Part shown: in pieces, positions 1 to 64,000 of the stretch
Layout: every line of letters starts with the position of its first letter
Numbering within the stretch: position 1 is the first letter of the stretch
IMG/VR virus record: IMGVR_UViG_3300044998_001357
Span: 1 to 64,000 of that record
Origin: a virus
Length of the DNA stretch: 64,000 nt
Strand: one strand, 5' to 3'
The notes under the pieces: model-generated
The model's database searches: none
Told to the model about the DNA's origin: nothing
What the model saw: only the letters and a program-made list of their open reading frames with translations
Translations under genes and position numbers: made by a program

Positions 1-82
1 TGCCGCAAAACGCAGGATAGTTTGTTTTTTTACTGTTAGTAATTCCCCGGATTTATAAGTTTCCCTTGCGGCGGCCTGCGAG

Positions 83-2206
83 ATGGATATACCTAGTTCT
101 TATGAAGAATTAAAAAGGCGATCTCGTGCCCGCAACCTGGCGTTGTCACTGGCGGGCCGGGACATTGGCGACTTGCCGGACGTGGTCAACCCGGCCCGCA
201 AGGCGCGGGCAGCGGGTGACTTCCGCTTCTTCTGCGACAGCTACTTCCCGCTGACGTTCCATCTGCCCTGGTCGCGGGACCACCTGCAGGTCATCGCCCG
301 CATCGAGCAGGCGGTGCTGCGCGGCGGCCTGTTCGCGATGGCCATGCCGCGCGGGTCGGGTAAGAGCACCATCTGCGAGTGTGCCTGCATCTGGGCGGTG
401 CTGTACGGACACCGCGAGTTCGTCTGCCTGATCGGCTCGGACGAAGGTCACGCGATGGACATGCTCGACGCCATCAAGATGGAGTTCGAAGGTAACGACT
501 TGCTCCTGGAGGACTTCCCCGAGGCGTTGTTTCCAATCCAGGCGCTCGACGGCATCGCCAACCGCTGCAACGGGCAACTCTACAAGGGTGAACGGACGCA
601 CATCGGCTGGACCGCCCGCGAGGTGGTGCTGCCGACGCTCAAGCCCGACGGCTGGCTCCAGCGCGAGGATTTGCGGCCGTTCGTGCGGGAGGACGGCACC
701 TCGAAGGCGTCGGGCGCGATCATCAAGGTGGCGGGCATCACCGGCCGAATCCGGGGCATGAAGTACAAGCGGGCCGACGGCCGCACGGTACGGCCAACCT
801 TGGTGGTGCTCGACGACCCGCAGACCGACGAGAGCGCCAAGTCCCCATCGCAGTGCGCCACCCGCGAAGCGATCCTTTCTGGCGCAGTCCTGGGCTTGGC
901 CGGGCCGGGCACGAAGATCTCAGGCATCATGCCCTGCACGGTCATCCGCCCCGGCGACATGGCCGACAATATTCTCGATCGCAATAAGCATCCCGAATGG
1001 AACGGCCAGCGAACCAAGCTCGTCTACGCCTTCCCGACCGACGAGAAGCTCTGGCAGCGCTACGCCGAGGTCCGGGCCGAGAGCCTACGCCAGGGCAACG
1101 GCGGTGAGGAGGCGACTGCGTTCTACCGCGCTAACCGCGCGGCGATGGACGAAGGGGCGGTCGTCGCCTGGCCCGAGCGGTTCAACCACGACGAGTTGTC
1201 GGCGATCCAGCACGCCATGAACCTGCGGCTGCAGGACGAGGCCGCGTTCTTCGCCGAGTACCAGAACGAGCCGCTGCCCGCCGAGACGGCGTCGGACGAC
1301 GAACTGACCGTCGAACAGATCGCCGCCAAGTTCAACCGGATGAAGCGGGGCGAGGTGCCGGTCGGCTGCAATCACGTCACTGCCTTCATTGACGTGCATG
1401 GGAACTTATTGTTCTGGGTGGTTTGCGGCTGGGAGGACGACTTCACCGGCTACGTCCTCGACTATGGCGCGTACCCGGACCAGAAGCGGCCGTACTTCAC
1501 GCTGCGGGATGCCCGACCGACGCTCACTGGGATCCTGCCCAGCGGTGGCGTCGAGGCGGCGATCTACGCGGGGCTGGAGACGCTGACTGGCCAGATGCTC
1601 GGCCGAGCGTGGCGACGCGACGACGGCGCGGACCTGCGGGTCGAACGCTGCCTGGTCGATGCCAACTGGGGTGCCTTGACAAATGTGGTCTACCAGTTCT
1701 GTCGCCAGTCCGCCCATGCGGGGATCGTGCTGCCCAGCCACGGGCGATTCGTCGGCGTATCAAGTAGACCGTTCAGCGAGTATAGCCGGCGGCCCGGCGA
1801 CCGGGTCGGCTCTAACTGGCGGATGCCGAACGTGCAGGGCAAGCGGGCCGTGCGGCATGTCCTCTTCGATACCAACTTCTGGAAGTCGTTTGTTCATGCC
1901 CGCCTAGCCGTGCCGATGGGACAGCGCGGCTGCCTGTCCCTCTTTGGCGACAAGCCCGAGACGCACCGTCTTTTCGCGGAACACATGACCGCCGAATACC
2001 GAGTTCGTGCCGAATCTCGCGGCCGCACGGTAGACGAGTGGAAGCAGCGACCCGAACGCAGCGACAATCACTGGCTGGACTGCCTGGTTGGGGCCGCTGT
2101 GGCCGCGTCGATCCAGGGAGCAACTCTCCTTGGCATCAGCGATCGCGAGCCGACGAAGAAGGCGCGGGTCAGCTTCGCCGAGCTTCAGCGGAGGAATCGG
2201 CGATGA
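83..2206 (+). CDS. terL: Phage terminase large subunit (ATPase-nuclease)
   Basis: Motor that cuts concatemeric phage DNA and pumps it into the prohead. The 707-residue protein has a P-loop near residues 90-100 (PRGSGKST), a Walker B-like stretch near 240 (LVVLDDPQ), and a C-terminal RNase H-fold nuclease half with an acidic motif near 433 (AFIDVHG) and a late conserved NHWLDCLVGAA segment near 661. The overall look is of the lambda gpA-like group. The start follows a weak ribosome site; no small terminase subunit is seen, so it probably lies upstream of the window. The stop overlaps the start of the next gene, so the two are translationally coupled. Confidence 0.93.
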   Translation: MDIPSSYEELKRRSRARNLALSLAGRDIGDLPDVVNPARKARAAGDFRFFCDSYFPLTFHLPWSRDHLQVIARIEQAVLRGGLFAMAMPRGSGKSTICECACIWAVLYGHREFVCLIGSDEGHAMDMLDAIKMEFEGNDLLLEDFPEALFPIQALDGIANRCNGQLYKGERTHIGWTAREVVLPTLKPDGWLQREDLRPFVREDGTSKASGAIIKVAGITGRIRGMKYKRADGRTVRPTLVVLDDPQTDESAKSPSQCATREAILSGAVLGLAGPGTKISGIMPCTVIRPGDMADNILDRNKHPEWNGQRTKLVYAFPTDEKLWQRYAEVRAESLRQGNGGEEATAFYRANRAAMDEGAVVAWPERFNHDELSAIQHAMNLRLQDEAAFFAEYQNEPLPAETASDDELTVEQIAAKFNRMKRGEVPVGCNHVTAFIDVHGNLLFWVVCGWEDDFTGYVLDYGAYPDQKRPYFTLRDARPTLTGILPSGGVEAAIYAGLETLTGQMLGRAWRRDDGADLRVERCLVDANWGALTNVVYQFCRQSAHAGIVLPSHGRFVGVSSRPFSEYSRRPGDRVGSNWRMPNVQGKRAVRHVLFDTNFWKSFVHARLAVPMGQRGCLSLFGDKPETHRLFAEHMTAEYRVRAESRGRTVDEWKQRPERSDNHWLDCLVGAAVAASIQGATLLGISDREPTKKARVSFAELQRRNRR

Positions 2207-2376
2207 GCGCGCCTTCCGCGACCCCGAACGACAGGCCGGGCCTGGTATGTCGTCGGTGCGGCTGCCGTCATTTTCGCGTCATCTATACTCGGCACAGGGC
2301 TACCGGCATTCTTCGGCGCAGAGAGTGCCGTCACTGCGGACTGCGCATCACCACCTGGGAGCGTCCCTTGCGGTAA
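2203..2376 (+). CDS. Small zinc-ribbon protein, NrdR-like
   Basis: A 57-residue protein starting inside the terL stop (ATGA overlap). It has two CxxC knuckles (CRRCGC and CRHCGL) separated by an arginine-rich loop and followed by TTWER, which closely resembles the N-terminal zinc ribbon of the repressor NrdR, without the ATP-cone domain. It may bind DNA, possibly near the repeat array that starts at its stop codon, or act in packaging. Function is inferred only from the ribbon. Confidence 0.75.
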   Translation: MSAPSATPNDRPGLVCRRCGCRHFRVIYTRHRATGILRRRECRHCGLRITTWERPLR

Positions 2377-2378
2377 CC

Positions 2379-2672
2379 TGTTCGGTAACTGTTCGGTAAC
2401 CTGTTCGGTAACTGTTTCGCAACTGTTTCACGCCTGTTTCACAACTGTTTCGCAGCTGTTCGGTAACTGTTCGGTAACTGTTCGGTAACTGTTCGGTAAC
2501 TGTTCGGTAACTGTTCGGTAACTGTTCGGTAACTGTTTCGCAACTGTTTCGCAACTGTTTCACAGCTGTTTCACAGCTGTTTCACAGCTGTTCGGTAACC
2601 TGTTCGGTAACCTGTTCGGTAACCTGTTCGGTAACCTGTTCGGTAACCTGTTCGGTAACCTGTTTCGCAACC
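2379..2672 (+). repeat. 26-unit tandem array, 11/12-bp units
   Basis: Uninterrupted direct repeats between the terminase block and the portal block. Two main unit types occur: TGTTCGGTAAC and TGTTTCGCAAC/TGTTTCACAGC; some carry an extra C, giving a 12-bp period (last seven units and one early unit). Each TGTTCGGTAAC unit contains GTT-N4-AAC, a short dyad. The array begins at the stop codon of the zinc-ribbon gene and ends in a degenerate unit at 2673. Open frames through it on the minus strand are a by-product of the period. It could be iteron-like protein-binding sites or a packaging/replication signal. Confidence 0.95.
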
Positions 2673-2710
2673 TGTATGGTCTATTAGTGTAACGCGTGCA
2701 TTGATACTCC

Positions 2711-2740
2711 TTTATTGCGTATCACATCATCTGATATACT
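2711..2740 (+). promoter_or_regulatory. Possible promoter for the head gene block
   Basis: A good -10 hexamer (TATACT, 2735-2740) lies upstream of the small gene at 2759; the best -35 at suitable spacing is TTTATT, which is weak. It is the only obvious promoter after the repeat array. Confidence 0.3.
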
Positions 2741-2758
2741 CTGGCATAGGAGAATTCT

Positions 2759-2956
2759 ATGCCGGACGAAATCAACGACGCCATCGAACAGAACGCGAAG
2801 GGACCGGCCAAGGCGTCGGGCGACGCCGGCTCGGTTGAGCAGCACAAGCTTTCCGAGCAGATCGAGGCCGACCGCTACCTTGCGTCCAAGGAAGCCGCCA
2901 AGCAGCCGCGTCGCGGCCTGCGCTTCAACAAGCTCGTACCGCCGGGGGCCGACTGA
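2759..2956 (+). CDS. Small phage protein between terminase and portal
   Basis: 65 residues, hydrophilic, start preceded by a good AGGAGA site. It sits where lambda-like phages often have a small head-tail joining gene (gpW position), but I see no gpW signature. The C-terminal half is basic (RRGLRF). Its stop abuts the portal ATG directly, so it is in the head operon. Function unknown; a structural or joining role is inferred from position. Confidence 0.7.
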   Translation: MPDEINDAIEQNAKGPAKASGDAGSVEQHKLSEQIEADRYLASKEAAKQPRRGLRFNKLVPPGAD

Positions 2957-4405
2957 ATGTTTCGCTGGCTGGCCAACCTCTGGAGCACTACGCCGCCGCG
3001 ACCGGGTCGTAGCCGGGTCGTCCGCGTCGTGCGCGGCCGCTACGACGCGGCCGTGACCACCGACGACAACCGCCGCCACTGGGCCAACGCCGACGGCCTG
3101 TCGGCCAACCAGGCTAACAGCGTCGAGGTGCGCCGCGTCCTGCGCAATCGCGCCCGCTACGAGGTCGCCAACAACAGCTACGCCAAGGGCATCGTCCTCA
3201 CACTGGCCAACGACGTGGTCGGGACCGGCCCTCGCCTGCAACTCCTCACCGAGGACTCGAAGGCCAACACCCGCATCGAGCGAGAGTTCACGGCCTGGTC
3301 CAAAGCGATAAGCCTGCCCGAGAAGCTGCGCACCATGCGCATGGCTCGGGCCACCGACGGCGAGGCCTTTGCGGTCTTGACCAGCAACCCGCGACTACCG
3401 ACGCCGGTGCAACTCGACCTGCGGCTAATCGAGGCCGACCAGGTGGCCACGCCGAGCTTTTCCGCCTGGGAGAGGGCTGGAGTCGATGGGATCGTCTTCG
3501 ACGCGGCGGGCAACCCGGTTGAGTACCATGTCCTCAAGGACCACCCAGGGGACGGCTACTGGAATGGGCGCGAGTACGATCGAGTGCCCGCCTCGGCGGT
3601 GCTGCACTGGTTTCGTTGCGACCGGCCGGGCCAGGCGCGGGGTATTCCGGACATCACCCCGGCCCTGCCGCTGTTCGCCCAACTGCGGCGCTTCACTCTG
3701 GCCGTGATCGCCGCCGCCGAGACGGCCGCCGACTTCGCCGGTATCCTCTACACCGACGCGCCCGCCAGCGGGGAGGCCGACGCCGCCGAGCCGTTCGAGC
3801 CGATCGAGTTGGAGAAGCGGGCGCTGGTCACCATGCCCGGCGGCTGGAAGATGAGCCAGCTGCAAGCGGAGCAACCGGCTACCACCTATGCCGAGTTCAA
3901 GCACGAGATCCTCAACGAGATCGCCCGCTGTCTCAACATGCCGTTCAACGTCGCGGCGTGCAACAGCAGCGGCTACAACTACGCGTCCGGTCGGCTCGAC
4001 CATCAGACCTACTTCAAGGCGATTCGCGTCGAGCAGGCCCACCTCGAGGCCGTTGTTCTCGACCGCATCCTCGCGGCCTGGTTCGACGAGGCGGCGCTGA
4101 TCCCCGGCTTACTGCCCGTCGGCTTGGGGCCGCTCGCCGGCTGGCCGCACCAGTGGTTCTGGGACGGGCACGAGCACGTCGATCCCGCTAAGGAGGCCGC
4201 CGCCCAGGCGACCCGCCTAGCCAACCTGACCACCACGCTCGCCGACGAGTACGCCCGCCGTGGCCTCGACTGGGAGGCCCAGTTGCGGCAGCGCGCCAAG
4301 GAGATTGCGCTTATGCAGGAGTTGGGCCTGACCCTGGCGCAAGCTCAACCATTCATCGACCATGATGAGGAATTCGACGATGACATCGACACGTCGGACG
4401 ACTGA
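2957..4405 (+). CDS. Phage portal protein, lambda family
   Basis: 482 residues. Forms the dodecameric ring at the portal vertex through which DNA enters and leaves. The N-terminal third has the lambda-type portal pattern (DNRRHWANADGLSANQANS, then RNRARYEVANN and the VVGTGP turn), and the length is normal for the family. The C-terminal tail is acidic (DDDIDTSDD). It starts one base after the previous stop and overlaps the start of the capsid gene by 26 bases. Confidence 0.93.
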   Translation: MFRWLANLWSTTPPRPGRSRVVRVVRGRYDAAVTTDDNRRHWANADGLSANQANSVEVRRVLRNRARYEVANNSYAKGIVLTLANDVVGTGPRLQLLTEDSKANTRIEREFTAWSKAISLPEKLRTMRMARATDGEAFAVLTSNPRLPTPVQLDLRLIEADQVATPSFSAWERAGVDGIVFDAAGNPVEYHVLKDHPGDGYWNGREYDRVPASAVLHWFRCDRPGQARGIPDITPALPLFAQLRRFTLAVIAAAETAADFAGILYTDAPASGEADAAEPFEPIELEKRALVTMPGGWKMSQLQAEQPATTYAEFKHEILNEIARCLNMPFNVAACNSSGYNYASGRLDHQTYFKAIRVEQAHLEAVVLDRILAAWFDEAALIPGLLPVGLGPLAGWPHQWFWDGHEHVDPAKEAAAQATRLANLTTTLADEYARRGLDWEAQLRQRAKEIALMQELGLTLAQAQPFIDHDEEFDDDIDTSDD

Positions 4406-6332
4406 CGATCAGCCGCCGCGTCAACTGCGGCTAGAAGGTACGGCGGCTCTCGACCTGGAGGCCGCCGCCGAGGACGGAGCGACGCTGCCGCGCTTCCGCA
4501 TGGTCGCCTACACCGGCACGCCAATGCGCGTTGCGGGCTGGCGGTACCCGATCGTCATCGACCTGGCCGGGCTGTCGATCCCGTCGCAGGCCCGACCGAT
4601 CCGCTTCGGCCACGACCCGCTCTCCGGCGTCGGCCACACCGACGCGGTGCGGGTCGAGGACGGACAGCTGGTCGCCACCGGCCTGGTCTCCCGCGACACG
4701 CCGGCGGCCCGCGAAGTTGTGATCTCGGCCAAGAACGGCTTCCCGTGGCAGGCCTCGGTCGGGGCAGGCGTCGAGGAGTTCGAGTTCGTCAAGGAGAACC
4801 AGACGGTGTTGGTCAACGGTCGCACCTTCACCGGCCCGTTGAACGTCGTCCGCAAGTCCACCCTCGGCGAGATCAGCTTCGTCGACCTCGGGGCCGACGG
4901 GAACACCTCGGCCAGTGTTGCCGCATCTCAACCACATCAGGAGGCGTTTATGCCAGACATTAATCATGATCATAATAATGAATCGCCTGCCACTCAGGCG
5001 ATCATCCGCGCGAAAGCAGAGCGCCAGCGAATCGATACAATCCGCGCGCTCGTCGAGGAGGCGGCTAGCAATCGTTACGCCGACATGGACGCCCTGGAGC
5101 AGATCGCGGCTCAGGCGGAATCCGAGGGCTGGGACGCGCAGCGGACCGAGCTAGCGATTCTGCGGGTGACCCGCCCGCGTGCGCCGATTGCGCGTGACCG
5201 ATCGGAGCGCCCGAGTCAACAGGTGCTCGAGGCCGCGCTCTGCATGGCAGCCGGAGTCAGCGACGAGACCCTGGCCCGCGACCGAGACTACGGCGAGCAG
5301 GTCGTGTCGGCGGCCTGGCAGCATCGACGCCGAGGCCTGCGAGGGATCCTCGCCCTGGCCCTCGAGGGGGGCGGCATCCGTGTGCCACATGGCGGCCGAG
5401 AGTTTTACGAAGCGCTCGTGGCTCACCAGCGCATCGAGGCGGCCGGGTTTAGCACGGTGAATCTGCCGGGCATCTTGGGCAATGTCGCGAATAAGATGTT
5501 GCTGGATGCGTTCGAGTCAGCACCTGGCACATATGAACAAATTGCTGCGCAAGAAGATTTCTCGAACTTCCATCAGCATCAAATCTACCGACTTGATGCG
5601 ACCGGCAACTTTGACAAGGTTGCCGACGGCGGCGAAATCAAACATGGTGCGCTCCAAGAATCGGAGTACACCAACAAGCTCGACACTTACGGGATGATGA
5701 TGACCATTACGCGTCAGCAAATCATCAACGATGAATTGTCGGCATTCCGTTCGCTTGTTGGCCAGCTGGGCCGCCGTGCAAAGATCGCGATCGAGCGGGC
5801 GCTCTACGCTGTGGTGATGGAGGCGACGGATACGTTCTACACGGCCGCGCGGGGCAACCGGCTAACCAACGCGGCTCTCGGCATTACGTCGCTCGGATCT
5901 GCACGAAGCGCGCTTGCGAAAATGCAAGACGCCAATGGCGACCCGCTTGCAACGGCTGGCCGGTACCTGCTGGTCCCGACCGAGTTGGAACCGTTGGCGA
6001 TGCAAATCTATACGTCTGTTACGGTCAATGAGACTACCACAGTCGATAAGCCGCGACCCATCAACAATCCTTACGTCAATCGCTACGAACCGATCGGCAG
6101 CCCGTATCTGTCGACCGGCACCGGCGGTGGCCAGTCGCCGACGACCTGGTATCTCTTGGCCGATCCTGCCGTGCTGCCTGCGTTTCAAATCGCATACCTC
6201 GATGGCCGCCGCCAGCCGGTCGTGGAGACGGCGGACGCTGAGTTTAGCACGCTCGGTATGTCCATGCGGGCATACTGGGATTTCGGGGTTGCGCGCATCG
6301 ATCATCGCGGAGCCGTCAAGGCTACCGCATAA
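4380..6332 (+). CDS. Prohead protease-major capsid fusion protein
   Basis: About 650 residues from the ATG at 4380, which follows GAGGAA and overlaps the portal 3' end. Residues 1-190 form a prohead (caudovirus) protease domain: FGHDPLSGVGH holds a likely catalytic histidine and the SVGAG region the likely serine. The rest is an HK97-fold major capsid protein, normally made after the protease frees itself. A very strong internal ribosome site and in-frame ATG at 4950 would give a separate 460-residue capsid. Mu-like and planctomycete prophages carry similar fusions. Confidence 0.88.
   Translation: MTSTRRTTDDQPPRQLRLEGTAALDLEAAAEDGATLPRFRMVAYTGTPMRVAGWRYPIVIDLAGLSIPSQARPIRFGHDPLSGVGHTDAVRVEDGQLVATGLVSRDTPAAREVVISAKNGFPWQASVGAGVEEFEFVKENQTVLVNGRTFTGPLNVVRKSTLGEISFVDLGADGNTSASVAASQPHQEAFMPDINHDHNNESPATQAIIRAKAERQRIDTIRALVEEAASNRYADMDALEQIAAQAESEGWDAQRTELAILRVTRPRAPIARDRSERPSQQVLEAALCMAAGVSDETLARDRDYGEQVVSAAWQHRRRGLRGILALALEGGGIRVPHGGREFYEALVAHQRIEAAGFSTVNLPGILGNVANKMLLDAFESAPGTYEQIAAQEDFSNFHQHQIYRLDATGNFDKVADGGEIKHGALQESEYTNKLDTYGMMMTITRQQIINDELSAFRSLVGQLGRRAKIAIERALYAVVMEATDTFYTAARGNRLTNAALGITSLGSARSALAKMQDANGDPLATAGRYLLVPTELEPLAMQIYTSVTVNETTTVDKPRPINNPYVNRYEPIGSPYLSTGTGGGQSPTTWYLLADPAVLPAFQIAYLDGRRQPVVETADAEFSTLGMSMRAYWDFGVARIDHRGAVKATA
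4939..4952 (+). promoter_or_regulatory. Internal ribosome site and start for free capsid
   Basis: A perfect AGGAGG (4939-4944) sits five bases before an in-frame ATG (4950) exactly at the protease-capsid boundary. It is stronger than the site at the gene start. It would let the cell make many capsid subunits per protease molecule from one gene. Confidence 0.65.
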
Positions 6333-6347
6333 CGGGAGGTAACACCT

Positions 6348-6674
6348 ATGGTTATCTTTATTCATGACGGCGACACTATTGACCACACCCCGACGGCGGA
6401 CGTGGCTGCCGGGGATGTGGTTGTGCAGGGCAATTTGGTCGGCGTAGCTAAGCAGCCGATCAAGGCCGGCCAGCTGGGGGCATTGGCCGTTGTCGGTGTG
6501 TTCGACTTCCCGGTCGCGTCACTGACCGGCTGGGCGGTGGGCGACACGGCGTATTGGGACGCCACGGCGCAGGTCGCCACCGAGACCCAGACCGGAAACA
6601 AGTTGTTGGGCAAGGCAGTGCTGGTAGACTCGCGGCCGGGCAGCCCGCACGTTCGCATCCGGCTGAGCCAGTGA
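6348..6674 (+). CDS. Capsid decoration/stabilising protein (DUF2190-like)
   Basis: 108 residues, beta-rich, with the DUF2190 pattern: AAGDVVVQGNLVGVA, a GAL-VVGVFDFP core, and GDTAYWD followed by LLGKAV. Proteins of this family follow the capsid gene in many siphoviruses and bind the outside of the shell. Start is preceded by GGGAGG. Position directly after the capsid agrees. Confidence 0.82.
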   Translation: MVIFIHDGDTIDHTPTADVAAGDVVVQGNLVGVAKQPIKAGQLGALAVVGVFDFPVASLTGWAVGDTAYWDATAQVATETQTGNKLLGKAVLVDSRPGSPHVRIRLSQ

Positions 6675-6681
6675 GGTTAGT

Positions 6682-7047
6682 ATGTCTGATCTTTTGAATA
6701 CCGGACTCGATTGGCTTGCCAACCAGATGACAGAGCACGTTTCGCGGCTGGTCACATACCGACGCGGGCCGGACGAAGTTGCGGTGCGGGCCATCATCGG
6801 CCGGCGAAAGATCAGACTTGACGATGGCTACGGTGGCGTGCGGATAGAGTGGCCTGACCGGGATTTCATAATCCGCGCTGATTTGCTCGTGATTGGAGGT
6901 AATCAGATCAAGCCAGAGCGTGGCGACAAGGTTATCGACCAGGGCAAAGTCTACGAGGTGATGGTTTTCGGTCGCGAGCCGCCCTGTCAAGACGACCCGC
7001 ATGGACATATGTTTCGTATCCATACCAAACAAGTAGGAATTGAGTGA
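6682..7047 (+). CDS. Putative head-tail connector protein
   Basis: 121 residues with a helical N-terminus (LLNTGLDWLANQM) and a beta-rich remainder containing GDKVIDQGKVYEV, the kind of fold seen in phage head-closure/stopper proteins. Family assignment is by position and general look only. Its TGA overlaps the next ATG, so translation is coupled. Confidence 0.6.
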   Translation: MSDLLNTGLDWLANQMTEHVSRLVTYRRGPDEVAVRAIIGRRKIRLDDGYGGVRIEWPDRDFIIRADLLVIGGNQIKPERGDKVIDQGKVYEVMVFGREPPCQDDPHGHMFRIHTKQVGIE

Positions 7048-7232
7048 TGCTCGAATTGATGCGACAACTGCTCGGCATGTACCGCCAGGATCCCGCCGGG
7101 CTTCGTGAGGCCCTGCCGCTCCTCAAGGCGATCCTGCACTCCGACGCCCTGACCGAGATCGTTCGGGCCACCAAGTCTCCGATCGACGACGTGGTGCTGC
7201 GAGTACTGCGTGCCCTGGTTCCCCAGGAGTGA
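7047..7232 (+). CDS. Small helical protein in the connector block
   Basis: 61 residues, almost entirely helical and leucine-rich (LLKAIL, VVLRVLRALV). The ATG at 7047 overlaps the previous stop (TGATG); a GTG three bases earlier is an alternative. Unknown function; kept because of coupling and position in the neck gene set. Confidence 0.6.
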   Translation: MLELMRQLLGMYRQDPAGLREALPLLKAILHSDALTEIVRATKSPIDDVVLRVLRALVPQE

Positions 7233-7235
7233 GCC

Positions 7236-7664
7236 ATGCCCGCGACCATCTTGGACCTGGCTGACGCCGTCGTTGAGCAGCTGAACACCACCCCGTTCAG
7301 CCAGCCGCTCGTCGCCGTGCGACACTACCAGCCGCTTTTCGAGCTTTCCGAGATGGCCGAACTGCGCGTCAGCGTGGTGCCACGATCGGTGGCGAGCAAG
7401 GCGTTAGACCGTGGCCGTGACGACTTCGATTACAAGATTGACGTGGCGGTGCAACGCAAGGTCGAGCCGAGCAAGGAGAACCTCGATGCGCTCATGGAAC
7501 TGGTGGAGGAAATCGCCGACCACCTCCGCTCACACCGGCTGGTCAGCTTCCCGCAGGCCCGCTGCATCGAGGTGGCCAACGAGCCGGTCTATGCGATGGA
7601 GCACCTGGAGGAGTTCCGCCAGTTTACCAGCGTCCTCACGCTGACCTACCGCGTGTGGAGGTGA
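7236..7664 (+). CDS. Putative tail terminator / minor tail protein
   Basis: 142 residues. Starts with a helix (ILDLADAVVEQLN), then alternating strands with DYKIDVAVQRKV in the middle and VLTLTYRVW at the end, as in tail-terminator proteins that cap the tail tube and join it to the neck. Assignment rests on gene order (between connector and gp10-like protein) and this pattern. Confidence 0.55.
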   Translation: MPATILDLADAVVEQLNTTPFSQPLVAVRHYQPLFELSEMAELRVSVVPRSVASKALDRGRDDFDYKIDVAVQRKVEPSKENLDALMELVEEIADHLRSHRLVSFPQARCIEVANEPVYAMEHLEEFRQFTSVLTLTYRVWR

Positions 7665-7667
7665 GCC

Positions 7668-8099
7668 GTGATCACGATGACCTTCCAGGCCGCCAAGCAG
7701 GGCTTCTTCGACCGGGCCAAGGTGAAGAACGCGGTCGACGCCGGCACCCGGCGGGTGCTGTCACGGTTCGGAGCGTTCGTGCGGACGCGGGCCAAGACCT
7801 CCATCCGCAAACGCAAAGGTACCAGCCCGCCCGGCAGCCCGCCATACTCGCACGTCGGCCTGCTGCGGAAGTTCATCCTGTTCGCTTACGACCCGGCACA
7901 GAAGTCGGTCGTGATCGGGCCGACCCTGATCCGCGCAGGATCGGAGGCCCCGCGATTGCTCGAATACGGCGGTGAGGCGGTCCGCCGCACGAAGAAGAAG
8001 ACCCGTCGGCTTCGCTACCGCCCCCGGCCGTACATGGGGCCGGCATTCGAGGCCGAGCAGCAGCAGTTGCCCGCCCTGTGGAAAGACTCTGTTCGTTGA
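7668..8099 (+). CDS. HK97 gp10-like / minor tail protein
   Basis: 143 residues, very basic, with the hallmark PPGSPPYSHVGLLRKFI segment seen in tail-completion proteins of this class and a C-terminal RPRPYMGPAFE. Starts with GTG at 7668; an ATG at 7677 is possible. It lies between the terminator and tail tube genes, as expected for a head-tail joining or tail completion protein. Confidence 0.7.
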   Translation: MITMTFQAAKQGFFDRAKVKNAVDAGTRRVLSRFGAFVRTRAKTSIRKRKGTSPPGSPPYSHVGLLRKFILFAYDPAQKSVVIGPTLIRAGSEAPRLLEYGGEAVRRTKKKTRRLRYRPRPYMGPAFEAEQQQLPALWKDSVR

Positions 8100-8109
8100 G
8101 GAGATACCG

Positions 8110-8550
8110 ATGGCCGTGAAACTCGGGCTTGACGCCAAGCTGTACCGCAACACGGGAACATATTCTTCGCCCACCTGGAACGACATCCCTAACGTCAAGG
8201 ACGTAACCCTGAACCTGGAGGCAGGCGAGGCCGACGTGACCACGCGCGGCAACAACGGCTGGCGCGCTACGGTCGCCACGCTCAAGGACGGGTCGATTGA
8301 ATTCGACATGGTCTGGGACACGGCCGACACCGACTTTGCCGCTATCCGCGATGCGTTCCTGAATCGCACCGCAATCGAGTTTGCGGTGATGGACGGCGAT
8401 ATCACTGTTGTCGGCTCGCAAGGTCTGCGAGCTACTTGCATGGTCACCAAGTTCAGCCGCAGCGAGCCGCTCGAAGAAGCCATCATGGTCAGCGTAACCA
8501 TCAAGCCAACCTATTCGGCCAATGCTCCTAGCTGGTTGGTTGTTTCCTAA
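8110..8550 (+). CDS. Major tail tube protein
   Basis: 146 residues. Pattern of the siphovirus tail-tube fold: LGLDAKLYRN at the start, NLEAGEADVTTRG in the middle, then FAVMDGDI and a final strand with VSVTIKPTYS. The start follows GAGGAG at 8098-8103. It is placed directly upstream of the tail chaperone pair, as usual. Confidence 0.82.
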   Translation: MAVKLGLDAKLYRNTGTYSSPTWNDIPNVKDVTLNLEAGEADVTTRGNNGWRATVATLKDGSIEFDMVWDTADTDFAAIRDAFLNRTAIEFAVMDGDITVVGSQGLRATCMVTKFSRSEPLEEAIMVSVTIKPTYSANAPSWLVVS

Positions 8551-8559
8551 GGAGTATTT

Positions 8560-9069
8560 ATGCGTGTCTTTTCGGATTATCAAAATCGCACTTGGTCGGT
8601 GGCTATTAACGTTGCTGCCGTGAAACGAGTGCGCGGCCTGGTCGGTGTCGACCTGCTGGCACTGGTCAACGAAGGCATGGAGCCTCTGAGCCGTCTGTTG
8701 GCCGACCCGGTTCGGCTGGCCGACGTGCTGTACTGCCTGTGCAAGGACGAGGCCGACGCTCGCCAGGTCAGCGACGAGGACTTTGGCCGAGCGCTGTACG
8801 GCGACGCCATTGGCTGGGCGGCCGAGGCGTTCGTCGAGGAACTGTTCGATTTTTTCCCCGACGCCCGAGCGCGGGTGGGCATGCGAAAAGTCCTGGAGAT
8901 GAGCCATCGGCTGAAAGCCAAAATGATGGACCAGGCAGAGCAGGCGCTCGACCAGCTGGACCTGGACAGCCTGGCGCAGCAGCTGATGTCGACCCCTGGG
9001 AAACCATCGACGAACTCGCCGGAATCGTCGGAGTCAACCCCGACCCGCTCACTCTCTGTAGTCTCGTGA
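8560..9069 (+). CDS. Tail assembly chaperone, short form (gpG-like)
   Basis: 169 residues; start after AGGAG. Helical protein (VDLLALVNEGMEPLSRLL, AFVEELFDFFP) that in related phages coats the tape measure until the tube forms. The last 22 residues, after STPGKP, are serine/proline-rich and look unconserved, because the conserved sequence continues in the -1 frame (8997-9260). Normal production of short and frameshifted forms is inferred. Confidence 0.8.
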   Translation: MRVFSDYQNRTWSVAINVAAVKRVRGLVGVDLLALVNEGMEPLSRLLADPVRLADVLYCLCKDEADARQVSDEDFGRALYGDAIGWAAEAFVEELFDFFPDARARVGMRKVLEMSHRLKAKMMDQAEQALDQLDLDSLAQQLMSTPGKPSTNSPESSESTPTRSLSVVS

Positions 9070-9260
9070 CCATGGCCAGCGCGCGCAATCGCGCAGAGTG
9101 GCAACGTACCGCAACACTTATGGCTTTGATAGCTAATTGTCATCGAGATCCAAAGAAGACACGAGCGTTTGCTCCGGAAGATTTTCTGGAACAGAAAGCT
9201 AATGATGTTAAGCCTATCAAAGCAAGTATTGATGTGTTGCGAGCATTCGTTGAGCAGTGA
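8997..9260 (+). CDS. Tail chaperone frameshift extension (gpT-like)
   Basis: Open in the -1 frame relative to the short chaperone. It begins with conserved-looking WETIDELAGIVGVNPDP and continues with NRAEWQRTATLMALIANC, a common second half of long tail chaperones. No ATG, GTG or TTG precedes the conserved part closely in this frame, so it should be made by a -1 shift near 8992-9004. Candidate sites are the CCCC run at 8993-8996 (Pro codon CCT re-pairing with CCC) and GGGAAAC at 8998-9004, the latter in a non-canonical phase. Confidence 0.75.
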   Translation, partial: WETIDELAGIVGVNPDPLTLCSLVTMASARNRAEWQRTATLMALIANCHRDPKKTRAFAPEDFLEQKANDVKPIKASIDVLRAFVEQ

Positions 9261-9269
9261 GATGCAAAC

Positions 9270-10949
9270 ATGTCGACGGCAAGCGGAATTCGTGCAGGTG
9301 CTGCCTATGTAGAGTTAGGCGTCAAGGACAGCCGCCTCATCAAAGGTCTTGATGCGGCTGCCAAGAACCTGAGTGCGTTCGGCGCAAGCATTACTACGAT
9401 TGGTGCTCAAATTGCCGCGCTCGGTGCAGCTGCTGCCGTCCCTCTGTTTGCTCTTACCCAACAGGCGGGCAGCCTGGCCGATTCCTACGACAAGATGTCC
9501 GCGCGCACCGGGATCTCGACCGAAGCCCTGTCGCAGCTTGGATTTGCGGCCGAGCAATGTGGCAGCAATTTGGCCGAGCTAGAGCTTGGCCTCAAGTCAA
9601 TGCAGCGAGCGATTGCTTTGGGTGCAGCAGGCCCGGGCCTAGCCGGTCTGTCAGGTGACCAGCAGTTTGCGATCCTCGCCCAGAGGATTGCGAGCATCGA
9701 AGATCCCGCTCGGCGCACCGCTGAGGCCATAAAGATTTTCGGTCGGTCCGGTAACCGATTGGTGCCGCTGCTGTCCGAGGGAGCCGAGGGGGTGGCTAGG
9801 CTGCGCGCAGAGGCCGCCGCGCTCGGCCTGACCATGAGCCGCGAAGCGGCAACGGCAGGTGCTAAATATGCAGACGCTTGGAATCGTATGCAGCGCGTGC
9901 TGCGGTCGACCTGGATGGCGATCGGTGGCGCATTGGTTCCGGCGCTCACCGATTTGCTGGACAGAATTCTACCTGTCCAACTGGCAGTTATCGACTGGGT
10001 GCGCGCTAATGGGTCACTGGTGAGTTCTGTGGCGATGGTATCTGCGGGCCTGCTAACAGCGGGCGGTGCTTTGATCGCGCTTGGTATTTCTGTCTCATCG
10101 CTAGGCGTTTTGGTATCAACATTTGCTAGTGGGCTTGGATTGCTTGGGACATTGCTAGGCGTGGTGATTAGTCCGGTAGGGCTGCTGGTGTCTGCTTTGG
10201 TGGGGCTTGGAGCGGCCTGGGCGACAATGACCGATAGCGGCAAAACGGCTTTGGCCACGCTGTCCGGCCGTGGCAAAGAGGCTCTCGGCACGCTGGCGGG
10301 CGGATTCCAGCTACTGTATGCGCAGTTTATGGAGGCCTGGGGTGGGATACTGCAGGCCATCCGCGCAGGTAGACTAGAGCTTGCTTTCGAAATCGCCGCA
10401 GCGGCGATCGTGAAAGTGTGGTATGAAGCCATGCTTGCACTACGCAAAGCATGGAATTCAACCATTGATAGCTTTGTTAAAACCATACAAGCCAACCCAT
10501 GGATTCTCCCGCTCATTGGAGCGGCGGCGGGCGGTTCAGTGGGTGCAGTCCTTGGCCCTAAGGGCATTGTGGTCGGCGGTGCGATCGGCGCAGGAGCCGG
10601 TATCGGCGCGACGCTGCGAGCGGAGGAGCTTGGTGACCAGCTGCGAGTGTACACGCTCGCGGCGGAGATGCGCCTCGCAGACGCTCAGCGCAGGCTGGAG
10701 GAGCTACTCGCCCAGGCGCGGACATTGCCGCCACGAGCGACGCCTTCCGGCCCGCCCGGCAAATACCCCACGGCCGCCGAACTGCAGGCGACTCTGCAGG
10801 GCGCACGCGGCTCTTTCAATACACCTTTTGCCGCTCAACAACTTGGCCTAAGCGATCAAGTTAAAAAGCAAGAGGATTTGCTAAATGACTTATTAGGCGA
10901 AGTCAAGCAATTCAAAGAGCTAGTTCGAGGAGGGTTGTCGTTTCAATGA
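9270..10949 (+). CDS. Tail tape measure protein
   Basis: 559 residues. Sets tail length and is ejected with the DNA. It has an N-terminal helical coat region rich in Ala (AAYVELGVKDSRLIKGLDAA), the tape-measure stretch TGISTEALSQLGFAAEQ and IEDPARRTAEAIKIFG, several long hydrophobic segments between residues 250 and 320 and near 410-450, and a C-terminal coiled coil. The length predicts a short tail. Confidence 0.9.
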   Translation: MSTASGIRAGAAYVELGVKDSRLIKGLDAAAKNLSAFGASITTIGAQIAALGAAAAVPLFALTQQAGSLADSYDKMSARTGISTEALSQLGFAAEQCGSNLAELELGLKSMQRAIALGAAGPGLAGLSGDQQFAILAQRIASIEDPARRTAEAIKIFGRSGNRLVPLLSEGAEGVARLRAEAAALGLTMSREAATAGAKYADAWNRMQRVLRSTWMAIGGALVPALTDLLDRILPVQLAVIDWVRANGSLVSSVAMVSAGLLTAGGALIALGISVSSLGVLVSTFASGLGLLGTLLGVVISPVGLLVSALVGLGAAWATMTDSGKTALATLSGRGKEALGTLAGGFQLLYAQFMEAWGGILQAIRAGRLELAFEIAAAAIVKVWYEAMLALRKAWNSTIDSFVKTIQANPWILPLIGAAAGGSVGAVLGPKGIVVGGAIGAGAGIGATLRAEELGDQLRVYTLAAEMRLADAQRRLEELLAQARTLPPRATPSGPPGKYPTAAELQATLQGARGSFNTPFAAQQLGLSDQVKKQEDLLNDLLGEVKQFKELVRGGLSFQ

Positions 10950-12034
10950 TTACTCTCATCGAGCGAAACACATCAAGACAAGTACGTTATGGCGTGACAG
11001 GAGGGAGCGAAACTCTGCTGTACACGGCCTCCGGCTCGTCCGATCAGGCGGCTGTGTACGCGGCGGTAATCGCTAACACTCCGACTGTCTGGGATGGATT
11101 CGTCCGCCGAGAGGTGCGCCTCCGGCCGATGGGAGACGACGCCCACTGGGAGGTCGAGGTAGAGTACGGCACTCTGGGACAGGATGGCACGCTGGACCCG
11201 GTCGGCACGACACCAAGCCTGACTAGCCCTGCTCCGTCCTCGCTGACGGAGCCGTTGCTGGGCGGCTATTCTTTCGACCTGACCGCCGAGACGGTGCGTA
11301 TCACGCAGTCGCTGCGCACTGTCGGCCGCGTGGCAGCAGGCCCGCCAGAAGCTGCAGGCGTCACTCTGGCAGTAGTCGCCACGCCGCTGACTGTCACGCC
11401 TGCGCCGGACACGGTGTCGGCAGACCAGGTTGGCCAGACGCTGTGGATCACCGGCGGACCATCGGCCTGGGTACGAGGAGGCTATCGCATCGTAGCCGTA
11501 GACGTGCCTAACAATCGCTGGACCCTTGACCGATCGCCTGCGCCTCTCGGCACGACCAACGGCCAATGGACACTGCTACCACAAGCGCCAAATTACCAGG
11601 GCGCAATTGGCGTCAATGATGACAGGATCGATGGCGCAGATATTTTCGGACCTCGGTTTGAATGGTCACGCACGGTATCATTACCAATAGTGACACGCGC
11701 CTATTTGATCACGCTGAGAAACCTTACTGGCACCAAGAATTCAAGGCGCTTTTATGGCTCGCAACCAGGTGAGGTGTTGTATCTTGGCGCGACCGGCACA
11801 TACACGCTAGGCGAGCGATGGAGCGTCACGCATCGCTTTGCCGAGCGAGCCAACCAGGTCGACTTGACAATCACTCCTAATCTGACCATTCCCCTCAAGC
11901 GGGGCTGGGAATATCTCTGGGTGCGCTATCTGCCTGAGGTGGTGGACGGCCGAGTCCTGCACCGAGCGGCCGCCGCTTACCTGGAGGATGTGATCCCCGA
12001 CGGCGACTTCGCTCTCATTGGAATAGGAGAGTGA
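10946..12034 (+). CDS. Distal tail / baseplate protein, unknown family
   Basis: 362 residues, ATG overlapping the tape-measure stop by four bases. Beta-rich throughout with a central proline/threonine-rich linker (about residues 90-110). Position immediately after the tape measure suggests a distal-tail or hub protein. I do not recognise a specific family motif. Confidence 0.6.
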   Translation: MITLIERNTSRQVRYGVTGGSETLLYTASGSSDQAAVYAAVIANTPTVWDGFVRREVRLRPMGDDAHWEVEVEYGTLGQDGTLDPVGTTPSLTSPAPSSLTEPLLGGYSFDLTAETVRITQSLRTVGRVAAGPPEAAGVTLAVVATPLTVTPAPDTVSADQVGQTLWITGGPSAWVRGGYRIVAVDVPNNRWTLDRSPAPLGTTNGQWTLLPQAPNYQGAIGVNDDRIDGADIFGPRFEWSRTVSLPIVTRAYLITLRNLTGTKNSRRFYGSQPGEVLYLGATGTYTLGERWSVTHRFAERANQVDLTITPNLTIPLKRGWEYLWVRYLPEVVDGRVLHRAAAAYLEDVIPDGDFALIGIGE

Positions 12035-12035
12035 G

Positions 12036-13739
12036 ATGGATCCGCTTAAGCCTGTCCAGCCTGGAACGCCCGTCGGAAGAGCATTACATGCTCAGACGTT
12101 TAATCTCTTGCTGGACGCTGCGCAGCTGGCGCGGGGTTTGCGCGGCCAAGAGGTCGGCTCTGCTCCGGCGGGACTGCTGGATGTGCAGCCTTGCACGACC
12201 GTCTGGGTTCGAGCGCATGCAGATCTACCGATCGGTAGCGTGCTGTCGTTGGCTGGTGTTGCTGCCTGGGATCCCGAGGCGGACGCCACCACGGCAGCAC
12301 GTCGTCCGGCGTTTGACAGTGCGGCCCCGGTCGGCGGCAAGCCCTGCGTGATCCTGCAAGAGCCTGCCCTCGAAGGGCAGCTAGCGCGGGCGGCGATCTC
12401 GGGCGCAGCGCTGGTCCGGCTGATCGTCGACTCCGACACTCCCTATCCTTACGCTGTCGTCCAGCCTGGCGAGACAGGCTCAATGCTCAACGCCCCGGCA
12501 GGAGCGGCCCGCGTTCTGTGGGTGGAGGACAGCGAAGAGACTGAGCGTTGGGCGGTAGTCAGGCTAGGCGACTCGACAGCCCAGACTCCAGTCTGGGCCA
12601 GGGCGCTAACATCAGTTTCTGATGATAACGGCACTTATGTATCAATTGTTCAATGGTGGATTCAGCCTAACCAAAACGATCCACCCGCATGGCAAAGCTT
12701 CGATTTGATTCGAGCCAAACCGGCCAACGACGAGATACCCGATACCAGCAAACGGTACTTGTGTACACCAACGAGCGTCGTATCCGATGACGGCTTGCCG
12801 GTGTATATCATGGACGTTTCCTGCTGTGGTGTTGATCCGCCGCCCGATCCGCCGTCCAATCCGCCGTCCAATCCGCCGCCCGACACGACATTCATCCAGT
12901 CATGCTGTGGCCCGCAACTCCGACGACAGCGCGTGCAAATGGTATTCGCCGAACCGGGCTATGTATCCAGGCTCCGAGACGTCTGCATGCCTGGATACCC
13001 CGACGTCATTGAAGGATACATTGAGTGGGACGGTTCAAGGTCATGGGAGGGATACATTCAGCACACCCACAACGGCATCACGGTTACTCTTTATGTGAGT
13101 ATCCGTTGTACAGAAAATGTCTCTCTGATGGTGTCGTTCTACACGCTGGCCATCACGGGGCTGCAGGGGCCAATCTGCAGTCCGACTCTTTTAGGGTCGC
13201 GCAACTCTTGGAACTGGAGCTATCTTGCCGAGACGGTCTGCAATCCGCTGTGTGAGCAAGTGGCTATGTGGCCGGAGACGTACGACACGTTGGCGCGACT
13301 CCGAATTGGCAGCGGCTGCCCGGCTTTGCCTGTTGGCGATCCTCCCTCTACGTGCTGCCCAACGTCTACAGTGTGGTGCGTCGATCTCTCCAACATGCCC
13401 AATCCAGGAGCAGGCAACTGCAGCGGTGGAGCACAAGCGTACACGTTCAATCATAAGTTTGATTGTGTATGGGAAGCCATTGGAACAAATGGCTGGACTG
13501 CTCTATTTGATCCGAGTATTTCTTATGTTGAGTTTTATCGCAACGGCGCATTCCGAGTAAGCTACGAAGGCTCACCTGTAACAGACTGCAGCGCACCTCT
13601 CGTGATGTCGATGTTCGAGGCTGCGTGCGATTGGCCGCAGCAGGTGACCTTCAACCCTGGAGCTTGTGGTGAGGGGCCACCACCGCCACCACCGCCGCCG
13701 CCGCCACCGCCACCGCCACCACCACCGCCGCCGCAGTAA
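12036..13739 (+). CDS. Cysteine-rich tail protein with polyproline tail
   Basis: 567 residues in three parts: residues 1-240 mixed alpha/beta without cysteine clusters; a DPPSNPPSNPPPD linker near 270-285; then a cysteine- and tryptophan-rich beta domain (SCCGP, STCCPTSTVWCVDL, CDWP) ending in about 20 consecutive prolines. This CCP-type domain is common in planctomycete prophage tail regions. Likely a particle surface protein with disulphides or metal sites. Related in style to the minus-strand gene at 45338-45772. Confidence 0.65.
   Translation: MDPLKPVQPGTPVGRALHAQTFNLLLDAAQLARGLRGQEVGSAPAGLLDVQPCTTVWVRAHADLPIGSVLSLAGVAAWDPEADATTAARRPAFDSAAPVGGKPCVILQEPALEGQLARAAISGAALVRLIVDSDTPYPYAVVQPGETGSMLNAPAGAARVLWVEDSEETERWAVVRLGDSTAQTPVWARALTSVSDDNGTYVSIVQWWIQPNQNDPPAWQSFDLIRAKPANDEIPDTSKRYLCTPTSVVSDDGLPVYIMDVSCCGVDPPPDPPSNPPSNPPPDTTFIQSCCGPQLRRQRVQMVFAEPGYVSRLRDVCMPGYPDVIEGYIEWDGSRSWEGYIQHTHNGITVTLYVSIRCTENVSLMVSFYTLAITGLQGPICSPTLLGSRNSWNWSYLAETVCNPLCEQVAMWPETYDTLARLRIGSGCPALPVGDPPSTCCPTSTVWCVDLSNMPNPGAGNCSGGAQAYTFNHKFDCVWEAIGTNGWTALFDPSISYVEFYRNGAFRVSYEGSPVTDCSAPLVMSMFEAACDWPQQVTFNPGACGEGPPPPPPPPPPPPPPPPPPPQ
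13676..13737 (+). repeat. CCG/CCA trinucleotide tract (polyproline)
   Basis: Near-pure CCA/CCG triplets encoding the polyproline end of the preceding tail protein. Length changes by slippage would alter the tail without shifting frame, but the stop follows at once. Confidence 0.85.
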
Positions 13740-13758
13740 TTACACCAGGACCAGGATT

Positions 13759-14013
13759 ATGACACCTGAGCAAAAACGAGAGGAGTTTTACCGGCGCATC
13801 GCTCAGCATGCGCATCTGCTCCGGGTGACCGACCGCCTTAAGCCCTGCAGACATCGAGGTGAGGCGACCGGCGAGACAGGCGGGTGTCGCTCCTGCGGAG
13901 GCGTGCGACAGGTGCCTCTGTACGCCTGCGCCGTGCATGGGACGTGCTCCCTGTGGGAGCCGACGGACAGGACCGAGCACTACTGTGGACGATGTCCAGA
14001 GAGGGAAGCATGA
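13759..14013 (+). CDS. Small cysteine-rich zinc-binding-like protein
   Basis: 84 residues, ATG after CCAGGA. Contains CRSCGG, a CAVHGTC pair and CGRCPE, typical of a small zinc-knuckle protein. Its place after the CCP-type tail protein is repeated by the minus-strand pair at 44.9-45.8 kb. Function unknown. Confidence 0.65.
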   Translation: MTPEQKREEFYRRIAQHAHLLRVTDRLKPCRHRGEATGETGGCRSCGGVRQVPLYACAVHGTCSLWEPTDRTEHYCGRCPEREA

Positions 14014-14114
14014 GCGCAGCACTAGGATTCGATCCCTCTTCGGCGATGCGGCGGCTGAGGCGAGACGTGCCTCTTGCCGAGGCCAAAGCTCTTGTGGCAG
14101 CACGGGAGGTCTAA
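14010..14114 (+). CDS. 34-residue protein
   Basis: Short ORF whose ATG overlaps the previous stop (ATGA), encoding a charged helical peptide (PLAEAKALVAAREV). It ends one base before the next ATG. Coupling on both sides is the only support. Confidence 0.4.
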   Translation: MSAALGFDPSSAMRRLRRDVPLAEAKALVAAREV

Positions 14115-14115
14115 G

Positions 14116-15465
14116 ATGCCACTTGACGAATTCTACATCCAAACCACTGGCTCGAATATGAATTCGGGCACGACTACTTCAGACACACCCACAATTGATG
14201 TTCCTAACGGGAACTGGAATAGTTCGACACATGTATTCATCGCTCCGGGCGGCACCCCTTTTGCCTCGGCAACCGTGGGCGATTGGGCGCATGTCTCACT
14301 CGACAATGCGACCACGCCGGCACGATTCGCAAAGATCGTCTCCATCACGGGCGGCGGCAGCACGATCACACTCTCCTCGGAAGATACAATGGGCACCTCT
14401 CCCACCACGGGCACTACGGGCCGACGGGTGCGTATTGGTGGCGCGTGGGCCGACCTGGGCGTGACATCTGCCATCACCGGCTCCAATAGCACCGTGGGAA
14501 TAAGGGTGAATGTGCGCGCTGGCACCTATTCCAATACGACAAACGATCGCACGTTGGCACGCAGCGGGCTAACGAATGCAATTATGCATTGGCGTGGCTA
14601 TAACACCACACCTGGCGACTGTGACACAGATTATTCCTTAGCGCGTCCCACCCTTACCTTTACAACCGGACGGCTTCTTGTGAGCGGGGCGCATCAATAT
14701 GTAAAAAACTTTGTTGTTACAGGAGCACAAATCAGCAGTTCGCAGTTGCGAATTAGTGGTGCCAACGTAACGCTGCGTCGCGTTTGGGTCGAATGCACTT
14801 CAGCCAACGCTAACGGTCGGGCCTTCGGCACAACTGGCACAGATTGTAGTATCTTCAATTGCTACTTCAAGGCGGCTGCTCAAGCCGACGTTACGGAATT
14901 ATTGCCAGCTGGCACGCAGCTACATAATTGCGTATTTGATTCAGGTAACAACGGTACAAGCGTGGGCGCGGCCACAGCGGTGATTATAGAGGGCTGTATC
15001 TTTCGTGGCCAAGCGGCCGACGGAGTGCGGATCACAAATAATACGCGCATGAGCATCATCAGCTGCACCTTCCACGCCCAGGGCGATAATGGCATCAATA
15101 TTACAACCTTGCCGTCTTCTCTAGTAATCAGCAAGTGCTACTTTTCTTCTATCACCGGAACAGCCATTCGAAACGGCACGGCCAACGACACGAACTTGGT
15201 GCGGCGCTCTCGCTGCGTTTTCTACAACTGTGGCATCAACGAGAGCGGATTCGGTGATGCGCCCCACTTCGACGCGCGCACCGACAGCAGCAATCCGTTT
15301 GTCAATGCCGGCGCGGGTAATTTTGCACTGGCTAACACCAGTAGCGGCTACGCGCCAGCATCGCCTTTTGAGGGCCTGGCGACAACTGTGTCGTATGCCG
15401 ACATCGGGGCAGTGCAGCACCAGGACGCCGGTGGTGGCTCAACGATTATCGTAGTGGAGGATTAA
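14116..15465 (+). CDS. Right-handed beta-helix tail spike/fibre protein
   Basis: 449 residues, start after GGGAGG. The centre (about 170-400) shows repeating beta-helix rungs with the pattern xxxNCxFxxx and xIxGCxFRG (NCYFKA, HNCVFDS, EGCIFRG, ISCTFHA, SKCYFSS), as in pectate-lyase-fold proteins. In phages this fold serves as tail spike that binds or cuts surface glycans. No catalytic residues can be assigned by eye. Confidence 0.75.
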   Translation: MPLDEFYIQTTGSNMNSGTTTSDTPTIDVPNGNWNSSTHVFIAPGGTPFASATVGDWAHVSLDNATTPARFAKIVSITGGGSTITLSSEDTMGTSPTTGTTGRRVRIGGAWADLGVTSAITGSNSTVGIRVNVRAGTYSNTTNDRTLARSGLTNAIMHWRGYNTTPGDCDTDYSLARPTLTFTTGRLLVSGAHQYVKNFVVTGAQISSSQLRISGANVTLRRVWVECTSANANGRAFGTTGTDCSIFNCYFKAAAQADVTELLPAGTQLHNCVFDSGNNGTSVGAATAVIIEGCIFRGQAADGVRITNNTRMSIISCTFHAQGDNGINITTLPSSLVISKCYFSSITGTAIRNGTANDTNLVRRSRCVFYNCGINESGFGDAPHFDARTDSSNPFVNAGAGNFALANTSSGYAPASPFEGLATTVSYADIGAVQHQDAGGGSTIIVVED

Positions 15466-15469
15466 TCTC

Positions 15470-16957
15470 ATGGCTTACGATGAGACAATTGTTGCTGGCA
15501 CTGTTTCAAAGATTATTGAAGTGTGCTTGCGCGATTCTACCACGGGGCAGGGCAAGACGGGGCTGGCTCACAGTGCCGTCACGGCCCGCTACGTCCGCGA
15601 GGGCGGCACGGCCACTACGATCACGCTGAGCGCGGGCACGGCGGGAGATTCTTACAGCAGCGGCAAATGGGCGCAGGTAGACGCCACCAACATGCGTGGC
15701 GTTTACCAATTTCACGTCCCTAACGCGGCCCTCGCGTCGGGCGCTCGGGCGGTGACGATCACCTTTCAAGCGGCAGGTACGTTGGATAAACAGATTCGCA
15801 TCTGCCTTGTAGCGGTGGATCAGTACGACGCGGTGCGCGCAGGGCTGACGGCGCTACCCAATGTCGCGGCCAACGCGGTGGGCGGCCTGCCTGTGCTGGA
15901 CGCGGCTAGTACCGTGCCGGCAAACGTAACCCGATTCGGCGGCACGGCGGGAACTTTTGCAAGTGGTCGTCCCGAGGTCAATGCGACACACTGGGGAGGC
16001 ACCGCCGTCGGCAGCGCCAATGTGCGCGCGAACATCGTGCAAGTGGCGGGACAGACTGCCAATGCTTCAGCGAGTGTGTCCTTCCCCGCGTCGATCGGCA
16101 CCAGCACCTTGGACGCGGCAGGGGTGCGCTTGGCGGTTGGCTTGGCCTCGGCCAATCTCGACACGCAGTTAAGCAGCATCCCCACGGCGGCTGCCAACGC
16201 CACGGCGGTGCGCAGCGAACTCACCACGGAGCTAGGCCGCATCGACGTGAGCATCTCCTCGCGGCTGCCAACGGCCTCGTACACTGCGCCGGCTACGGTA
16301 GCCGCCATTGCCAGTGAAGTGGACACCGTGCTGACAGCGGCGCATGGGTCGGGGTCGTGGCAGACCGGTACAGGTGGCGGTACAGACTGGACCGCCGACG
16401 AACGCGCGGCGATTCGGGCAATCCTGGGTGTGCCGCTGTCGGGTACGACGCCGGTCATCCCCACCGAAGGCGTGCTCGACGCGATCAGGGACCAAGTGCT
16501 CCCGCTGACCTACACCGTTCCGAATCGGGTCGATGCAAGCGCGACGGTCACTGTGGGGCCGGAAACAGTGGATGAGATCGCCGAGGGCGTGGTCGGCAGG
16601 CTAGGCTCAGCCACCGTCCGGCTTGTCTCTCCGCTTACGCCGGATGGAGGACTGATCACCATACTGCGGGGCGACGATTACCATGCCGCCGACCGTCAAG
16701 TGTACGAGTGGACCGAGGAGGCTGCAGGCTGGCCGGTGCTTACCGGCGCATCCATCGAGCTACGGCTCAACGAGAGCGGCCCAGTGATTGCAGGGTCCGT
16801 ACTCGTTGATACCGGCAGTGCCAAAAAGGTCCGCGTCGAGATCACACGCGCACAATCTCTCACAGCCCAATCAGGCATTTTCCGGCTTGTAGCGATCCTT
16901 CACCCATCAGGGCGTGAAGTAACGCTTAAGCGAGGCAAAGTAATTACTTTATGGTAG
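15470..16957 (+). CDS. Tail fibre-like protein of planctomycete prophage type
   Basis: 495 residues. The N-terminal 110 residues (MAYDETIVAGTVSKI, RDSTTGQGKTGL, YVREGGTAT, GVYQFHVPNA) match a module often met in Gemmata-type prophages; then an Ala/Val/Thr-rich repetitive stretch (residues 120-300) suggests a fibrous shaft; the last 120 residues resemble a bacteriophage receptor-binding beta domain (IELRLNESG, FRLVAILHPSG). Receptor binding is inferred. Confidence 0.6.
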   Translation: MAYDETIVAGTVSKIIEVCLRDSTTGQGKTGLAHSAVTARYVREGGTATTITLSAGTAGDSYSSGKWAQVDATNMRGVYQFHVPNAALASGARAVTITFQAAGTLDKQIRICLVAVDQYDAVRAGLTALPNVAANAVGGLPVLDAASTVPANVTRFGGTAGTFASGRPEVNATHWGGTAVGSANVRANIVQVAGQTANASASVSFPASIGTSTLDAAGVRLAVGLASANLDTQLSSIPTAAANATAVRSELTTELGRIDVSISSRLPTASYTAPATVAAIASEVDTVLTAAHGSGSWQTGTGGGTDWTADERAAIRAILGVPLSGTTPVIPTEGVLDAIRDQVLPLTYTVPNRVDASATVTVGPETVDEIAEGVVGRLGSATVRLVSPLTPDGGLITILRGDDYHAADRQVYEWTEEAAGWPVLTGASIELRLNESGPVIAGSVLVDTGSAKKVRVEITRAQSLTAQSGIFRLVAILHPSGREVTLKRGKVITLW

Positions 16958-16960
16958 ACC

Positions 16961-17251
16961 ATGGATAAACACATGCAACCAGACAATGTTCAGTTGATTC
17001 GTCCAGCACCAATCAAAATTGATGCTGACAATGCGATAAAAGAACTAAAAGATATTCTATCCAAGCCAATACGTTTTGAGTTGGATGCAGCCAAGACGGT
17101 TGCGCAGGTCGAGCGCCTGGCTGATCGGCTGGAGAGCCAGGCGGTTTCCGCTGCCTGGTGGGCGGGCTGCGGCGCAGGCGGCCTGTCTGTCGGAGGGGTC
17201 GTGTTGATGCTTGCAATGATGGCATCAATACTTGGGAGGGCTAAGCGATGA
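16961..17251 (+). CDS. Small membrane protein, holin candidate
   Basis: 96 residues: a charged helical N-terminus, an amphipathic coil (VAQVERLADRLESQ), one hydrophobic segment near 68-90 (GGLSVGGVVLMLAMMASIL) and a basic end (GRAKR). Size, single membrane span and location after the tail fibre genes fit a holin or spanin-like lysis protein. Its stop overlaps the protease start by four bases. No clear ribosome site. Confidence 0.5.
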   Translation: MDKHMQPDNVQLIRPAPIKIDADNAIKELKDILSKPIRFELDAAKTVAQVERLADRLESQAVSAAWWAGCGAGGLSVGGVVLMLAMMASILGRAKR

Positions 17252-18321
17252 GACGAGCTCTTATGTGTCTGTTGGCTGTGACGCTTTTGGTTGTAGGCAC
17301 TGGAAGCGCCACTACGCATATGTTAGGCCCTGCCAAGGCGCAGGCCTGCGAGGCCAAAATTAATGCGCCTGCGCGCATCCTAGAGCACAGGCTGTTTGTG
17401 GCCAGCCCTGAGTGCAAAACAGAAGGCGCGGTTTATCTGTGGGACGTGTCCCCAGAGGATGTAGCCGACACGCTAATCGAGGGGGACCGGCTCATTATGG
17501 CCGCTCCGCCGGGCACGTATAAAATACGCTTAACTGTGCTTACCATTAAAGACGGCAAACTGCAACGACCTCAAGTATGCCGTCATGTGGTGGTCGTCGA
17601 GCGATCGGGCCAGGCTCCTCCGGTGACGCCACCCGGTTCTGGTCCTGGCCCGGGTACACCCAAGCCGCCCGAGGGAGGGGCGAAGCCGAACCCCGCTAAG
17701 GCGTTGGGCCGCATTCAATTTGGCAATGCCGGCTGCACGGCAACGCCGATCTGGCCGCCTCGCGCCGACGGCCGATGGGACATCATCACCGCCGCACACT
17801 GCATGCAGGGCGTTGGGTCGCGGGGAACATTCACGACCCAGGATGGACGACGCATACCTGTGCGAGTGGTGGTCCACGAGCGCGGCTCCGACCTGGCTTG
17901 GCTGGTCACAGAGTCGCCGGTGGAGTCGCTGGATTACGCGGTGTTGGCCAAGCGGATGCCGGAGCCTGGGGCCAAGGTGTGGCACGCAGGTTATGGCGTG
18001 GATCGGCCTGGCAACCGCGAAGAGGGCGAATTAATCAACGCTGAAGCAGGACAATATCAAGCTACGTACATGATCAGCGTGTCGTCAGGCGATTCAGGCG
18101 GAGGTATATTCAGCGATGCCACCGGCGAATGGCTAGGTGCTGTCTGCTGCACACGCGCTAAGGGGGTCCGGGCGACCGTCTGGGCCGGTCATGCTCTCCG
18201 CGCTGCGGCCCTGCGGCCAGGCGCAAATACAGAAGCACAGCTGCTAGATAAATATATAATTCCGCGCGGGGCCGAACACCCTATCCTCATTGAGGATACG
18301 GCGGCGCGTCCGGCGAAATAA
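17248..18321 (+). CDS. Secreted trypsin-like serine protease
   Basis: 357 residues with a signal peptide (RRALMCLLAVTLLVVGTGSA), an N-terminal beta domain, a proline-rich linker (about residues 120-150) and a chymotrypsin-fold domain. The triad is visible: His in TAAHCM (about 181), Asp in SDLAWLV (about 212), Ser in SSGDSGGG (about 281). Coupled to the holin candidate. It may act in lysis, on host surface protein (planctomycete envelopes are protein-rich), or in virion maturation outside the cytoplasm. Confidence 0.82.
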   Translation: MRRALMCLLAVTLLVVGTGSATTHMLGPAKAQACEAKINAPARILEHRLFVASPECKTEGAVYLWDVSPEDVADTLIEGDRLIMAAPPGTYKIRLTVLTIKDGKLQRPQVCRHVVVVERSGQAPPVTPPGSGPGPGTPKPPEGGAKPNPAKALGRIQFGNAGCTATPIWPPRADGRWDIITAAHCMQGVGSRGTFTTQDGRRIPVRVVVHERGSDLAWLVTESPVESLDYAVLAKRMPEPGAKVWHAGYGVDRPGNREEGELINAEAGQYQATYMISVSSGDSGGGIFSDATGEWLGAVCCTRAKGVRATVWAGHALRAAALRPGANTEAQLLDKYIIPRGAEHPILIEDTAARPAK

Positions 18322-18341
18322 CTGCCGGACGGAAAAGCAAA

Positions 18342-18366
18342 AGGGCCGGGAGATTCTCCCGGCCCT
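18342..18366 (-). terminator. Intrinsic terminator between converging genes
   Basis: An 11-bp perfect stem (AGGGCCGGGAG with CTCCCGGCCCT) and a 3-base loop. Read on the minus strand it is followed by TTTTGCTTTT, so it best terminates the repressor-like gene 18369-18629; it may also stop the structural operon. Confidence 0.75.
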
Positions 18367-18368
18367 AG

Positions 18369-18629
18369 TCATTCAGTCTTGCGCGGCCGCCCTCGGCGTT
18401 TGCCGGGCGGTTTTTTCGCCGCTACCTCCACCTCCGCCACGGGTAGTGGCGGGGCATCCACCACGTAACGGCAAGTGGGCGGCGCGGCAAGATGCCGCGC
18501 AATCGCATGCTCTAGCTCGGCTCGGTAGGTCCGCCCGTTGGCAACCGCCAGGGCCTCGATCTCCGAATCGAGAGTCTCGTCGATCTCGACGAACCTGGCC
18601 CGACGGCCGGGTTTTGCTGTGTCCGTCAT
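18369..18629 (-). CDS. Ribbon-helix-helix regulator with AT-hook tail
   Basis: 86 residues from the ATG at 18629, which has a GAGGAGGTG site. Residues 8-50 fit a ribbon-helix-helix DNA-binding fold (RRARFVEIDETLDSEIEALA, then a second helix), and the C-terminus has the AT-hook-like GKRRGRPRK. It is divergent from the early-looking gene block starting at 18782 and separated by about 150 bases with the promoter at 18707, so a repressor of that block (and perhaps of itself) is likely. Confidence 0.72.
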   Translation of the reverse strand: MTDTAKPGRRARFVEIDETLDSEIEALAVANGRTYRAELEHAIARHLAAPPTCRYVVDAPPLPVAEVEVAAKKPPGKRRGRPRKTE

Positions 18630-18706
18630 CGTACACCTCCTCGCTCCTATCATACACCATCCCGAGCGAGATATAGACGCGGCCAAGAAAATTTTGGAAA
18701 ATCCTC

Positions 18707-18735
18707 TTGACTCCGGTCTAGATGGAGTATATATT
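18707..18735 (+). promoter_or_regulatory. Sigma70-type promoter for 18782 block
   Basis: TTGACT (18707-18712), 17-base spacer, TATATT (18730-18735). It lies 47 bases before the gene at 18782 and in the divergent gap next to the ribbon-helix-helix gene, a natural operator position. Confidence 0.72.
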
Positions 18736-18781
18736 GAAGGTGTAAGGCAAACGCAACCACTAAACCAAAGGAGTCCGTGAA

Positions 18782-19156
18782 ATGGCTACGATCGAACTGA
18801 ATGGTGTCCAGTTGACCCTTGAGATCTTGCCGTTCGAGTCGAACGACCAAGGCGGCTGGCACAACGCCATCGTGACCACCCCCGACGGTCAGACGATTCA
18901 TGTCGGCGGGGGGTGGGTGCACTCGGCGGAATCCGCTTCGCACGACAATCGCTGCAGCGGATTGGCGGTGGACACTTGCCCCGAGGTCCGTTGGCCCGGG
19001 GCCACAAAGGAAGGCGACTTCGAGCCGTATGATGCCGCCGACATCGGCGATTTGGACGGCCTAATGCGGGCCGTCGGCCTCTCCTCGCAGGAGAGGCAGC
19101 AGGCCGTATCTGCTATCCAGGACGCCTCGCGTGAGGCGTTCCTCGGGCTGGACTGA
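18782..19156 (+). CDS. Unknown 124-residue protein
   Basis: Good AAAGGAG site. An N-terminal beta region (ATIELNGVQLTLEILPF) and a C-terminal acidic helical part. First gene of the unit driven by the promoter at 18707. No family recognised. A structured RNA element begins at its very 3' end (19151). Confidence 0.7.
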   Translation: MATIELNGVQLTLEILPFESNDQGGWHNAIVTTPDGQTIHVGGGWVHSAESASHDNRCSGLAVDTCPEVRWPGATKEGDFEPYDAADIGDLDGLMRAVGLSSQERQQAVSAIQDASREAFLGLD

Positions 19157-19260
19157 GCAGAGTGGCCCGCTCTCTGTGGGGAGAGCGGGTTAATGCCCCG
19201 ACGCTGTATGGTGCAGCGTCGGCCGTCACAAGGCGGCATTCGTGCGGGGACCGCCCCGCA
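19151..19260 (+). ncRNA. Structured RNA element, copy 1
   Basis: A 110-base element with three clear hairpins: P1 19166-19174/19181-19189 (9 bp), P2 19198-19206/19214-19222 (9 bp), P4 19243-19249/19254-19260 (7 bp), separated by stretches identical to copy 2 (GACTGAGCAGAGTGGCCCG, CGGGTTAATGCCCC, GGCCGTCACAAGGCGGCATT). P4 ends directly at the GGAGGAG ribosome site of the next gene. Paired positions differ between copies but stay paired. Confidence 0.7.
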
Positions 19261-19273
19261 GGAGGAGAGACCA

Positions 19274-19798
19274 ATGGAAAAGATCACCCCCACTGAAGCG
19301 GCAGCAGCGATCGCTGGCCTGCTACCGCAATATGAGGCGGGCCTAGCGGCCCGCCACGCGGCCGAACAGGCTCTGGACCAGCGTGCAGTCGAGGCAGCCA
19401 ACGCGGATCTGTCCCAGATCTGCGCCAAAGTCCGAGAGATGATGCAGATCATCACTCCGGAGGAGTTGAGCGATGGCCGATGCTATACCCTCGTGTTAGC
19501 CGCATCTCGCGGCGCAACGCCGCGAGGCCTCCGCGATATTGCGGAGGCTCTCGTAGTCTCTCGCGAGGACGGTATCACCGTCCCAGCGCACCGGTACGAG
19601 TCTATGTTCCGGGGCCGTGGCTGGGCGCGGCTTGAGAAAGGTGATGGTGATGGTGAGGTCTGGGCCGAACGTGTGGCAGGCGGATACCGCCTGCGGAAGG
19701 AAGGCCGATGGATAATCGGCGGTAGCAATGGTCTCACCCACGAGGGAGAGACCACTTGGGATGTCCGCCGAGTAGCGGGCATGTGGATAGCTTCGTGA
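19274..19798 (+). CDS. Unknown 174-residue protein
   Basis: Start ATG at 19274 after GGAGGAGAG. The N-terminal 60 residues are helical (TEAAAAIAGLLPQYEAGLAA); the C-terminal part is mixed with several Trp and Arg. No family recognised. It lies between the two copies of the structured RNA element. Confidence 0.7.
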   Translation: MEKITPTEAAAAIAGLLPQYEAGLAARHAAEQALDQRAVEAANADLSQICAKVREMMQIITPEELSDGRCYTLVLAASRGATPRGLRDIAEALVVSREDGITVPAHRYESMFRGRGWARLEKGDGDGEVWAERVAGGYRLRKEGRWIIGGSNGLTHEGETTWDVRRVAGMWIAS

Positions 19799-19814
19799 GG
19801 CGTTTCCAACTCTG

Positions 19815-19925
19815 GACTGAGCAGAGTGGCCCGTCCTCCCTATAGAGGGGGGGCGGGTTAATGCCCCAGGCTGCATGGTGTGGCCTGGCCGTCACAAGGC
19901 GGCATTCGAGCGGGTCGGTCCCGCA
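19815..19925 (+). ncRNA. Structured RNA element, copy 2
   Basis: Second copy of the element at 19151. P1 19830-19840/19847-19857 (11 bp with two G-U pairs), P2 19866-19874/19880-19888 (outer six bp Watson-Crick), P4 19910-19914/19920-19924. Loops and linkers match copy 1, stems have compensatory changes. It ends at GCAGGAG, 61 bases before the next ATG. Confidence 0.7.
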
Positions 19926-19985
19926 GGAGATTCTAGGGTTCGCCAAGGCGACCTCTTGGCTGGCCTTGACAGAAAGGAGCAACGG

Positions 19986-20330
19986 ATGAAATTTCGTATT
20001 GAGGTAGAAACCAATAAGGGTTATAGGGTATGGATAGCCCGCATCACGGGAACCTACATTCGATACGGCCTGAGACGGTCGTTTATCCCGGCTGATGTAT
20101 ACAGCCGGAACCGCAAATACCAAACTGTGAATCAAGTTTGGGAGTTGGGTTCCGGCTTATACGAGCTAATCAGAACGAAAAAGAATAATGAGTTTTTTAT
20201 ACTATATCACTATGACGGCGGGCTGGCCAAGAAGACCATCGATATGGCCCGCGTGAAGGCCATCGCCCGGCTGCTGGACGCGGGCGAAGACTTCGAGTCT
20301 GCCCGGCTGGCGACCAAGTCCGGCGCGTAG
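19986..20330 (+). CDS. Unknown 114-residue protein
   Basis: Start after AAAGGAG. Basic, strand-rich N-terminus (MKFRIEVETNKGYRVWIARI) and a helical end (ARVKAIARLLDAGEDFESA). No family recognised. Confidence 0.65.
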   Translation: MKFRIEVETNKGYRVWIARITGTYIRYGLRRSFIPADVYSRNRKYQTVNQVWELGSGLYELIRTKKNNEFFILYHYDGGLAKKTIDMARVKAIARLLDAGEDFESARLATKSGA

Positions 20331-20521
20331 GCGCTGGCGGGGTGCGCACCGGGCGCTGCTGTCGAGTGAGCCCGTACTAGCGGCAGGGCGGTAATCGCCC
20401 CCCTGTCGGACCTGTTCTTCATCTCAGACAGTCCGTTCCTCTGATTCATTCAGGGGAGATACTGTGGGGAGTATAGTCTGCCCCTAAACCATTTTCACCC
20501 TTTGATATGAGAGGAAATATC
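20331..20521 (+). other. Gap with GC-rich inverted repeats
   Basis: About 190 bases without a gene. It holds short complementary tracts around GGCAGGGCGGTAATCGCCCC (20380-20399) that faintly recall the linker of the 19151/19815 elements, and GAGAGGAA just before the next start. No clear promoter. Confidence 0.4.
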
Positions 20522-21055
20522 ATGAACGAGAGTACCTTCCTGGCCTACCTGGCCCATGCCCCGCACCTGATTCCGGTCGAGTTCCCAAGCAAGGTGTGGA
20601 CCGTTACCCACACCGATGTGAATCATAAACGCGCATTGGTGTGCGCTCATCTGCGCTGGAGCGTACACAACAGCAAGATTAAATGGGCCACAGCGTTCAC
20701 AAGCCGGGGTCGGTTTGTGTACGCGTGCCGTGATAGAAACCTCATGAGTGGTCATGTCGCCAACAAAGCGAAGTATTTCGCTCAGTACGCCACACAACGA
20801 CGATTCTTCATACCACAAGGAAGATTCTTGCTTCGTCTGGACGCCGACACCGGCTTCCGGAAGGTCATCTACTGCCTACCAAAGGGATGGAAGAGAGGAT
20901 TTTACATCGACCATCCCGACGTGCTGGCCTACTGGGACTTGGTCCACTCCAAAGAAATGCCCGCAGAGATACTGTGGGATATGTGCGAGGAGTTAGGGCT
21001 GGTCCAGCCAGGAGCAGAAGAGAAGCACAAGTCTACCTGCGTACCTGTAGTGTGA
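20522..21055 (+). CDS. Unknown 177-residue protein
   Basis: The ATG at 20522 follows GAGGAA; an ATG 15 bases upstream is in frame but overlaps this site. Mixed alpha/beta, basic, with many aromatic residues (WTVTHTDVNHKRAL, YATQRRFFIPQ). No family recognised. Confidence 0.7.
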   Translation: MNESTFLAYLAHAPHLIPVEFPSKVWTVTHTDVNHKRALVCAHLRWSVHNSKIKWATAFTSRGRFVYACRDRNLMSGHVANKAKYFAQYATQRRFFIPQGRFLLRLDADTGFRKVIYCLPKGWKRGFYIDHPDVLAYWDLVHSKEMPAEILWDMCEELGLVQPGAEEKHKSTCVPVV

Positions 21056-21064
21056 TTGGTATTG

Positions 21065-21150
21065 CCCTATATAGGGTGCTTATGTCAGAGCTCCACCTAC
21101 TCGTGGAGCTCCGCAACTGAGCAGGGAAGAGGGATAATCGCGTCCCTCGA
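21065..21150 (+). ncRNA. 5' leader with two inverted repeats
   Basis: CCCTATATAGGG (21065-21076) is a perfect 12-bp palindrome, followed by a 9-bp stem GAGCTCCAC/GTGGAGCTC (21088-21096/21103-21111, 6-base loop). Right after it comes ACTGAGCAG, the same opening as the elements at 19151 and 19815, then GGGATAATCGCGTCCCT. It may be a third, degenerate member of that RNA family. Confidence 0.45.
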
Positions 21151-21214
21151 GCGGCGAATCCCTATCCTTCTTTGAGGTGACCAAAATAATTCCGGGACAG
21201 ATAAGGAGGTTCCT

Positions 21215-21682
21215 ATGCGACACACTGTTTTTCTGCTCTCCCTCTGTAATTTAGCTTACCTGGTCATGCCAGGCCATGAGCATGTCCTACGGATGCGTCG
21301 GCTCCTTTGGGGGAGAAAAGCCCTCCGCTGGCTCAAGGAGCTAGCGGTGCGATGGCGACGAAAGCTGGCTCACACCCTCAGGCTCCTTGCCGAGAGGGTC
21401 GATGTTCCCGACTGGTCCATACCCAAACGGGAGGAGTACAAGGTACGGCCCGACGAACACGGCCGACCCGAACTAGTGCTCGCTGAAGAGCCCGAGCCGG
21501 TGATTGCCACCCCCTTCTGCCTGGATGAGCTCTCCCACGAGGAGCTTATCATCCATGGCAAGAAGCTCGGAGTGAAGGGACTACAAAAACAGATGCGCCG
21601 TGATACCATCCTGAAGCGCATCAAATCGGCATGTGAAACCCAACGCTCAGGGTCGGTTAGGGCCGGAGTTCGTGCGCGATAA
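21215..21682 (+). CDS. Unknown basic protein with hydrophobic N-terminus
   Basis: 155 residues after a strong AAGGAGG. Residues 1-20 are hydrophobic (signal anchor or membrane segment), 25-60 very basic helix, and 110-145 (SHEELIIHGKKLGVKGLQKQ) recalls a SAP/Rho-N-like helical DNA- or RNA-binding motif. Function unknown. Confidence 0.6.
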   Translation: MRHTVFLLSLCNLAYLVMPGHEHVLRMRRLLWGRKALRWLKELAVRWRRKLAHTLRLLAERVDVPDWSIPKREEYKVRPDEHGRPELVLAEEPEPVIATPFCLDELSHEELIIHGKKLGVKGLQKQMRRDTILKRIKSACETQRSGSVRAGVRAR

Positions 21683-21994
21683 GCAGCAAGGCACTTGGGA
21701 CGCTTGACAGGTGGGCGGTTGTCCGTGCCTTGCTCCTGTCGCGTCCTCGATGCCGACAGATTTGCGTCGTGTCTGTTCATGAGGCGCTTCGGGCAATCCC
21801 GCCTAATGGACAACCGGTGCCGAGCTATCATTGTCCCTGCCAAGCGCCGGAATGCTCTTCAATGCCCTCGGCAGGACGTTAACCTCCGACAGCATGGGCG
21901 GGAACAAGACACCAATCGTTGCTAGAGACAGGCGAGCCATACGCCTGCGTCGATTGACAGTCGAAGGCCGTAACAATAAAACTGGATATGTGAT
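21683..21994 (+). other. Gene-free gap with promoter
   Basis: About 310 bases with no convincing ORF. Short inverted repeats occur around 21720-21830; the right end carries the promoter at 21954. Confidence 0.5.
21954..21982 (+). promoter_or_regulatory. Promoter for 21995 unit
   Basis: Perfect -35 TTGACA (21954-21959), 17-base spacer, moderate -10 TAAAAC (21977-21982). Confidence 0.5.
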
Positions 21995-22228
21995 ATGCAT
22001 GAAGTAACAAACGCCGACCGCGCCGACTTCGCCCTCACCGCCCTAGAGGCTTTTGCCGCTCAGACCGGACAGTTAAAGTCCGGTCAATGGGATGAGGATA
22101 TGCAGACCGTCGTACAAGACCTTCTGTGCGACCTTATGCACTACTGCGGACAGAACAATATTGACTTCGCCCTCACGCTCAAAGGAGCGTTGGGGTGCTA
22201 CAAGGAGGAACAGGAGGAAGAAGAATGA
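21995..22228 (+). CDS. Unknown 77-residue acidic protein
   Basis: Helical, acidic, ending in a Glu run. The stop overlaps the SprT-like gene (ATGA), so the two are coupled and may act together. The start is only 12 bases from the predicted -10, so the message would have almost no leader. Confidence 0.6.
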   Translation: MHEVTNADRADFALTALEAFAAQTGQLKSGQWDEDMQTVVQDLLCDLMHYCGQNNIDFALTLKGALGCYKEEQEEEE

Positions 22229-22674
22229 CCCAGCAAGAAGCTGAAGCCTTGGCGCTTCCACTGATGCAGCAATGGGGACTGACCAAGTTCGGTTGGTCCC
22301 TTTCCTTTAGTAAGGCACGATTCGCCCTCGGTCAATGCCACTTCGCAAAGAAACAGATTCGTCTATCTATTTACCTCCTCGCTCTTAACGAGCAAGAAAA
22401 GGTAAAGGATATCATTCTTCACGAAATCGCCCACGCCCTAGCCGGACCTGAGGCAGGACATGGGCCTCTCTGGCGCGCCTGGGCAAGGAAGGTAGGAGCC
22501 CAACCCGAGCGGCGCATCAACGCCAATATCCCCCCAGGCGATTGGTCTTCCACCTGCCGGGCGTGTGGTCTGACCCACACCATGTATCGCAAACCCAAAC
22601 GGCAGTACTACTGCCAGTGCCGCAAATCAGGAGTCTTGGAATGGACGAATACCCCTACTGCTCAGGCAAGCTAA
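22225..22674 (+). CDS. SprT-like zinc metallopeptidase domain protein
   Basis: 149 residues. The zinc motif HEIAH lies near residue 67, with a downstream histidine in AGHGPLW, and a C-terminal zinc ribbon (CRACGL and CQCRK). This is the SprT/SPRTN architecture; cellular SPRTN cleaves proteins crosslinked to DNA. In a phage it might clear covalent protein-DNA adducts or degrade host proteins. GGAGGAAG is its ribosome site inside the upstream gene. Confidence 0.8.
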   Translation: MTQQEAEALALPLMQQWGLTKFGWSLSFSKARFALGQCHFAKKQIRLSIYLLALNEQEKVKDIILHEIAHALAGPEAGHGPLWRAWARKVGAQPERRINANIPPGDWSSTCRACGLTHTMYRKPKRQYYCQCRKSGVLEWTNTPTAQAS

Positions 22675-23036
22675 CTCCCCTAGGTGTTCTTATCCCCCCT
22701 TCTGTTAACACTAACACTCGAGGACGAGTAGTAATAACCTCCGATATCCGAGTCCCGTACATCCGGGATAGACCAAATAGACATTGTTAGACACGCAGAT
22801 GACTTTTTGGACCGGGGTAGACACCAAATTTACCCCGGACCCCATGTATAACTTTGTCTAGTTTCTTACCCATCTAACCTTACGCTGGTCACTTTTTCGA
22901 CCGTAGACTATCCGGCTATGCGGAATTAGGTGTCGATTCTCGCTTGGGGCGGGCGTAAGATACCTACAGTGAAATCCGAAGTTGGATTCGCCTGCGGCCA
23001 CGGCCGTGGCCCTTGACCGGGCCAGGAGAACACACA
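22675..23036 (+). other. Gene-free leader region with hairpins
   Basis: About 360 bases. CCGGGGTA/TACCCCGG (22812-22819/22831-22838) forms an 8-bp stem with an 11-base loop. At the right end GGCCC/GGGCC (23008-23012/23019-23023) forms a hairpin immediately before AGGAG and the ATG at 23037. No ORF supported. Confidence 0.5.
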
Positions 23037-23288
23037 ATGGCACGCTATACCCTGTACCAGACAGGCCCCGACAACAGTAGCACCTACGCGGAGTGCTGGG
23101 GCAGCACGCGGACGAGTCGTGGGCGAGAGGTTGCGACGGCATCCACGCTCGTCGGCCTAATGGATGCCGTGGACCAGTTCGACCACGACAACTGGTCCAT
23201 CTATGGCCCCGGCGCTCGCTACATCTGTGGCAGTCGCCGTGACTACTACGCCCTGCCCTCCATCGCCCGCCTTGAAGGGAGGGCCTGA
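23037..23288 (+). CDS. Unknown 83-residue protein
   Basis: ATG follows a GGCCC-N6-GGGCC hairpin and AGGAG. Tyr/Ser/Arg-rich with a central Asp/His cluster (DAVDQFDHDNW). No family recognised. The next gene starts two bases after its stop. Confidence 0.6.
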   Translation: MARYTLYQTGPDNSSTYAECWGSTRTSRGREVATASTLVGLMDAVDQFDHDNWSIYGPGARYICGSRRDYYALPSIARLEGRA

Positions 23289-23289
23289 G

Positions 23290-23478
23290 ATGTACACCAC
23301 ACGCAGAATCTTTCTGCCCGAGTTGCGCCGCCTCCACATGGCGCATCCAGACTTCGCCGACTCAGGTTGGGCTATCGTCCGTCTCGATGGCGATGAAGAG
23401 ACCGTTATCGACTGGTTCGCCGACCGCCATGCCGCAATTGCAGAAGTGGACCGTCTCAACGAGGAGGAACAGTCATGA
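23290..23478 (+). CDS. Unknown 62-residue protein
   Basis: Starts immediately after the 23037 gene. Helical ends flank a strand (SGWAIVRLDGDEETVIDWF); helix AAIAEVDRLNEEEQ at the C-terminus. Unknown. Confidence 0.55.
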   Translation: MYTTRRIFLPELRRLHMAHPDFADSGWAIVRLDGDEETVIDWFADRHAAIAEVDRLNEEEQS

Positions 23479-23520
23479 CTGCTTGCGTGATGGACCTGCC
23501 GGCTCATAGTAATGCATAGT

Positions 23521-23541
23521 GGCCCGTGACAGGGCCGGGAG
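23521..23541 (+). promoter_or_regulatory. Leader hairpin plus ribosome site
   Basis: GGCCC-GTGACA-GGGCC directly followed by GGGAG, nearly the same unit as at 23008-23028 (GGCCC-TTGACC-GGGCC-AGGAG). The shared stem next to the ribosome site suggests common translational control of the two genes. Confidence 0.5.
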
Positions 23542-23550
23542 AATATCGTC

Positions 23551-24129
23551 ATGGCAACCGTACAACTGGTCGCTGTCCGGTCTGGGGTGGCGACGGTACA
23601 GAAGGACAACGAGGCCCCGGTCGAGATGACGTGGGGCCTGCTGCACGATGCCCAGCAACAGGACGGTGCGACGGGCTACGTGTACCGCTGGCTGATGCAC
23701 GAGTTCTGCCGCTGTGAGTATGACCAGCGGCAGGGAAAGCCGTGGCAGTCGCCCCGGCGCGAGGTCGAAGAAATCGTGGCCGACCTGCGTGCCCAAGACG
23801 CACGAGCCGCCGCCGAAGCGGAAGCGGCTCGTATGGAGAGGCAGGAGCGGCAGGCCGCAGAGGACCGTCGCCGCAGGCGGGACGAAGAAGTCCGCAGGGT
23901 CGAGGCCGAGCGGCGGCAGACTGCCGATGACGACCCGTGGTGGCCCATCCCGTGGTGGGAAGTCCCCGTGGGCGTGCGGTTCGACACGCCGGGTCGCAAT
24001 CAGGGGCAGATTGTCGAGGTCAGCTTCGGCACGTTCGGCAGGGCCGAAGCCGGAAGCATCGACCCTTACATGAACGTCACCGACCACAGTGACGGCAGCA
24101 GTCGGACCTATAAGCGGCGTTCCATCTAA
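23551..24129 (+). CDS. Unknown protein with charged coiled coil
   Basis: 192 residues: a mixed N-terminal part (1-70), a long Arg/Glu/Ala coiled coil (about 70-130), a Trp-rich hinge (DPWWPIPWWEVP) and a C-terminal beta segment with SFGTFGRAEAG. No family recognised. Confidence 0.65.
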   Translation: MATVQLVAVRSGVATVQKDNEAPVEMTWGLLHDAQQQDGATGYVYRWLMHEFCRCEYDQRQGKPWQSPRREVEEIVADLRAQDARAAAEAEAARMERQERQAAEDRRRRRDEEVRRVEAERRQTADDDPWWPIPWWEVPVGVRFDTPGRNQGQIVEVSFGTFGRAEAGSIDPYMNVTDHSDGSSRTYKRRSI

Positions 24130-24143
24130 CATCTCGACTCCCG

Positions 24144-24178
24144 CCCCACGTCGGGCCGGTCTAGCAACCGACGTGGGG
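24144..24178 (+). terminator. 11-bp intergenic hairpin
   Basis: CCCCACGTCGG/CCGACGTGGGG with a 13-base loop, between two genes. No T tract follows, so it may be an mRNA-stabilising or leader structure rather than a terminator. Confidence 0.4.
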
Positions 24179-24203
24179 CACTACGGTTACAGGAGAAACA
24201 CTA

Positions 24204-24452
24204 ATGGCGTACAAGTACCGCACTATCGAAGTTGATGAACACGGTCGGTCCTGCATCGTCGCCGTGAATGGTGACGAGGAGGCTGAGGTTGGCGGCTACG
24301 GCGACGGACTCACGGTGGGTGACGAAGTGGAATTTTCCGATGGGTCGGTGTGGACGGTGGATAAGGTCTATTCGCGCATCCAAACAGGAAACCCCGGCTC
24401 TGGTACGGCCAACTTCGTCGCCGTGGACCTCGTGCAGGGTGAGGAGGATTGA
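24204..24452 (+). CDS. Unknown 82-residue acidic beta protein
   Basis: Start after ACAGGAG. Acidic small beta-barrel-like pattern (LTVGDEVEFSDGSVWTVDKVYS) resembling an SH3/KOW-type barrel. Unknown function. Confidence 0.6.
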   Translation: MAYKYRTIEVDEHGRSCIVAVNGDEEAEVGGYGDGLTVGDEVEFSDGSVWTVDKVYSRIQTGNPGSGTANFVAVDLVQGEED

Positions 24453-24455
24453 GCC

Positions 24456-24578
24456 GTGCCCAAGCACCCGACGCACGACGTGGACTATGACCCGCCGGGC
24501 TTGCCTGCTGCATCGAAGAAGGTCAGGACAGCACCGGAAGGCGACGTAAGCCATGAACCTGCCAGACTGGAACATTGA
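24456..24578 (+). CDS. Possible 40-residue protein, GTG start
   Basis: GTG start preceded by GAGGAG inside the previous gene end; proline- and charge-rich. It runs 26 bases into the transposase gene, which may mean that it was cut by that insertion. Confidence 0.3.
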   Translation: MPKHPTHDVDYDPPGLPAASKKVRTAPEGDVSHEPARLEH

Positions 24579-25652
24579 GCACGTCGAGGACTCGGCTCGG
24601 GACTACAGGGTCCATGCGACCTACGGCCCCGAGCCGAGTGCCTGCATCCACTGCGGCAATGGCACGAAGCTGTACCGGCACGGCACTCGTGAGCAACTGT
24701 TGATGGACCTGCCCGCCCACGGCAAGCTCACCCGCAATCGCTACCGCTGTCAGGACTGCGGCAAGACCTTCCTCCAGCCCTTGCACGACGTGGACGAGCG
24801 GTCGCCGATGAAGTCGGCGTGGACGAGAAGACCGTCCGCAATCTGTTCCGGGCCTACATCGAACGGCTGGACAGCACCACCGTATTCGACACGCCCGAGT
24901 GGATGGGAATAGATGAAGTCCACCTGCTGAGAAAGCCTCGCTGTGTCCTGACCAACATCAAGGAGCGGACCATCATCGCCGTGCTGGAGAAGCGGACCAA
25001 GAAGGTCGTACTGGCCCACCTGAAAGCCATGCCCGACAAGGACCGCATCAAGGTCGTCACGATGGATATGTGGGGGCCGTACTACGACGCCGTGTCCGAG
25101 GTACTGCCCGACGCCGACATCATCATCGACAAGTTCTATGTCGTTCGCATGGCGAGTGCGGCGATGGAGGCGGTCAGGAAGTCGCTGCGGGCCGGGTTGG
25201 AGGCCAAGACTCGCAGGAAGTTGATGCACGACCGCTTCATCCTGCTTCGACGGAACCGTGACCTGAAGCCAGAGCAACTAGAGACGCTGGGCCAGTGGTC
25301 GCAGATGTTCGCAGAGGCGTACAAGCTCAAGGAGGACTTCTATGACCTCTGGAGCATCCCACAGAAGTCAGACGCCAAGGCCGCTTACAAGACGTGGCGG
25401 AACTCCATCAAGGGCACGGAACTGCTGACCGCCTTCCAGCCGCTCCTGACCGCCATGCACAACTGGGAGACGCCCATCTTCGCCTACTGGGACCACCGGG
25501 CCACGAACGCCTTGACTGAGGCCCTAGACGGTGTGGCGAAGTTGATGCAGCGGCAGGGGCGGGGCTACTCCTTCGAGGCCATCCGTGCCAAGATGCTCTA
25601 CTCGCCGACGCTCCAGAAGCAGCAGGCGAGGCCGTGCCACCGCTCCCTCTAG
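24553..25652 (+). pseudogene. ISL3-family transposase, frameshifted with deletion
   Basis: N-terminal frame (24553 to about 24790) has the ISL3 zinc finger (CIHCG and CQDCGKTF). The conserved sequence then resumes one frame away at about 24795 with VADEVGVDEKTVRNLF. In intact ISL3 proteins roughly 25 residues separate these parts, so a short internal deletion removed part of the helix-turn-helix and broke the frame. The DDE residues remain (GIDEVH, TMDMW, and a late glutamate in NALTEAL). I found no terminal inverted repeats, so it is a remnant rather than an active IS. Confidence 0.8.
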
Positions 25653-25891
25653 GCACAAATATCGATGCCCTGCTCCTAATGTTAGAAGCAGAAAAGCGGT
25701 GCCCTAGAGAGTCGAAATACTTGTTTCCAAATAGCCGGTTTTAGCACGAAAGAAGGGGAGAAAAGGGACGGAAGACCGGCCAACCGGAACATTTTACCTT
25801 ATAGCACAAGAATATTTCCGGTATTAAATCGCACCTTTTCCGCCACACTAAACTGTTCTATCCAATCTATCCAACAGAAAGCGAGACGAAA

Positions 25892-26266
25892 ATGGCAGGC
25901 ATCAAGGTTTGTGTAACCCTCCAAGACATCAAGAATGGCCGACCAGGAGAGTGCAACCTCTGCCCAATTGCCCTGGCTCTGACTCGGGTGACTAAAGACA
26001 GGGAAGTGATGGTCTACAATAAAGACTACATCATCTGGATAGAGGTGGGGGGACATACTCTCTTGGCACCACCGGAGGTCCAGCGGTTTGTGCGGATGTT
26101 CGATAAGCAACCTCGGACGGGCGATGGCTACATCGACATCTACCACAAGAATTACAACCCACCCATACCCTTCGAGTTTGAATTGCCGGATGTGGGTGGC
26201 CCAGAATGGCAGGAGCCGTGCTGTCACTGCGCACAAGCAGAACTGGACGGTGAGCAGTGTGACTAG
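25892..26266 (+). CDS. Phage protein with CxxCP motif, unknown
   Basis: 124 residues. The opening pattern (VTLQDIKNGRPGECNLCPIALAL) resembles a small family scattered in phages and environmental bacteria: a Gly-Cys-x-x-Cys-Pro-Ile/Val-Ala segment followed by a PPEVQRFVRMFD helix. A second cysteine cluster (CCHC) closes the protein. Function unknown. Confidence 0.65.
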   Translation: MAGIKVCVTLQDIKNGRPGECNLCPIALALTRVTKDREVMVYNKDYIIWIEVGGHTLLAPPEVQRFVRMFDKQPRTGDGYIDIYHKNYNPPIPFEFELPDVGGPEWQEPCCHCAQAELDGEQCD

Positions 26267-26471
26267 GCTGTTCTGCCCAATCTACCCGACTTTATCCTTA
26301 CAAGCAGTACGCACTGACCCTATCTCAGATAGACCAGTACTGAAGCGTTCGGCTGTCCGATTGGGTGGCATAATAGGGACGGTGAGACATGCGCCGATAG
26401 CGGCCTAACGAACAACTGTACCTCTCCCTGGGCAACGCACGCTGATTGCCGGATTCGGAGGGCGATAGCCC

Positions 26472-26777
26472 ATGACGGAGAATGAAAAGAATACCAGTGT
26501 TCGCCTGGCTTTTGCCGAGTTGTTCGGGGAGTATCAGGAGATGGCCGTCGTCTCCCTTCTGCGCGAACGACCGGCTGGGGAGAAATTAACCGCCCGGGAA
26601 CTACGGCTGGTGGTCGAATACATCACCCACCTCAATCGACCCGACCGTTTGCGAACCAACGCCGAGACCTTCCGCGAGGGGGAGTTCTCGAAGAAGTTGT
26701 GTCGCCTCCTAGGCTTCGCCACACCAGAGGATGTGTTCGACCGGTATGGTCGTTATGGGAGCGCGATTATTGTATAA
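26472..26777 (+). CDS. Unknown 101-residue helical protein
   Basis: Start after GGAGGGCG. Helical with a basic middle (TARELRLVVEYITHLNRPDRL); could be DNA-binding but no helix-turn-helix is certain. Confidence 0.6.
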   Translation: MTENEKNTSVRLAFAELFGEYQEMAVVSLLRERPAGEKLTARELRLVVEYITHLNRPDRLRTNAETFREGEFSKKLCRLLGFATPEDVFDRYGRYGSAIIV

Positions 26778-26896
26778 CCACTAAAGAACAGGGGGTCGAA
26801 CGAATGACCTTGCGTACACTCGGTTATACTTTATGCTAGGGCTGGGACTATTTAAGCAGGAGAAAAGACAACTTCACCACATTCTTGGGCACGACG

Positions 26897-27130
26897 ATGA
26901 GCAACGTATGGAACCGAGCCACCCTGGTGGGACAAACCTTCGGGCGGCTCACGGTGATGTCCTATACTAATCGTAGACTATCCACTGGACATATCGTCTG
27001 GTTTTGTCGCTGCGAGTGCGGCGGCAGCGCCGAAGCAACAACCGCCAATCTTCGGTCGGGAAATACGCAATCCTGTGGCTGCCTCCAGCGGGAGCGTAGC
27101 AGGAAACCAAACACTGAACGCTCCACTTGA
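26897..27130 (+). CDS. Zinc-ribbon protein of HNH-associated type
   Basis: 77 residues. Pattern LVGQTFGRLTV, then WFCRCECGG and SGNTQSCGCL is the short zinc-binding DNA-recognition module often found beside HNH/AP2 homing endonucleases in phages. No nuclease domain follows, so it is a stand-alone or truncated module. An in-frame TTG at 26885 is an alternative start. Confidence 0.7.
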   Translation: MSNVWNRATLVGQTFGRLTVMSYTNRRLSTGHIVWFCRCECGGSAEATTANLRSGNTQSCGCLQRERSRKPNTERST

Positions 27131-27204
27131 GACTTTGACGCTAAAATCGCACGAGTGCTTAGTGGGGGTTCGAGTATATCTAGGACACCTAATGAGGAAT
27201 AAGT

Positions 27205-27600
27205 ATGGTGATGCAAACATTCACGATTGATAAACTGGTGGATACTCTCGGACTGGAAACTGTCAGCGAGTATATCAGGGAACTCCTGGGCGAAGAACCC
27301 AAGGCCGACGCAACACTCGACTTTGAGCGTCGGTGCGCAGTCGAGAATAAGTGGTGGCAGGCTGAAGTACGACTGGCTCGACTAAGCGAGCAATACGCCG
27401 TCATGTGGGAGTGGTGTTACGAGAATGGTGATGCCAATCATACCCTCATCGAGGTGGGCCACACCGACGAATTTCTCTGGGACAAGATGCGAGACTTCGC
27501 CCGACAGCTAGACATTCCTTCAGGCGACGGAACGATTCGATTGGGGGAGATTACCTACAAACCTGCCGTCTGGCACGACATCGAAACTCACGACGAGTGA
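27205..27600 (+). CDS. Unknown 131-residue acidic protein
   Basis: Mostly helical and acidic with several Trp (ENKWWQAEVRLARL, VMWEWCYENG). Followed by a good terminator, so it ends a transcription unit. Confidence 0.65.
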   Translation: MVMQTFTIDKLVDTLGLETVSEYIRELLGEEPKADATLDFERRCAVENKWWQAEVRLARLSEQYAVMWEWCYENGDANHTLIEVGHTDEFLWDKMRDFARQLDIPSGDGTIRLGEITYKPAVWHDIETHDE

Positions 27601-27619
27601 GCCAATCATCCATCGCAGG

Positions 27620-27651
27620 AGCCGGGTAAAATCTACCCGGCTTTTTCATTT
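27620..27651 (+). terminator. Rho-independent terminator
   Basis: AGCCGGGTA/TACCCGGCT stem (9 bp), 5-base loop, then TTTTCATTTT. Confidence 0.85.
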
Positions 27652-27665
27652 TAATGGAATAAAAG

Positions 27666-28277
27666 ATGAGCTCGAAAAAGGCCGACGTGAAACTTACGCT
27701 ATATGAGAGGGGATTGCTTCGCTACATTGGGATACCTGTCCGGGTGGGCGGAAAGTCACTCCAGGAGTTACATGAATTCTTTGGGTCGGACTGGCCGATT
27801 GAGGCTTCTCTTAAGAAGCTTATCTTTTGTGAGCTAGTGAAAAAATGTATTACAGAAGAATACTATGATTTTACAGAGAAGGGTGGCAAAACTCTTTTCT
27901 GGTTCAATCACCATTTTCCCAGCGCCATCCAACTAGCGACACTAAAAAGGATTAAACTAGGCCTAGGAACTCACTTATCCGCCGATGAAAAAGAGGTAGC
28001 GAATAAACTTATCCAGGCTGGCTGGGTAAAGATAGCAAACGATAGTCGCTTTATTCTTACTGAAACAGGCTATCTTGTCTCTCGATGGATTGAAAGTGAG
28101 TGGATTGTCAAAGAAGACCAAATCGCCATCCAGGTCATCCAAAGTTCGCCGTTTGGTTTCGATGTTCCGCTCGGGGTCTTGGCCGACTGGGCCGAAGAAA
28201 CGGACCATCCCGAGGCGGCAACTGTCCGGATTATGCACTGGGTAAAGGAAAAGATTGGGCCATGGAAATCCAGCTGA
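27666..28277 (+). CDS. Unknown protein, winged-helix-like, AT-rich
   Basis: 203 residues, visibly more AT-rich than its neighbours. Two segments look like winged helices (residues 10-75 and 95-140 with LTETGYLVSRW). The C-terminus VLADWAEETDHPEAATVRIM resembles the short helical pair that ends many Gemmata proteins. Transfer from another source is possible. Confidence 0.6.
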   Translation: MSSKKADVKLTLYERGLLRYIGIPVRVGGKSLQELHEFFGSDWPIEASLKKLIFCELVKKCITEEYYDFTEKGGKTLFWFNHHFPSAIQLATLKRIKLGLGTHLSADEKEVANKLIQAGWVKIANDSRFILTETGYLVSRWIESEWIVKEDQIAIQVIQSSPFGFDVPLGVLADWAEETDHPEAATVRIMHWVKEKIGPWKSS

Positions 28278-28405
28278 CAGTCGAAGGTTGACCAAGCTAT
28301 CTTTGATGCTATTGTTTGGCTATCAAGGAGAGGTCAATCCCGGGATACCTACCGTGGAGTTGGTCACCGAATTAATATCTCCGGTTCCGAAAGAGGGGGT
28401 GGATA

Positions 28406-28663
28406 GTGGATATCGCCGGAATGGTACGGGATGGTTATTTGAAGCTGCAAGCCATGACCCGTGACGCCAGCTGGGAGGATTATCAAGTCCTCACCCAGGG
28501 GAAGCCTTACCAAATCGTGATTCAGAAAGCGGAAGCCTATAAGGTTATGGTCTATCGGGCCATCGAACGAGGCCCCAATATTCCCGACCGAATCGGCGCG
28601 GTTTATGTCGAATTGATGGATGCATTTGAGGAGGCAAGCGAATGGATATCCGACAAGTTGTGA
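28406..28663 (+). CDS. Unknown 85-residue protein, GTG start
   Basis: GTG after GAGGGG. Helical, amphipathic (VYVELMDAFEEASEWI). Between it and the previous gene (28278-28405) I see no supported gene. Confidence 0.55.
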   Translation: MDIAGMVRDGYLKLQAMTRDASWEDYQVLTQGKPYQIVIQKAEAYKVMVYRAIERGPNIPDRIGAVYVELMDAFEEASEWISDKL

Positions 28664-28949
28664 CGACGACGGCGAGCTTTTGTTGTTGTTGGGCAGGCAA
28701 GAGGAGCGGCTTACCTCTTGCCTCCGACTGACTCCACTGGACGGCGAATCCGCACTGCAAAAGCTTGACCTGGCCTTCACCCAGGTTCTTGGAACGGGAA
28801 CTCGGACGCCACCCGACCACAATCGTCTTCTTCTCCTCCTGAGTGACCCTTCCTGCCGGAACGGGTCACTTTTTTTGTGCCCTTTTAGGCTTCGACAATA
28901 CGTGTACCGAAGTACACTATAAGAGGCGAAGAAAATTCCGGCACTGGCC
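28664..28949 (+). other. Gap with terminator and promoter
   Basis: About 290 bases. Open frames cross it but run through the terminator at 28842, so I do not call them. Confidence 0.5.
28842..28876 (+). terminator. Rho-independent terminator
   Basis: AGTGACCC/GGGTCACT (8 bp, 13-base loop) followed by seven T. Confidence 0.8.
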
Positions 28950-28978
28950 TTGATGCTATGATTGAAGCTGTGTAATAT
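28950..28978 (+). promoter_or_regulatory. Sigma70-type promoter
   Basis: TTGATG (28950-28955), 17-base spacer, TAATAT (28973-28978). It lies just after a terminator and before the 29004-29933 unit. Confidence 0.62.
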
Positions 28979-29003
28979 GCTATGTGGAAGCTAGGAGTCA
29001 CCG

Positions 29004-29081
29004 ATGCAGCAACTGTTCGAGGCGATGTACACAATCGCTCTCTTGGTCTGTTTCTTTATCGCCCTACTCAGGAGGGAGTAA
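29004..29081 (+). CDS. 25-residue membrane peptide
   Basis: ATG after TAGGAG; peptide is one hydrophobic helix (YTIALLVCFFIALL) ending RRE. It is first in the unit from the promoter at 28950 and its stop touches the next ATG. Phages often encode such short membrane peptides (inhibitors, lysis control). Confidence 0.5.
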   Translation: MQQLFEAMYTIALLVCFFIALLRRE

Positions 29082-29441
29082 ATGATGAGCGAACTCGGAT
29101 TGAAAGAAATCCGCGTTGTGAGCACACGCCCATCCCGCGTTGGCCCCAAAAGAAGAACGACTCGCGAGAAGCCCTTGCGAACAGGAGTTGAACTGGCATC
29201 TGAACGGTACGCTCTTGGGCAGGATATCTGGACGGGCCTAGCTCTCCAGGGCGAGGATGCTCGACAGTGGCTGCGAATCTTCTTCCAAGTGGAAGAGGAG
29301 CACGGCTGGGCCACGAGCGTCGAGTCGATAATCGAGGTTCGTGGCGACCACGTAACGGTCGCTCTGCAAGACGGCAGGAAGAAGATTGTTGTTCGACACG
29401 TCTCGTCGCGTCTCGCAGAGGATGGCGAAAAACAGAGCTAA
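29082..29441 (+). CDS. Unknown 119-residue basic protein
   Basis: Start after GGAGGG (a second ATG follows at 29085). Basic N-terminus (PSRVGPKRRTTREKPLR) then mixed; VRGDHVTVALQDGRKKIVV is a strand pair. Unknown. Confidence 0.6.
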   Translation: MMSELGLKEIRVVSTRPSRVGPKRRTTREKPLRTGVELASERYALGQDIWTGLALQGEDARQWLRIFFQVEEEHGWATSVESIIEVRGDHVTVALQDGRKKIVVRHVSSRLAEDGEKQS

Positions 29442-29456
29442 TCAGAGGATAGGAAG

Positions 29457-29933
29457 ATGAAGCGTATCATCGAAATGAAGCCCATCCAGGAACTCACCAA
29501 CGAAATCAACAAGAATATGGAAGAGTCGCTCCAGCGGGTCCGTGAGAACTACCAACGCAAGTTGAGGAACATGGAAGAGCACCGGCGGCTGATTCCCTTG
29601 CTCGACGCCGAGGGCGTGCCGCTGGAAGTCTACAAGTGGGACCAACTGGAGACGCTCTGTATCAACCTAGGAAAGAAACCCCAGACCAAGAAGGGCCGAC
29701 AGCAATTCGTACGGTGGCTTCAGGCCATTCGTCGGGTTGTTGATTGCCCCCTGGTGAACCAGGGGACAGTGATTCCCAATAGCCGCACACGCGAGGTAGA
29801 GGTAACACTCTGCCCCACTAATTATCCTGACCTGCGGGTTAAGTACCGCGACAAGCTACCCAAGGACGCCAAGTGTAAAGTGGTGCGCAAGCGGGTACGG
29901 TACACGGAAGTACAGCTTGTATGTGAAGACTGA
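29457..29933 (+). CDS. Unknown 158-residue basic coiled-coil protein
   Basis: Start after GAGGAT. Residues 5-45 form a charged coiled coil (LTNEINKNMEESLQRVR); the rest is basic and mixed. Terminator follows at once. Confidence 0.6.
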   Translation: MKRIIEMKPIQELTNEINKNMEESLQRVRENYQRKLRNMEEHRRLIPLLDAEGVPLEVYKWDQLETLCINLGKKPQTKKGRQQFVRWLQAIRRVVDCPLVNQGTVIPNSRTREVEVTLCPTNYPDLRVKYRDKLPKDAKCKVVRKRVRYTEVQLVCED

Positions 29934-29947
29934 TTTGTTGGGCGGTA

Positions 29948-29979
29948 AGGGTGGGGAAACAAATCCCCACCCTCTTTTT
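29948..29979 (+). terminator. Rho-independent terminator
   Basis: AGGGTGGGGA/TCCCCACCCT, 10-bp stem, 6-base loop, then CTTTTT. Confidence 0.87.
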
Positions 29980-29990
29980 CGGGAGGTAAG

Positions 29991-30737
29991 ATGCGGTTTC
30001 GCTACGATACTTCGCTCGCCAAGCTTGCTCGTTTTGCCGAGAAAGAACCTGAGGAAGCCGACTTGCCCGGCTTTGGGCCTTGTATTGTGGTGACGTTTCG
30101 TAATGGCAGAGCGATTCTCCACCACAGGGTCCAAAAAAGGGGAAAATTGGAGCACTGTAAAATAACGTGCGAGCATGCGAATGTTTGGAAACATTTCGCT
30201 GATATAAGTAAGGTAATTTCAGAACTCGCTGGTGGAAGGCGATATAAAAGAATTGGTACTCTGTTGATTGACGTGAAAATTACATCATCGCCCAATTGCC
30301 GGGAACTAATCGCACGCGTTCATCTCACGAACCAGCCGCCTAGCAATTACGGTTTTGCCGCCAAAGAGAAGATTCTATCTCGGACGGTGGTTTTTAATTC
30401 GCAGAAACACCCAGAGCAACTAGGCGTTTGCCTGTCCTTTATTCGCGGTCTTGAGCCAGGAGTTTTTCTGGATTTCTTGATGGATGAAACGCATGAGAAA
30501 TCCAAGGCAGACATCTGGAAACTGGCTGAGTGTTCAACTAAACGAGAATTCAGTCCTGGGTATCCTGTTGCACCCGCTGAGATTCTCGATAACAGCGATA
30601 TAAAGAAGAAAATCTCTATATATCTTTTTGGTAAAGTAGTTCTCATAAAATCCCAAAATGCAGGCGATGTGGTTATCGACAGTATAAATTACAACCTGTA
30701 TAGGGACTGGAACCATCTTGTAAAGGTGTATGGTTGA
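29991..30737 (+). CDS. Unknown 248-residue protein
   Basis: Start after GGGAGG. Beta-rich, AT-richer in its second half. No motif or family recognised. Confidence 0.65.
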   Translation: MRFRYDTSLAKLARFAEKEPEEADLPGFGPCIVVTFRNGRAILHHRVQKRGKLEHCKITCEHANVWKHFADISKVISELAGGRRYKRIGTLLIDVKITSSPNCRELIARVHLTNQPPSNYGFAAKEKILSRTVVFNSQKHPEQLGVCLSFIRGLEPGVFLDFLMDETHEKSKADIWKLAECSTKREFSPGYPVAPAEILDNSDIKKKISIYLFGKVVLIKSQNAGDVVIDSINYNLYRDWNHLVKVYG

Positions 30738-30780
30738 AAAATACTACCTCCGTTTACCATCGCAGTAAGGAGGCCCGACG

Positions 30781-31542
30781 ATGGCAGTACAATACGCAAC
30801 CGGTATCCGAATCCTTGACAACCTGGTTCTTTCAACAGTAGAGTCGTTTGATGGACAGCTTCTCCAGTATTGGCACGAGGAATTTAACGCTATCAGCGAG
30901 CTTTTCGTTGTGGACGCTGTGGTAACGGTAGATGCAACCAAGCCGATTCTGGCGAAAGCCGCAAAGTACCGAAAATACCGAAAATTGGTGAAGCACACCA
31001 GGAACCAAATGACCCTAAGCCGAACTCCAAATGCCGGTAAAATGGTGAGGTATGGTGACAAGGTAGGGTTGGTGACTCATTATCAAGGTGGCCGATGCCG
31101 GGTCGAAATCGATAGTAAATCAGTGCTTGTTGACTCTAGTCATGTTCAAGTAATCGAGCCAGAGCAATACATGCAAGGGAAGCTTGTTTGTTCTTTATGC
31201 TATTCCACCACCAATAAAAAGTCTATCCTTTGGGTTCTGGTTCGTGGAGTAACACACGCCACCTGCCTAAAATGTTACACCAGCCATGTTCTGGAGGGTA
31301 ATGCTCATATTCGAATTGGGTCTCGGGTAAGGCACCCGGCTGAGTTTATCACACCGCCAGGAAACCAGGATGATTTTGAAGATGGCTTCCTCAGGGCGAT
31401 TGCTCAAAACCAGGATAACACGACCGACTGGCTCATCTACGCCGACTATCTGGAGGAACGGGGATGGCCCATGGACACCCAACGCGCCGAACTCATTCGG
31501 AGGACGCTTGATGAAGCGAGGACCACGACCACGACCCATTGA
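30781..31542 (+). CDS. TIGR02996-type domain protein with zinc ribbon
   Basis: 253 residues. Residues about 85-125 form a small beta barrel (GDKVGLVTHYQGGRCRVEI), followed by a zinc ribbon (CSLCY and CLKCY). The C-terminus, from about 205, has the repeat-companion pattern: FLRAIAQNQDN, then WLIYADYLEERGWP and RAELIRR. This domain is known chiefly from Gemmata and some myxobacteria, with unknown role, and it points to the host lineage. It overlaps the HNH gene start by 32 bases. Confidence 0.72.
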   Translation: MAVQYATGIRILDNLVLSTVESFDGQLLQYWHEEFNAISELFVVDAVVTVDATKPILAKAAKYRKYRKLVKHTRNQMTLSRTPNAGKMVRYGDKVGLVTHYQGGRCRVEIDSKSVLVDSSHVQVIEPEQYMQGKLVCSLCYSTTNKKSILWVLVRGVTHATCLKCYTSHVLEGNAHIRIGSRVRHPAEFITPPGNQDDFEDGFLRAIAQNQDNTTDWLIYADYLEERGWPMDTQRAELIRRTLDEARTTTTTH

Positions 31543-32095
31543 AGAGCGTTTTCAAGACTACCTCCAAAAAGGGGGCGATGAAGAGTGTTGGGGATGGCTG
31601 GGACCGGTAAATCGCCAAGGATATCCCACCCTGGGTCGGGGCGGAAAAGGTGCCGGACAGGCCTCGGCAAGGATTCTGGCCTACCGGCTGGCACACCTGG
31701 TCGAACCCGAGGGGCTTGTGGTCACTACCTGCGGTAAGACCGATTGCCTCAATCCACGGCACCTCCAACTGGTTTCCCAAAAACCCGGCCGGACTGCTGC
31801 CGGTCGACTATGGGCAAAGGTGCTTAAAGGGGGTTCTGGGGATTGCTGGGTCTGGCAGGGTAGCACAACCAACGGCTACGGCTACATCTCGATGGGTCGC
31901 GGCGTTTACATGCCGGCTCACCGCCTGGTCTGGCAACTGGAACGAGGAGAGATTCCTCAGGGTCTGCTGGTTCGCCAGAAATGTGAGAATCGGCTTTGCT
32001 GCAATCCGGAGCATCTTTTCCTGGCGTTAAACGCGCAGGATAGCCCGGAGGTGTCCGAAATTGTTGTGCAGCGATGGCTAATGTTTAGCCGATAA
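31511..32095 (+). CDS. HNH endonuclease with two HNH repeats
   Basis: 194 residues built from two tandem HNH_3-like units. Each has CWxW, GYxxLGRG/GYGYISMGRG, a central AYRLAHL or AHRLVWQL and a final CGKTDCLNPRHL or CENRLCCNPEHL. Only the second keeps the canonical AHR histidine and zinc-like cysteines together; the first has AYR instead. Such free-standing nucleases spread as homing endonucleases between phages. Confidence 0.8.
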   Translation: MKRGPRPRPIEERFQDYLQKGGDEECWGWLGPVNRQGYPTLGRGGKGAGQASARILAYRLAHLVEPEGLVVTTCGKTDCLNPRHLQLVSQKPGRTAAGRLWAKVLKGGSGDCWVWQGSTTNGYGYISMGRGVYMPAHRLVWQLERGEIPQGLLVRQKCENRLCCNPEHLFLALNAQDSPEVSEIVVQRWLMFSR

Positions 32096-32171
32096 CCATC
32101 CACATGTCGATGCCAGAGAATGTTTGTCTTAAAAAACAACGAGCAGCCGACCTGGATTCCTTGTCGACCAG

Positions 32172-32207
32172 AAAAAACCCCTCCTGGAAAACTATCCTGG
32201 AGGGGTT
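32172..32207 (-). terminator. Minus-strand terminator behind the ygiQ remnant
   Basis: AACCCCTCC/GGAGGGGTT stem; on the minus strand a six-T tract follows. It lies where the terminator of the ygiQ-like gene would be expected. Confidence 0.7.
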
Positions 32208-32444
32208 ACGTTCAGTTTGTCCCATAAGGTCAACCTAAGCTCTTTGAGCATTCGGATGGCCTCGTTCCGACGGGCCGGCTCGCAATCCGCTCCGCCACAC
32301 TCTTGGCGAATCGCAGGCGTCTTGCGAGGCACGATACCACGGTAAGGACCAACACAATTGCAACTGCCCACAAAACCAATTATCTGCCATGATGAACCCC
32401 CTTTCCTGTGACCTGGGACACGGTCTAAAGGAGTATACGTACCT

Positions 32445-32822
32445 TCAGATGGGATATTTTCGTTTCGCGGTTTTTCGACCCGGCCTATATCCTTTACCCG
32501 GAACGTCCTGCTTTTTCGGTCTTGGTGGCGTGTGATAGTGGTCTTTTTGAATGGCCTGATTAGCCCTTTCCCAAGGCCTCGGGCGGTGGGTTGGCAGGGA
32601 TAAGACAATCGCAGCCGTTGCCGATGAGGTCTGCTCGTCCCGCCTCGATGAGAGCCCGTCGCACCTCGAAATAGTTCTCGGGCTTGAAAAACTGAAGCAT
32701 CGCCCGCTGCATCTTGCGGTCTTTAAGTTGTTTGGCCACATAGACTTCCGCGCCGGTGAAGGAGGCCCGGTTTGTATAGTAAAGTGTCGTAGCGATGTCG
32801 AACGGGTAGACACTTTGCTGTT
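32445..32822 (-). pseudogene. 3' remnant of a YgiQ-family radical SAM gene
   Basis: Read on the minus strand from about 32820, one frame gives YPFDIATTLYYTNRASFTGA, then DRKMQRAMLQFFKPENYFEV and IGNGCDCLIPANPPPEAL, the typical C-terminal part (DUF3362 region) of YgiQ-family proteins. A one-base change in a G/A run near 32570 moves the frame, after which ANQAIQKDHYHT and GYRPGRKTAKRK continue the usual basic tail and end at 32445. The catalytic radical-SAM domain is missing; the break lies within 40 bases of the serine recombinase start. Confidence 0.8.
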
Positions 32823-32856
32823 CTCATGGTACGTTCTCCTTTCAGGAGGATTTGCC

Positions 32857-34443
32857 GTGCGTGCCTACAGCTATATCCGGTTCTCGAACCTCAAACAACA
32901 ACGAGGCGAATCGTTTCGCCGACAGTCGGAATTCGCAGCCAACATCTGCCGCGAAAATGGCTGGCAGCTGGACGACACCCTCACACTCCACGACCTGGGT
33001 GTGTCGGCCTTCCGTGGGAAGAACGCCAAGGTTGGTGCCCTGGCAGAGTTCCTCGATGCGGTCCGCAGCGAGCGCGTGCCGGCCGGGTCCGTGCTCATTA
33101 TCGAGAGCATCGACCGGTTAAGCCGGAACAAGGTGGGCGAGGCCCTCCAACTGTTCATCTCCATCCTCAATAGCGGCGTTTCCATCCTGACCCTCGAACC
33201 AAGGCGGCACTACACCTCGAACTCCATCAATGAAATCGCATCCCTGCTTGAGCCGATTATCTATATGAGTCGAGCCCACGAGGAGTCGGCCACCAAGTCC
33301 TACCGGCTGAAGGACGCCTGGGCCAAAAAGAAACAGCGTGCCGCCTCTGCCCGAACTCCCATCAGTCGAAATTGCCCTCGTTGGCTGGAACTCACCGAGA
33401 ACGGCTACGTCATTATCCCCGAACGGGCAGCCACGGTGGTCAAGATTTTCGAACTATGCCGGGATGGGTTAGGTATTCAGCGAATCCGAAACTACCTGAT
33501 TGCAAACCAGGAAGTTCACAAGCCATTTGGGGACTCGGGCAAGTGGCGAAGTAGTTACGTTGAAACCATCCTGAAAAGCCGTGCGGTCTTTGGGGAATAT
33601 CAGCCTGGTGCGCGCGACGAACAGAATCAAAAAAAGACCTGCGGTTCACCCATTGAGAACTACTTCCCGGTGGTGGTGTCCCAGGAACTTTTCTTTGCCG
33701 CCCAGTCAGCCATGCAATCCCGCTACCGTTCAGCAGGAAGGCCCGGAATGCGGGAAGCCAACCTCTTTACCGGGATTGTCTGGTGCGCCCGAACCAAGAC
33801 CAGGATGTCGGTCATCTCTTTTCGGTCCTATCGCTACCTGACCTCCGGAGCGGTTGCCCAGGGCAAGGTGCGTCGGGGTAACCCCTACAGCTTCCCCTAT
33901 AAAGAGTTTGAGCAAGCGATGCTACAAACGCTCTCGGAACTCCCCGTCGACGACACCCAGGAGGACGAACTGTCTCAGCAAGTGCAGTCCATCCAGGGAA
34001 GAATTGAAGTTATCGATAAACGTATCGAGGAGGCGGAGAAACGGGTGGTCGACCCAACCGAGGAACAGCCAGGGGTTTACATTAATATCATCAAAGCACT
34101 TAACATAAGCAAGTTAGACATGGTGCGTCAGCTAGAAGAAGTAAAGGGGAAGCAAGGATTGAAGCAATCTAATAGCTTTGATTCTCTTTTACATAAGCTT
34201 GAGAGTCTGCCGCTTGATGAGCTCGAGCCGGCTCGGCAAAAGTTGAAAAGCAGGATTCGAAGCATCGTAGATGCCATCTGGGTCCATATTTCAATAATCA
34301 ATAACAAAACACGAGTTGCGCAAGCTCAGGTTTTTCTCAAAAACGGTAAAAGGAAGCATATTCTTTTTTACAGTCATCCCGGCAAGGGACGCCTTCCCAC
34401 GCCCATCGAGGACTTCTCTCAGGCCGATTTGCGGGAGATGTAG
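32857..34443 (+). CDS. Large serine recombinase (integrase)
   Basis: 528 residues, GTG start after a strong AGGAGG. The N-terminal resolvase domain has the catalytic serine in YIRFSN (residue 10), ESIDRLSRN and the long E helix; a Recombinase domain covers about 170-280 (GLGIQRIRNYL); the zinc ribbon is degenerate (one clear Cys in VWCARTKT); a coiled coil at about 370-400 is followed by a basic C-terminus. Such enzymes integrate and excise temperate phages at short att sites, usually directly beside the gene. The adjacent ygiQ fragment fits a gene-disrupting attachment site. Confidence 0.9.
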   Translation: MRAYSYIRFSNLKQQRGESFRRQSEFAANICRENGWQLDDTLTLHDLGVSAFRGKNAKVGALAEFLDAVRSERVPAGSVLIIESIDRLSRNKVGEALQLFISILNSGVSILTLEPRRHYTSNSINEIASLLEPIIYMSRAHEESATKSYRLKDAWAKKKQRAASARTPISRNCPRWLELTENGYVIIPERAATVVKIFELCRDGLGIQRIRNYLIANQEVHKPFGDSGKWRSSYVETILKSRAVFGEYQPGARDEQNQKKTCGSPIENYFPVVVSQELFFAAQSAMQSRYRSAGRPGMREANLFTGIVWCARTKTRMSVISFRSYRYLTSGAVAQGKVRRGNPYSFPYKEFEQAMLQTLSELPVDDTQEDELSQQVQSIQGRIEVIDKRIEEAEKRVVDPTEEQPGVYINIIKALNISKLDMVRQLEEVKGKQGLKQSNSFDSLLHKLESLPLDELEPARQKLKSRIRSIVDAIWVHISIINNKTRVAQAQVFLKNGKRKHILFYSHPGKGRLPTPIEDFSQADLREM

Positions 34444-34628
34444 GCAACAGAAGAATTGCGTCCGCTCACCGTGAAGGCTCGCAGGGCCTCGCGCTCGCAT
34501 CGCTCGTAGGCATCTCCCTGCCCCGGGAGATGACCGCGAAACTGAAGGGCCTCGGTCCAGGAGTTGACCCACTTCTCCCCATCCCAAGACTCGCCATCTT
34601 TGTTCACAACCACAAAGCAATCACCCAT
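34419..34628 (-). CDS. Unknown small protein, minus strand
   Basis: 69 residues, ATG at 34628 after GAGGTG. FVVVNKDGESWDGEKWV then helical EALQFRG and CEREALRAF; a reasonable folded small protein. Its end overlaps the recombinase 3' end by 25 bases (convergent). Confidence 0.55.
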   Translation of the reverse strand: MGDCFVVVNKDGESWDGEKWVNSWTEALQFRGHLPGQGDAYERCEREALRAFTVSGRNSSVAYISRKSA

Positions 34629-34724
34629 CGCTAACACCTCAATAGGATGGCACCTAGCTTAATCGCCAGTAGGGTGTAGTCAATTGGTTGAGGCGTGCTA
34701 TGATTTGTCAAAAGGGGTGACGAA

Positions 34725-35186
34725 ATGGATGCCGTTCTGGTTCGATATATCGACTTTGCTGACCTGGCGGATATCGTTCGGTGCGAAAGAGCCCGGGGGA
34801 TTAAGTGCTGGGACAAGGAAAGTTTAAAGACGCTTATTAACAAACCCAGGGTGCGTGGCCTTGTGGCCGAGACCATCCTGGACAATAATGCGATTTGGGT
34901 CTGTGGCGCAATGATTTTCGCCGTTGAGTCCGATGGCTACGAAATCCTGTTGCTGTCGCACCATCCCGAAGCACCCGAAGAAACCAAAATTGCCCTCCTG
35001 CGAAAACTCTATACCCGGTCGGAAATGAATGATAAGAAGAATTTAAGGGTCACTATCCTCGACGGGGATTATTCCACGGTCCGTTTTTTCCAGGACCAGG
35101 GATGGGAAGTAAAACTCAGGCCCAATCCCGTCAGCACAGATATATGGGTGGGTACTTTTAAGCAAAAAGCATTCTTGGCCTATTGA
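34725..35186 (+). CDS. GNAT-like N-acetyltransferase
   Basis: 153 residues. RYIDFADLADIVRCERA at the N-terminus matches the first strand and helix of RimI-type GNAT proteins, and STVRFFQDQGWE the last conserved helix-turn. The acetyl-CoA loop (Q/R-x-x-G-x-G/A) is not obvious, so binding may be altered. Substrate unknown. Confidence 0.6.
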   Translation: MDAVLVRYIDFADLADIVRCERARGIKCWDKESLKTLINKPRVRGLVAETILDNNAIWVCGAMIFAVESDGYEILLLSHHPEAPEETKIALLRKLYTRSEMNDKKNLRVTILDGDYSTVRFFQDQGWEVKLRPNPVSTDIWVGTFKQKAFLAY

Positions 35187-35213
35187 TTAAGTGATTTTTC
35201 TGGATATCATTGT

Positions 35214-35237
35214 AGGTCGCCCAAAAGGCGACCTTTG
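35214..35237 (+). terminator. Weak terminator/attenuator hairpin
   Basis: AGGTCGCC/GGCGACCT (8 bp, 5-base loop) followed by only three T; placed in the 72-base gap before the methylase. Confidence 0.45.
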
Positions 35238-35258
35238 GCTATTTACTCAGGTGGGAAA

Positions 35259-36140
35259 ATGTTTAATGCCTTGCTGCCGTACTATGGCTGTAAACGACAG
35301 TCCGCTCTCCGAATCGGGGCCTTTTTGGGAAAACACACCGCCTACTGGGATGTTTTCTGTGCTTCCTGCTCGGTACTCTTTGCCAAGGAGCCCTCGCGCA
35401 TTGAAGTGGTGAACGACCTTCATGGAGGTGTCGTCAACCTTGCGCGTGTGGTGGCAAACGACAACCTGGCACCGCTTCTGTTTGACAAGCTGTCCCGAAC
35501 CGCCTTTTGTGAACCGCTGTACCATGAGATGCGCTCCAGGCTCGAGGAAGGTATCTCAGACCCCCTAGAATGGGCGTATAGCTATCTGGTGGTCTCCTGG
35601 CAGGGGCAAAATGGATTCACCGGCACCCAGAAGGAAAACAGGACCAGTTTTTGCAAACGGTTTGGGACCGGTGGTGGCGACCCGGCGACCCGGTTCCGAA
35701 ATATGGTCGCCCATCTACCAAGTTGGTGGGAACGGCTACGAGGAGTTACCATTCTCCAGAGCAACGCCTTTGACCTACTGAAGCGTATCGCCGACGAACC
35801 TGGTACGGTGATTTACTGTGACCCGCCTTACTACGAGAAGACGCTTCAATATCGCCACGATTTCACCAAGGAGGACCACGAAAAACTTGCCAAGGCCCTG
35901 AACCGGTTCCAGAAAGCTCGTGTCGTGGTGAGTTACTACGACCATGAAATTATCGACGAATTTTATGTTGGTGGTGGATTCATGAAATTCGACATTGAAA
36001 CTCGTAAAACCCTATCCCTATCAATGGGTAAGACAGAATCTCGCGCCCCGGAAATCCTATGGGTGAAGAACTATGAAGAAGATAGTGGTGGTGGGACTCC
36101 TGCCCGGGCAGGCAAAAAAAGTAGAAAGTGGGTGTCCTGA
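35259..36140 (+). CDS. dam: DNA adenine methylase (Dam type)
   Basis: 293 residues, ATG after AGGTGGG. Catalytic DPPY lies near residue 188 (YCDPPYYEK), and the SAM-binding motif is near 10-40 (YYGCKRQSA and TAYWDVFCAS). The D12/Dam family methylates adenine N6, often in GATC. In a phage it can hide DNA from restriction or control packaging and transcription. The C-terminal 25 residues overlap the next gene in another frame. Confidence 0.88.
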   Translation: MFNALLPYYGCKRQSALRIGAFLGKHTAYWDVFCASCSVLFAKEPSRIEVVNDLHGGVVNLARVVANDNLAPLLFDKLSRTAFCEPLYHEMRSRLEEGISDPLEWAYSYLVVSWQGQNGFTGTQKENRTSFCKRFGTGGGDPATRFRNMVAHLPSWWERLRGVTILQSNAFDLLKRIADEPGTVIYCDPPYYEKTLQYRHDFTKEDHEKLAKALNRFQKARVVVSYYDHEIIDEFYVGGGFMKFDIETRKTLSLSMGKTESRAPEILWVKNYEEDSGGGTPARAGKKSRKWVS

Positions 36141-36375
36141 GGCAAGCCTCACGTTCGTTCAGGCTGACAAGAAAAATCGTTTGCCACCCGGTGAACACGT
36201 CGTATTAGTAACCAAGTTCATCCGCCACGGATGGACCGAATCCGCCTATAAAAAGTTTGACCGAGAAAACATCCATTTTCACGATGGCGGCATTAGTGGC
36301 CTAATTGTCAAAATTAAGGGTATCTGCAAGGAGCAAGGCCGTGGATTTTTTAAATCTGCTGAAAAAAACACTTGA
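36073..36375 (+). CDS. DUF2325-like small protein
   Basis: 100 residues, overlapping the methylase 3' end by 68 bases. Starts with a Rossmann-type strand (KKIVVVGLLPGQ) and continues with VVLVTKFIRHGWTESA and FHDGGISGLI, similar to DUF2325. Unknown function. Confidence 0.55.
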   Translation: MKKIVVVGLLPGQAKKVESGCPEASLTFVQADKKNRLPPGEHVVLVTKFIRHGWTESAYKKFDRENIHFHDGGISGLIVKIKGICKEQGRGFFKSAEKNT

Positions 36376-36676
36376 TGACGTGAAAGAAGCCAATTTTGCC
36401 GAGGCGGGGATAGGTTTCGCCGAACTGGCACGTTTTTGCCGGCGCATCGACAATAGTGGCGTTGCGCCTCCAACCGAGACCGTGTTTTACTGTATCGTTC
36501 ATGGCGCTGTCTGGGAAGTGGACCTGCCAACCATTCAAACTATCCTGAGGCGTATTGCCAAGGGTCGAGGTTTCCAAATGGAAGGAAGGCTTCTCACGCG
36601 AGAAGCATTCTTTCTGGATACGATGACGCAATCAGAGGCACGAGCAGGACTTCTTGACCTACCGGAGGAATCATAA
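36341..36676 (+). CDS. Unknown 111-residue protein, GTG start
   Basis: GTG after AAGGAG, overlapping the previous gene. Helical with cysteine in LARFCRRID and a C-terminal TQSEARAGLLDL. Looks like the last gene before a terminator. Confidence 0.55.
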   Translation: MDFLNLLKKTLDDVKEANFAEAGIGFAELARFCRRIDNSGVAPPTETVFYCIVHGAVWEVDLPTIQTILRRIAKGRGFQMEGRLLTREAFFLDTMTQSEARAGLLDLPEES

Positions 36677-36793
36677 ACAGGACGGTCCATCCCGCGTTTT
36701 AGGGTATCTCGATGAACAAGACCGCTCTCCTGACACCAGCATCCAGGATGATAGGTGTGTTGACTACAACATAGCATAAGCAGAAGCAAAAAG

Positions 36794-36827
36794 AGGGTGG
36801 TGGTATAATCCACTACCCTTTTCTTTT
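36794..36827 (+). terminator. Rho-independent terminator
   Basis: AGGGTGGTGG/CCACTACCCT (10 bp, one G-U), loop TATAAT, tail TTTTCTTTT. Confidence 0.82.
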
Positions 36828-36838
36828 GGTATATCACT

Positions 36839-36918
<80 letters not shown>

Positions 36919-37017
36919 TTCTGTACGCCACCTTAACATCCTCTGCTTAAAAGTACTAAGCTAAGGTGGGGAAGCGACTACCAAAATCCGAACTTTTTTT
37001 TTGAAAGGGGCTTCGCC

Positions 37018-37248
37018 GTGGTGATTGTTGAAGTTCTCGACAACGAGGATAACATCATGGGCTTTTTCGTAACCGAACTCTCCGCACCGGAGTGTCAATC
37101 CAGACCGCTTCTGGAGTTTGAGGGGGTGCCGGGCCAGTGGTGGCCCTCGGGGGGCTTTGAATACCTCCAAACAGAAGGGCCAAACGCCTGGTTCAGACAT
37201 GCGGCAAGACTGGGAGAGGTTCACCTAGCCACTAGAAAATTTTTCTAG
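37018..37248 (+). CDS. Unknown 76-residue protein, GTG start
   Basis: GTG start (weak site GAAAGGGG). Two strands at the start (VIVEVLDNEDNIMGFFV). Its stop lies inside a 19-bp palindrome. Confidence 0.5.
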   Translation: MVIVEVLDNEDNIMGFFVTELSAPECQSRPLLEFEGVPGQWWPSGGFEYLQTEGPNAWFRHAARLGEVHLATRKFF

Positions 37249-37249
37249 T
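37231..37249. promoter_or_regulatory. 19-bp palindrome, possible operator
   Basis: ACTAGAAAA-T-TTTTCTAGT, perfect dyad around one central base, eight bases upstream of a promoter-like TTGACT. Could also work as a weak terminator for the 37018 gene. Confidence 0.5.
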
Positions 37250-37257
37250 TCGAGCTA

Positions 37258-37285
37258 TTGACTATACAGGGCAAGCTCCTAATTA
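37258..37285 (+). promoter_or_regulatory. Possible promoter
   Basis: TTGACT (37258-37263), 16-base spacer, TAATTA (37280-37285), ahead of the 37322 and DUF932 genes. Confidence 0.45.
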
Positions 37286-37321
37286 TTGAGTCAGAGAAAA
37301 CGCTAGCTTTAGGAGCGATGG

Positions 37322-37546
37322 ATGACGTTGTTCTTGTCGGTAGCTGTTTTTCGTGGTTGCTTGCCAACCACCAGCCCTGTCGCTCAAGACCTCTCTGTGA
37401 CGCTTTGGGTGTTTGCCCAGTCCTCGGTGGTCACTGCTTACGTCAGCGGGCTAGGGTTCGCTGGGGGGAGGGGTACACGGGCCTCGACATCGCCGACATT
37501 ACCCCGGCGCACCGGCAGTACCGTTTTGGCCGAATTGAAGGATTAA
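37322..37546 (+). CDS. Possible small secreted protein
   Basis: 74 residues after AGGAG. Hydrophobic start (MTLFLSVAVFRGCLP) like a signal sequence, then Thr/Ser/Val-rich. An overlapping frame (37258-37563) has no ribosome site and looks unnatural. Confidence 0.4.
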   Translation: MTLFLSVAVFRGCLPTTSPVAQDLSVTLWVFAQSSVVTAYVSGLGFAGGRGTRASTSPTLPRRTGSTVLAELKD

Positions 37547-37566
37547 TTCACATTGTGAACTAGGAG

Positions 37567-38790
37567 ATGAAAATGATTTTGCGAGGAAATTCTGAACTTC
37601 TGGAGAAAGGCTCGTTCGTTCTCCAGCATCAGCCCCTGGCGACCAAGGAAGGTTTCCGGAACGTCGCCAAGAAATGGTACGACAAGACCATCTCCTTTCC
37701 CCAGGCGATGGAGAAACTGGAACAGGACCGCAGCCACACCACCGACCTGAATGCGACTCTGGACGAGATGGTGCCTGCAGTAAACGAAGCGGGTCGTTTT
37801 GTCTTTCGATATCAGGACGGACGTGAGTTTCAGCCCACCCGTTTTGCTTTGACTCAGCTGGCCGGCTGGGCCTCAACCAGCCGCTGGGTACTGGAAAGCC
37901 TCTCCAGCCCACAGCTGGACCGCAGGGGCCGAAAACAGTACGACCGCGACCGCCAGGACGCCGAGACGCTACTGACCATAGTCCAAAATGGTCTCAGGCG
38001 TACCAAACCGGGCAAGCTCTTTCTGTGGCGAATCCGGGACGACAATACGCTCCGGGCGATTCTGTCCGACCGCTACGCCGTCGTGGATAATCGCTGGTTG
38101 CTTGAGTCCATGGAGCAACTGATTCCTGGTGGACGGGTAAGCCACTGGCGTGGAAACAGCGATTCGCTATACACAAACATTTTGATTCCTGATAGTATTC
38201 GGGCCGAGAGCGACAGCGACTATGGCGGCATGTTCTTTGTCGGCAACAGCGAGATTGGCGAAAGCCGATTGTCGGTGTATCCCTCTCTTTTCCGTGCGAT
38301 TTGCTGGAATGGCTGCATCTGGGGACAAAAAAAGGGTGAGGCCCTTACTCGGATTCATCGTGGCCGAGTGGACCTGAACGCCCTGCAGGTAGCCATTCGC
38401 GAGAATCTGAACTCGCAGATTCCTCTGCTCAACAACGGCATCAACTCCCTGCTGCAGACCAGGATGCTTCGTTGGGAGAACAGTTCTGCCACACCGCTAC
38501 TGGCGCAGGTGGCCATGGACGCCCGGATGAGCCGCAAGCAGGTTAAAGAGTTTCTAGGGGCCTACGACACAGAAGCCGTGACCACTCCGGAATATCGAAA
38601 CACCCTGTTTGGCATCATCAACGCCATTACCCGAGCAGGACAGAATCTGGAAGACTCGGACTGGGTGAGGTTTGATGAACTGGGCGGACGCATCCTGGCC
38701 GAGGGAGAAATTGGTTGGGAGCGAACGATTAAGCGGGCTATGTCGTTGCGCACAAGCGAGATTGAGTCCGTTTTAGGTATGGCTGGATAA
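37567..38790 (+). CDS. DUF932 (phage/plasmid-like) protein
   Basis: 407 residues after a TAGGAG site. Contains the family pattern: FALTQLAGW, RYAVVDNRWLLESM, NILIPD, EIGESRLSVYPSLFR and CWNGCIWG. DUF932 proteins occur on plasmids and phages; their role is not established, with links to DNA metabolism only by context. Confidence 0.85.
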   Translation: MKMILRGNSELLEKGSFVLQHQPLATKEGFRNVAKKWYDKTISFPQAMEKLEQDRSHTTDLNATLDEMVPAVNEAGRFVFRYQDGREFQPTRFALTQLAGWASTSRWVLESLSSPQLDRRGRKQYDRDRQDAETLLTIVQNGLRRTKPGKLFLWRIRDDNTLRAILSDRYAVVDNRWLLESMEQLIPGGRVSHWRGNSDSLYTNILIPDSIRAESDSDYGGMFFVGNSEIGESRLSVYPSLFRAICWNGCIWGQKKGEALTRIHRGRVDLNALQVAIRENLNSQIPLLNNGINSLLQTRMLRWENSSATPLLAQVAMDARMSRKQVKEFLGAYDTEAVTTPEYRNTLFGIINAITRAGQNLEDSDWVRFDELGGRILAEGEIGWERTIKRAMSLRTSEIESVLGMAG

Positions 38791-38838
38791 ATTAATTTTT
38801 TCAGCTATTCTTCAGTCTCGTTACATACTAGAATGCAG

Positions 38839-38871
38839 GATGTCGCCAGCTAAGCTCAGGTTGGCGGCATC
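38839..38871 (+). promoter_or_regulatory. Leader hairpin before 38926
   Basis: GATGTCGCCA/TGGCGGCATC, 10-bp stem with one G-U, 13-base loop, no T tract. It may be a terminator remnant or a leader structure. Confidence 0.4.
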
Positions 38872-38925
38872 ACTTCTGGGATGAGCTTGGCCCCTTTAGT
38901 GGGGATTTGGTGAGGTGACTGAAGC

Positions 38926-39180
38926 ATGGCAAAAAAACGAACGGAGTATGATGTAACTCCAGAGCAGTTTATCGAGGCCTGGCAGACCTCACAGAGTGCT
39001 CAGGAAGTGGCGACTCGTCTTAAGATGCCTAAACCAATTGTTCTTGCCAGGGCATCTTTCTACCGCCAGGCAGGAATCAATCTGAAAAAAATGCCACGAA
39101 AAACCAGCCGCGAACTTGATGTTGAGCGACTGAATAAACTAATTGAAGAATTGAGGCGCAAGGAATCACCCAGGAGGTAG
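38926..39180 (+). CDS. Small HTH-like protein, paralogue A
   Basis: 84 residues. PEQFIEAWQTSQSAQEVATRL followed by ARASFYRQAGINLKKM and LDVERLNKLI. The EVATRLKMPKPIVLARAS stretch resembles a helix-turn-helix. Closely related in sequence to the protein at 39962. Confidence 0.62.
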   Translation: MAKKRTEYDVTPEQFIEAWQTSQSAQEVATRLKMPKPIVLARASFYRQAGINLKKMPRKTSRELDVERLNKLIEELRRKESPRR

Positions 39181-39198
39181 GTTTCTTTTTCTCTCAAG

Positions 39199-39223
39199 GC
39201 GACCTCATGGTCGCTTTTTTTTT
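39199..39223 (+). terminator. Rho-independent terminator
   Basis: GCGACC-TCAT-GGTCGC followed by nine T. Confidence 0.85.
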
Positions 39224-39242
39224 GTTGTTGGCGTGCAAACTG

Positions 39243-39270
39243 TTGACCAAGTTATTTTGTAAACTATACT
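39243..39270 (+). promoter_or_regulatory. Sigma70-type promoter
   Basis: TTGACC (39243-39248), 16-base spacer, TATACT (39265-39270), directly after a terminator. Confidence 0.65.
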
Positions 39271-39319
39271 CTGTCCTAAGGTATTGGCGTCAATGAGCGA
39301 CAAGCCTTGACCGGTAAAT

Positions 39320-39433
39320 TTGTACAGTTATCCTTGGGGAGAGTTGGTTACCGGTGCAGGTGGAAACATTCGCCGCAATCTGGAGGGAATCACGGTCCGG
39401 AAGAGCTATGTCCGCCGTAACGAGATTCTTTAG
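39320..39433 (+). CDS. Possible 37-residue protein, TTG start
   Basis: Frame encoding GELVTGAGGNIRRNLEGI and ending YVRRNEIL, natural-looking composition, but only a TTG start without a clear ribosome site. Could be the end of a lost gene. It ends eight bases before the RNase H-like ATG. Confidence 0.3.
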   Translation: MYSYPWGELVTGAGGNIRRNLEGITVRKSYVRRNEIL

Positions 39434-39441
39434 GAGAGCTA

Positions 39442-39978
39442 ATGGTCGATTTAGTTCCAATTTTCGAAGAACTAGCGAAGGGTCTGGGTCTTTCAGAATA
39501 TGATATTCTGATTGTTGGGGACGGCTCCGGAACAGTCGCGGACAAGTCTTGTGGTTGGTATTGTCTTTCGTATAATAAAAGTGCCCGGCAGGTAATCCCA
39601 TATTTTGGTGGTGTTAGTGGCGGCACCAATAATCTTGCCGAACTCGAACCAGGTATTTTTGGATTATGGAGCTATCGCCAGGTTTTGTGGAGCCTTTACG
39701 TTCGCTCCGGCGGAAACAAGGGTGATTTCAAGCCTCTTCGTATGGTGATTGTGTCGGATAGCGAAGTGACTGTTCGTTGCGGAAACAAGCAATACTCCAG
39801 AAATGCTAATGCTCCATTATGGGCGAGTATCGATTGGTTCGAGCGCAAAGGATATACTCTCACCTGGTTTCATGTTCCACGCAACAGCAATCCGCTAAAC
39901 GAACTATGTGATGCCAGGGCTGGAAAAGTGCGGCTCACTTTTCAAGGTATGAGGTTTACGGATGAGCAAGCAAAATAG
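39442..39978 (+). CDS. RNase H-fold protein
   Basis: 178 residues after AGGAGAG. Acidic residues in the RNase HI order: Asp in VGDGSG (about 29), Glu in NLAELEP (about 64), Asp in VSDSEV (about 110), Asp in ELCDARAG (about 157), with the typical WFHVPRNSNPLNE before the last. Likely cuts RNA in RNA-DNA hybrids, for example primer removal. Confidence 0.75.
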   Translation: MVDLVPIFEELAKGLGLSEYDILIVGDGSGTVADKSCGWYCLSYNKSARQVIPYFGGVSGGTNNLAELEPGIFGLWSYRQVLWSLYVRSGGNKGDFKPLRMVIVSDSEVTVRCGNKQYSRNANAPLWASIDWFERKGYTLTWFHVPRNSNPLNELCDARAGKVRLTFQGMRFTDEQAK

Positions 39979-40228
39979 CTACAAATTTTCACCTGAAGAC
40001 TTTGTTCGAGCGTGGGAAACCTCTTCGTCGACAAAAGAAGTATCAAATAAGCTTTCGGCGATTTGTGGGAGAGACGTTCCAGTGCATCTGATTTCGGCTC
40101 GCGCTTCGAAGTATCGCGCACGCGGCGTGAGGTTAAAGTATATGAAGGGTGGTCGAGAGAGCCTTGATGTGGAACTGCTAAACCAGGTAATGCGTGACGC
40201 GAAGGGCGTGGCTCTTTCGGAGAGTTAG
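39962..40228 (+). CDS. Small HTH-like protein, paralogue B
   Basis: 88 residues, start inside the RNase H gene end. SPEDFVRAWETSSSTKEVSNKL, then ISARASKYRARGVRLKYM and LDVELLNQVM align throughout with the 38926 protein. Probable duplicate around the RNase H-like gene. Confidence 0.62.
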   Translation: MSKQNSYKFSPEDFVRAWETSSSTKEVSNKLSAICGRDVPVHLISARASKYRARGVRLKYMKGGRESLDVELLNQVMRDAKGVALSES

Positions 40229-40435
40229 GATACATGTTTGTGAATACCTGAAGTACGCAGGGATACTGCAATCCAAAACTTCCCACCCGTCGCTTCCTTT
40301 GATTACGACTAAATGGAAGGATTATCACTTCTCCAAGGAAGATGGTAGCCTGCTAACCCTCTTTTGTTTTGAGGGGTAGCCACACGACAGCGTAGGTGTA
40401 TTCTCCTGGAGATAAAAAAACTCTGGGGGTGTCTT
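40229..40435 (+). other. Gap with imperfect hairpin
   Basis: GCTAACCCTC/GAGGGGTAGC (40352-40361/40371-40380, one mismatch) with a T-rich loop. No supported gene. Confidence 0.4.
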
Positions 40436-40780
40436 ATGCAGAAGGTGTGGGTAACGAGACTGTTTGGGGGAGCGGCCGCTCGCGGACGGATGAATCCGGC
40501 GGTGCATATGCAGGTTCGCCACGGCCAAGACCCGTTCTGGATTGTGGCGCTACAGTCGGGTAACTACACGGTTGACCTGGCGTTGACCTCGGGGGGCGCA
40601 CCGGTGCGTCGGGCCTATCCCAACGACCTCATGGTGGATGAGCCGGTGGCCAGCGGCTTTGGGTGGCCGACCACGGGCGGCAGCGTGATGACCCATCGCG
40701 TCGGCCAAACCCCGGTGGGTAACATCAATGGTGGGGCCTATCTGGGGCCAGATGGCAAAACAAAGACGTTCACTCGCTGA
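40436..40780 (+). CDS. Unknown 114-residue protein
   Basis: Gly-rich beta protein (VTRLFGGAAARGRMN, SGGAPVRRAYPNDLMV). GC-rich compared with flanks. No family recognised. The 220 bases after it hold no gene that I can support. Confidence 0.55.
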   Translation: MQKVWVTRLFGGAAARGRMNPAVHMQVRHGQDPFWIVALQSGNYTVDLALTSGGAPVRRAYPNDLMVDEPVASGFGWPTTGGSVMTHRVGQTPVGNINGGAYLGPDGKTKTFTR

Positions 40781-41000
40781 TTTAACCCTTCTTGTTCTTT
40801 GGCTTTTCTGGGTTACTAGTAATGGTCGTGAACATGGTCTTAGGCCTGTTTACGACCTTTAGCTGAGAACGCTCATCATTCGTGCCCACCTATGCCCCGG
40901 CGATGAGTAAAATCGCCATTGGCGCATGTAAGATTGTTTTGGTATTGATTCGGTGATGACTGGTCTTTGTGGATGTTTACTTGGCCTCCTAGGAGAAAAA

Positions 41001-42134
41001 ATGAAGTCGACACATCGCTCGGAAGTCGTACCAGTGGTTCTGCAGAAGCACCCCAACGCGGATAGCCTATCCATTGTTAAGGTATGGGGCTACACCTGCA
41101 TTGTTCGAACGGTCGACTGGCAGGGAAGGTCGCGTGGCGTTTATATTGTTCCCGATAGCTGCGTGGATGTACGCCGACCGGAGTTCTGTTTCCTGGCGGA
41201 TAAGGCCAAAGAAGATGGGACGTACCGTGTTCGGGTCACCCGGCTGCGCGGCGAACTGAGCTATGGTCTGCTCATTCCCGCCCCGGACTGGGCCGAACTG
41301 GGCCAGGACTTGGCTCCGTATCTGGGTGTGACCCGCTACGAGCCACCGGAACACTCACGTGGCTTCATCGCTTCGGGCGAGGAGGAGGAGGGGCCTGACC
41401 TCTGCACCGGTCCGGAAAAGTACGACGTGGAGGCGTTCGAGCGTTACCACCACCTGCTGGAGGTGAATGAGCCGGTGGTGGTTCTTGAAAAGCTTGACGG
41501 CACCAACATGCGGGCGGTTTACTGGGAGGGTCGTTACTGGGTCAAGACCCGTAATCGTTGGGTCAAGCGCGTGCCGACCTACTCACACATCACCCTAGAT
41601 TCCCTTATCGGTCGTGGCGTGGCGGAAGAGCAGGCCCGGGAAATTGTTGAGCGGATTGCCAATCGCTGCCCTAAACTGAACAGCCACTGGGAGGCTCTCG
41701 AAAATAGTCCGGCCACAATGAAGTTTCTCAAAGAGAATCCGGGGATGACCCTCTACGGCGAGGTGTTTGGCGCGACGAACCGAATTCGCTACTGGAAGCA
41801 TGGCAAGAATCGTTTGGCGGTTTTTGACATCTATGACCAGGGCGTTTTCCTGAATGCCGGCAACACCTGGCGTCTGGGCGTAGCCAACGACCTGGAGATG
41901 GTTCCTGCGTTCACCCCTTTCGCAGGAGGGCGTACCTCGTTTGCTTTTCATGGCACCCCCTACAAGTTCGACACCATCAAGCGGCTGGCCACGGGAACCA
42001 CTCTGGTGGAGGGTGCCGGCTGTGCAGTGATTCGTGAGGGGGTCGTGGTTCGTCCACTCCAGGAGCGTTACGACCCCAAGATTGGCCGGGTGATTCTCAA
42101 ATGTGTCAGTCCTGATTTTTTGGTAAAGGATTAA
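41001..42134 (+). CDS. RNA ligase, DRB0094 (Rnl5) type
   Basis: 377 residues after AGGAG. N-terminal OB-like domain (residues 5-110, with QKHPNADSLSIVKV, CIVRTVDW and LRGELSYGLLI), then the nucleotidyltransferase core with catalytic lysine in EKLDGTN (about 164), YGEVFG near 255 and a closing VVRPLQER near 345. The N-terminal OB fold plus ligase core is the Deinococcus DraRnl arrangement, which seals nicks with a 3'-OH RNA end. In phages such ligases repair host-cleaved tRNA or RNA. Confidence 0.85.
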   Translation: MKSTHRSEVVPVVLQKHPNADSLSIVKVWGYTCIVRTVDWQGRSRGVYIVPDSCVDVRRPEFCFLADKAKEDGTYRVRVTRLRGELSYGLLIPAPDWAELGQDLAPYLGVTRYEPPEHSRGFIASGEEEEGPDLCTGPEKYDVEAFERYHHLLEVNEPVVVLEKLDGTNMRAVYWEGRYWVKTRNRWVKRVPTYSHITLDSLIGRGVAEEQAREIVERIANRCPKLNSHWEALENSPATMKFLKENPGMTLYGEVFGATNRIRYWKHGKNRLAVFDIYDQGVFLNAGNTWRLGVANDLEMVPAFTPFAGGRTSFAFHGTPYKFDTIKRLATGTTLVEGAGCAVIREGVVVRPLQERYDPKIGRVILKCVSPDFLVKD

Positions 42135-42348
42135 GAAGCAATCGAGATTATGGAACAACTCGGTTGCAGGAGCACGTGATGCAATTTTCAATGTCGTCGA
42201 GCATCGCGAGGGGTACTACAGCCGCCTGGCAGAAGAGACTACGCACACCCACGATTGGTGTCGCAAAAAATACGTCTAGTTGGCAAAAAAGAATGAAGTC
42301 CTATTGATTTCAAGATATGACAATTGAAAAGGTTTTGCATGAGGTTTG
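42135..42348 (+). other. Gap with a possible broken small gene
   Basis: One frame (about 42150-42281) encodes natural-looking AIFNVVEHREGYYSRLAEE but has no start codon; a one-base shift would join it to an ATG at 42150. It may be a decayed small gene. Confidence 0.3.
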
Positions 42349-42474
42349 ATGTTCTGCGACGACGATGGTCCGGCCGAGTTTATCCAAACACTCAGAGCTA
42401 CCGACCCCGATGAAGCCATAGCGATGATTCGTTACCGAATCAAGAAGATTACCCGGCATCATTTTCAAGGGTAG
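42349..42474 (+). CDS. 41-residue protein
   Basis: ATG after GAGGTTTG. Acidic start (CDDDGPAEFIQTLRA), then TDPDEAIAMIRYRIKKI, helical and basic. A 10-codon ORF ends on its ATG (TGATG). Confidence 0.45.
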   Translation: MFCDDDGPAEFIQTLRATDPDEAIAMIRYRIKKITRHHFQG

Positions 42475-42523
42475 ACCCGACTTTTTAGGCTATTCCGGTG
42501 GCTGGGAGTCGTGCGTTTCTTTC

Positions 42524-42886
42524 ATGAACGATGCACTAAGCAAAATTATTATGACAACGAATGAGACTTTTGCCGAGATGGGAATCATCGTAGGAGCACC
42601 GCCTCGGCATCCGGACTGGCACAGAGTACGCAAGGCCTGGCTAAAACTTCAACCCGTTTGCCAGGCCTGTGGCGGAACCGATAAGCTTGAGGTTCACCAC
42701 ATTGTGCCGTACTGGAAAGAACCCCGGTTGGAGCTTATCGTTACTAATTTGATTACTCTGTGTGATGCGCCCTATCGGCACTGTCACTTCATTGTCGGTC
42801 ACCTTATGCACTGGGCCAGCTGGAACCCGGATGTTCGCGAGGACGCCCAGCGGCTGCTCGACAAGATACGTTCTCGACCCCGTTGA
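42524..42886 (+). CDS. HNH endonuclease
   Basis: 120 residues. CQACGG, LEVHHIVPYW, TNLITLC and CHFIVGHL form the HNH beta-beta-alpha metal motif with two zinc knuckles. An in-frame ATG at 42551 may be the real start. Phage HNH enzymes either aid packaging or are mobile; here it is far from terminase, so mobility is more likely. Confidence 0.78.
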   Translation: MNDALSKIIMTTNETFAEMGIIVGAPPRHPDWHRVRKAWLKLQPVCQACGGTDKLEVHHIVPYWKEPRLELIVTNLITLCDAPYRHCHFIVGHLMHWASWNPDVREDAQRLLDKIRSRPR

Positions 42887-43006
42887 TGGGTTTTCATCTC
42901 GGTGTAGTATTGGTTTGTCCGCAGAGAGCATGGTCTTGGCCCGGTCGGGAAAACGACGGGTGCGACACCCCGGAGAGACGGGGACTTCTTTAACCGAGGA
43001 AACCTT

Positions 43007-43219
43007 ATGTTCTGGAACTTACTCATCGAACTGCTTATTCGACTGATTGCGATTCTGATTGAACGGCATCTTTCAGGAAATAAACTTTCATCCCGGGAGC
43101 GAGAACAGCTGAGTCGCGCCGTTGGATACATGGAGCAGGCGACGGAACTTGCCAAGACCAAGTTCTCGATTATTCCCACGGAGCCACCTCCTTATGAAAG
43201 TAGAAGAAGTAACGCCTGA
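43007..43219 (+). CDS. Small membrane-anchored protein
   Basis: 70 residues after GAGGAA. Hydrophobic N-terminal helix (FWNLLIELLIRLIAILI) then a charged helix. Could be a lysis or inhibitor peptide. Confidence 0.55.
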   Translation: MFWNLLIELLIRLIAILIERHLSGNKLSSREREQLSRAVGYMEQATELAKTKFSIIPTEPPPYESRRSNA

Positions 43220-43316
43220 ATTGTATGACGAAGTTGCTCACTTGTTTACTCTTTATAGATTCGTCGTTGCGGCAGTCGGCCATCGCGTTTGTGCGGTCAA
43301 GGGTGCAAAAAAATGA
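43194..43316 (+). CDS. 40-residue protein
   Basis: Overlaps the membrane protein end and the next start (ATGA). VEEVTPELYDEVAHLF then VVAAVGHRVCAVKG. Support is coupling on both sides and GGAG ten bases upstream. Confidence 0.4.
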   Translation: MKVEEVTPELYDEVAHLFTLYRFVVAAVGHRVCAVKGAKK

Positions 43317-43681
43317 GAACTGGATGGATTCTGTTGCTCCTGGTTGGGTTGGTATGGGGTGCTCCGTTGCCCTCGGAGCGACCCCGACCTTCTCTTACTG
43401 CCCACCGCTGGATGATGCGGCACGGTAGCAGTCTTTTTTGGGCGCGTTTCTATCCTTGTGGGCAGTATTACGCGGGGCCTGGAGATAAGTCGGCTATTTT
43501 GTGGCACGGCAACTGGGTTCTGCAGGGCGATATCTTGACCGTTGAAGAATTTTCCATCTGGGATACCGCTAAGGAGAACCGGGTTGTTTACTGGTCGGTG
43601 TGCCTGGATAAGTCTAGCTGGACCGGTGAACGCATTACCTGTTCAGGATTTGTTGATGAGTTTTCTCTTGAAGGAGACTGA
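43313..43681 (+). CDS. Small secreted protein
   Basis: 122 residues with a clear signal peptide (RTGWILLLLVGLVWGAP) and a Trp/Tyr/Cys-rich body, probably a small beta protein (CGQYYAGPGDKSAILWHG). No family recognised. It is coupled to the preceding ORF and only one base from the release-factor homologue. Confidence 0.6.
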   Translation: MRTGWILLLLVGLVWGAPLPSERPRPSLTAHRWMMRHGSSLFWARFYPCGQYYAGPGDKSAILWHGNWVLQGDILTVEEFSIWDTAKENRVVYWSVCLDKSSWTGERITCSGFVDEFSLEGD

Positions 43682-43682
43682 G

Positions 43683-44448
43683 ATGACCGCGAAAAATCGA
43701 ATCCCTCTTTCCCCCTCGGTTCAAACGCGACAAGACTGGCTTTGAGGACGCAACGGAAATTATTCTGGAAGTCCTCCACGGCGAGGGCGGGCAGGATGCC
43801 AAGCTTTTTGTAGAGCAGCTGGCCGACCTCTACCTCCGCTATGCCGCACGTCATTCGATTCGTGTTTTCGTTCTGGACAAATCGCCGGGTCATTGCGTTT
43901 TTCGGTTGCAGGGCAAGGGGGTGGGCCACCTTTTTGCTCGCGAGGCCGGAAAGCACTGCATTCAACGTATCCCCTCCAACGACCGTTCGGGTCGTCCGCA
44001 AACCTCGTTTGTGAGCGTGGCGGTTCTCCCCTTACCTCCCGAAAACACGGTGACTCCTCTGCCCGAAAACGAACTGCAGATTACCGTCCAGACCGGAAAG
44101 CAAAGGGCCGGTGGCCAAAACGTCAACAAGGTGGCCAGTGCCGTGCGGATGAAACATCTACCCACGGGTTTGTCGGTCTTTATCCATGGTCGAGACCAGG
44201 GCCAGAACAAACAAGAGGCCCGACGCATTCTGACCGCCAAGGTCAATCAGCTACGAAACGCCCAACGACAGGAAGATTACTCCCGACTCAAAAATGGGCA
44301 ACTGGGCGAGCGCGGCCGGGGCGGGAAAATCCGGACCTATAACTTTATCGATGGTCGGGTAACCGACCACCGGAGCGGTCAGACCACCAATAATCTGAAG
44401 GGTCTTATGAAGGGCAACCTCGAGCTTCTTGCAAATCTGTCTGATTAA
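43683..44448 (+). CDS. Release-factor homologue, probable +1 frameshift
   Basis: Frame from ATG 43683 (after GGAG) runs 20 codons to CTT-TGA (43740-43745). The +1 frame then continues without any ATG, GTG or TTG before 43903 and encodes domain 2/3 of RF-1/RF-2: EIILEVLHGEGGQDAKLFVE, a codon-recognition region at RIPSNDRSG, and the peptidyl-hydrolase GGQ loop (RAGGQNVNKVASAVR). Total about 254 residues; domain 1 is missing, as in short RF-like proteins. The arrangement equals the autoregulatory site of cellular prfB. A one-base sequence error near 43690-43740 is the alternative. Confidence 0.8.
43740..43746 (+). promoter_or_regulatory. Candidate +1 recoding site CTT-TGA
   Basis: CTT TGA G: Leu codon, then a UGA stop, then continuation in the +1 frame with GAG GAC GCA. 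Same heptamer core as bacterial prfB (CTT TGA C). The internal Shine-Dalgarno-like element found upstream in prfB is not obvious here (bases before are GACAAGACTGG). Confidence 0.65.
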
Positions 44449-44610
44449 CGTATTCTCGGTCCATCGCCCGGACCGTGGCAAACCAAGAGAATCGACGAAT
44501 GGCTCTCGCTGAGATGTATTCCTCGCCCTGTTCGCTGCACGAAAGGTATCGCCGAATTCTGTTTTTTGCCTTTGCTGGACTGGAGCGTACTTAATCTTGG
44601 AGGTGGTAAA

Positions 44611-44979
44611 ATGTCAACGCTAGAACATGTGCAGATTTGCCTCAGTCAGGCACTTGGAATGCCTATCGACGAAATCTGGGAAGATACTCTGCTGCATGAA
44701 CTGGGGGCCGATAGCCTGGATTTCCTCGATATCACCTTTCGTCTAGAACGTCGTCTGGGAGTCTCCCTGCAAACCACGGCACTGTTCCCGGAGTGGCTTC
44801 TGGAGACCAATTCGGAATACGTGCATCGGGGCAACTTAACCAGCAAGGGTGTCCAGCGACTGACAAAGGAGCATCCCCAAGTGCCGGCCAGGGAAGGGAT
44901 GCCGGCAGGTGATGTGTTAACCGTCGGCTTCCTGGTCCAGGTTCTGGACCGCCTGCTGGTTCCATCGGGAGCAAAATAA
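44611..44979 (+). CDS. Acyl carrier protein-like
   Basis: 122 residues after GGAGGTGG. Residues 1-60 match an acyl carrier protein: LSQALGMPIDEI, then the phosphopantetheine site LGADSLDFLDI (Ser in DSL) and LERRLGV. The C-terminal 60 residues are an unusual extension. Cellular ACP carries acyl chains; a phage copy could divert lipid or lipid-A synthesis or bind a host enzyme. Its 3' end overlaps a minus-strand gene by 63 bases. Confidence 0.75.
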   Translation: MSTLEHVQICLSQALGMPIDEIWEDTLLHELGADSLDFLDITFRLERRLGVSLQTTALFPEWLLETNSEYVHRGNLTSKGVQRLTKEHPQVPAREGMPAGDVLTVGFLVQVLDRLLVPSGAK

Positions 44980-45387
44980 ACAATCAGGGTCGTGGTCCCA
45001 ACTCGGACGCCCACAGTGAATACACAGTGGGCAGTCCTGGGTTGCCCACCGGGCTTTTTGATGGAGATTGCAACCGCACAGTTTGCAACCACCCTTATTG
45101 TAAAAACCACAGGATTGACATGTGGCCATGCGCTGTTGAAATACCGCTTCTGAAACCAGGGGCGCTCCCTGTAGCACGTGTTGCGCCGCCGCCTGTACAA
45201 AGCGGCCGACCTTGTCCAGAAAGGTGGGCTCGGTCCATAGTTGACGATAGGCCGGATTATAGTGGAATAGCCAGCACAGTCTGCACTGGTCGGAGGTGTA
45301 GGGTGCTCCAGTCACTCGCTCGCAGGTGCAGGGACGATTACTGGGTGATGGTAAAGTTGAAGCTTCCATTGTTGAAGATATTCCCAT
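44917..45387 (-). CDS. Cysteine-rich zinc protein, minus strand
   Basis: 156 residues. CTCERV, CRLCW, then CQSCGFYNKGGCKLCGCNLHQK and CPLCIHCGR form several zinc-knuckle pairs, of a kind common in phage structural regions (a CxxC-CxLCGC-LxxK pattern followed by W/TxxCP). It follows the CCP-type gene at 45338 on the same strand. An ATG at 45369 is an alternative start. Not linked to the flanking plus-strand genes. Confidence 0.65.
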   Translation of the reverse strand: MGISSTMEASTLPSPSNRPCTCERVTGAPYTSDQCRLCWLFHYNPAYRQLWTEPTFLDKVGRFVQAAAQHVLQGAPLVSEAVFQQRMATCQSCGFYNKGGCKLCGCNLHQKARWATQDCPLCIHCGRPSWDHDPDCLFCSRWNQQAVQNLDQEADG

Positions 45388-45772
45388 TTAAGCATCGATA
45401 TCTTGCGAACAAAGGCGAGCAAACTGGTGGCGAAAATGGATGGAACGGACTTAGCGGATTGCTATCACCGGGAGTTCCATTGATGGTAAAGGAAAGCCAC
45501 CAACAAAGAGCTGCGGACATGTTCACAGTAAAAGACATGGATATGCCGCAACCTATACCGCTGAAGCGCCAGCCGAAAAATCCGTAGGAATCACTTGGAG
45601 TCCATTCCATTGGGATGGTCAGGCCATTCAGGCAGCCCATATCGACCCCGAAGAATCCCTCGACCTCGGAAAAGGTGCCGTAAATCGTTGGCGGTAGCGG
45701 CCCTGGACAGCAACCCGGCGCGGATATATAAGATATACAACAGGGCCGACATGGATTAAATAGAAAAGGCAT
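45338..45772 (-). CDS. Gly/Phe/Cys-rich beta protein, minus strand
   Basis: 144 residues from the ATG at 45772 (GTG at 45778 possible). CRPCCISYI, GCCPGPLPPTIYGTF, WWLSFTING and HPFSPPVCSPLF: a compact Cys/aromatic-rich beta domain like the C-terminal part of the tail protein at 12036. Probable surface or particle protein. First gene of a two-gene minus-strand unit. Confidence 0.6.
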   Translation of the reverse strand: MPFLFNPCRPCCISYISAPGCCPGPLPPTIYGTFSEVEGFFGVDMGCLNGLTIPMEWTPSDSYGFFGWRFSGIGCGISMSFTVNMSAALCWWLSFTINGTPGDSNPLSPFHPFSPPVCSPLFARYRCLNGNIFNNGSFNFTITQ

Positions 45773-46029
45773 TGCCACGACTCTTCATTAAGGTATGTGG
45801 TCAACCTTCGAGAAATACCCCGGACACCCGATACGGTCGCAACCCCTGCAGCATTCCCAATGTCCCCTGTCCGGTTGGTGCCGCTTACCCCAGGCGTTAA
45901 TGGAAGCCCTGTGCTCCCTGGTGTGTCTGTCGCAATCGATTATGCGGTAGAGAAGGGTCTGCCGGTGATTCGTGGTTGCTCTATCGCTCCTCGGGGTATT
46001 TACCTGGATAGTTTATCCAGGAGAAGACC

Positions 46030-46485
46030 ATGTCGACCAAGATTTCTTGCCTGCTGCTTGTTGATAGCAACGAATCCGAACGCTCGTTGACCCGCCGTAA
46101 ATTGGAAATCGCTCGAGTGAATATCGATACACTCTCGATAGCCACAACCCTCAGTGAGGCGATATCGCTGGTTCAGAAGTCCGACCCGCAGGTGATTCTG
46201 CTTGAGACCGACCTCGCCGATTCGCATGCTCTGGATACGCTCCGGGCGCTGCGACGAATAAGCGAGGCGGCGATTGTCGTTCTGTCTCACGGTGAGGATG
46301 ATTTTTCTGGACTTTGTGCCATCCGGGCCGGGGCCGATGACTATCTTCTCAAAGAGAAGCTAAGTCCCGCTGCCCTGCGACACGCCATCTATAACTCCCT
46401 GTCGCGACACGAATTGAGGCAGGCAACGCAGCGAATGACCGCGCGTATTGAACAACTAGCCATGATTCCTGGGGTGGCTCAATGA
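46030..46485 (+). CDS. Receiver-domain protein lacking the phospho-Asp
   Basis: 151 residues after AGGAG. Response-regulator fold: LLLVDSNESE at strand 1, ILLETDLADS at strand 3, VVLSHGED at strand 4 and DYLLKEKLS with the conserved Lys at strand 5. The phosphoacceptor Asp (LLD) is replaced by Glu (LLE), and one acidic-pocket residue is Ser. No output domain follows. It may mimic an active receiver and intercept a host two-component pathway. Confidence 0.75.
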   Translation: MSTKISCLLLVDSNESERSLTRRKLEIARVNIDTLSIATTLSEAISLVQKSDPQVILLETDLADSHALDTLRALRRISEAAIVVLSHGEDDFSGLCAIRAGADDYLLKEKLSPAALRHAIYNSLSRHELRQATQRMTARIEQLAMIPGVAQ

Positions 46486-46829
46486 TGTACTTGAACGAAG
46501 CCATCATTGCCGCCATTTTCACTGGTTTTGGTGTGTTACTACGAATCGGTATCGAATACGTAAGAACAAAATCAGATGTCCGGATGAAGGAACGAAAACA
46601 GCGTGAGGACAGCGGACGCTCCGCTGTGGAGCAGGCTGTTAAGATGTATCAGGATATTGCGATTGGGCTGAGAGATGACCTGAAGCAGATGGTTACCAAT
46701 CTCAACTCACTAGAAGCCGACCACCTCGCCTGCCGAGAAGAGAATGCCTTCTTGCGAGCAGAGATGAAGGGTCTGAACGAGCGTGTTCAAACCCTGGAGA
46801 AAGAACTAAGGAGTAGACGAGCCGAGTAA
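46482..46829 (+). CDS. Membrane-anchored coiled-coil protein
   Basis: 115 residues, overlapping the receiver gene by four bases. N-terminal membrane helix (AIIAAIFTGFGVLLRIGI), then a long charged coiled coil (about 45-115). Topology fits a spanin- or holin-like protein or a partner of the receiver protein. Confidence 0.55.
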   Translation: MMYLNEAIIAAIFTGFGVLLRIGIEYVRTKSDVRMKERKQREDSGRSAVEQAVKMYQDIAIGLRDDLKQMVTNLNSLEADHLACREENAFLRAEMKGLNERVQTLEKELRSRRAE

Positions 46830-46873
46830 ATCCGTTATATTGGGTTCTCGACATAAACCTGTGGAGAGAACCC

Positions 46874-47467
46874 ATGAAAGACTTTGAAGCACTTAAGCAA
46901 ACCTTTTTTCACCGTGTGGCGTGCGGTCCCTACGAGCATCCGACCAGCACCCTTGTCTTAAGCGACATTGTTCTTCATCTCCCCATCCTTGAATACTACG
47001 CCTCACAGTGCGAACATGTGACCGAACTAGGGGTTCGGGGCGGTCAGTCCACCGTCGCCTTGGTTTCGGGCTGTACAGGAGAAGTACATAGCTACGACAT
47101 CGAAAAAACCGACTTTGTTGATTTCTTTCAGACGCTCTACAAGCCCTGTTCCTGGTTTTTCCATCAGGGCGACACTGCCAATCCGTCTCTTGGAATTCAG
47201 GACACGGATTTGCTATTCATCGACACATTGCATACATATAATCATGTGAAGCAAGAGCTTAATCTTTGGGGCAGGAAGGCGCGAAAGTACCTCATCTTCC
47301 ATGACACTTTCACCTGCGGGTATCTCGATATCAGTGGTCCTGACCCGACCCAGCCGGGCATTCTCAAGGCGATTGAGGAGTTCCTGGCGAGCTATCCAGG
47401 AGAATACGAAACCGTTTATCAAACCAAATGTTGCAATGGGCTATGGGTGCTGAAGCGATGCAGTTAA
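46874..47467 (+). CDS. SAM-dependent methyltransferase (type 24 fold)
   Basis: 197 residues. Motif I VTELGVRGGQSTVAL, then VHSYDIEK, DLLFIDTLHTYNHVKQEL and LIFHDT, the pattern of Methyltransf_24/cephalosporin-hydroxylase-like proteins that often modify glycans. Its end overlaps the fucosyltransferase-like gene. Confidence 0.75.
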   Translation: MKDFEALKQTFFHRVACGPYEHPTSTLVLSDIVLHLPILEYYASQCEHVTELGVRGGQSTVALVSGCTGEVHSYDIEKTDFVDFFQTLYKPCSWFFHQGDTANPSLGIQDTDLLFIDTLHTYNHVKQELNLWGRKARKYLIFHDTFTCGYLDISGPDPTQPGILKAIEEFLASYPGEYETVYQTKCCNGLWVLKRCS

Positions 47468-48285
47468 TTGTACGGACGCATGGGGGGTTGGGAAATCGAA
47501 TGCGTGCCCTGGTGGCCGCTCGACGAGCCGCACTCCTTCTGGGTCGTTCTCTTTTGGTGTGCTGGGACCAGAATCATTATCATTTATGTTGCGATTTCTC
47601 GCGACTGTTCGCCAACCGGATAATCCAGGTTGGCTCGGATTACTGGTACGCCCAGCGCGAGAAGCTGTTGTGTTTCGGCGTTCAAAAACAGCCTGTTGTT
47701 TTGCCATCCACCCAAGCGCCGGTTTTGCTAGTGGAAGAAGAGAATTTTTTCTGGGTCGCGCAAGACAAGCGGGTGGTCTGGGGGCAGTATGGTCCCCACC
47801 GGGTCGCTTTGGAACCCTGGCGAGAGGAACTTCTGGAGGCGTTTGCCTGGCTTCAGCCCGCGCCCGCCATCCTTCGGGCGGTGGAGGCTTACCGGCAGGC
47901 TTCTTTTGGCCCCCGGGTGCTGGGCGTGCATATCCGCCACGGGGATAATCTCTGGTCCAATACCCATACCAGCGACCCGCTTTTTGCCGAGGTGATTGCC
48001 GCCGAACTGGAGCGTCTGGACGCGCAGCTATTTGTTTGCACCGACGACCCACAGACCAATCAGCGGCTGCAGTGGTGGTTTGGCAAGCGGGTGCTAACCT
48101 ACCCGGTGCGGAGTCTGGAGCGAGGCCGAGACCCCGAGGCGATTGAGGATGCTCTGATTTGTATGCTTCTGTTGGCTCGCACCCAGAAAATCATTCGCTC
48201 GTCAGGGAGTAGTTTTTCCCAGGTGGCCTCCTGGCTGGGAAATGTGCCAACCGTGGATGTGGGACCGCATGAGCACTCGTACTAG
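47458..48285 (+). CDS. Fucosyltransferase-like glycosyltransferase
   Basis: 275 residues. GGLGNRMRALVAARRAA near the N-terminus and VLGVHIRHGDN near 160 are the nucleotide-sugar-binding features of NodZ/FUT8-type and related alpha-1,2/1,6 fucosyltransferases; SGSSFSQVASWLG near the end also fits. Probably transfers a deoxyhexose to a glycan. Confidence 0.75.
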   Translation: MQLIVRTHGGLGNRMRALVAARRAALLLGRSLLVCWDQNHYHLCCDFSRLFANRIIQVGSDYWYAQREKLLCFGVQKQPVVLPSTQAPVLLVEEENFFWVAQDKRVVWGQYGPHRVALEPWREELLEAFAWLQPAPAILRAVEAYRQASFGPRVLGVHIRHGDNLWSNTHTSDPLFAEVIAAELERLDAQLFVCTDDPQTNQRLQWWFGKRVLTYPVRSLERGRDPEAIEDALICMLLLARTQKIIRSSGSSFSQVASWLGNVPTVDVGPHEHSY

Positions 48286-48331
48286 ATGGAGATGCTAGTT
48301 TCAAAGCTATTGACCGAAAAATTTTTCCCCA

Positions 48332-48371
48332 TATTATTCAGCTACCGAGGATTTTTCGTCGCTGAATAATA
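48332..48371 (+). promoter_or_regulatory. Leader inverted repeat before DGQHR-like gene
   Basis: TATTATTCAGC/GCTGAATAATA, a perfect 11-bp stem with an 18-base loop. The right arm runs straight into AGGAG and the ATG at 48383, so the structure could expose or hide the ribosome site, or be a protein-binding site. Confidence 0.55.
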
Positions 48372-48382
48372 GGAGCTAGCAC

Positions 48383-49654
48383 ATGCCGACGCGTATTTTC
48401 TCAGGACCGGTCCATCGCTGGGAAGTCTTTGACCATGTACGACTGTTTAGCGAGATTACTCTGCCGTTCTGGGAAGCTCGGGAATACCTGATGCCCGTGC
48501 TGTACAACGCGATGACCGGCCGTGGTCAGCAGCGAGAGGTGAGTCCCGCCCACATACGGAAAATCAGAAGAGCGATGAGCGAGGGGAGTTTCACCCCCAC
48601 TCCGGCGTCGGCCAATCTGTCGCCCAATCATCGCAAAAGACTACAGATAGAGCAGGGGCGATTCACGCTGGAGGTCGATTCTGGAGACCCATTGCTGCAG
48701 ACCGATGCGGGGCACCGGTTTGAGGTGTTGTCTGCCTTTTTGCGTGACCTGCAACAGCAACTCGCGGCGGCAACCGACGAAGATAAGAAGACGAAGCTAC
48801 AAAGATGGATTCAGCAGGTACGTCAGGCTCCGATTACGGTTACCATTTATCTGGATGGCGACCCTCAGCTGGATTTTCTGCATCTGCAGTTGGGCAAGAC
48901 GGTCGATTCGGCTCATATGTTGTCCCTTCGGCTGCAACAGCAGGCCGTGGGTGACCCGGTGGTGGCGACCGCGTTTGAGGTTGCTCGACGCCTCAACAAG
49001 CACGAAGATTCTCCCTGGAGGGGCGAAATTCGTTTTGACTCCCGAGGAAAAGCGCGACTGCCTATTACCACCCTGTGTGCGCGTGGTTCTAGCGATATTG
49101 CCACCTCGCTCGTGGGACTGGCCCGGGTGGGGGTCGCCTTTGGGGTAACAGACGCCAATCAGCTGGCCGGCCTGCTTGTGGACATCTACTGCGAACTGGT
49201 CAATCACTTCGGCTCGGACGAGGACGGGCCGATGGTCGCCGGAAAGCCACTGGCCGGTCTGTCGGCAGGCGGGAAAAAGGGGCAGGCGACCATGCTGGTG
49301 GGGGTGGCCACCTGTATGGCCTACCGTGTTCTGGCGTCCTCTCGGCAGTCGCTAGAGAGCAACGATATCATGCGGATGGTAGCGGCGGTCGAACAGACCC
49401 TGAACTTTCCGGTGGCCGGCAACTTCTCCGGTCCGCTCAAGCGTGCCACCTTGGGGAAATTCGCCCGGCAGCTTTATCAGGACCGCGACGAGAGTACCCA
49501 GAACGGCGTGCCGCTTAAGCTCATTGACATCCTCTCGGCCTCGACGTTCAATCTGACTCGTCTGCCGACCTTGGAGGACTGTCCCAGTCCGCCCAGTTCC
49601 CCTTGGGACCAGATAGAACAACAGCCTTCCAGGGCCGGCTGGGAGGTTGCATGA
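48383..49654 (+). CDS. DGQHR/DndB-like domain protein
   Basis: 423 residues. Residues 40-75 (NAMTGRGQQREVSPAHIRKI) and the motif DAGHRFEVL near 108 resemble the DGQHR domain of DndB-type proteins, with Gln changed to Gly. DndB regulates DNA phosphorothioation; DGQHR proteins occur in many mobile elements. The role here is unknown; modified-DNA sensing is an inference. Confidence 0.6.
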   Translation: MPTRIFSGPVHRWEVFDHVRLFSEITLPFWEAREYLMPVLYNAMTGRGQQREVSPAHIRKIRRAMSEGSFTPTPASANLSPNHRKRLQIEQGRFTLEVDSGDPLLQTDAGHRFEVLSAFLRDLQQQLAAATDEDKKTKLQRWIQQVRQAPITVTIYLDGDPQLDFLHLQLGKTVDSAHMLSLRLQQQAVGDPVVATAFEVARRLNKHEDSPWRGEIRFDSRGKARLPITTLCARGSSDIATSLVGLARVGVAFGVTDANQLAGLLVDIYCELVNHFGSDEDGPMVAGKPLAGLSAGGKKGQATMLVGVATCMAYRVLASSRQSLESNDIMRMVAAVEQTLNFPVAGNFSGPLKRATLGKFARQLYQDRDESTQNGVPLKLIDILSASTFNLTRLPTLEDCPSPPSSPWDQIEQQPSRAGWEVA

Positions 49655-50760
49655 ATCTGAATTTACTCGCGCCGGTGAATCAGCTGGGCTACGGCTATGT
49701 TGGGCTCAACGTAGCCTTGGCCCTGGACAGGCTGGGCCATGAGGTTGCTCTCTGGCCCATTGGGGGAGTCCAGGCAGAACCCCGATACCACGCCCCGATT
49801 CAGAAAATGATGGAGCGGACCTTGACGTTTAACCCTGCTGCCCCATCGCTGCGTATCTGGCATCCCTTTGACCTGGCTCAGCACTGTGGTAGTCTCCGGG
49901 CCGCGTTCACCTTCTTCGAACTGAACCGGCTGAAACCAGTGGAGCGACACCACCTGCTAGCCCAAGACCTGGTCTTTGTCTCTTCAGAATGGGCACGGGA
50001 AGTTCTCGAGCGAGCAGGATTACCGAGGGAGCGCATCTATTTTGCCATGCCTGGCGTGGACCACAGCATCTTTAGTGTCCGTGAACTTCCCAAGGACTCT
50101 GTTACCACGTTCCTAAGCGTGGGGAAATGGGAGTACCGTAAGGGACACGATTTTCTGCTGCGAGCCTTTGAAGCGGCGTTTGGTAAACAGGATAATGTTC
50201 GACTGGTGATGCACTGTTATAATCCCTGTTTTCAAACGACCGAGCAGGCTAAAATCTACAACGAGCAGTGGGTCGCCTACTATCGCCAGTCGCCTCTAGC
50301 AGACAAGATTGTGATTTCTCCAGGACGACTGGAATCGCAGACTCAACTGGCAGACCTAATGGCCCAGGCCGACTGTGGGGTATTTTTGTCGCGTGCCGAG
50401 GGCTGGAACCTGGAGGCAATGGAGATGATAGCCCTGGGTCGTCCTGTGATTCTCACCAACTACTCGGCCCACACCACATTTGCCCACCCAACAAACAGTC
50501 ACCTGGTGGAAATTACCCAGACCGAACCGGCTGAGGATGGTGTCTGGTTTTCCGCCGGCGACAAACAGTGGAACGGCCAACCCGGAGAGTGGGCTCATCT
50601 GGGCGATACCCAGCTAGAGCAGACAGTCGAGCATCTTCGCTCGATTCATCGCCAAAAGCAATTAGGCACACTGGAACTAAACCATGTTGGTGCTTCTGTT
50701 GCCCGGCAATATACGTGGCATAGAACAGCATATAATATTGTGAGTGTACTTGAATCATGA
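49651..50760 (+). CDS. GT-B glycosyltransferase (family 4-like)
   Basis: 369 residues, ATG overlapping the previous stop. N-terminal Rossmann half (NQLGYGYVGLNVALALDRLGH), C-terminal donor half with SVGKWEYRKGHDFLLRAF, LADLMAQADCGVFLSRAEGWNLEAMEMIALG, the classic E-x7-E region of GT4. Likely adds a sugar from an NDP donor. Confidence 0.82.
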   Translation: MNLNLLAPVNQLGYGYVGLNVALALDRLGHEVALWPIGGVQAEPRYHAPIQKMMERTLTFNPAAPSLRIWHPFDLAQHCGSLRAAFTFFELNRLKPVERHHLLAQDLVFVSSEWAREVLERAGLPRERIYFAMPGVDHSIFSVRELPKDSVTTFLSVGKWEYRKGHDFLLRAFEAAFGKQDNVRLVMHCYNPCFQTTEQAKIYNEQWVAYYRQSPLADKIVISPGRLESQTQLADLMAQADCGVFLSRAEGWNLEAMEMIALGRPVILTNYSAHTTFAHPTNSHLVEITQTEPAEDGVWFSAGDKQWNGQPGEWAHLGDTQLEQTVEHLRSIHRQKQLGTLELNHVGASVARQYTWHRTAYNIVSVLES

Positions 50761-51584
50761 AATGTTGGTCTATCGAGCGGGTTCGCACCCCGGAAAACTG
50801 CGGGGTTGTGACCAGTGGTTACGGTGCGTATTTTCCAGGGGTGCAGTTGCTGTACTGCAGTCTTGTTTGGACCCACGAAAACCTGGAGATGCTGCTCTGG
50901 GAAATTCCGGATTGCCCGTTAACTGCCCAGCAGCGCGACTGGTGTGAGCGACAACCTCGTCTTCGGGTGGAGAAACTTACTGAATGTGTAGTACCGACCT
51001 ACTGGCGGCCGGCATGGCAAAAACCGGCCATGATTCGGCATTCCCCGTTTGAGCGAACGCTTTGGCTTGACGCGGATTGTCTGGTATTACGCTCCCTGTT
51101 GCCTGTATTGGAACACATACAACAGCATCCTTTGTTCTTGACGCCCAACACGATTTACACGCCCAATCATCCCCAGCTGGCCGCTCAATTGGGCATCACG
51201 GACCGCAAAGAGCTCTTCACGCTCAATACCGCCATTGTGGGCTACCACCAGGGACGAGAGGACCATCGCAAGCTGGTGGAACGCTGGTGTGAACTGACCC
51301 GCCGGATTGGTTCTCATCCCGACCATCTGGAGAAATACGTCAGCAACGCCGACGAGGGCGTTCTGCGAACCGTTTTGCAGCTGGAGTCGCAGACCCATAT
51401 CGTCTGGCCGGATTTACACTGGGCCTGGCCGGTGTGGCATGGCCATGACTATCGTCAGGGCAGTCTGGAAGACACGAATAATCTTCTGTCGCGATGGCCC
51501 CATGAATACGTGGTTCATTTTCTCGGTCAGCCCAAAATCTGGGCACCCTCTGAGTTGCTCGACATCGAACCCCACAGGATTTGA
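50757..51584 (+). CDS. GT-A glycosyltransferase
   Basis: 275 residues, overlapping the GT-B gene by four bases. Metal-binding DxD in TLWLDADCLVLRSLL (about 103-108) and a later FLGQPKIW histidine-free end resemble GT8-like enzymes. Substrate unknown; part of a surface- or DNA-glycosylation set. Confidence 0.7.
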   Translation: MKCWSIERVRTPENCGVVTSGYGAYFPGVQLLYCSLVWTHENLEMLLWEIPDCPLTAQQRDWCERQPRLRVEKLTECVVPTYWRPAWQKPAMIRHSPFERTLWLDADCLVLRSLLPVLEHIQQHPLFLTPNTIYTPNHPQLAAQLGITDRKELFTLNTAIVGYHQGREDHRKLVERWCELTRRIGSHPDHLEKYVSNADEGVLRTVLQLESQTHIVWPDLHWAWPVWHGHDYRQGSLEDTNNLLSRWPHEYVVHFLGQPKIWAPSELLDIEPHRI

Positions 51585-51587
51585 AAC

Positions 51588-52073
51588 ATGAGTGATGTAA
51601 CAATTAGAGAGTTAGAGTATATTGATTTGAGTAATGGATTCATTGAAACACTATGTCGGTTGAGTCCAACCACCACCAAAAACATCGTTCAGTCCATGGA
51701 CATCATTAACAAGCTTCGTCAAACGGAGACGACCACGGTGCTAGTGGCCCAGAAACTCGATAGGGAGATTATCGGGACTGCCACTCTGGTGCTGATGCCG
51801 AAATTTATACATAACGGCGGGGTCGTGGGTCAAATCGAGGATGTTGTTGTGAAGGACGCCTGGTCCCGGCAAGGGATTGGCTCTGCTTTGGTGCGCCGGT
51901 GTATATCGCTGGCGAAAGAAAAGAAGTGCTACAAGGTGGTTCTCCACTGCAAGGAAGAAATTCAATATTTTTATACTTCGCTGGGTTTTCGGCCTCACGA
52001 AGTAGCACTACGACTTGACCTGGGCGGTGAAAATGAGTTTTCAACAGGCGAAGAAGTCAGGGAGGGTCGCTGA
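51588..52073 (+). CDS. GNA1-like N-acetyltransferase
   Basis: 161 residues. GNAT fold with GTATLVLMPKFIHNGG, GQIEDVVVKDAWSRQGIGSAL (acetyl-CoA loop RQGIGSA) and YKVVLHCKEE, closest in look to glucosamine-6-phosphate N-acetyltransferase. It would supply N-acetylglucosamine phosphate for UDP-GlcNAc, the donor for the neighbouring glycosyltransferases. Confidence 0.75.
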   Translation: MSDVTIRELEYIDLSNGFIETLCRLSPTTTKNIVQSMDIINKLRQTETTTVLVAQKLDREIIGTATLVLMPKFIHNGGVVGQIEDVVVKDAWSRQGIGSALVRRCISLAKEKKCYKVVLHCKEEIQYFYTSLGFRPHEVALRLDLGGENEFSTGEEVREGR

Positions 52074-52539
52074 ACAAATCGTGGGCGAAATCCTCCGAAA
52101 GGCTGGGGTTGTTTGTAGACGACACGAAGGAAAAAACTCAGAATGGGATTTGCAATGCGTACTATCGACCGGGATTGTGTTTACCATTGAGGTGAAATAC
52201 GACCTGCTTGCATCGACTACAGGAAACATAGCCATCGAGTACGCCAATCCCCGCACAAACAAACCCTCCGGCCTATTCGCGACCAAGTCAAATCTATGGT
52301 TCATTGTTTTGGATAAGCCGTTGTCGGTATGGGTTGCCAAAACAGAAGACCTAAAGCTTTTTTTTTCGACTCAACCTCCACTGAAAATCATCGAGAAGGC
52401 TGGAGACGGCAACGCCGCCTTAAGACTTTATTCCAAGGACCACATTCTCGATTCTGTTTTTTCACGACTGGACGAGTTGCCTCCCTGGTCTATCTTCAAG
52501 GAGTTGGAAAACTTGTTGGGTTGCAATCCACTGGAATGA
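52033..52539 (+). CDS. PD-(D/E)xK nuclease-like protein
   Basis: 168 residues; the ATG at 52033 overlaps the GNA1-like gene. RVAEQIVGEILRKAG is the leading helix, then SEWDLQC and FTIEVKYD give D-x(n)-E-x-K spacing. Small phage enzymes of this fold include Holliday-junction and restriction-like nucleases. Function unproven. Confidence 0.6.
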   Translation: MSFQQAKKSGRVAEQIVGEILRKAGVVCRRHEGKNSEWDLQCVLSTGIVFTIEVKYDLLASTTGNIAIEYANPRTNKPSGLFATKSNLWFIVLDKPLSVWVAKTEDLKLFFSTQPPLKIIEKAGDGNAALRLYSKDHILDSVFSRLDELPPWSIFKELENLLGCNPLE

Positions 52540-52546
52540 GGTTAGG

Positions 52547-52957
52547 ATGATGAAAATTGAGGTCTTATTGGTTGCTTGTGCTCCAAATGTAACGTCTCCT
52601 GCTTATAGCGCGGTGCTTTGTTGTGATACTCCTGAGGGACTGGCCTTTCCTCGCCGTGAACTGGATGAGAACTGTTCTTCTTTAGAGACCGCTGCGAAGA
52701 TGCTTGAAGATTCTTTGGGTTTGCAGGCCCGAATTTTTGGACACGGCTGGGTGGATTTGCTTCCTCTGCCTGTTGCGGACCACGCTCTGCGAGTTCGCGA
52801 CGGAATTCGTTGGATTGGGCTGGCTTACAGCTGTATCATTCCGCAGCGAGTGAAGCCAAAGCAAGACGCAAAATGGGTGGAATTGGCTGAGATTGTTGTA
52901 TCGAGGATGGTTGAAGACCATCTCGATATTCTGCACACATCTTGTCAACGGAGCTAA
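52547..52957 (+). CDS. Nudix-fold protein with degenerate box
   Basis: 136 residues after GAGGTTAGG. AVLCCDTPEGLAFPRRELDEN, then SLETAAKMLEDSLGL occupies the Nudix box, but the central Arg-Glu and one metal Glu are replaced (KM in place of RE). It likely binds a nucleotide but may not hydrolyse it. Confidence 0.55.
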   Translation: MMKIEVLLVACAPNVTSPAYSAVLCCDTPEGLAFPRRELDENCSSLETAAKMLEDSLGLQARIFGHGWVDLLPLPVADHALRVRDGIRWIGLAYSCIIPQRVKPKQDAKWVELAEIVVSRMVEDHLDILHTSCQRS

Positions 52958-52960
52958 GTC

Positions 52961-53296
52961 ATGTTCGGTTTCTTCTCTCGTGTAAACAATCAGCCAACTC
53001 TAACGATTAGCGTTCCTCCTGACCAGGATTATGTTAAACTTGATTTGAACCTTGGCAAATCCCCAACCCCTGAAGCTCTTCGCGACTTTGGACGGCTACT
53101 GTTTTATCTCAATCGAGGCGTATTGGTTTCTCTTATTATTAATACGCTCAAGCAGTTAGACCAAGAGCGCTCCGAAATTATTCTCAAAGAGTGGGACATG
53201 ATGGAGAAAAAAGGAAGCGCCATGATGTCTGTTCCGTTGATTCGGCCAACTCAGGTGTTTTCACAAAATAGAATGGAGAATAGTAAAGATGATTGA
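52961..53296 (+). CDS. Unknown 111-residue protein
   Basis: Mixed alpha/beta with a central hydrophobic pair (LLFYLNRGVLVSLIINTL) and a charged helix. It overlaps the ThyX start by eight bases, so it is part of the same operon. Confidence 0.6.
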   Translation: MFGFFSRVNNQPTLTISVPPDQDYVKLDLNLGKSPTPEALRDFGRLLFYLNRGVLVSLIINTLKQLDQERSEIILKEWDMMEKKGSAMMSVPLIRPTQVFSQNRMENSKDD

Positions 53297-54155
53297 GGCT
53301 CGGATTGTGTGTGATTCACTTAGTAAAGCCGGCACTCGGCTAACAACTTTTGTGCTCACCTATCCACGCTTTATCCATTCGGAACTGATGACGCACCGGT
53401 GTTTTAGCCGCAATGCCGCCTCGAGTCGTGCGATTCCCATTAGCCGAATGCTGGCGTCGGTATTGAACAATCCCGCCGAGCCGGTTGAGTGGGGTGCCAA
53501 TAATCCCGGAATGCAATCCAAGACTCTTTTGACCGGCTGGCGAAAAGTTGCCGCTCGCCGGCTGTGGCGATTTTCCTCGAAAGTCGCCTGCGTGATATCT
53601 TGGGGTTTAAGCAAGCTGGGCACCCACAAGCAGATTGCCAATCGGGTGACCGAGCCTTATGCGCATATACAGACCATTGTGACCGCCACCGACTTTGAAA
53701 ACTTCTTCTGTCTGCGTGCCCACAAGGACGCTCAACCCGAATTCAAATATCTGGCATTTCTAATGCTTCGTGCCTACATTGAGTCTACGCCCAAAAGCCT
53801 GGAGGTTGGGCAGTGGCATCTACCCTTTGCCGATAAGTATATTCCTGAGGGATTGACCGAGGCACAACTACTCAAGATTACCACGGCTCGCTGCGCCCGG
53901 GTGTCGTACGCCAACTTCGAGGGTGATATCGACTTTCAGAAGGACTACAAGCTACACGACAGTCTGTTGGAAAATGGCCACATGTCTCCCTTCGAGCACG
54001 CGGCACGCTGTGAAGACAGTCTGGTTTGTTCGGGTAATCTACGTGGCTTTACTCAGTATCGTAAACTGTTCCATAACGAGTGTCGAACATTGAGTATGAG
54101 CGAGGCAAAGGTCTTGCTGGAACAGTGGCTTGCCGAAATGGGGGTGACTGCTTGA
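53289..54155 (+). CDS. thyX: FAD-dependent thymidylate synthase ThyX, divergent
   Basis: 288 residues. The signature RHRxxSxNxxSxR appears as THRCFSRNAASSR (about 35-48), with the first Arg replaced by Thr. A second motif (TQYRKLFHNECR) lies near 265. ThyX methylates dUMP to dTMP with CH2-THF, NADPH and FAD. Together with the reductase and dCMP deaminase it gives the phage its own dTTP route. Confidence 0.83.
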   Translation: MIEARIVCDSLSKAGTRLTTFVLTYPRFIHSELMTHRCFSRNAASSRAIPISRMLASVLNNPAEPVEWGANNPGMQSKTLLTGWRKVAARRLWRFSSKVACVISWGLSKLGTHKQIANRVTEPYAHIQTIVTATDFENFFCLRAHKDAQPEFKYLAFLMLRAYIESTPKSLEVGQWHLPFADKYIPEGLTEAQLLKITTARCARVSYANFEGDIDFQKDYKLHDSLLENGHMSPFEHAARCEDSLVCSGNLRGFTQYRKLFHNECRTLSMSEAKVLLEQWLAEMGVTA

Positions 54156-54733
54156 GAATTCTGTGGCAGAAGTGGATTGACCCCATTGCGCCGCTGGTTA
54201 CCGGCTCTAAGCAGGACAGGGTCGATGAAGAGGGTGATGGCGATTCTTCGGTTATGGACCACGCCAGGGGAATACATTTTGGGCCTGGAATCATTGGTCC
54301 TCTCGGAATTGTGCCGCTTCACGAGAGCATCCTACCTAGCCGTCTTTACAACTTCTGGATGGCCAACTGCGACTTTGACCTTTCGGCTCGGGTCGTTGAA
54401 CTACTTGAGTGTGTGCGTGGTGTCGAGACGCTAGACATCTTTACTCGCTACCGTTTTCGGGTGGCGATTGGAAAGGTGTTCGACGAACACCTTGTGAAAC
54501 AAGAGATTGAAAAAATTCTTACCGGGCAAAGGGTTCTTCCCGGCAAGATTGATTTTTTGCGTTCGAAATTGCCTGAGGTTTACACGTTCTGGGCAATTCT
54601 GATTAACCATAAATATATCGATTTTGTTGTTGCTGATACCCCCGAAGGCCTCAGGCATCAAGTTGGCGTTAAGAAAGGCCCCGCAGAGGAAATCATTTGG
54701 TGCTGGGATGAGCAAACGAAGAGTAGTGACTGA
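54152..54733 (+). CDS. Unknown 193-residue protein, TTG start
   Basis: TTG overlapping the ThyX stop (TTGA). Mixed protein with FDLSARVVELLECVRGV and a C-terminal strand set. No family recognised. Its end overlaps the sigma-like gene by 26 bases. Confidence 0.6.
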   Translation: MRILWQKWIDPIAPLVTGSKQDRVDEEGDGDSSVMDHARGIHFGPGIIGPLGIVPLHESILPSRLYNFWMANCDFDLSARVVELLECVRGVETLDIFTRYRFRVAIGKVFDEHLVKQEIEKILTGQRVLPGKIDFLRSKLPEVYTFWAILINHKYIDFVVADTPEGLRHQVGVKKGPAEEIIWCWDEQTKSSD

Positions 54734-55247
54734 TGCCGAGTTCAACAAGGCACTCTATGGCGTGCCTGGCGACGAGCAATCGATTCGCGATGCGTCAAAC
54801 AATAGAAATATCCTAAAATCTGTCAGTTCATCCTATCGGAGATTCCTGAGCCAGGATGTTCTTCTGGGATGTGAACTTCACGCTTTATGGCGCACGCTAC
54901 AGTATCATCGCGACGAGTATGGCCAGAAGTTCACAACATCGCTATACCGTTTTGCTCACTGGCAATGCAGGTGCGAGATACGAAAATTGTGCTTTTTTCT
55001 GCAGCAGCGCAACAAGGCCGGCTGTCGTCTACCGGTTCTTATGGTTGAGCGTGATAACTTAGTAGATAATATCAGAGATGCAATTACATGCTTAAAACAC
55101 GAGTGGATGCGCTCAATTATTGTTGATTACTATTTCTTTGGGTATTCATTGCGGCAAATCGCTGTCCGAAACGGTCTTTGCTACGAGGGTACACGCAAGC
55201 GACTGCGATTGGCCGAACGTGAACTAGGAAAAATTTTGGCTGACTGA
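54708..55247 (+). CDS. Sigma factor-like protein
   Basis: 179 residues. Helical region 2-like segment (ALWRTLQYHRDEYGQKFTTS, then YRFAHWQCRCEIRK) and a region 4-like HTH at the end (DYYFFGYSLRQIAVRNGL, YEGTRKRLRLAERELGKIL). Size is that of ECF-type sigma factors. It could direct RNA polymerase to middle or late phage promoters. Confidence 0.65.
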   Translation: MSKRRVVTDAEFNKALYGVPGDEQSIRDASNNRNILKSVSSSYRRFLSQDVLLGCELHALWRTLQYHRDEYGQKFTTSLYRFAHWQCRCEIRKLCFFLQQRNKAGCRLPVLMVERDNLVDNIRDAITCLKHEWMRSIIVDYYFFGYSLRQIAVRNGLCYEGTRKRLRLAERELGKILAD

Positions 55248-55312
55248 TAGTCAATTTGTTTCCTCGGTGAGTATTATTTTTGCCTTCCATTCCCTTGAAA
55301 ACTGGAGTTGAT

Positions 55313-55615
55313 ATGAAGAGCCTAGATTATGTGGTTGAGTTCGTAAACATGGACCAAAACAAGATTAAAGACACCTTTGAAGCTGTCCGTAAGGTCGTGA
55401 AGGTCGGCCGAATGCTTGCCAAATTGACTATCACCACAACGGTCGATGACGATGCACTGGAACGATTTGAGGCGATTCTGGATGTGATTGAACCCATCGC
55501 CAAGGAACCGGCTATCTGGGAGCTTATCAAGCTCGTGTTGAGCCTGCTCAGTAAGGACAACAATCCGGCGGGGCGTGCTGCTGAACTGACTTATCTTTTG
55601 GAAAAGGCTGATTAA
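55313..55615 (+). CDS. Unknown 100-residue helical protein
   Basis: All-helical with AVRKVVKVGRMLAKL and ILDVIEPIAKEPAIWELI. The stop overlaps the ATG of the secreted protein at 55615. Perhaps a small membrane-associated or chaperone-like protein. Confidence 0.55.
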   Translation: MKSLDYVVEFVNMDQNKIKDTFEAVRKVVKVGRMLAKLTITTTVDDDALERFEAILDVIEPIAKEPAIWELIKLVLSLLSKDNNPAGRAAELTYLLEKAD

Positions 55616-56397
55616 TGAACCGGTTGCTTTTTTTCCTGGCCCTGACCTCGTTGGGGCCGGCTTTTGCTGCCGACTTTGTGATTCCGCAGCAAAAGATTGT
55701 CGGAGCCGAGCAGGTGATTTCGCCGGGTGAACTGGTGACCCTGTCGGTTAGTCCACCCGAGAAAACCCCAGGACTGACTTCTACCAGCTATAAGTGGAAG
55801 ATTCTTGAAGGCACCCAGGAACGCCGCTTTGCGGTGGATGTCAACGGAAACATCTTTTTCGGCGCGGGTATCAAACCACGGACGTTCACGGCGGTGGTGG
55901 CTATTACCCATCTCTTTACCGAACGAACCGGCGACAAGGTGACACGGGCTGCCACCCACACGGAAATTCTCACCGCGACCATTCGGGTGGGCGGCGAACT
56001 TCCGCCGCCGGATGGGGACAAGACCCCAGTGGTGCCCAAGCCCGATACCGATGCCTCCTTCCCTGCGGGAAAGTATCAGCTGGCTCGTTTTGCTTACGAA
56101 GCGGGTATGAAGGTTTCGGCTTCGGGGCGGACCAAAGGTAGGGCTCTGGCGGACTCGTTCAAGAACATCGCCTCGGCGATTGCGGCGGGCGGCCTCAAGG
56201 ATGCGCGAGCGATTTTGAAGCAAACCAAGGATAGTAACGACGCTGCTCTGGGCGACCAGGTCTCTGCCTGGGAATCGTTTAGTGATGCCCTGGAAGAAAA
56301 GCTGTTTACTCTTTACCAGTCGGGTTCGTTGCGCTCGGCTGCGGATTTTGCCACCGCCTGGAATGAACTTGCCCAGGGTTTGGAGAAAGTGAAGTGA
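55615..56397 (+). CDS. Secreted protein with Ig-like domain, unknown
   Basis: 260 residues: signal peptide (RLLFFLALTSLGPAFAA), a beta-sandwich-like part (30-125, ISPGELVTLSVSPPEK), a PPPDGDKTPVVPKP linker, then a helical domain. Style of planctomycete secreted proteins. Its stop overlaps the GTG of the protease at 56394. Confidence 0.65.
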   Translation: MNRLLFFLALTSLGPAFAADFVIPQQKIVGAEQVISPGELVTLSVSPPEKTPGLTSTSYKWKILEGTQERRFAVDVNGNIFFGAGIKPRTFTAVVAITHLFTERTGDKVTRAATHTEILTATIRVGGELPPPDGDKTPVVPKPDTDASFPAGKYQLARFAYEAGMKVSASGRTKGRALADSFKNIASAIAAGGLKDARAILKQTKDSNDAALGDQVSAWESFSDALEEKLFTLYQSGSLRSAADFATAWNELAQGLEKVK

Positions 56398-57377
56398 GCG
56401 AACTTATCCGCGCTTTTGAAAAAGGGGAACTTTCAGGCTGGTTGGGTGACAAGAACCCCGGACTGATTCGTTCGGAGTTCCGACTTCTGAGTCAGTCGGG
56501 ATATCTCAGTACGTTTGCGATTAGCGGCCGAGAAAAACGCGCCCAGAACGCGGGCCGCAAAACCATGCTGTACCTACTGGCCCGGAAGGTGCTTGGCAAG
56601 GACATTCCGCTTTATCGCCAGGAGATTGGCGACTGCGCGAGCTTTGGCGGAAAAAACGCTATCGAACTGTTGCAGTGCTCCCAGATTGCGGTGCAGAAGC
56701 AAGAAATTCGCTGGCGACCCGTCTTTCCGCCCTACACCTACGGAGCCAGTCGGGTCTACGTCGGTCGTGGTCGATTGCCACGCAAACCAGACGGTTCCTG
56801 GGGCGATGGTTCGACGGGGGCCTGGATTGCCCAGTCGTTTCTTCGCTACGGCTGCCTGTTTGCCGACGAGGCGGGTGTACCGGCCTACAGCGGCCGGGTG
56901 GCGACCGCGTTTGGCGACAGCGACCCCAGAAACGACCTGGATAAATGGCTTCCCACCGCCAAGGCCTACCTGACCGGTGCGGCGGCACTGGTTCGTACCT
57001 GGAAGGAACTGGTCGATGCTATTAGTAATGGCTATCCAGTCTTTTGTGGGTCTATGGTCGGTTTTGAGTGGCAGCCGCGCCGCGATGGGTTTCACTACCG
57101 TGGGGAAAAGTGGGCTCATCTGATGTGCTTTACCGGGGTCTGTGACGACCCCAGTAACCCCTATGCCATCCTGCAAAACAGCTGGGGGGATGTCCACGGC
57201 CGACTCAAAGATTTTGACGACGGACACCTGTTGCCACCAGGCAGTCTACGCATCCGCCGTGCGGATGCCGAGGCGATTCTGGCCGCTCGAGACAGCTATG
57301 CGGTCAGTCAGTTTCGTGGTTTTCCAGACCAGTCTCAAGAAATTCAGCGTCATATGTTTGACTTGATTGGGAAATAA
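56394..57377 (+). CDS. Papain-fold (C1-like) cysteine protease
   Basis: 327 residues, GTG start overlapping the previous stop. Catalytic Cys in QEIGDCASFGG (about 80), His in KWAHLMCFTGV (about 242) and Asn in ILQNSWGD (about 262) give the C1 triad order. No signal peptide is evident at its start, unlike its neighbours. Planctomycete C1-like proteases have similar spacing. It may process the neighbouring secreted proteins or attack host surface proteins. Confidence 0.8.
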   Translation: MSELIRAFEKGELSGWLGDKNPGLIRSEFRLLSQSGYLSTFAISGREKRAQNAGRKTMLYLLARKVLGKDIPLYRQEIGDCASFGGKNAIELLQCSQIAVQKQEIRWRPVFPPYTYGASRVYVGRGRLPRKPDGSWGDGSTGAWIAQSFLRYGCLFADEAGVPAYSGRVATAFGDSDPRNDLDKWLPTAKAYLTGAAALVRTWKELVDAISNGYPVFCGSMVGFEWQPRRDGFHYRGEKWAHLMCFTGVCDDPSNPYAILQNSWGDVHGRLKDFDDGHLLPPGSLRIRRADAEAILAARDSYAVSQFRGFPDQSQEIQRHMFDLIGK

Positions 57378-57392
57378 CTTTAAGGATTTGAC

Positions 57393-59021
57393 ATGTATCG
57401 ACTCATTTTAGTCTATCTGGTGTTGGCCTTTAGCTTCCCCTTGTTCGCCGCTCGTTCGGATGATGAGGAGTTGTCTGGAGATGTGCCGCCCAGTGCGGAG
57501 ACCGAACTGTACGCCGCACTGCGACACAAATACTCCGGGCGATTTGAGGCAGAAGACCTTAACCATATCTATTACTTTACGACCTATGCCATTCCAGAGA
57601 AGTGGAATCTCAATGGCGAAGAGGTCCAACTACGTCAACAGGCAGATTACGCTCTGTCGTTTGTGTTGAATAGCTGTGCCTCTCATAAGTCTGAGGGGCA
57701 TATTGAGAAGCCACGACGCGTCAATGGAAGCAAAACACTCTGGTGGGTTGATATCCGGGATTATGGCTGGTCTACGGAGGACATGAATACCATCTTCCGG
57801 ATTCAACCTTACTTTTTAGCTCCGCTGGTTACCTCGAAAGAAAACGCGATTATCTTTCGAGCGGACTGGTTTATCGTTAATGCGATGGATAGCACCAAGC
57901 AGGAAGACCGGGGCATCAAGGATATCGCATATTTTATCTTGCTCTACGGCAAGGGGAATGAGCCCAAGAACGCCGAAGAGTTTCGCAAACGCTGGAATGT
58001 GGACCTGAGGACGATTCGGGCACAGAAGCTGGAGACGGGTACGATTGTGGATTCGGGCGAGTCGGGCGTTTCGCAGCACACCCGACAACTGCGGCGAGGT
58101 CGCACGATTACCGGGTACTACTGGGAGACCCGGGACGTAAAATCTCATGACGCCGACCGGGACAAGGTCAAAGCGCGTGATTTCGTCGAGGAGATTTCCG
58201 CTGAACAATTTGATGCAGGTGAGTACATCGTCAGTCACAAAAACGGGCTGCAGGTCTATCTGCTCAGTGCCGGTGTTAACGAAGATTTCAAGGTTGTGAA
58301 TTTTGCCGACCCCACGCTGGTGGTCGACCGCCAGGACCGCCACGACCCCCGCGTGCGAACAGCTAAGGGGTGCATCATTTGCCACTCCATGGGAATTATC
58401 CCCTACACCAACACGGTACGCGACCTGTTTCGTTCCGGGATTGACCTCAAGGTCAAGAACAAAGACCTTGCTCGTGCTCTCAAGGCGTTTTACCTGAAGC
58501 ATGACGGCAGCGAGGTCGAGGACGATAACCGGATTTACGAGCGTGCCGTCAAGCAGGTCAACGGCCTGGACCCCCAGAGCAACGCCAAGGCCTACCAGCT
58601 GGTCTACGACTGGTACTGGAACAATAAGGTCACCCTTGAGCAGGCGGCACGAGAATGGGGTATGGAAACCGAGATGTTCCGCCAACAAATCAAAGGTACA
58701 ACCGGTGGTCGATTAAGCTTGCTATACAAGAACAAACCCATGCCTCGCGAAATTTGGGATGCTGTTCAGACGGGCGGATATATCCAGTCCGGCCTATTGA
58801 TTCGGCGTATCGCATCACCTTTCTCGGTTCCGACTGTTTCGGTTCCGCTTGCGGAAGTCGTCACAAAGACCAATTTGATTGATGGAAAAAAGGTACTGGC
58901 CGAACTAGACCCTGGGGCGAAGGTAGAAATTCTAAAAACATATGACGATGAATGGTTTTATGCCCGTTCTGGTTCTGTCGAAGGGTATATTCTTCGCGCA
59001 AATGTGAAGGAGCTAAAGTGA
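57393..59021 (+). CDS. Secreted haem-binding protein with SH3 domain
   Basis: 542 residues: signal peptide (RLILVYLVLAFSFPLFAA), a long mixed region, one c-type haem site (GCIICHSMG, about 326-332), a planctomycete-type segment around NGLDPQSNAKAYQLVYD, and a C-terminal bacterial SH3 domain (VLAELDPGAKVEILKTY, YILRANVKEL). The haem Cys attachment would need the host cytochrome maturation system outside the cytoplasm. Confidence 0.72.
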   Translation: MYRLILVYLVLAFSFPLFAARSDDEELSGDVPPSAETELYAALRHKYSGRFEAEDLNHIYYFTTYAIPEKWNLNGEEVQLRQQADYALSFVLNSCASHKSEGHIEKPRRVNGSKTLWWVDIRDYGWSTEDMNTIFRIQPYFLAPLVTSKENAIIFRADWFIVNAMDSTKQEDRGIKDIAYFILLYGKGNEPKNAEEFRKRWNVDLRTIRAQKLETGTIVDSGESGVSQHTRQLRRGRTITGYYWETRDVKSHDADRDKVKARDFVEEISAEQFDAGEYIVSHKNGLQVYLLSAGVNEDFKVVNFADPTLVVDRQDRHDPRVRTAKGCIICHSMGIIPYTNTVRDLFRSGIDLKVKNKDLARALKAFYLKHDGSEVEDDNRIYERAVKQVNGLDPQSNAKAYQLVYDWYWNNKVTLEQAAREWGMETEMFRQQIKGTTGGRLSLLYKNKPMPREIWDAVQTGGYIQSGLLIRRIASPFSVPTVSVPLAEVVTKTNLIDGKKVLAELDPGAKVEILKTYDDEWFYARSGSVEGYILRANVKELK

Positions 59022-59704
59022 AATCGGTCAATCGACTTGTGTTATTTGCGTTTGTTTTGTGTGCCACAGTACTGGTGGCACCTGGGGTGTGGGCTAGTTA
59101 TCCTCTGGTTACCCACAGTGCTGTGGTACAACAGGTTCAGCCGATTGTGATTGGGGTGCCGCTTGCGCCGGATTATTACTACTCGGTTGGCGATGGGCTT
59201 TATGCCGAGGAAAGAGAGCGTCGGATTGCCGAGGCGGTTATTCGGCGGTTTGGTCAGGAGTATCAGGTTGTCTCTCCCGGAGCAAAATCTGGGATGGGCT
59301 CCAAAGCCAAGGCCAAGGCCAAGGCCAAGGTAAATTCCGCTCCTGCCCCCTCGCCTCTAAACCGTGATTCGTTCCGACTGGTGGGGGTGATGCCTGTGGC
59401 GAAACAGTCGTTGCCGCCTCCTGCTCGTGATTCTGAAGATGTTGCTGCCATCAATCAAAAAGTGCAGCAGCTTTTTGAAGCCAGTTGCCTGAAATGCCAC
59501 AAGCCGGGCGCTTCCAAGCCTGGTAATATACAGATTTTTACATCTGAGCGAGAGTTGTTTTTTGACTCTGACCCGAAAAAAGAGTCACTTAGGCGTTTGC
59601 GGGTGTATGAATCTGTAGAGAGTGGCGATATGCCACGGGGAGCTCCGCCCTGGACCCCCCAAGAGCGAGCCATTTTGAAGCAATGGTACGAGATGTCCAA
59701 GTAA
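59018..59704 (+). CDS. Secreted c-type cytochrome-like protein
   Basis: 228 residues, GTG overlapping the previous stop. Signal peptide (LVLFAFVLCATVLVAPGVWA), a Lys/Ala repeat (KAKAKAKAK, encoded by AAGGCC repeats at 59303-59330), then a mono-haem domain with CLKCHKPG (about 157-161) and the late methionine in SGDMPRGAPP as likely axial ligand. Planctomycete style. Confidence 0.78.
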   Translation: MKSVNRLVLFAFVLCATVLVAPGVWASYPLVTHSAVVQQVQPIVIGVPLAPDYYYSVGDGLYAEERERRIAEAVIRRFGQEYQVVSPGAKSGMGSKAKAKAKAKVNSAPAPSPLNRDSFRLVGVMPVAKQSLPPPARDSEDVAAINQKVQQLFEASCLKCHKPGASKPGNIQIFTSERELFFDSDPKKESLRRLRVYESVESGDMPRGAPPWTPQERAILKQWYEMSK

Positions 59705-59710
59705 TGGAGA

Positions 59711-60055
59711 TTGATGATGATGAAGTATGTGATGATTTTTCTGGCTCTGATTTGCATTGCGGCCGCTCCGGTGTTTGCCGGCTGCCCCACCGCGACGGTT
59801 TCAGCGCCTGTTGTGACGACTCAAATTGTGGCAACCCCACTGGTGGCTGTGGCGACCCCTGTGGTCGAGCTACGCCAGACCCAGACGTTTATTCCGGTGG
59901 TTACACAGCAAAAGGTTGTGCAACAGGAAGTGGTTGTCAAGCAAAATGTCGTGCAGCAAAAGGTTGTACAGCAAAAGGTTGTACAGCAAAAGGTTGTACA
60001 GCAAAAGGTGGCGCAGCAGAAGCGTAGGCTTGCGTTGCGGGCTCGCGGCCACTAA
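59711..60055 (+). CDS. Secreted protein with VVQQK repeats
   Basis: 114 residues: signal peptide (YVMIFLALICIAAAPVFA), a Val/Thr/Pro region and tandem VVQQK units encoded by 15-bp repeats, ending RRLALRARGH. Last gene of the secreted-protein operon; terminator follows. Confidence 0.6.
   Translation: MMMMKYVMIFLALICIAAAPVFAGCPTATVSAPVVTTQIVATPLVAVATPVVELRQTQTFIPVVTQQKVVQQEVVVKQNVVQQKVVQQKVVQQKVVQQKVAQQKRRLALRARGH
59948..60022 (+). repeat. 15-bp coding repeat (VVQQK)
   Basis: Three perfect GTTGTACAGCAAAAG units (59963-60007) flanked by one variant on each side. Confidence 0.9.
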
Positions 60056-60082
60056 GCCTACCATCCTGAAGAGCAACTTCTT

Positions 60083-60114
60083 ACGCCACGGAAAAACTCC
60101 GTGGCGTTCTTATT
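60083..60114 (+). terminator. Rho-independent terminator
   Basis: ACGCCACGG/CCGTGGCGT, 9-bp stem, 7-base loop, then TCTTATTT. It closes the secreted-protein operon. Confidence 0.8.
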
Positions 60115-60141
60115 TGACAATCGACGTTTCTGAATTACCAT
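60114..60141 (+). promoter_or_regulatory. Promoter for the nucleotide module
   Basis: Perfect TTGACA (60114-60119), 16-base spacer, TACCAT (60136-60141), just after the terminator and before AGGAGG of the gene at 60164. Confidence 0.5.
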
Positions 60142-60163
60142 GGGCCCATCCCAGGAGGTGACG

Positions 60164-60739
60164 ATGCAAACCGTTCAACGATTAAATAATCTGTTGTGTC
60201 ACATATCCAATGTGCGAAAGGCATGTTTGATTATTGCTGCACAACTTTTGCGAAGGAACCAGGAACAGCTTGCCATCCGTTTAATACAGGCTTCGCAGTT
60301 CCACGATGTCTCCAAGTTTCAGGGTATGGAGTTTGAGTACTTGAACGACAACCAATGGCCACGACCTGAAAACGACCTTCGGAAAGCTGAATTCGACCGG
60401 GCGGTCAGTCTGCATGTCTACAACAATTCGCATCACCCGGAATACTGGGACGGCATCCATAACATGCCCGAGCTTTCGGTGGCGGAAATGGTCGCGGACT
60501 GGCAGGCACGCTCGTGGGAGCAAAACACCGACCTGGAAGAATGGATCAGAGCAAAAGCCACCAAGAGGTTTGGCTTCTCTGAAAAAGACCCAGTCTTTCA
60601 AGTTATTTTGAAGTACGTTGGTATGCTAAAAGGAGAGATTCCTGATGTGCAAGTGGGACTGGCGATTTCTGAAGCTGGCCCGGCAGGTCGCCTCGTGGAG
60701 CAAAGACCCCTCCACTCAGACCGGTGCGGTAATTGTTGA
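60164..60739 (+). CDS. DUF5662-like HD-type protein
   Basis: 191 residues after AGGAGG. Metal-binding HD pattern: HDVSKF (about 47-52) and NSHHPEYWDG (about 89-98), as in DUF5662/HD-like phage proteins. Likely a metal-dependent phosphohydrolase, perhaps on nucleotides given its operon. Its last 95 bases overlap the deaminase in another frame. Confidence 0.7.
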   Translation: MQTVQRLNNLLCHISNVRKACLIIAAQLLRRNQEQLAIRLIQASQFHDVSKFQGMEFEYLNDNQWPRPENDLRKAEFDRAVSLHVYNNSHHPEYWDGIHNMPELSVAEMVADWQARSWEQNTDLEEWIRAKATKRFGFSEKDPVFQVILKYVGMLKGEIPDVQVGLAISEAGPAGRLVEQRPLHSDRCGNC

Positions 60740-61541
60740 TTCTAGTCGTCGAATTGTCTCGGTGGGCTACAACGGCTTTGCTCGTGGCGTGGACGACACC
60801 CCAGAGCGGTATCTGGAGCGCGAACTTAAGTATCGTCTCATTGTGCATTGTGAACGCAATGCTCTTCTGTTCGCGGACACCCACCGACTTAAGGGCGCGA
60901 CCCTGTACACCTGGCCGTTCATGAGTTGCTCGGTTTGTGCGGGTATGGTCATTCAGTCGGGAATCAGGCGGTGTGTGGCTCCTTTTATCCCCGAGGACAA
61001 GCGTGAGCGTTGGGAGGCGGATATGAAGCTGGCCACCCAGCAGTTCCAGGAGGCGGGGGTGGAGCTCTGTCTGCTTGATGGTCGATTCGAATTTGTTAGT
61101 GACTTCATAGACCACCACAACATGAAGATTGTTGCGAGTTCTGGCCATTTCGACCCCCTTCACGAGGGTCATCTGCGTTACCTAGAGGCGGCCTCACGTC
61201 TGGGGGATTTTCACGTGGTGATTGTCAACAGTGACGCTCAACTTTGTCTAAAGGGTCGTCAACCTTTGCTCAACGAACAACAGCGACTGGAAGTAATTCG
61301 CTCGCTCAAATTCGTCGATGCCGCCGTGCTCTCGGTCGACCAGGACCGCTCGGTCGCGCAGACACTACAAAATATTCGGCCTGCTGTTTTCGCCAATGGT
61401 GGCGATGTGGTTGACGAAAGCCAGTGTCGTGAAGCCATGACCTGCCGATTCCTGGGAATCCAGATGGTTTTTGGTGTGGGAGGTTCCCACAAAATCGCTT
61501 CCTCTAGTGAGCTCCTCGGACGGTTTGTCAAGTCCTCTTGA
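60645..61541 (+). CDS. dCMP deaminase fused to nucleotidyltransferase
   Basis: 298 residues in two domains. Residues 1-150: zinc deaminase with HCERNALLF (the HxE motif) and SCSVCAG (the CxxC pair), giving dUMP from dCMP. Residues 160-298: cytidylyltransferase-like fold with SSGHFDPLHEGHLRYL (HxGH motif) and FANGGDVV, similar to RfaE/TagD-type NTP transferases. Usually these are separate proteins. The second half could activate a sugar or alditol phosphate for the glycosylation genes. Confidence 0.82.
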   Translation: MCKWDWRFLKLARQVASWSKDPSTQTGAVIVDSSRRIVSVGYNGFARGVDDTPERYLERELKYRLIVHCERNALLFADTHRLKGATLYTWPFMSCSVCAGMVIQSGIRRCVAPFIPEDKRERWEADMKLATQQFQEAGVELCLLDGRFEFVSDFIDHHNMKIVASSGHFDPLHEGHLRYLEAASRLGDFHVVIVNSDAQLCLKGRQPLLNEQQRLEVIRSLKFVDAAVLSVDQDRSVAQTLQNIRPAVFANGGDVVDESQCREAMTCRFLGIQMVFGVGGSHKIASSSELLGRFVKSS

Positions 61542-61587
61542 TGGTGTATCTGACTGGGCTGTCTCAAGACTGTTCGGGAGAATGATA

Positions 61588-63501
61588 ATGAGTATTTTTG
61601 AGAAACGTACGGCTTTCAAGCCGTTCGAATACCCAGATATTGTCAAATTCAAGGAGGCTATTAACCATAGCTATTGGTTGGTGAGCGAGTGGACGTTCTT
61701 GTCCGATTTGGATGATTTTCATACCCGGCTCACCCCGGTCGAGCGTTCCGCCGTCAAGAACGCCCTGCTGGCCATTTCGCAGGTGGAAGTGGCCGTCAAG
61801 AAGTTCTGGGGGCGTCTGGGAGACCGAATCCCCAAGCCCGAGTTCGAGCAGGTAGGGGCGACGTTCGCGGAATGTTTTGCCGATGGTACGGAGGTGCTTA
61901 CCCCGACCGGATGGGTAGACCTGGCCGAGGTCGTGGTGGGAGACGAGGTTCTTCAGTTTAACCAGGACGGCTCTTTCTCTTTTGCTCGGGTGACTCATAA
62001 GGTAGACCGCGAGTACACCGGTCCGATACATCGTTTCCACAATAGAAACACAGAAATACTTGTTACTCCTAATCATAGAATGGTTTGCTTTAATAAAGCC
62101 GGCGAGTACATTGTGACCACTGCCGAAAACCTCTCTGTGCGAAACACCAATCTGTTTCTTCCCGAGGCGGGTCGGCTGGTCGGCGATGGCGCTACCGAAC
62201 TGTCGTTCGAAGAACGGTTGCGTGTGGCCATCCAGGCCGATGGTAATCGCCCAACGACGGGCCGGCGACCGCGATTGGGAGATGGGTCCGGGGTTGAATA
62301 CGAAATCCGTATTAGCGAGCCACGCAAGGTCGAGCGACTAGACTGGATTCTTTCCAATCTTCCTGCGATTGGGTCGTCCAAACGACCCATTCCTTCGCAT
62401 CCAGGCATGTTTTGTTACACGATTGGGATTGATGCAGAATACAACTACAAAGAATTTGACTGGGTTACTCTTGTCGGGAAAACAGCAGAGTGGTGCGAGG
62501 ATTTTATTCAAGAACTCGCGGAGTGGGATGGAACACGACCGGCTGGTAAGAAGGTGAAGTATTCCACTACCAATCGGGCAGCCGCCGACGTGGCTCAGAT
62601 GGTTGGGGTCGGAGCGGGTTACCGAGTTCACCTTGGAACCTACACGGATAAGCGCAAGGATGTGTATATCGTCTCTTTCACTTGCAATAGAGAGCGGGTT
62701 AACTTGCCGTCGCTTAAGAGGGAGGTGGTGGACTACTCGGGGTGGGTGCGATGTGTGACGGTTCCTTCAGGTGCCATCATTACCCGGTATAATGACCAGA
62801 CTTTTATTGCCGGCAACTGTGAGGTGCGCCATGCGGATGCTTATTCTCATCTCCTGGAAATTCTGGGCCTGAATACTGACTTTGAGTTATTACTCAAAAT
62901 TCCAGAGATGCAGGGACGGGTGGAATATCTAGGTGAGTCTGTTCGGAGTGGACCCACCAATTCTGATTTCGCTTCTACATTGTCACTCTTCTCTCTTTTT
63001 GTAGAGAATGTGTCGTTATTTGGACAGTTTCTTGTGGTGAAAAGTATCAACAAGCATCGAAACTTGTTGAAAGATATTGACAATGTCATTCAGGCCACTC
63101 AACAGGAAGAGACTATTCACGCTCGGTTTGGGGCGTTTTTGGTCAATCTTATCAAGGCTGAGCACCCCGAGTGGTTTAACGATGATTTTGTCGTCCGTGT
63201 GCGTGAGGCGTGTCTGCGTGCGTATAAGTATGAGCATGCAATCATAAATTGGATTTATTCCGGCGGTGACCTTCCCTACCTTCCTCGCGAGGACATTTTT
63301 ACGTTCCTGCAGCACCGCTTCAACACCAGCCTGGCGATGATTGGTATCGAACCTCTCTTCGAGGTGGACCAGGCCCGGCTCGATAAAACCTTCTGGTTTG
63401 ATGAGGAAGTCCTGACCGAAACCCGAACCGACTTCTTCCACAAACGACCTGTCTCCTATTCCAAGCACAATAAGCCCGTGAATGCGGAGGATTTGTTCTA
63501 A
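61588..63501 (+). CDS. nrdB: Class I ribonucleotide reductase beta with intein
   Basis: 637-residue precursor; ATG at 61588 (61582 also possible) after GGGAG. Host protein (322 residues after splicing) has RNR-beta features: SEWTFLSDLDDF, then the di-iron/tyrosyl motif E-V-R-H-A-D-A-Y right after the intein, and QQEETIHARFG with the second iron ligands. It generates the radical used by the alpha subunit to reduce ribonucleotides. A 315-residue intein separates TFAE from the iron-binding motif. Confidence 0.88.
   Translation: MSIFEKRTAFKPFEYPDIVKFKEAINHSYWLVSEWTFLSDLDDFHTRLTPVERSAVKNALLAISQVEVAVKKFWGRLGDRIPKPEFEQVGATFAECFADGTEVLTPTGWVDLAEVVVGDEVLQFNQDGSFSFARVTHKVDREYTGPIHRFHNRNTEILVTPNHRMVCFNKAGEYIVTTAENLSVRNTNLFLPEAGRLVGDGATELSFEERLRVAIQADGNRPTTGRRPRLGDGSGVEYEIRISEPRKVERLDWILSNLPAIGSSKRPIPSHPGMFCYTIGIDAEYNYKEFDWVTLVGKTAEWCEDFIQELAEWDGTRPAGKKVKYSTTNRAAADVAQMVGVGAGYRVHLGTYTDKRKDVYIVSFTCNRERVNLPSLKREVVDYSGWVRCVTVPSGAIITRYNDQTFIAGNCEVRHADAYSHLLEILGLNTDFELLLKIPEMQGRVEYLGESVRSGPTNSDFASTLSLFSLFVENVSLFGQFLVVKSINKHRNLLKDIDNVIQATQQEETIHARFGAFLVNLIKAEHPEWFNDDFVVRVREACLRAYKYEHAIINWIYSGGDLPYLPREDIFTFLQHRFNTSLAMIGIEPLFEVDQARLDKTFWFDEEVLTETRTDFFHKRPVSYSKHNKPVNAEDLF
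61873..62817 (+). mobile_element. Intein with LAGLIDADG-like domain in NrdB
   Basis: Starts with Cys (CFADGTEVLTPTGW, block A) and ends TFIAGN before Cys+1. Block B is TPNHRMVCF. The residue before the final Asn is Gly, not the usual His. The centre has two degenerate LAGLIDADG-type segments (LRVAIQADGN and FIQELAEWDGT), so homing activity may be lost. Position is immediately before the iron-ligand motif EVRH. Confidence 0.85.
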
Positions 63502-64000
63502 TGAGCGCAGAGTATATCTGGTACACTGAATATACGCATAAGTTCATGAATGCGGGGAGTGGCTACCTTCTGTCCGGTGAGAACGTGGATGAACGCGTTT
63601 GGGAAATCTGTAACACCGCCGAGAAGCGTCTGAAGAAACCGGGCTTCGCCAAGAAGTTCCGTTCATACTTCCAGAGGGGTTGGTACTCGTTTTCAACCCC
63701 CATCTGGGCCAACTTTGGCACCGACCGGGGTTTGCCAATCAGTTGTTATAATTCGCATATCTCGGATTCAATTGATTCGATTCTGGGACATGCGCACGCC
63801 GAAATTGCCATGATGACCAAGTTGGGTGGCGGCACTTCGGCTTACTACGGTGAGGTGCGTGGTCGTGGTGAACCCATTCAGGGAGGCAAAAACGGCCAGT
63901 CTTTTGGCTCGGTCCATTTCGCCAAACATCACGAGTCGCTGATTCAGACCTGCTCGCAGGGCAGTTGCTACGCCGAGGGAACGGAAGTTCTGACCGACCG
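63501..64000 (+). CDS. nrdA: Ribonucleotide reductase alpha, partial, with intein
   Basis: ATG overlaps the NrdB stop; 166 residues visible. RNR-alpha features: FSTPIWANFGTDRGLPISCYN (the first redox Cys region) and MMTKLGGGTSAYYGEVRGRG. At residue 156 the sequence turns into an intein start, so the rest of the catalytic barrel lies beyond the window. Works with NrdB to make dNDPs. Confidence 0.88.
   Translation, partial: MSAEYIWYTEYTHKFMNAGSGYLLSGENVDERVWEICNTAEKRLKKPGFAKKFRSYFQRGWYSFSTPIWANFGTDRGLPISCYNSHISDSIDSILGHAHAEIAMMTKLGGGTSAYYGEVRGRGEPIQGGKNGQSFGSVHFAKHHESLIQTCSQGSCYAEGTEVLTD
63966..64000 (+). mobile_element. Start of a second intein in NrdA
   Basis: After QGS the frame gives CYAEGTEVLTDR, matching the block A opening of the NrdB intein (CFADGTEVLTPT). 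Only the first 11 residues are inside the window. Confidence 0.75.

Follow-up and report, generated by a model that had tools for sequence, protein, structure and literature searches.

The window analysed here, a stretch of 64,000 nt that forms part of a 148,783-base IMG/VR virus record, contains a release factor gene that is interrupted shortly after its start codon. This locus raises the question of whether the gene is damaged, or whether its early stop codon acts as a gate by which synthesis of the release factor depends on translation termination itself.

Organization and product of the interrupted gene

Translation from position 43683 bore out the preliminary description, according to which the ATG frame ends after 20 codons at CTT-TGA (CTT 43740-43742 immediately precedes TGA 43743-43745 in this frame) and the release factor domains are encoded only in the +1 frame without an early start codon. 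Matches to the PCRF (E 5e-20) and RF-1 (E 1e-21) domains were both located in the +1 frame, which is open from GAG 43744 to TAA 44446-44448. The first ATG, GTG or TTG codon of this frame is TTG 43906, well within the PCRF domain. The following features were assigned:

43671..43676, + strand: Shine-Dalgarno sequence AAGGAG of the leader ORF, 6 nt before ATG 43683 (from the sequence)
43683..43745, + strand: leader ORF of 20 codons, MTAKNRIPLSPSVQTRQDWL, ending at TGA 43743-43745 (from translation)
43740..43746, + strand: putative +1 frameshift site CTT-TGA-G (same place and type in relatives)
43744..44448, + strand: +1-frame body of the release factor, 234 codons followed by TAA (Pfam, NCBIfam, PDB sequence and fold matches)
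43747..44019, + strand: PCRF domain, C-terminal part only (profile positions 98-194 of 194), domain 1 absent (domain profile match)
43972..43980, + strand: codon-recognition tripeptide PSN in place of the PxT of RF1, T186 to N (alignment to RF1)
44059..44373, + strand: RF-1 (catalytic) domain (domain profile match)
44110..44118, + strand: GGQ catalytic motif (sequence and alignment to RF1)

At the putative site, slippage from CTT to TTT would make GAG 43744-43746 the next codon, and the predicted junction peptide is QDWL-EDATEIILEVLHGEGGQDAK.

The window protein was aligned to residues 103-333 of Thermus thermophilus RF1; since the match starts only at residue 103, domain 1 is considered to be missing. 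Among the NCBIfam models, RF1 ranked highest (197/185 bits), followed by RF2 (143 bits) and PrfH (50 bits), all of them below the curated cut-offs (TIGR00019 for RF1, 185.4 bits vs. 423; TIGR00020 for prfB/RF2, 142.6 bits vs. 370; TIGR03072 for PrfH, 50.2 bits vs. 166.65). In the alignment, the SPF recognition motif of RF2 was absent from the window protein, which features PSN, and from its relatives, which mostly feature PPT; SPF was present in cellular RF2 rows only. Moreover, the window protein has Q in place of the conserved His of RF1. The frameshifted protein was modelled with AlphaFold2 (mean pLDDT 86.8, leader disordered), and RF1 on the 70S ribosome ranked first among the PDB matches of the model (TM 0.81). 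Based on these matches, the product is classified as an RF1-like release factor that lacks domain 1 and possesses GGQ. Accordingly, the initial proposal of a prfB-like +1 site in a shortened protein with GGQ and without domain 1 stands, whereas the protein itself resembles RF1 and not RF2.

A phosphopantetheine-binding (acyl carrier protein-like) gene is located immediately downstream of the release factor gene (44611-44979; PF00550, E 2e-9). An RNA ligase gene with a PHA02142 OB-fold (40953-42134; PF09414, PF21189), possibly functioning in RNA or tRNA repair, lies 1.6 kb upstream. This PF09414 ligase is not RtcB, and no RtcB ligase was found among the selected window neighbours scanned.

Relatives and their shift sites

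Scanning IMG/VR with the single protein yielded no matches, and alignments were needed to find relatives. These were collected by means of tblastn and protein-pattern scans, the patterns excluding the shift site. One additional scan applied a DNA pattern containing CTTTGA; the relatives obtained from it were recovered again by the protein-only scans. Relatives were identified in huge-phage genomes (LR756511 and others), many IMG/VR contigs, Obscuribacterales genomes and one contig binned with a Parcubacteria MAG, which looks like a phage according to our reading of its ORFs. A Lak phage (L146) encodes an RF2-type release factor of full length, which includes domain 1 and has no shift site; it was not regarded as a member. 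INPHARED hits resembling bacterial chromosomes, at least one in number, were left out: CAKLQH020000004 (L148), deposited as a phage, matched within a prfA-hemK region flanked by metabolic genes and looks like a bacterial chromosome.

Relatives with 40-60% identity on unrelated contigs exhibited the same kind of break. All close relatives are interrupted, their ATG frame stopping at CTT-stop and the release factor continuing in the +1 frame; as the preliminary description had suggested looking for, the same CTT-TGA recurs at the homologous place on independent contigs at approximately 50% identity. Reading paths were determined by a search starting from every ATG, GTG and TTG, in which a +1 shift or readthrough was permitted at any stop and after any preceding codon, and this unbiased search yielded CTT-stop +1 sites. 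When the 61 family members were finally classified, a CTT-stop site was located ahead of the domain in 28 and within the PCRF domain, at codon 28-50, in 12, while one member shifts at GTT-TGA, 19 contain in-frame stops (18 UGA, one UAG) that would need readthrough, and one (L084) is uninterrupted; six loci (L070, L075, L076, L079, L092, L162), for which the automatic search slightly favoured a readthrough path from another start, were assigned to the shift class by hand because their CTT path begins at a well-placed upstream ATG. Uninterrupted homologues, which the preliminary description had named as evidence against a programmed site, therefore amount to one of 61 members, compared with 41 that have a shift site.

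Sites within the PCRF domain (L090/L194, L147, L184, L191, L195, L196, L199-L202, L204, L205) are situated near the loop after the long helix. Further members (L002-L005, L183, L186, L188-L190, L192, L193, L197, L198, L203, L206, L208) contain in-frame UGA codons, one or two per gene and at several different positions, often as GGY-UGA or ASI-UGA, which represent candidate readthrough gates. In-frame stops cluster early in the genes: of 21 such stops, 20 fall within codons 1-55 of about 225 (p 1e-11). The release factor gene of L074 has two in-frame UGA codons, one near either end. In the phylogenetic tree, all 61 short factors cluster together, separate from canonical RF1 and RF2 (support 100). 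The distribution of gate classes requires at least 11 changes on this tree, and gate type has therefore switched repeatedly.

Signals at the shift sites were evaluated for a curated set of 50 CTT-stop +1 sites in 42 loci. The gating stop is UGA in 31, UAG in 16 and UAA in three sites, and the base after the stop (+4) is C in 34, G in 10, T in three and A in three. Pairing to the anti-Shine-Dalgarno sequence peaks for 7-mers ending 1-3 nt before CTT (mean -4.3 to -4.7 kcal/mol) and is about 0 well away from the site; values of -4 kcal/mol or better were calculated for 29 of the 50 sites vs. 6.9% of random 7-mers. As far as these signals indicate, the family sites have prfB geometry. Furthermore, 41 of 42 shift-type relatives have CTT directly ahead of the stop, compared with 1.0% of the long ORFs (n = 576) and 2.2% of the short ATG ORFs (n = 11,291) of the same phages (p ~1e-66 against the 2.2% background; ~1e-20 for 12/12 lineages alone).

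The window copy is among the weaker sites of the family. Its pairing amounts to -0.2 kcal/mol, in agreement with the early remark that an internal Shine-Dalgarno-like booster is not obvious, and its stop is followed by G instead of the usual C. Since the internal Shine-Dalgarno element is absent and G follows the stop, frameshift efficiency at this site may be low. Ten of the 50 curated sites are likewise TGA-G, and about a quarter of the sites are without a Shine-Dalgarno element.

Tandem sites were detected in eight genes. The pairs of sites observed in close relatives are:

LR756511: CTT-TAA-C, then CTT-TGA-C
IMGVR_3300014202: CTT-TAG-C, then CTT-TGA-C
L063: CTT-TAG-C, then CTT-TGA-C
L040/L069: CTT-TGA-C twice
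L092: CTT-TAG-C twice, each after GGGGG + 3 nt
L162: CTT-TAG-C twice
L161: CTT-TGA twice
L070: CTT-TAA-T, then CTT-TAG-C

Between loci L001 and L008, the middle frame separating the two sites is kept over 45 nt without an indel; UAA and UAG are exchanged at site 1 and UGA is retained at site 2. Likewise, L071 and L072 encode proteins that are 99% identical and have retained the site although the leader was rewritten, with differing gates (UAA, UAG). L069, which has two UGA gates, is nearest to the window on the tree. The window leader features an in-frame CTT-TCC at codons 9-10 (43707-43712), near the position of the first CTT-TGA gate of L069, which may be a lost or never-gained gate. The phage with UAA and UAG gates (L070) also encodes an ARAGORN-predicted tRNA with a CUA anticodon (tRNA-Pyl type; 9594-9671, - strand).

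In Obscuribacterales (L064-L067, L115), the short factor with a CTT-TAG-C gate occurs alongside canonical RF1, and these genomes also contain RF2 (three of four) and an ArfB-size factor. The L066 gene resides on a 759-kb contig, and its neighbours look bacterial from our reading of the ORF sequences. The short factor of Obscuribacterales is an accessory cellular (chromosomal) gene. Canonical RF1 of the remaining 189 Obscuribacter-class genomes showed no such interruption.

Alternative explanations and proposed mechanism

A one-base assembly or sequencing error, considered in the preliminary description, or a decaying pseudogene would be compatible with a single contig, a C5 run in the leader and the missing internal Shine-Dalgarno element of the window copy. 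However, the break recurs at the homologous place in other contigs of independent origin and in huge-phage genomes that were curated, all at about 50% identity, the 234 codons of the body contain no second lesion, and dN/dS of the relatives' +1 frame is far below 1 (0.04-0.17 in five pairs, four other pairs being dS-saturated), showing that this frame is under purifying selection; an error is excluded in practice. Extremely unlikely, too, is translation starting inside the domain, for example at the in-frame TTG 43906, to give a shorter rescue-type factor preceded by an unrelated ORF: such a start would remove 54 conserved residues from the N-terminus, among them the GEGG motif, which is conserved in the family and under selection, and no equivalent start is kept in relatives. 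A changed genetic code, in which the stops are sense codons, was suggested by the 19 relatives with in-frame stops and by the fact that some huge phages do recode stops. It is considered very unlikely, since the frame itself changes at the shift sites, which recoding cannot explain. Moreover, in 50-kb stretches around four readthrough-type genes UGA is the normal terminator, and the helicase and terminase genes of these phages contain no internal stops; these genomes are therefore not recoded where tested, and no evidence for UGA recoding was obtained there.

Based on gene organization and conservation, an RF1-like phage release factor lacking domain 1, produced on demand and gated by termination itself, is proposed with a probability of roughly 85%. 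Ribosomes would initiate at ATG 43683 and pause at CTT-TGA (codon 20-21). Quick arrival of a class-1 release factor would release the 20-residue leader, whereas slow termination at UGA would allow the P-site tRNA-Leu to slip by +1 from CUU to UUU, by which the ribosome would enter the release factor frame. The short factor would hence be made when termination in the infected cell lags: as the gene is broken by one or two early stops, full-length protein is expected only when these are read slowly. The slippage step is modelled on prfB and Mimivirus, and frameshifting itself, its efficiency, its response to release factor scarcity and the stops read by the protein are inferred.

As to what the phage senses, host release factor levels or its own product, the interpretation depends on the recognition loop. 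Factors with the RF1-type PxT motif are predicted to read UAA and UAG, not UGA. This loop is RF1-like in nearly all family members, whichever stop gates the gene, and the family alignment revealed no clear link between gating stop and recognition motif; Asn replaces the Thr of PxT in 7 of 42 UGA-only genes vs. 1 of 15 UAG/UAA-only genes. Because the PxT loop is near-universal whatever the gating stop, UGA gates probably sense host RF2, and a UGA gate would not constitute closed-loop autoregulation unless specificity had changed. The product itself may additionally close UAG/UAA gates, and tandem UAG/UAA and UGA gates would need both activities to be low. Closed-loop autoregulation, with the phage factor terminating at its own gate instead of the gate sensing host factors, is possible but not favoured: all three stops serve as gates with the same recognition motif, UAG/UAA gates suit an RF1-type factor and prfB provides a model, yet most gates are UGA, which PxT factors are not expected to read, and the motif does not follow the gating stop. 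A further, rather doubtful variant is that the short factor reads all three stops, every gate then being a feedback loop and tandem UAG/UAA and UGA sites an AND gate, opened only if neither host factor achieves termination. Whether gates act as host-factor sensors or feedback loops is directly testable, given the small size of the genes and the possibility of transferring the sites to reporters in E. coli.

Comparison with known systems

Many large phages thus carry a short release factor gene broken by one or two early stops, and such genes will be annotated as truncated or overlooked. A published list of huge-phage release factors does not contain the word frameshift (PMC7162821), and no report of recoding in phage release factor genes was found in the literature searched; subscription papers and preprints were mostly outside this search, and an earlier description is possible. 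In bacteria, such gating was previously known for only one of the two release factors. Atkins et al. (2016) referred to an in-frame UGA in RF2 genes and a UAG counterpart for RF1 as unknown in bacteria (PMC5009743); the family described here includes candidate cases of either kind, found in phages and in an accessory chromosomal gene of Obscuribacterales.

The bacterial prfB (RF2) gene shares with the window gene the CTT slippery codon, a stop in the A site, the early position after a short leader and a class-1 release factor as product. A Shine-Dalgarno-like element located about 3 nt upstream and a C following the stop are further features that it has in common with many relatives; neither is present in the window copy. 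According to Prince et al. (2025), the prfB gate occurs in 64% of 12,753 genomes and is nearly always UGA, UAG being used in none of 8,164 prfB gates (PMC12421855). In contrast, the phage-borne family encodes an RF1-like protein without domain 1, is gated by UGA, UAG or UAA, and includes tandem sites, in-domain sites and some in-frame stops. RF1 (prfA) has the same domain order in its C-terminal two-thirds, GGQ, the PxT-type motif seen in most relatives, and the best sequence and fold matches, but it possesses domain 1, and the window protein has PSN for PxT and Q for the conserved His; Prince et al. (2025) found no programmed frameshift in prfA, and none is known for this gene (PMC12421855, PMC5009743). 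PrfH is likewise a release factor homologue without domain 1, from which the window protein differs by its score of 50 bits vs. a cut-off of 167.

The eRF1 genes of Mimivirus and Megavirus (R726, mg280) also belong to large viruses with a release factor of their own that needs recoding, by a +1 shift at CUU-UAG-C or CUU-UAA-C and readthrough, and frameshifting at the Mimivirus CUU-UAG-C was demonstrated in E. coli (PMC3521657). They differ in encoding an unrelated protein of the eukaryotic/archaeal eRF1 family in amoeba viruses and in combining shift and readthrough in one gene. Including Mimivirus, these cases suggest repeated evolution of release factors that are gated by the very stops they serve. 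Judged by comparative analysis, the window gene carries a real, conserved recoding gate in a new release factor branch, with regulation of the prfB type in a protein that is RF1-like and phage-borne.

Follow-up and report, generated by a model that had tools for sequence, protein, structure and literature searches.

Many phages and prophages of planctomycete bacteria, from small integrated prophages to giant phages, conserve as a unit a cassette that couples a protease gene to genes for two exported CxxCH proteins. The larger of the two, BIG, is by sequence comparison an undescribed protein family, and the smaller, SMALL, is predicted to be a haem-binding, mono-haem-type cytochrome c. We give an even chance to the reading that the cassette is specific to phages, acts late and attacks the host envelope, probably serving lysis of planctomycetes or the release of particles from them. 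A more specific version, held tentatively and rated well below even, is that release is haem-dependent: an exported two-protein c-type cytochrome redox unit, together with an interchangeable protease, would break or trigger the breaking of the envelope and so replace the usual wall-hydrolase-centred mechanism.

Results

The window analysed here is a stretch of 64,000 nucleotides, positions 1 to 64,000 of the 148,783 bp IMG/VR virus record IMGVR_UViG_3300044998_001357, a record that may be composite. Reading of the sequence and its open reading frames (ORFs) gives six tightly coupled plus-strand genes at 55313–60055 of the window, downstream of a Q-like regulator and closed by a terminator:

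54624–55247, + strand: Q-like/sigma-region-4-like transcription regulator, directly 5' of the operon and not a cassette member; hits PHROG phrog_79 (anti-termination Q-like, E=2.6e-5) as well as further regulator families
55313–55615, + strand: HEL (gene 1), small helical protein as judged from its translation, no signal peptide
55615–56397, + strand: gene 2, exported Ig-like protein with a signal-type N-terminus and a helical C-terminal part
56394–57377, + strand: gene 3, putative papain-like cysteine protease, no signal peptide; Cys in IGDCASF, His in KWAHLM and Asn in QNSWG, in that order
57393–59021, + strand: BIG (gene 4), 542 aa, exported member of a new CxxCH protein family; CIICH at residues 327–331, C-terminal bacterial SH3 domain at residues about 480–542
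59018–59704, + strand: SMALL (gene 5), exported cytochrome c of class-I type, with CLKCH followed by the Met ligand motif GDMPRG; its GTG start overlaps the stop codon of BIG
59711–60055, + strand: gene 6, exported low-complexity protein with VVQQK repeats in its translation
60083–60107, + strand: strong intrinsic terminator at the end of the operon; hairpin with a 10-bp stem (-18.5 kcal/mol, z -5.05), then TCTTATTTGA

A first-pass annotation, made from the letters of this DNA, had described six overlapping or closely spaced genes, and the gene joins agree with it. Gene 1 runs to 55615, where its stop overlaps the gene 2 ATG; gene 2 ends at 56397, past the GTG start of gene 3 at 56394; and gene 4 begins at 57393, 15 nt beyond the end of gene 3 (57377). 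For gene 5 the likeliest start is GTG 59018, which overlaps the gene 4 stop at 59021, and not the ORF start at 58952. Signal-type hydrophobic N-termini are found in genes 2, 4, 5 and 6 (Kyte–Doolittle maxima 1.9–2.6 at residues 4–7) and are absent, on the same scale, from genes 1 and 3. The two exported CxxCH proteins of the first reading are the CIICH protein of gene 4 and the CLKCH protein of gene 5.

Helical proteins of similar size occupy the HEL position in six other phages (L005, L022, L064, L068, L070 and L073) and at prophage loci, and blastp finds no link between the window HEL and proteins at the same position elsewhere. Gene 2 shares 38% identity over 250 aa (E=2e-52) with the same-position protein of phage contig L077, and in other phages a different exported Ig-like protein stands there. 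Exported low-complexity proteins also hold the gene 6 position in several other phages and prophages, and in prophage L060 the BIG protein itself ends in a VVQQ-repeat tail. HEL and TMCC were considered as holins, but hydrophobicity gives no support for this, with moderate hydrophobic stretches (maximum Kyte–Doolittle 0.7–1.9) and no clear holin-type transmembrane helix in either.

Counting the window, 21 BIG genes lie in 19 viral contigs, the largest of 595 kb, and planctomycete genomes hold BIG at a further 21 prophage-like loci. The first-pass annotation had advised a check for conservation in other planctomycete prophages, and the system does recur there. The viral homologues surfaced with alignment queries, single-protein viral scans having given nothing. 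The C, C and H of CxxCH are invariant in 47/47 aligned BIG domains. It is this conservation, not the presence of the motif, that is the evidence for it, because CxxCH-coding 15-mers in the record do not outnumber those in its reversed control to any extent that matters (11 versus 9), which makes a DNA pattern count uninformative. Nothing in Pfam, NCBIfam, PHROGs or PADLOC covers BIG apart from a weak SH3 match at its C-terminus, and no credible sequence relative was found among solved structures.

SMALL follows BIG in 16/21 phage genes and 18/21 prophage loci, and does not adjoin it at the three loci of the C39 clade (L002, L013 and L072). A CxxCH followed by an MP motif is found in the 14 other aligned phage SMALL proteins. 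The window protein stays below the Pfam cut-off for Cytochrome_CBB3 (E=1.3e-3, score 19.5 versus a cut-off of 27), the homologue in prophage L119 passes it (PF13442, 32.0 versus 27), and SMALL of L023 has a weak PSCyt1 match.

An AF2 model of the window BIG (pLDDT 78.2, pTM 0.74) matched mostly SH3 domains in fold searches, including an SH3b match at Z 10.3 with an rmsd of 1.4 over 63 residues. For a model of a planctomycete homologue, Foldseek gave no match at E<=1e-3, and the top rows for its core were cytochrome c'-beta structures (7ead, Z 5.3, 96 aligned; 7s5o, Z 4.7, 115 aligned), weak values that fall under noise guidance. Assignment of BIG to cytochrome P460 by profile was rejected: Pfam scans of BIG proteins gave no match to PF16694 (cytochrome P460 / c'-beta), and hhalign with a 2-sequence profile aligned 15 columns around the CxxCH only, at a probability of 1.1.

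A protease lies directly upstream of BIG in 15/21 phage genes and 18/21 prophage loci. For gene 3 the first reading had proposed a papain fold; the Cys/His/Asn (C-H-NSWG) pattern and a weak blastp similarity (1e-6 across about 80 residues) to a phage protein that is more plainly papain-like speak for this, but the protein has no PF00112 match and reaches no Pfam cut-off, and the phage homologue L022 also falls short of PF00112 (16.6, cut-off 20.7). Across the loci the upstream proteases come from unrelated families, namely papain-like C1, C39-like, M10 matrixin and S8 subtilase, and this swapping at one position argues that proteolysis itself is needed. The C1, S8 and M10 versions have no evident signal peptide, the M10 protease of L023 carries a PG_binding_1 domain, and the prophage S8 protease matches PADLOC subtilase and IetS subtilase-type models. 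Divergence of BIG correlates with that of the S8 protease (rho 0.74, Mantel p about 0.0005) and not with that of the terminase (rho -0.04), the pattern that a functional unit open to exchange should give.

Cellular homologues of BIG are found in Planctomycetota, two Akkermansia-titled MAGs and Hyphomicrobiales (e.g. WP_227705619.1). In most of them BIG is fused to a PSCyt1-type cytochrome, and this implies a joint action of the two haem proteins in phages. In the tree, phage and cellular BIGs are split by a branch of 1.01 changes per column with 100/100 support, and the one exception lies beside a terminase and a portal gene. The phage BIGs thus form a clade of their own, which speaks against recent acquisition from a host; recent capture of a host gene, such as an auxiliary metabolic gene, was rejected since they are not nested among host homologues. 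The first-pass annotation had named intact operons at non-phage chromosomal loci as the sign of host DNA; the relatives at such loci instead form a clade that diverged deeply from the phage copies and consists mostly of fused proteins.

The cellular neighbourhoods of cytochrome, BIG and caspase suggest that haem proteins and proteases are connected more widely in bacteria.

Two other explanations concern the haem proteins. In the first, which we consider unlikely, BIG and SMALL are a redox or gas sensor of periplasmic electron flow, NO or O2 that gates the protease or the timing of release and carries out no damaging chemistry itself. Cellular BIG copies lie near caspase, DUF4384 and FGE proteins, planctomycete genome G037 encodes a Pkinase, PSCyt1 and BIG fusion with a Ser/Thr kinase domain, and the only fold match of note for a BIG homologue is to cytochrome c'-beta, a gas-binding family. 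However, this is the only kinase fusion seen, the phage proteins have neither a signalling domain nor a membrane anchor beyond the signal-type N-terminus, and the fold match is weak, with only the CxxCH aligned in the P460 profile comparison. In the second, exported cytochromes redirect or sustain host electron flow during infection, as respiration control or auxiliary metabolism, and have no tie to the protease and Ig-like proteins encoded next to them. This fits a class-I-type SMALL with His/Met ligand motifs and a Neorhizobium homologue that has further cytochrome domains and adjoins a ferredoxin reductase family gene, but it is improbable given a protease neighbour that is kept across unrelated families and with which BIG co-varies, and a phage clade that is deep and separate from the cellular genes, unlike typical auxiliary genes.

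Late genes frequently surround the cassette. It follows the baseplate wedge gene in L070, L071 and L073, lies between tape measure and tail fibre in L024, and precedes the terminase, or terminase and portal, in L023 and prophage loci; in the window, L021 and L077 it sits among nucleotide-metabolism genes, not structural genes, although its place below a Q-like regulator in the window also speaks for late expression. Phage-type BIG copies in chromosomes adjoin terminase and portal wherever the contig reaches far enough. The four phages with an adjoining baseplate wedge or tail fibre gene would suit a virion component, a tail tip or baseplate protein acting at entry, and Ig-like domains are common in tails. 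We nevertheless hold this to be very improbable, as signal-type N-termini mark four of the six window products, and tail assembly takes place in the cytoplasm, a compartment without c-type haem attachment.

In chromosomes the cassette forms one end of the element and borders on host genes, MogA and an EEP endonuclease among them, and most products are exported, as would be expected of lysogenic conversion or superinfection exclusion through a cell-surface trait expressed by the prophage. That role is decidedly improbable, since the cassette is also present in very large phages of 254 to 595 kb and stands beside or between late structural genes in the four phages above, and PADLOC models match none of the six window proteins.

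Profile scans detected no muralytic endolysin domain in the cassette genes, and a GH16 glycosidase gene, a further hint of wall targeting, is inserted in one prophage cassette. When 20 proteins of one prophage element were scanned with Pfam, portal, capsid, terminase and head-completion families turned up but a known wall hydrolase did not, which leaves the cassette as the obvious release candidate there.

Discussion

The first-pass annotation had suspected an undescribed extracytoplasmic system, and the coupling of two cytochrome-type proteins and a protease does recur in other planctomycete phages and prophages. Of the three roles that it had offered, envelope attack fits best, because of the late-gene position, the wall-binding SH3b and peptidoglycan-binding domains and the interchangeable proteases, whereas lysogenic conversion fits poorly and host respiration control keeps a small probability. 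Several observations count against envelope attack: the cassette proteins have neither a muralytic domain nor a clear holin-type helix, SMALL does not adjoin BIG at the three C39-clade loci, the setting in the window, L021 and L077 is nucleotide metabolism, and the cytochrome c'-beta fold match is weak.

For envelope attack we infer a role of haem chemistry along the following lines. SMALL and BIG would be exported, loaded with haem by host machinery, and form a periplasmic redox pair, which in some phages may be held at the wall by the SH3b domain of BIG or the peptidoglycan-binding domain of the protease. The protease, with no evident signal peptide, would presumably be released late, perhaps aided by the small helical protein, and then cleave envelope proteins. 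The redox pair would probably draw electrons from the respiratory chain, and these could either damage envelope targets or signal that membrane energy has collapsed and thereby set the moment of attack.

If haem binding and a role in release hold true, periplasmic redox chemistry would serve phage exit from the cell, for which we know of no counterpart, nor do we know of a precedent for a lysis role of a cytochrome. The planctomycete envelope is unusual, and the cassette offers a handle on how phages lyse these bacteria. No account of the cassette turned up in the literature that we searched on phage cytochromes, on planctomycete phages and on gene transfer agents of planctomycetes, and to our knowledge phage c-type cytochromes with intact haem motifs, conserved in a unit of their own rather than taken over with host metabolism, have not been described.

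Comparison with known systems

Phage contigs with soxC/soxD auxiliary genes likewise have a c-type cytochrome subunit annotated on them, and the two phage SoxD proteins reported are without one or both cytochrome motifs (PMC8190135), in agreement with the first-pass remark that c-type haem proteins are hardly known from phages. Those genes belong to host-type sulfur metabolism and have no protease module, unlike the cassette. Class-I-type cytochromes of the PSCyt1 (PF07635) and Cytochrome_CBB3 (PF13442) families, including exported ones of planctomycetes, share with SMALL a CxxCH and a later Met-Pro motif, but SMALL is a separate phage gene with a variable N-terminal part, beside BIG. The cellular cytochrome–BIG fusions have the same BIG domain, the invariant CxxCH, a cytochrome partner in the same chain and often a protease (caspase) nearby; in phages, by contrast, SMALL and BIG are separate genes, the caspase, DUF4384 and FGE neighbours belong to the cellular copies, and the clades stand apart. 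Cytochrome c'-beta / P460 (PF16694) is a weak structural match to the BIG core in the model of the planctomycete homologue, yet BIG is several times larger and the profile comparison aligns only the CxxCH. Lysis cassettes such as lambda Q-S-R-Rz share the late position, below a Q-like regulator or by terminase and portal, a hydrolase that has no signal peptide, and wall-binding domains. In contrast to the lambda type, the hydrolase here is a protease of variable family, there is no clear holin, and two exported haem-motif proteins are part of the cassette.

Results

Six genes that overlap or lie close together occupy 55313-60055 on the + strand of the window, and the first-pass annotation's description of them as a coupled operon with these product types is correct. 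Only the start of SMALL, an exported class-I-type cytochrome c gene, had to be changed: it is likely a GTG at 59018, which shares bases with the stop codon of BIG, the gene of an exported CxxCH protein.

Features of the window operon
55313-55615, +, HEL: helical protein of 100 aa without a signal peptide
between HEL and BIG, +: exported Ig-like protein
between HEL and BIG, +: papain-like protease without a signal peptide
57393-59021, +, BIG: exported protein of 542 aa with CIICH
from 59018, +, SMALL: exported protein of 228 aa with CLKCH, then GDMPRG
behind SMALL, +: exported VVQQK-repeat protein
60083-60107: strong intrinsic-terminator hairpin that closes the operon

A regulator with Q-like similarity (phrog_79, 2.6e-5) lies directly upstream. 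Elsewhere in the window are a deoxycytidylate-deaminase domain fused to a cytidylyltransferase-like domain (60645-61541), a ribonucleotide reductase small-subunit-like ORF, apparently with an intein-like insert (61471-63501), and, after the tail genes in the GC-rich part, an exported Ig-like protein with a trypsin-like peptidase domain (17248-18318; PF13365 8e-10), another phage protease with an Ig-like domain, here without cytochromes. The IMG/VR record that holds the window as its bases 1-64000 measures 148,783 bp. Its GC content is approximately 0.55-0.64 at 1-26000 and 144800-148783 versus approximately 0.53 elsewhere, and it carries two terminase/portal sets, at 83-4405 (+) and 133592-140956 (-). 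The record may be a two-phage composite, or one element inserted in another.

No family in Pfam, PHROGs, NCBIfam or PADLOC covers BIG, except for a weak C-terminal SH3 match, and sequence comparison indicates that it is a new family present in many phages. Iterated alignment searches recovered homologues in the uncultured phage LR756511.1 (595 kb) and in IMG/VR contigs between 18.8 and 343 kb long, which after merging of duplicates gives 21 BIG genes in 19 viral contigs, the window counted. Two large phages, LR756511.1 (L002, L005) and 3300014202_001521 (L064, L072), carry two copies each; in both phages the paralogues differ in subtype, one being accompanied by a C39-like protease and by no adjacent SMALL, the other by SMALL. 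Alignment of 47 BIG domains, 22 of phage type and 25 cellular, shows no variation at the two cysteines and the histidine of CxxCH; conservation reaches 85% or more at 26 columns in each of the two groups.

Conservation extends beyond BIG to the cassette of protease, BIG and SMALL. SMALL lies directly 3' of BIG in 16 of the 21 phage cases. In all 14 aligned phage SMALL proteins besides that of the window, a Met-Pro motif comes after CxxCH, which is how the ligands of class I cytochromes c are arranged; the motifs of the window's SMALL were read separately from its own translation. A prophage SMALL homologue also scores above the Pfam Cytochrome_CBB3 cut-off (32.0 versus 27). A protease gene lies directly upstream of BIG, or with only HEL between, in 15/21 phage cases, and its class varies.

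Protease class beside BIG in phages
Papain-like, seven cases: window, L022, L064, L068, L070, L073, L077
M10 matrixin, four cases: L021, L023, L024, L075
C39-like, three cases: L002, L013, L072
S8 subtilase, one case: L080

In two further contigs (L012, L069) a C39-like gene is nearby on the opposite strand. A 361-aa intein-like insert splits the papain-like gene of L070 (4651-6555) exactly at the putative catalytic Cys, which would imply that the site is conserved and that this candidate protease is active only after splicing. All six gene kinds of the window are present, in shuffled order, in viral contig L022. Helical and Ig-like genes were equated between phages mainly by position and character; among the window's copies of these, only the Ig-like one is clearly homologous elsewhere (L077, 38%, 2e-52).

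With phage-type BIG as query against the family and order of the planctomycete genome that carries L060, 43 of 296 genomes matched at E<=1e-30, a count that pools phage-type and cellular BIG. The flanks of 21 prophage-like loci with phage-type BIG hold the cassette with protease in 18 and SMALL in 18, several absences being contig ends. The genes usually run TMCC (short and coiled-coil-like), HEL, protease (S8 or papain-like), BIG, SMALL, at some loci a V-rich exported protein, then ParB-like, terminase and portal; at ten loci the host genes for an EEP endonuclease and/or MogA lie to the left. In one element examined with Pfam, portal, capsid, terminase and head-completion families are present and no known wall hydrolase was detected; at another locus, L131, an exported GH16 glycosidase gene (10413-11312) separates the papain-like protease from BIG. 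The loci L060 and L114-L133 show a type of compact element of approximately 20-25 kb with cassette, terminase, portal, capsid and tail genes, in which no integrase was noticed by eye, and which could be a domesticated prophage or a gene-transfer-agent-like locus.

In a maximum-likelihood tree of the 47 BIG domains, phage and cellular sequences are split by a branch of 1.01 changes per column (support 100/100), and the sole chromosomal sequence on the phage side, L060, adjoins terminase and portal genes. Both observations speak against BIG as a recently acquired host metabolic gene, and the tree indicates that phage BIG is an old phage lineage. For small numbers of loci with approximate ORF boundaries, EEP and terminase show correlated divergence (rho 0.80, Mantel p ~0.0005, 8 loci), the pattern of vertical descent. 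Divergence is likewise correlated between BIG and the S8 protease (rho 0.74, p ~0.0005, 14 loci), and no such relation links BIG to terminase (rho -0.04). BIG and protease thus appear to travel as a unit, with the cassette exchangeable between elements.

A genome scan and a phylum search for cellular BIG found the domain in 12 of 392 sampled Planctomycetota genomes (including the prophage case L060), two MAGs titled Akkermansia, and Hyphomicrobiales. In cellular chains a PSCyt1/CBB3 cytochrome domain is usually N-terminal to BIG in one polypeptide. A pair that is fused in some organisms and encoded by neighbouring genes in others is standard evidence of joint function, and here it argues, short of proof, that the two haem proteins work together. 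Caspase, DUF4384-like and FGE proteins are encoded around cellular BIG. One cellular copy, from a planctomycete (L049, 5279-8134), joins a Ser/Thr kinase to PSCyt1 and BIG and is a candidate transmembrane haem-sensor kinase. One seemingly undescribed neighbourhood recurs in Planctomycetota (L015, L019, L020, L051, L061 and others): a cytochrome-BIG fusion beside a secreted DUF4384-like protein and a caspase or caspase-FGE protein.

AlphaFold2 models were made of the window BIG and of a planctomycete fusion (pLDDT 78, pTM 0.74). At its C-terminal end the window BIG has an SH3 domain resembling the SH3 domains found in cell-wall enzymes (Z 10.3, rmsd 1.4, 63 residues). For the core, in the planctomycete model, the only notable fold matches, both weak and found among 192 chains only, are the cytochromes c'-beta 7ead (Z 5.3, 96 residues) and 7s5o (Z 4.7, 115 residues). 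They cover model residues 281-474, with CxxCH within; profile comparison gave the match no support, and we treat this likeness as a lead.

Discussion

Here, we show a conserved, exchangeable cassette of an exported cytochrome, an exported CxxCH partner and a protease, often at late-gene positions. It follows the baseplate wedge gene in three phages, has tape measure and tail fibre genes on its two sides in one more, and stands ahead of terminase and portal in prophages. Three features hint at targeting to the wall: the SH3b of BIG, the PG_binding_1 domain of one M10 protease and the GH16 gene inserted in one cassette. The chances that the cassette serves envelope attack or release seem to us about even. 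The host would mature the haem pair, SMALL and BIG, in the periplasm, electrons would move between SMALL and BIG in one direction or the other, and the protease would get to envelope proteins as infection ends; the redox pair may contribute either damage or timing. That the cassette is instead a sensor we consider unlikely, and respiration control, which the first-pass annotation had offered beside envelope attack and lysogenic conversion, still more improbable.

For phage-borne c-type cytochromes, the literature yielded only soxC/soxD auxiliary genes, with soxD there lacking one or both haem motifs (PMC8190135), and no published description of the cassette was found in the open-access literature. 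We call the cassette a new kind of system with a proposed function.
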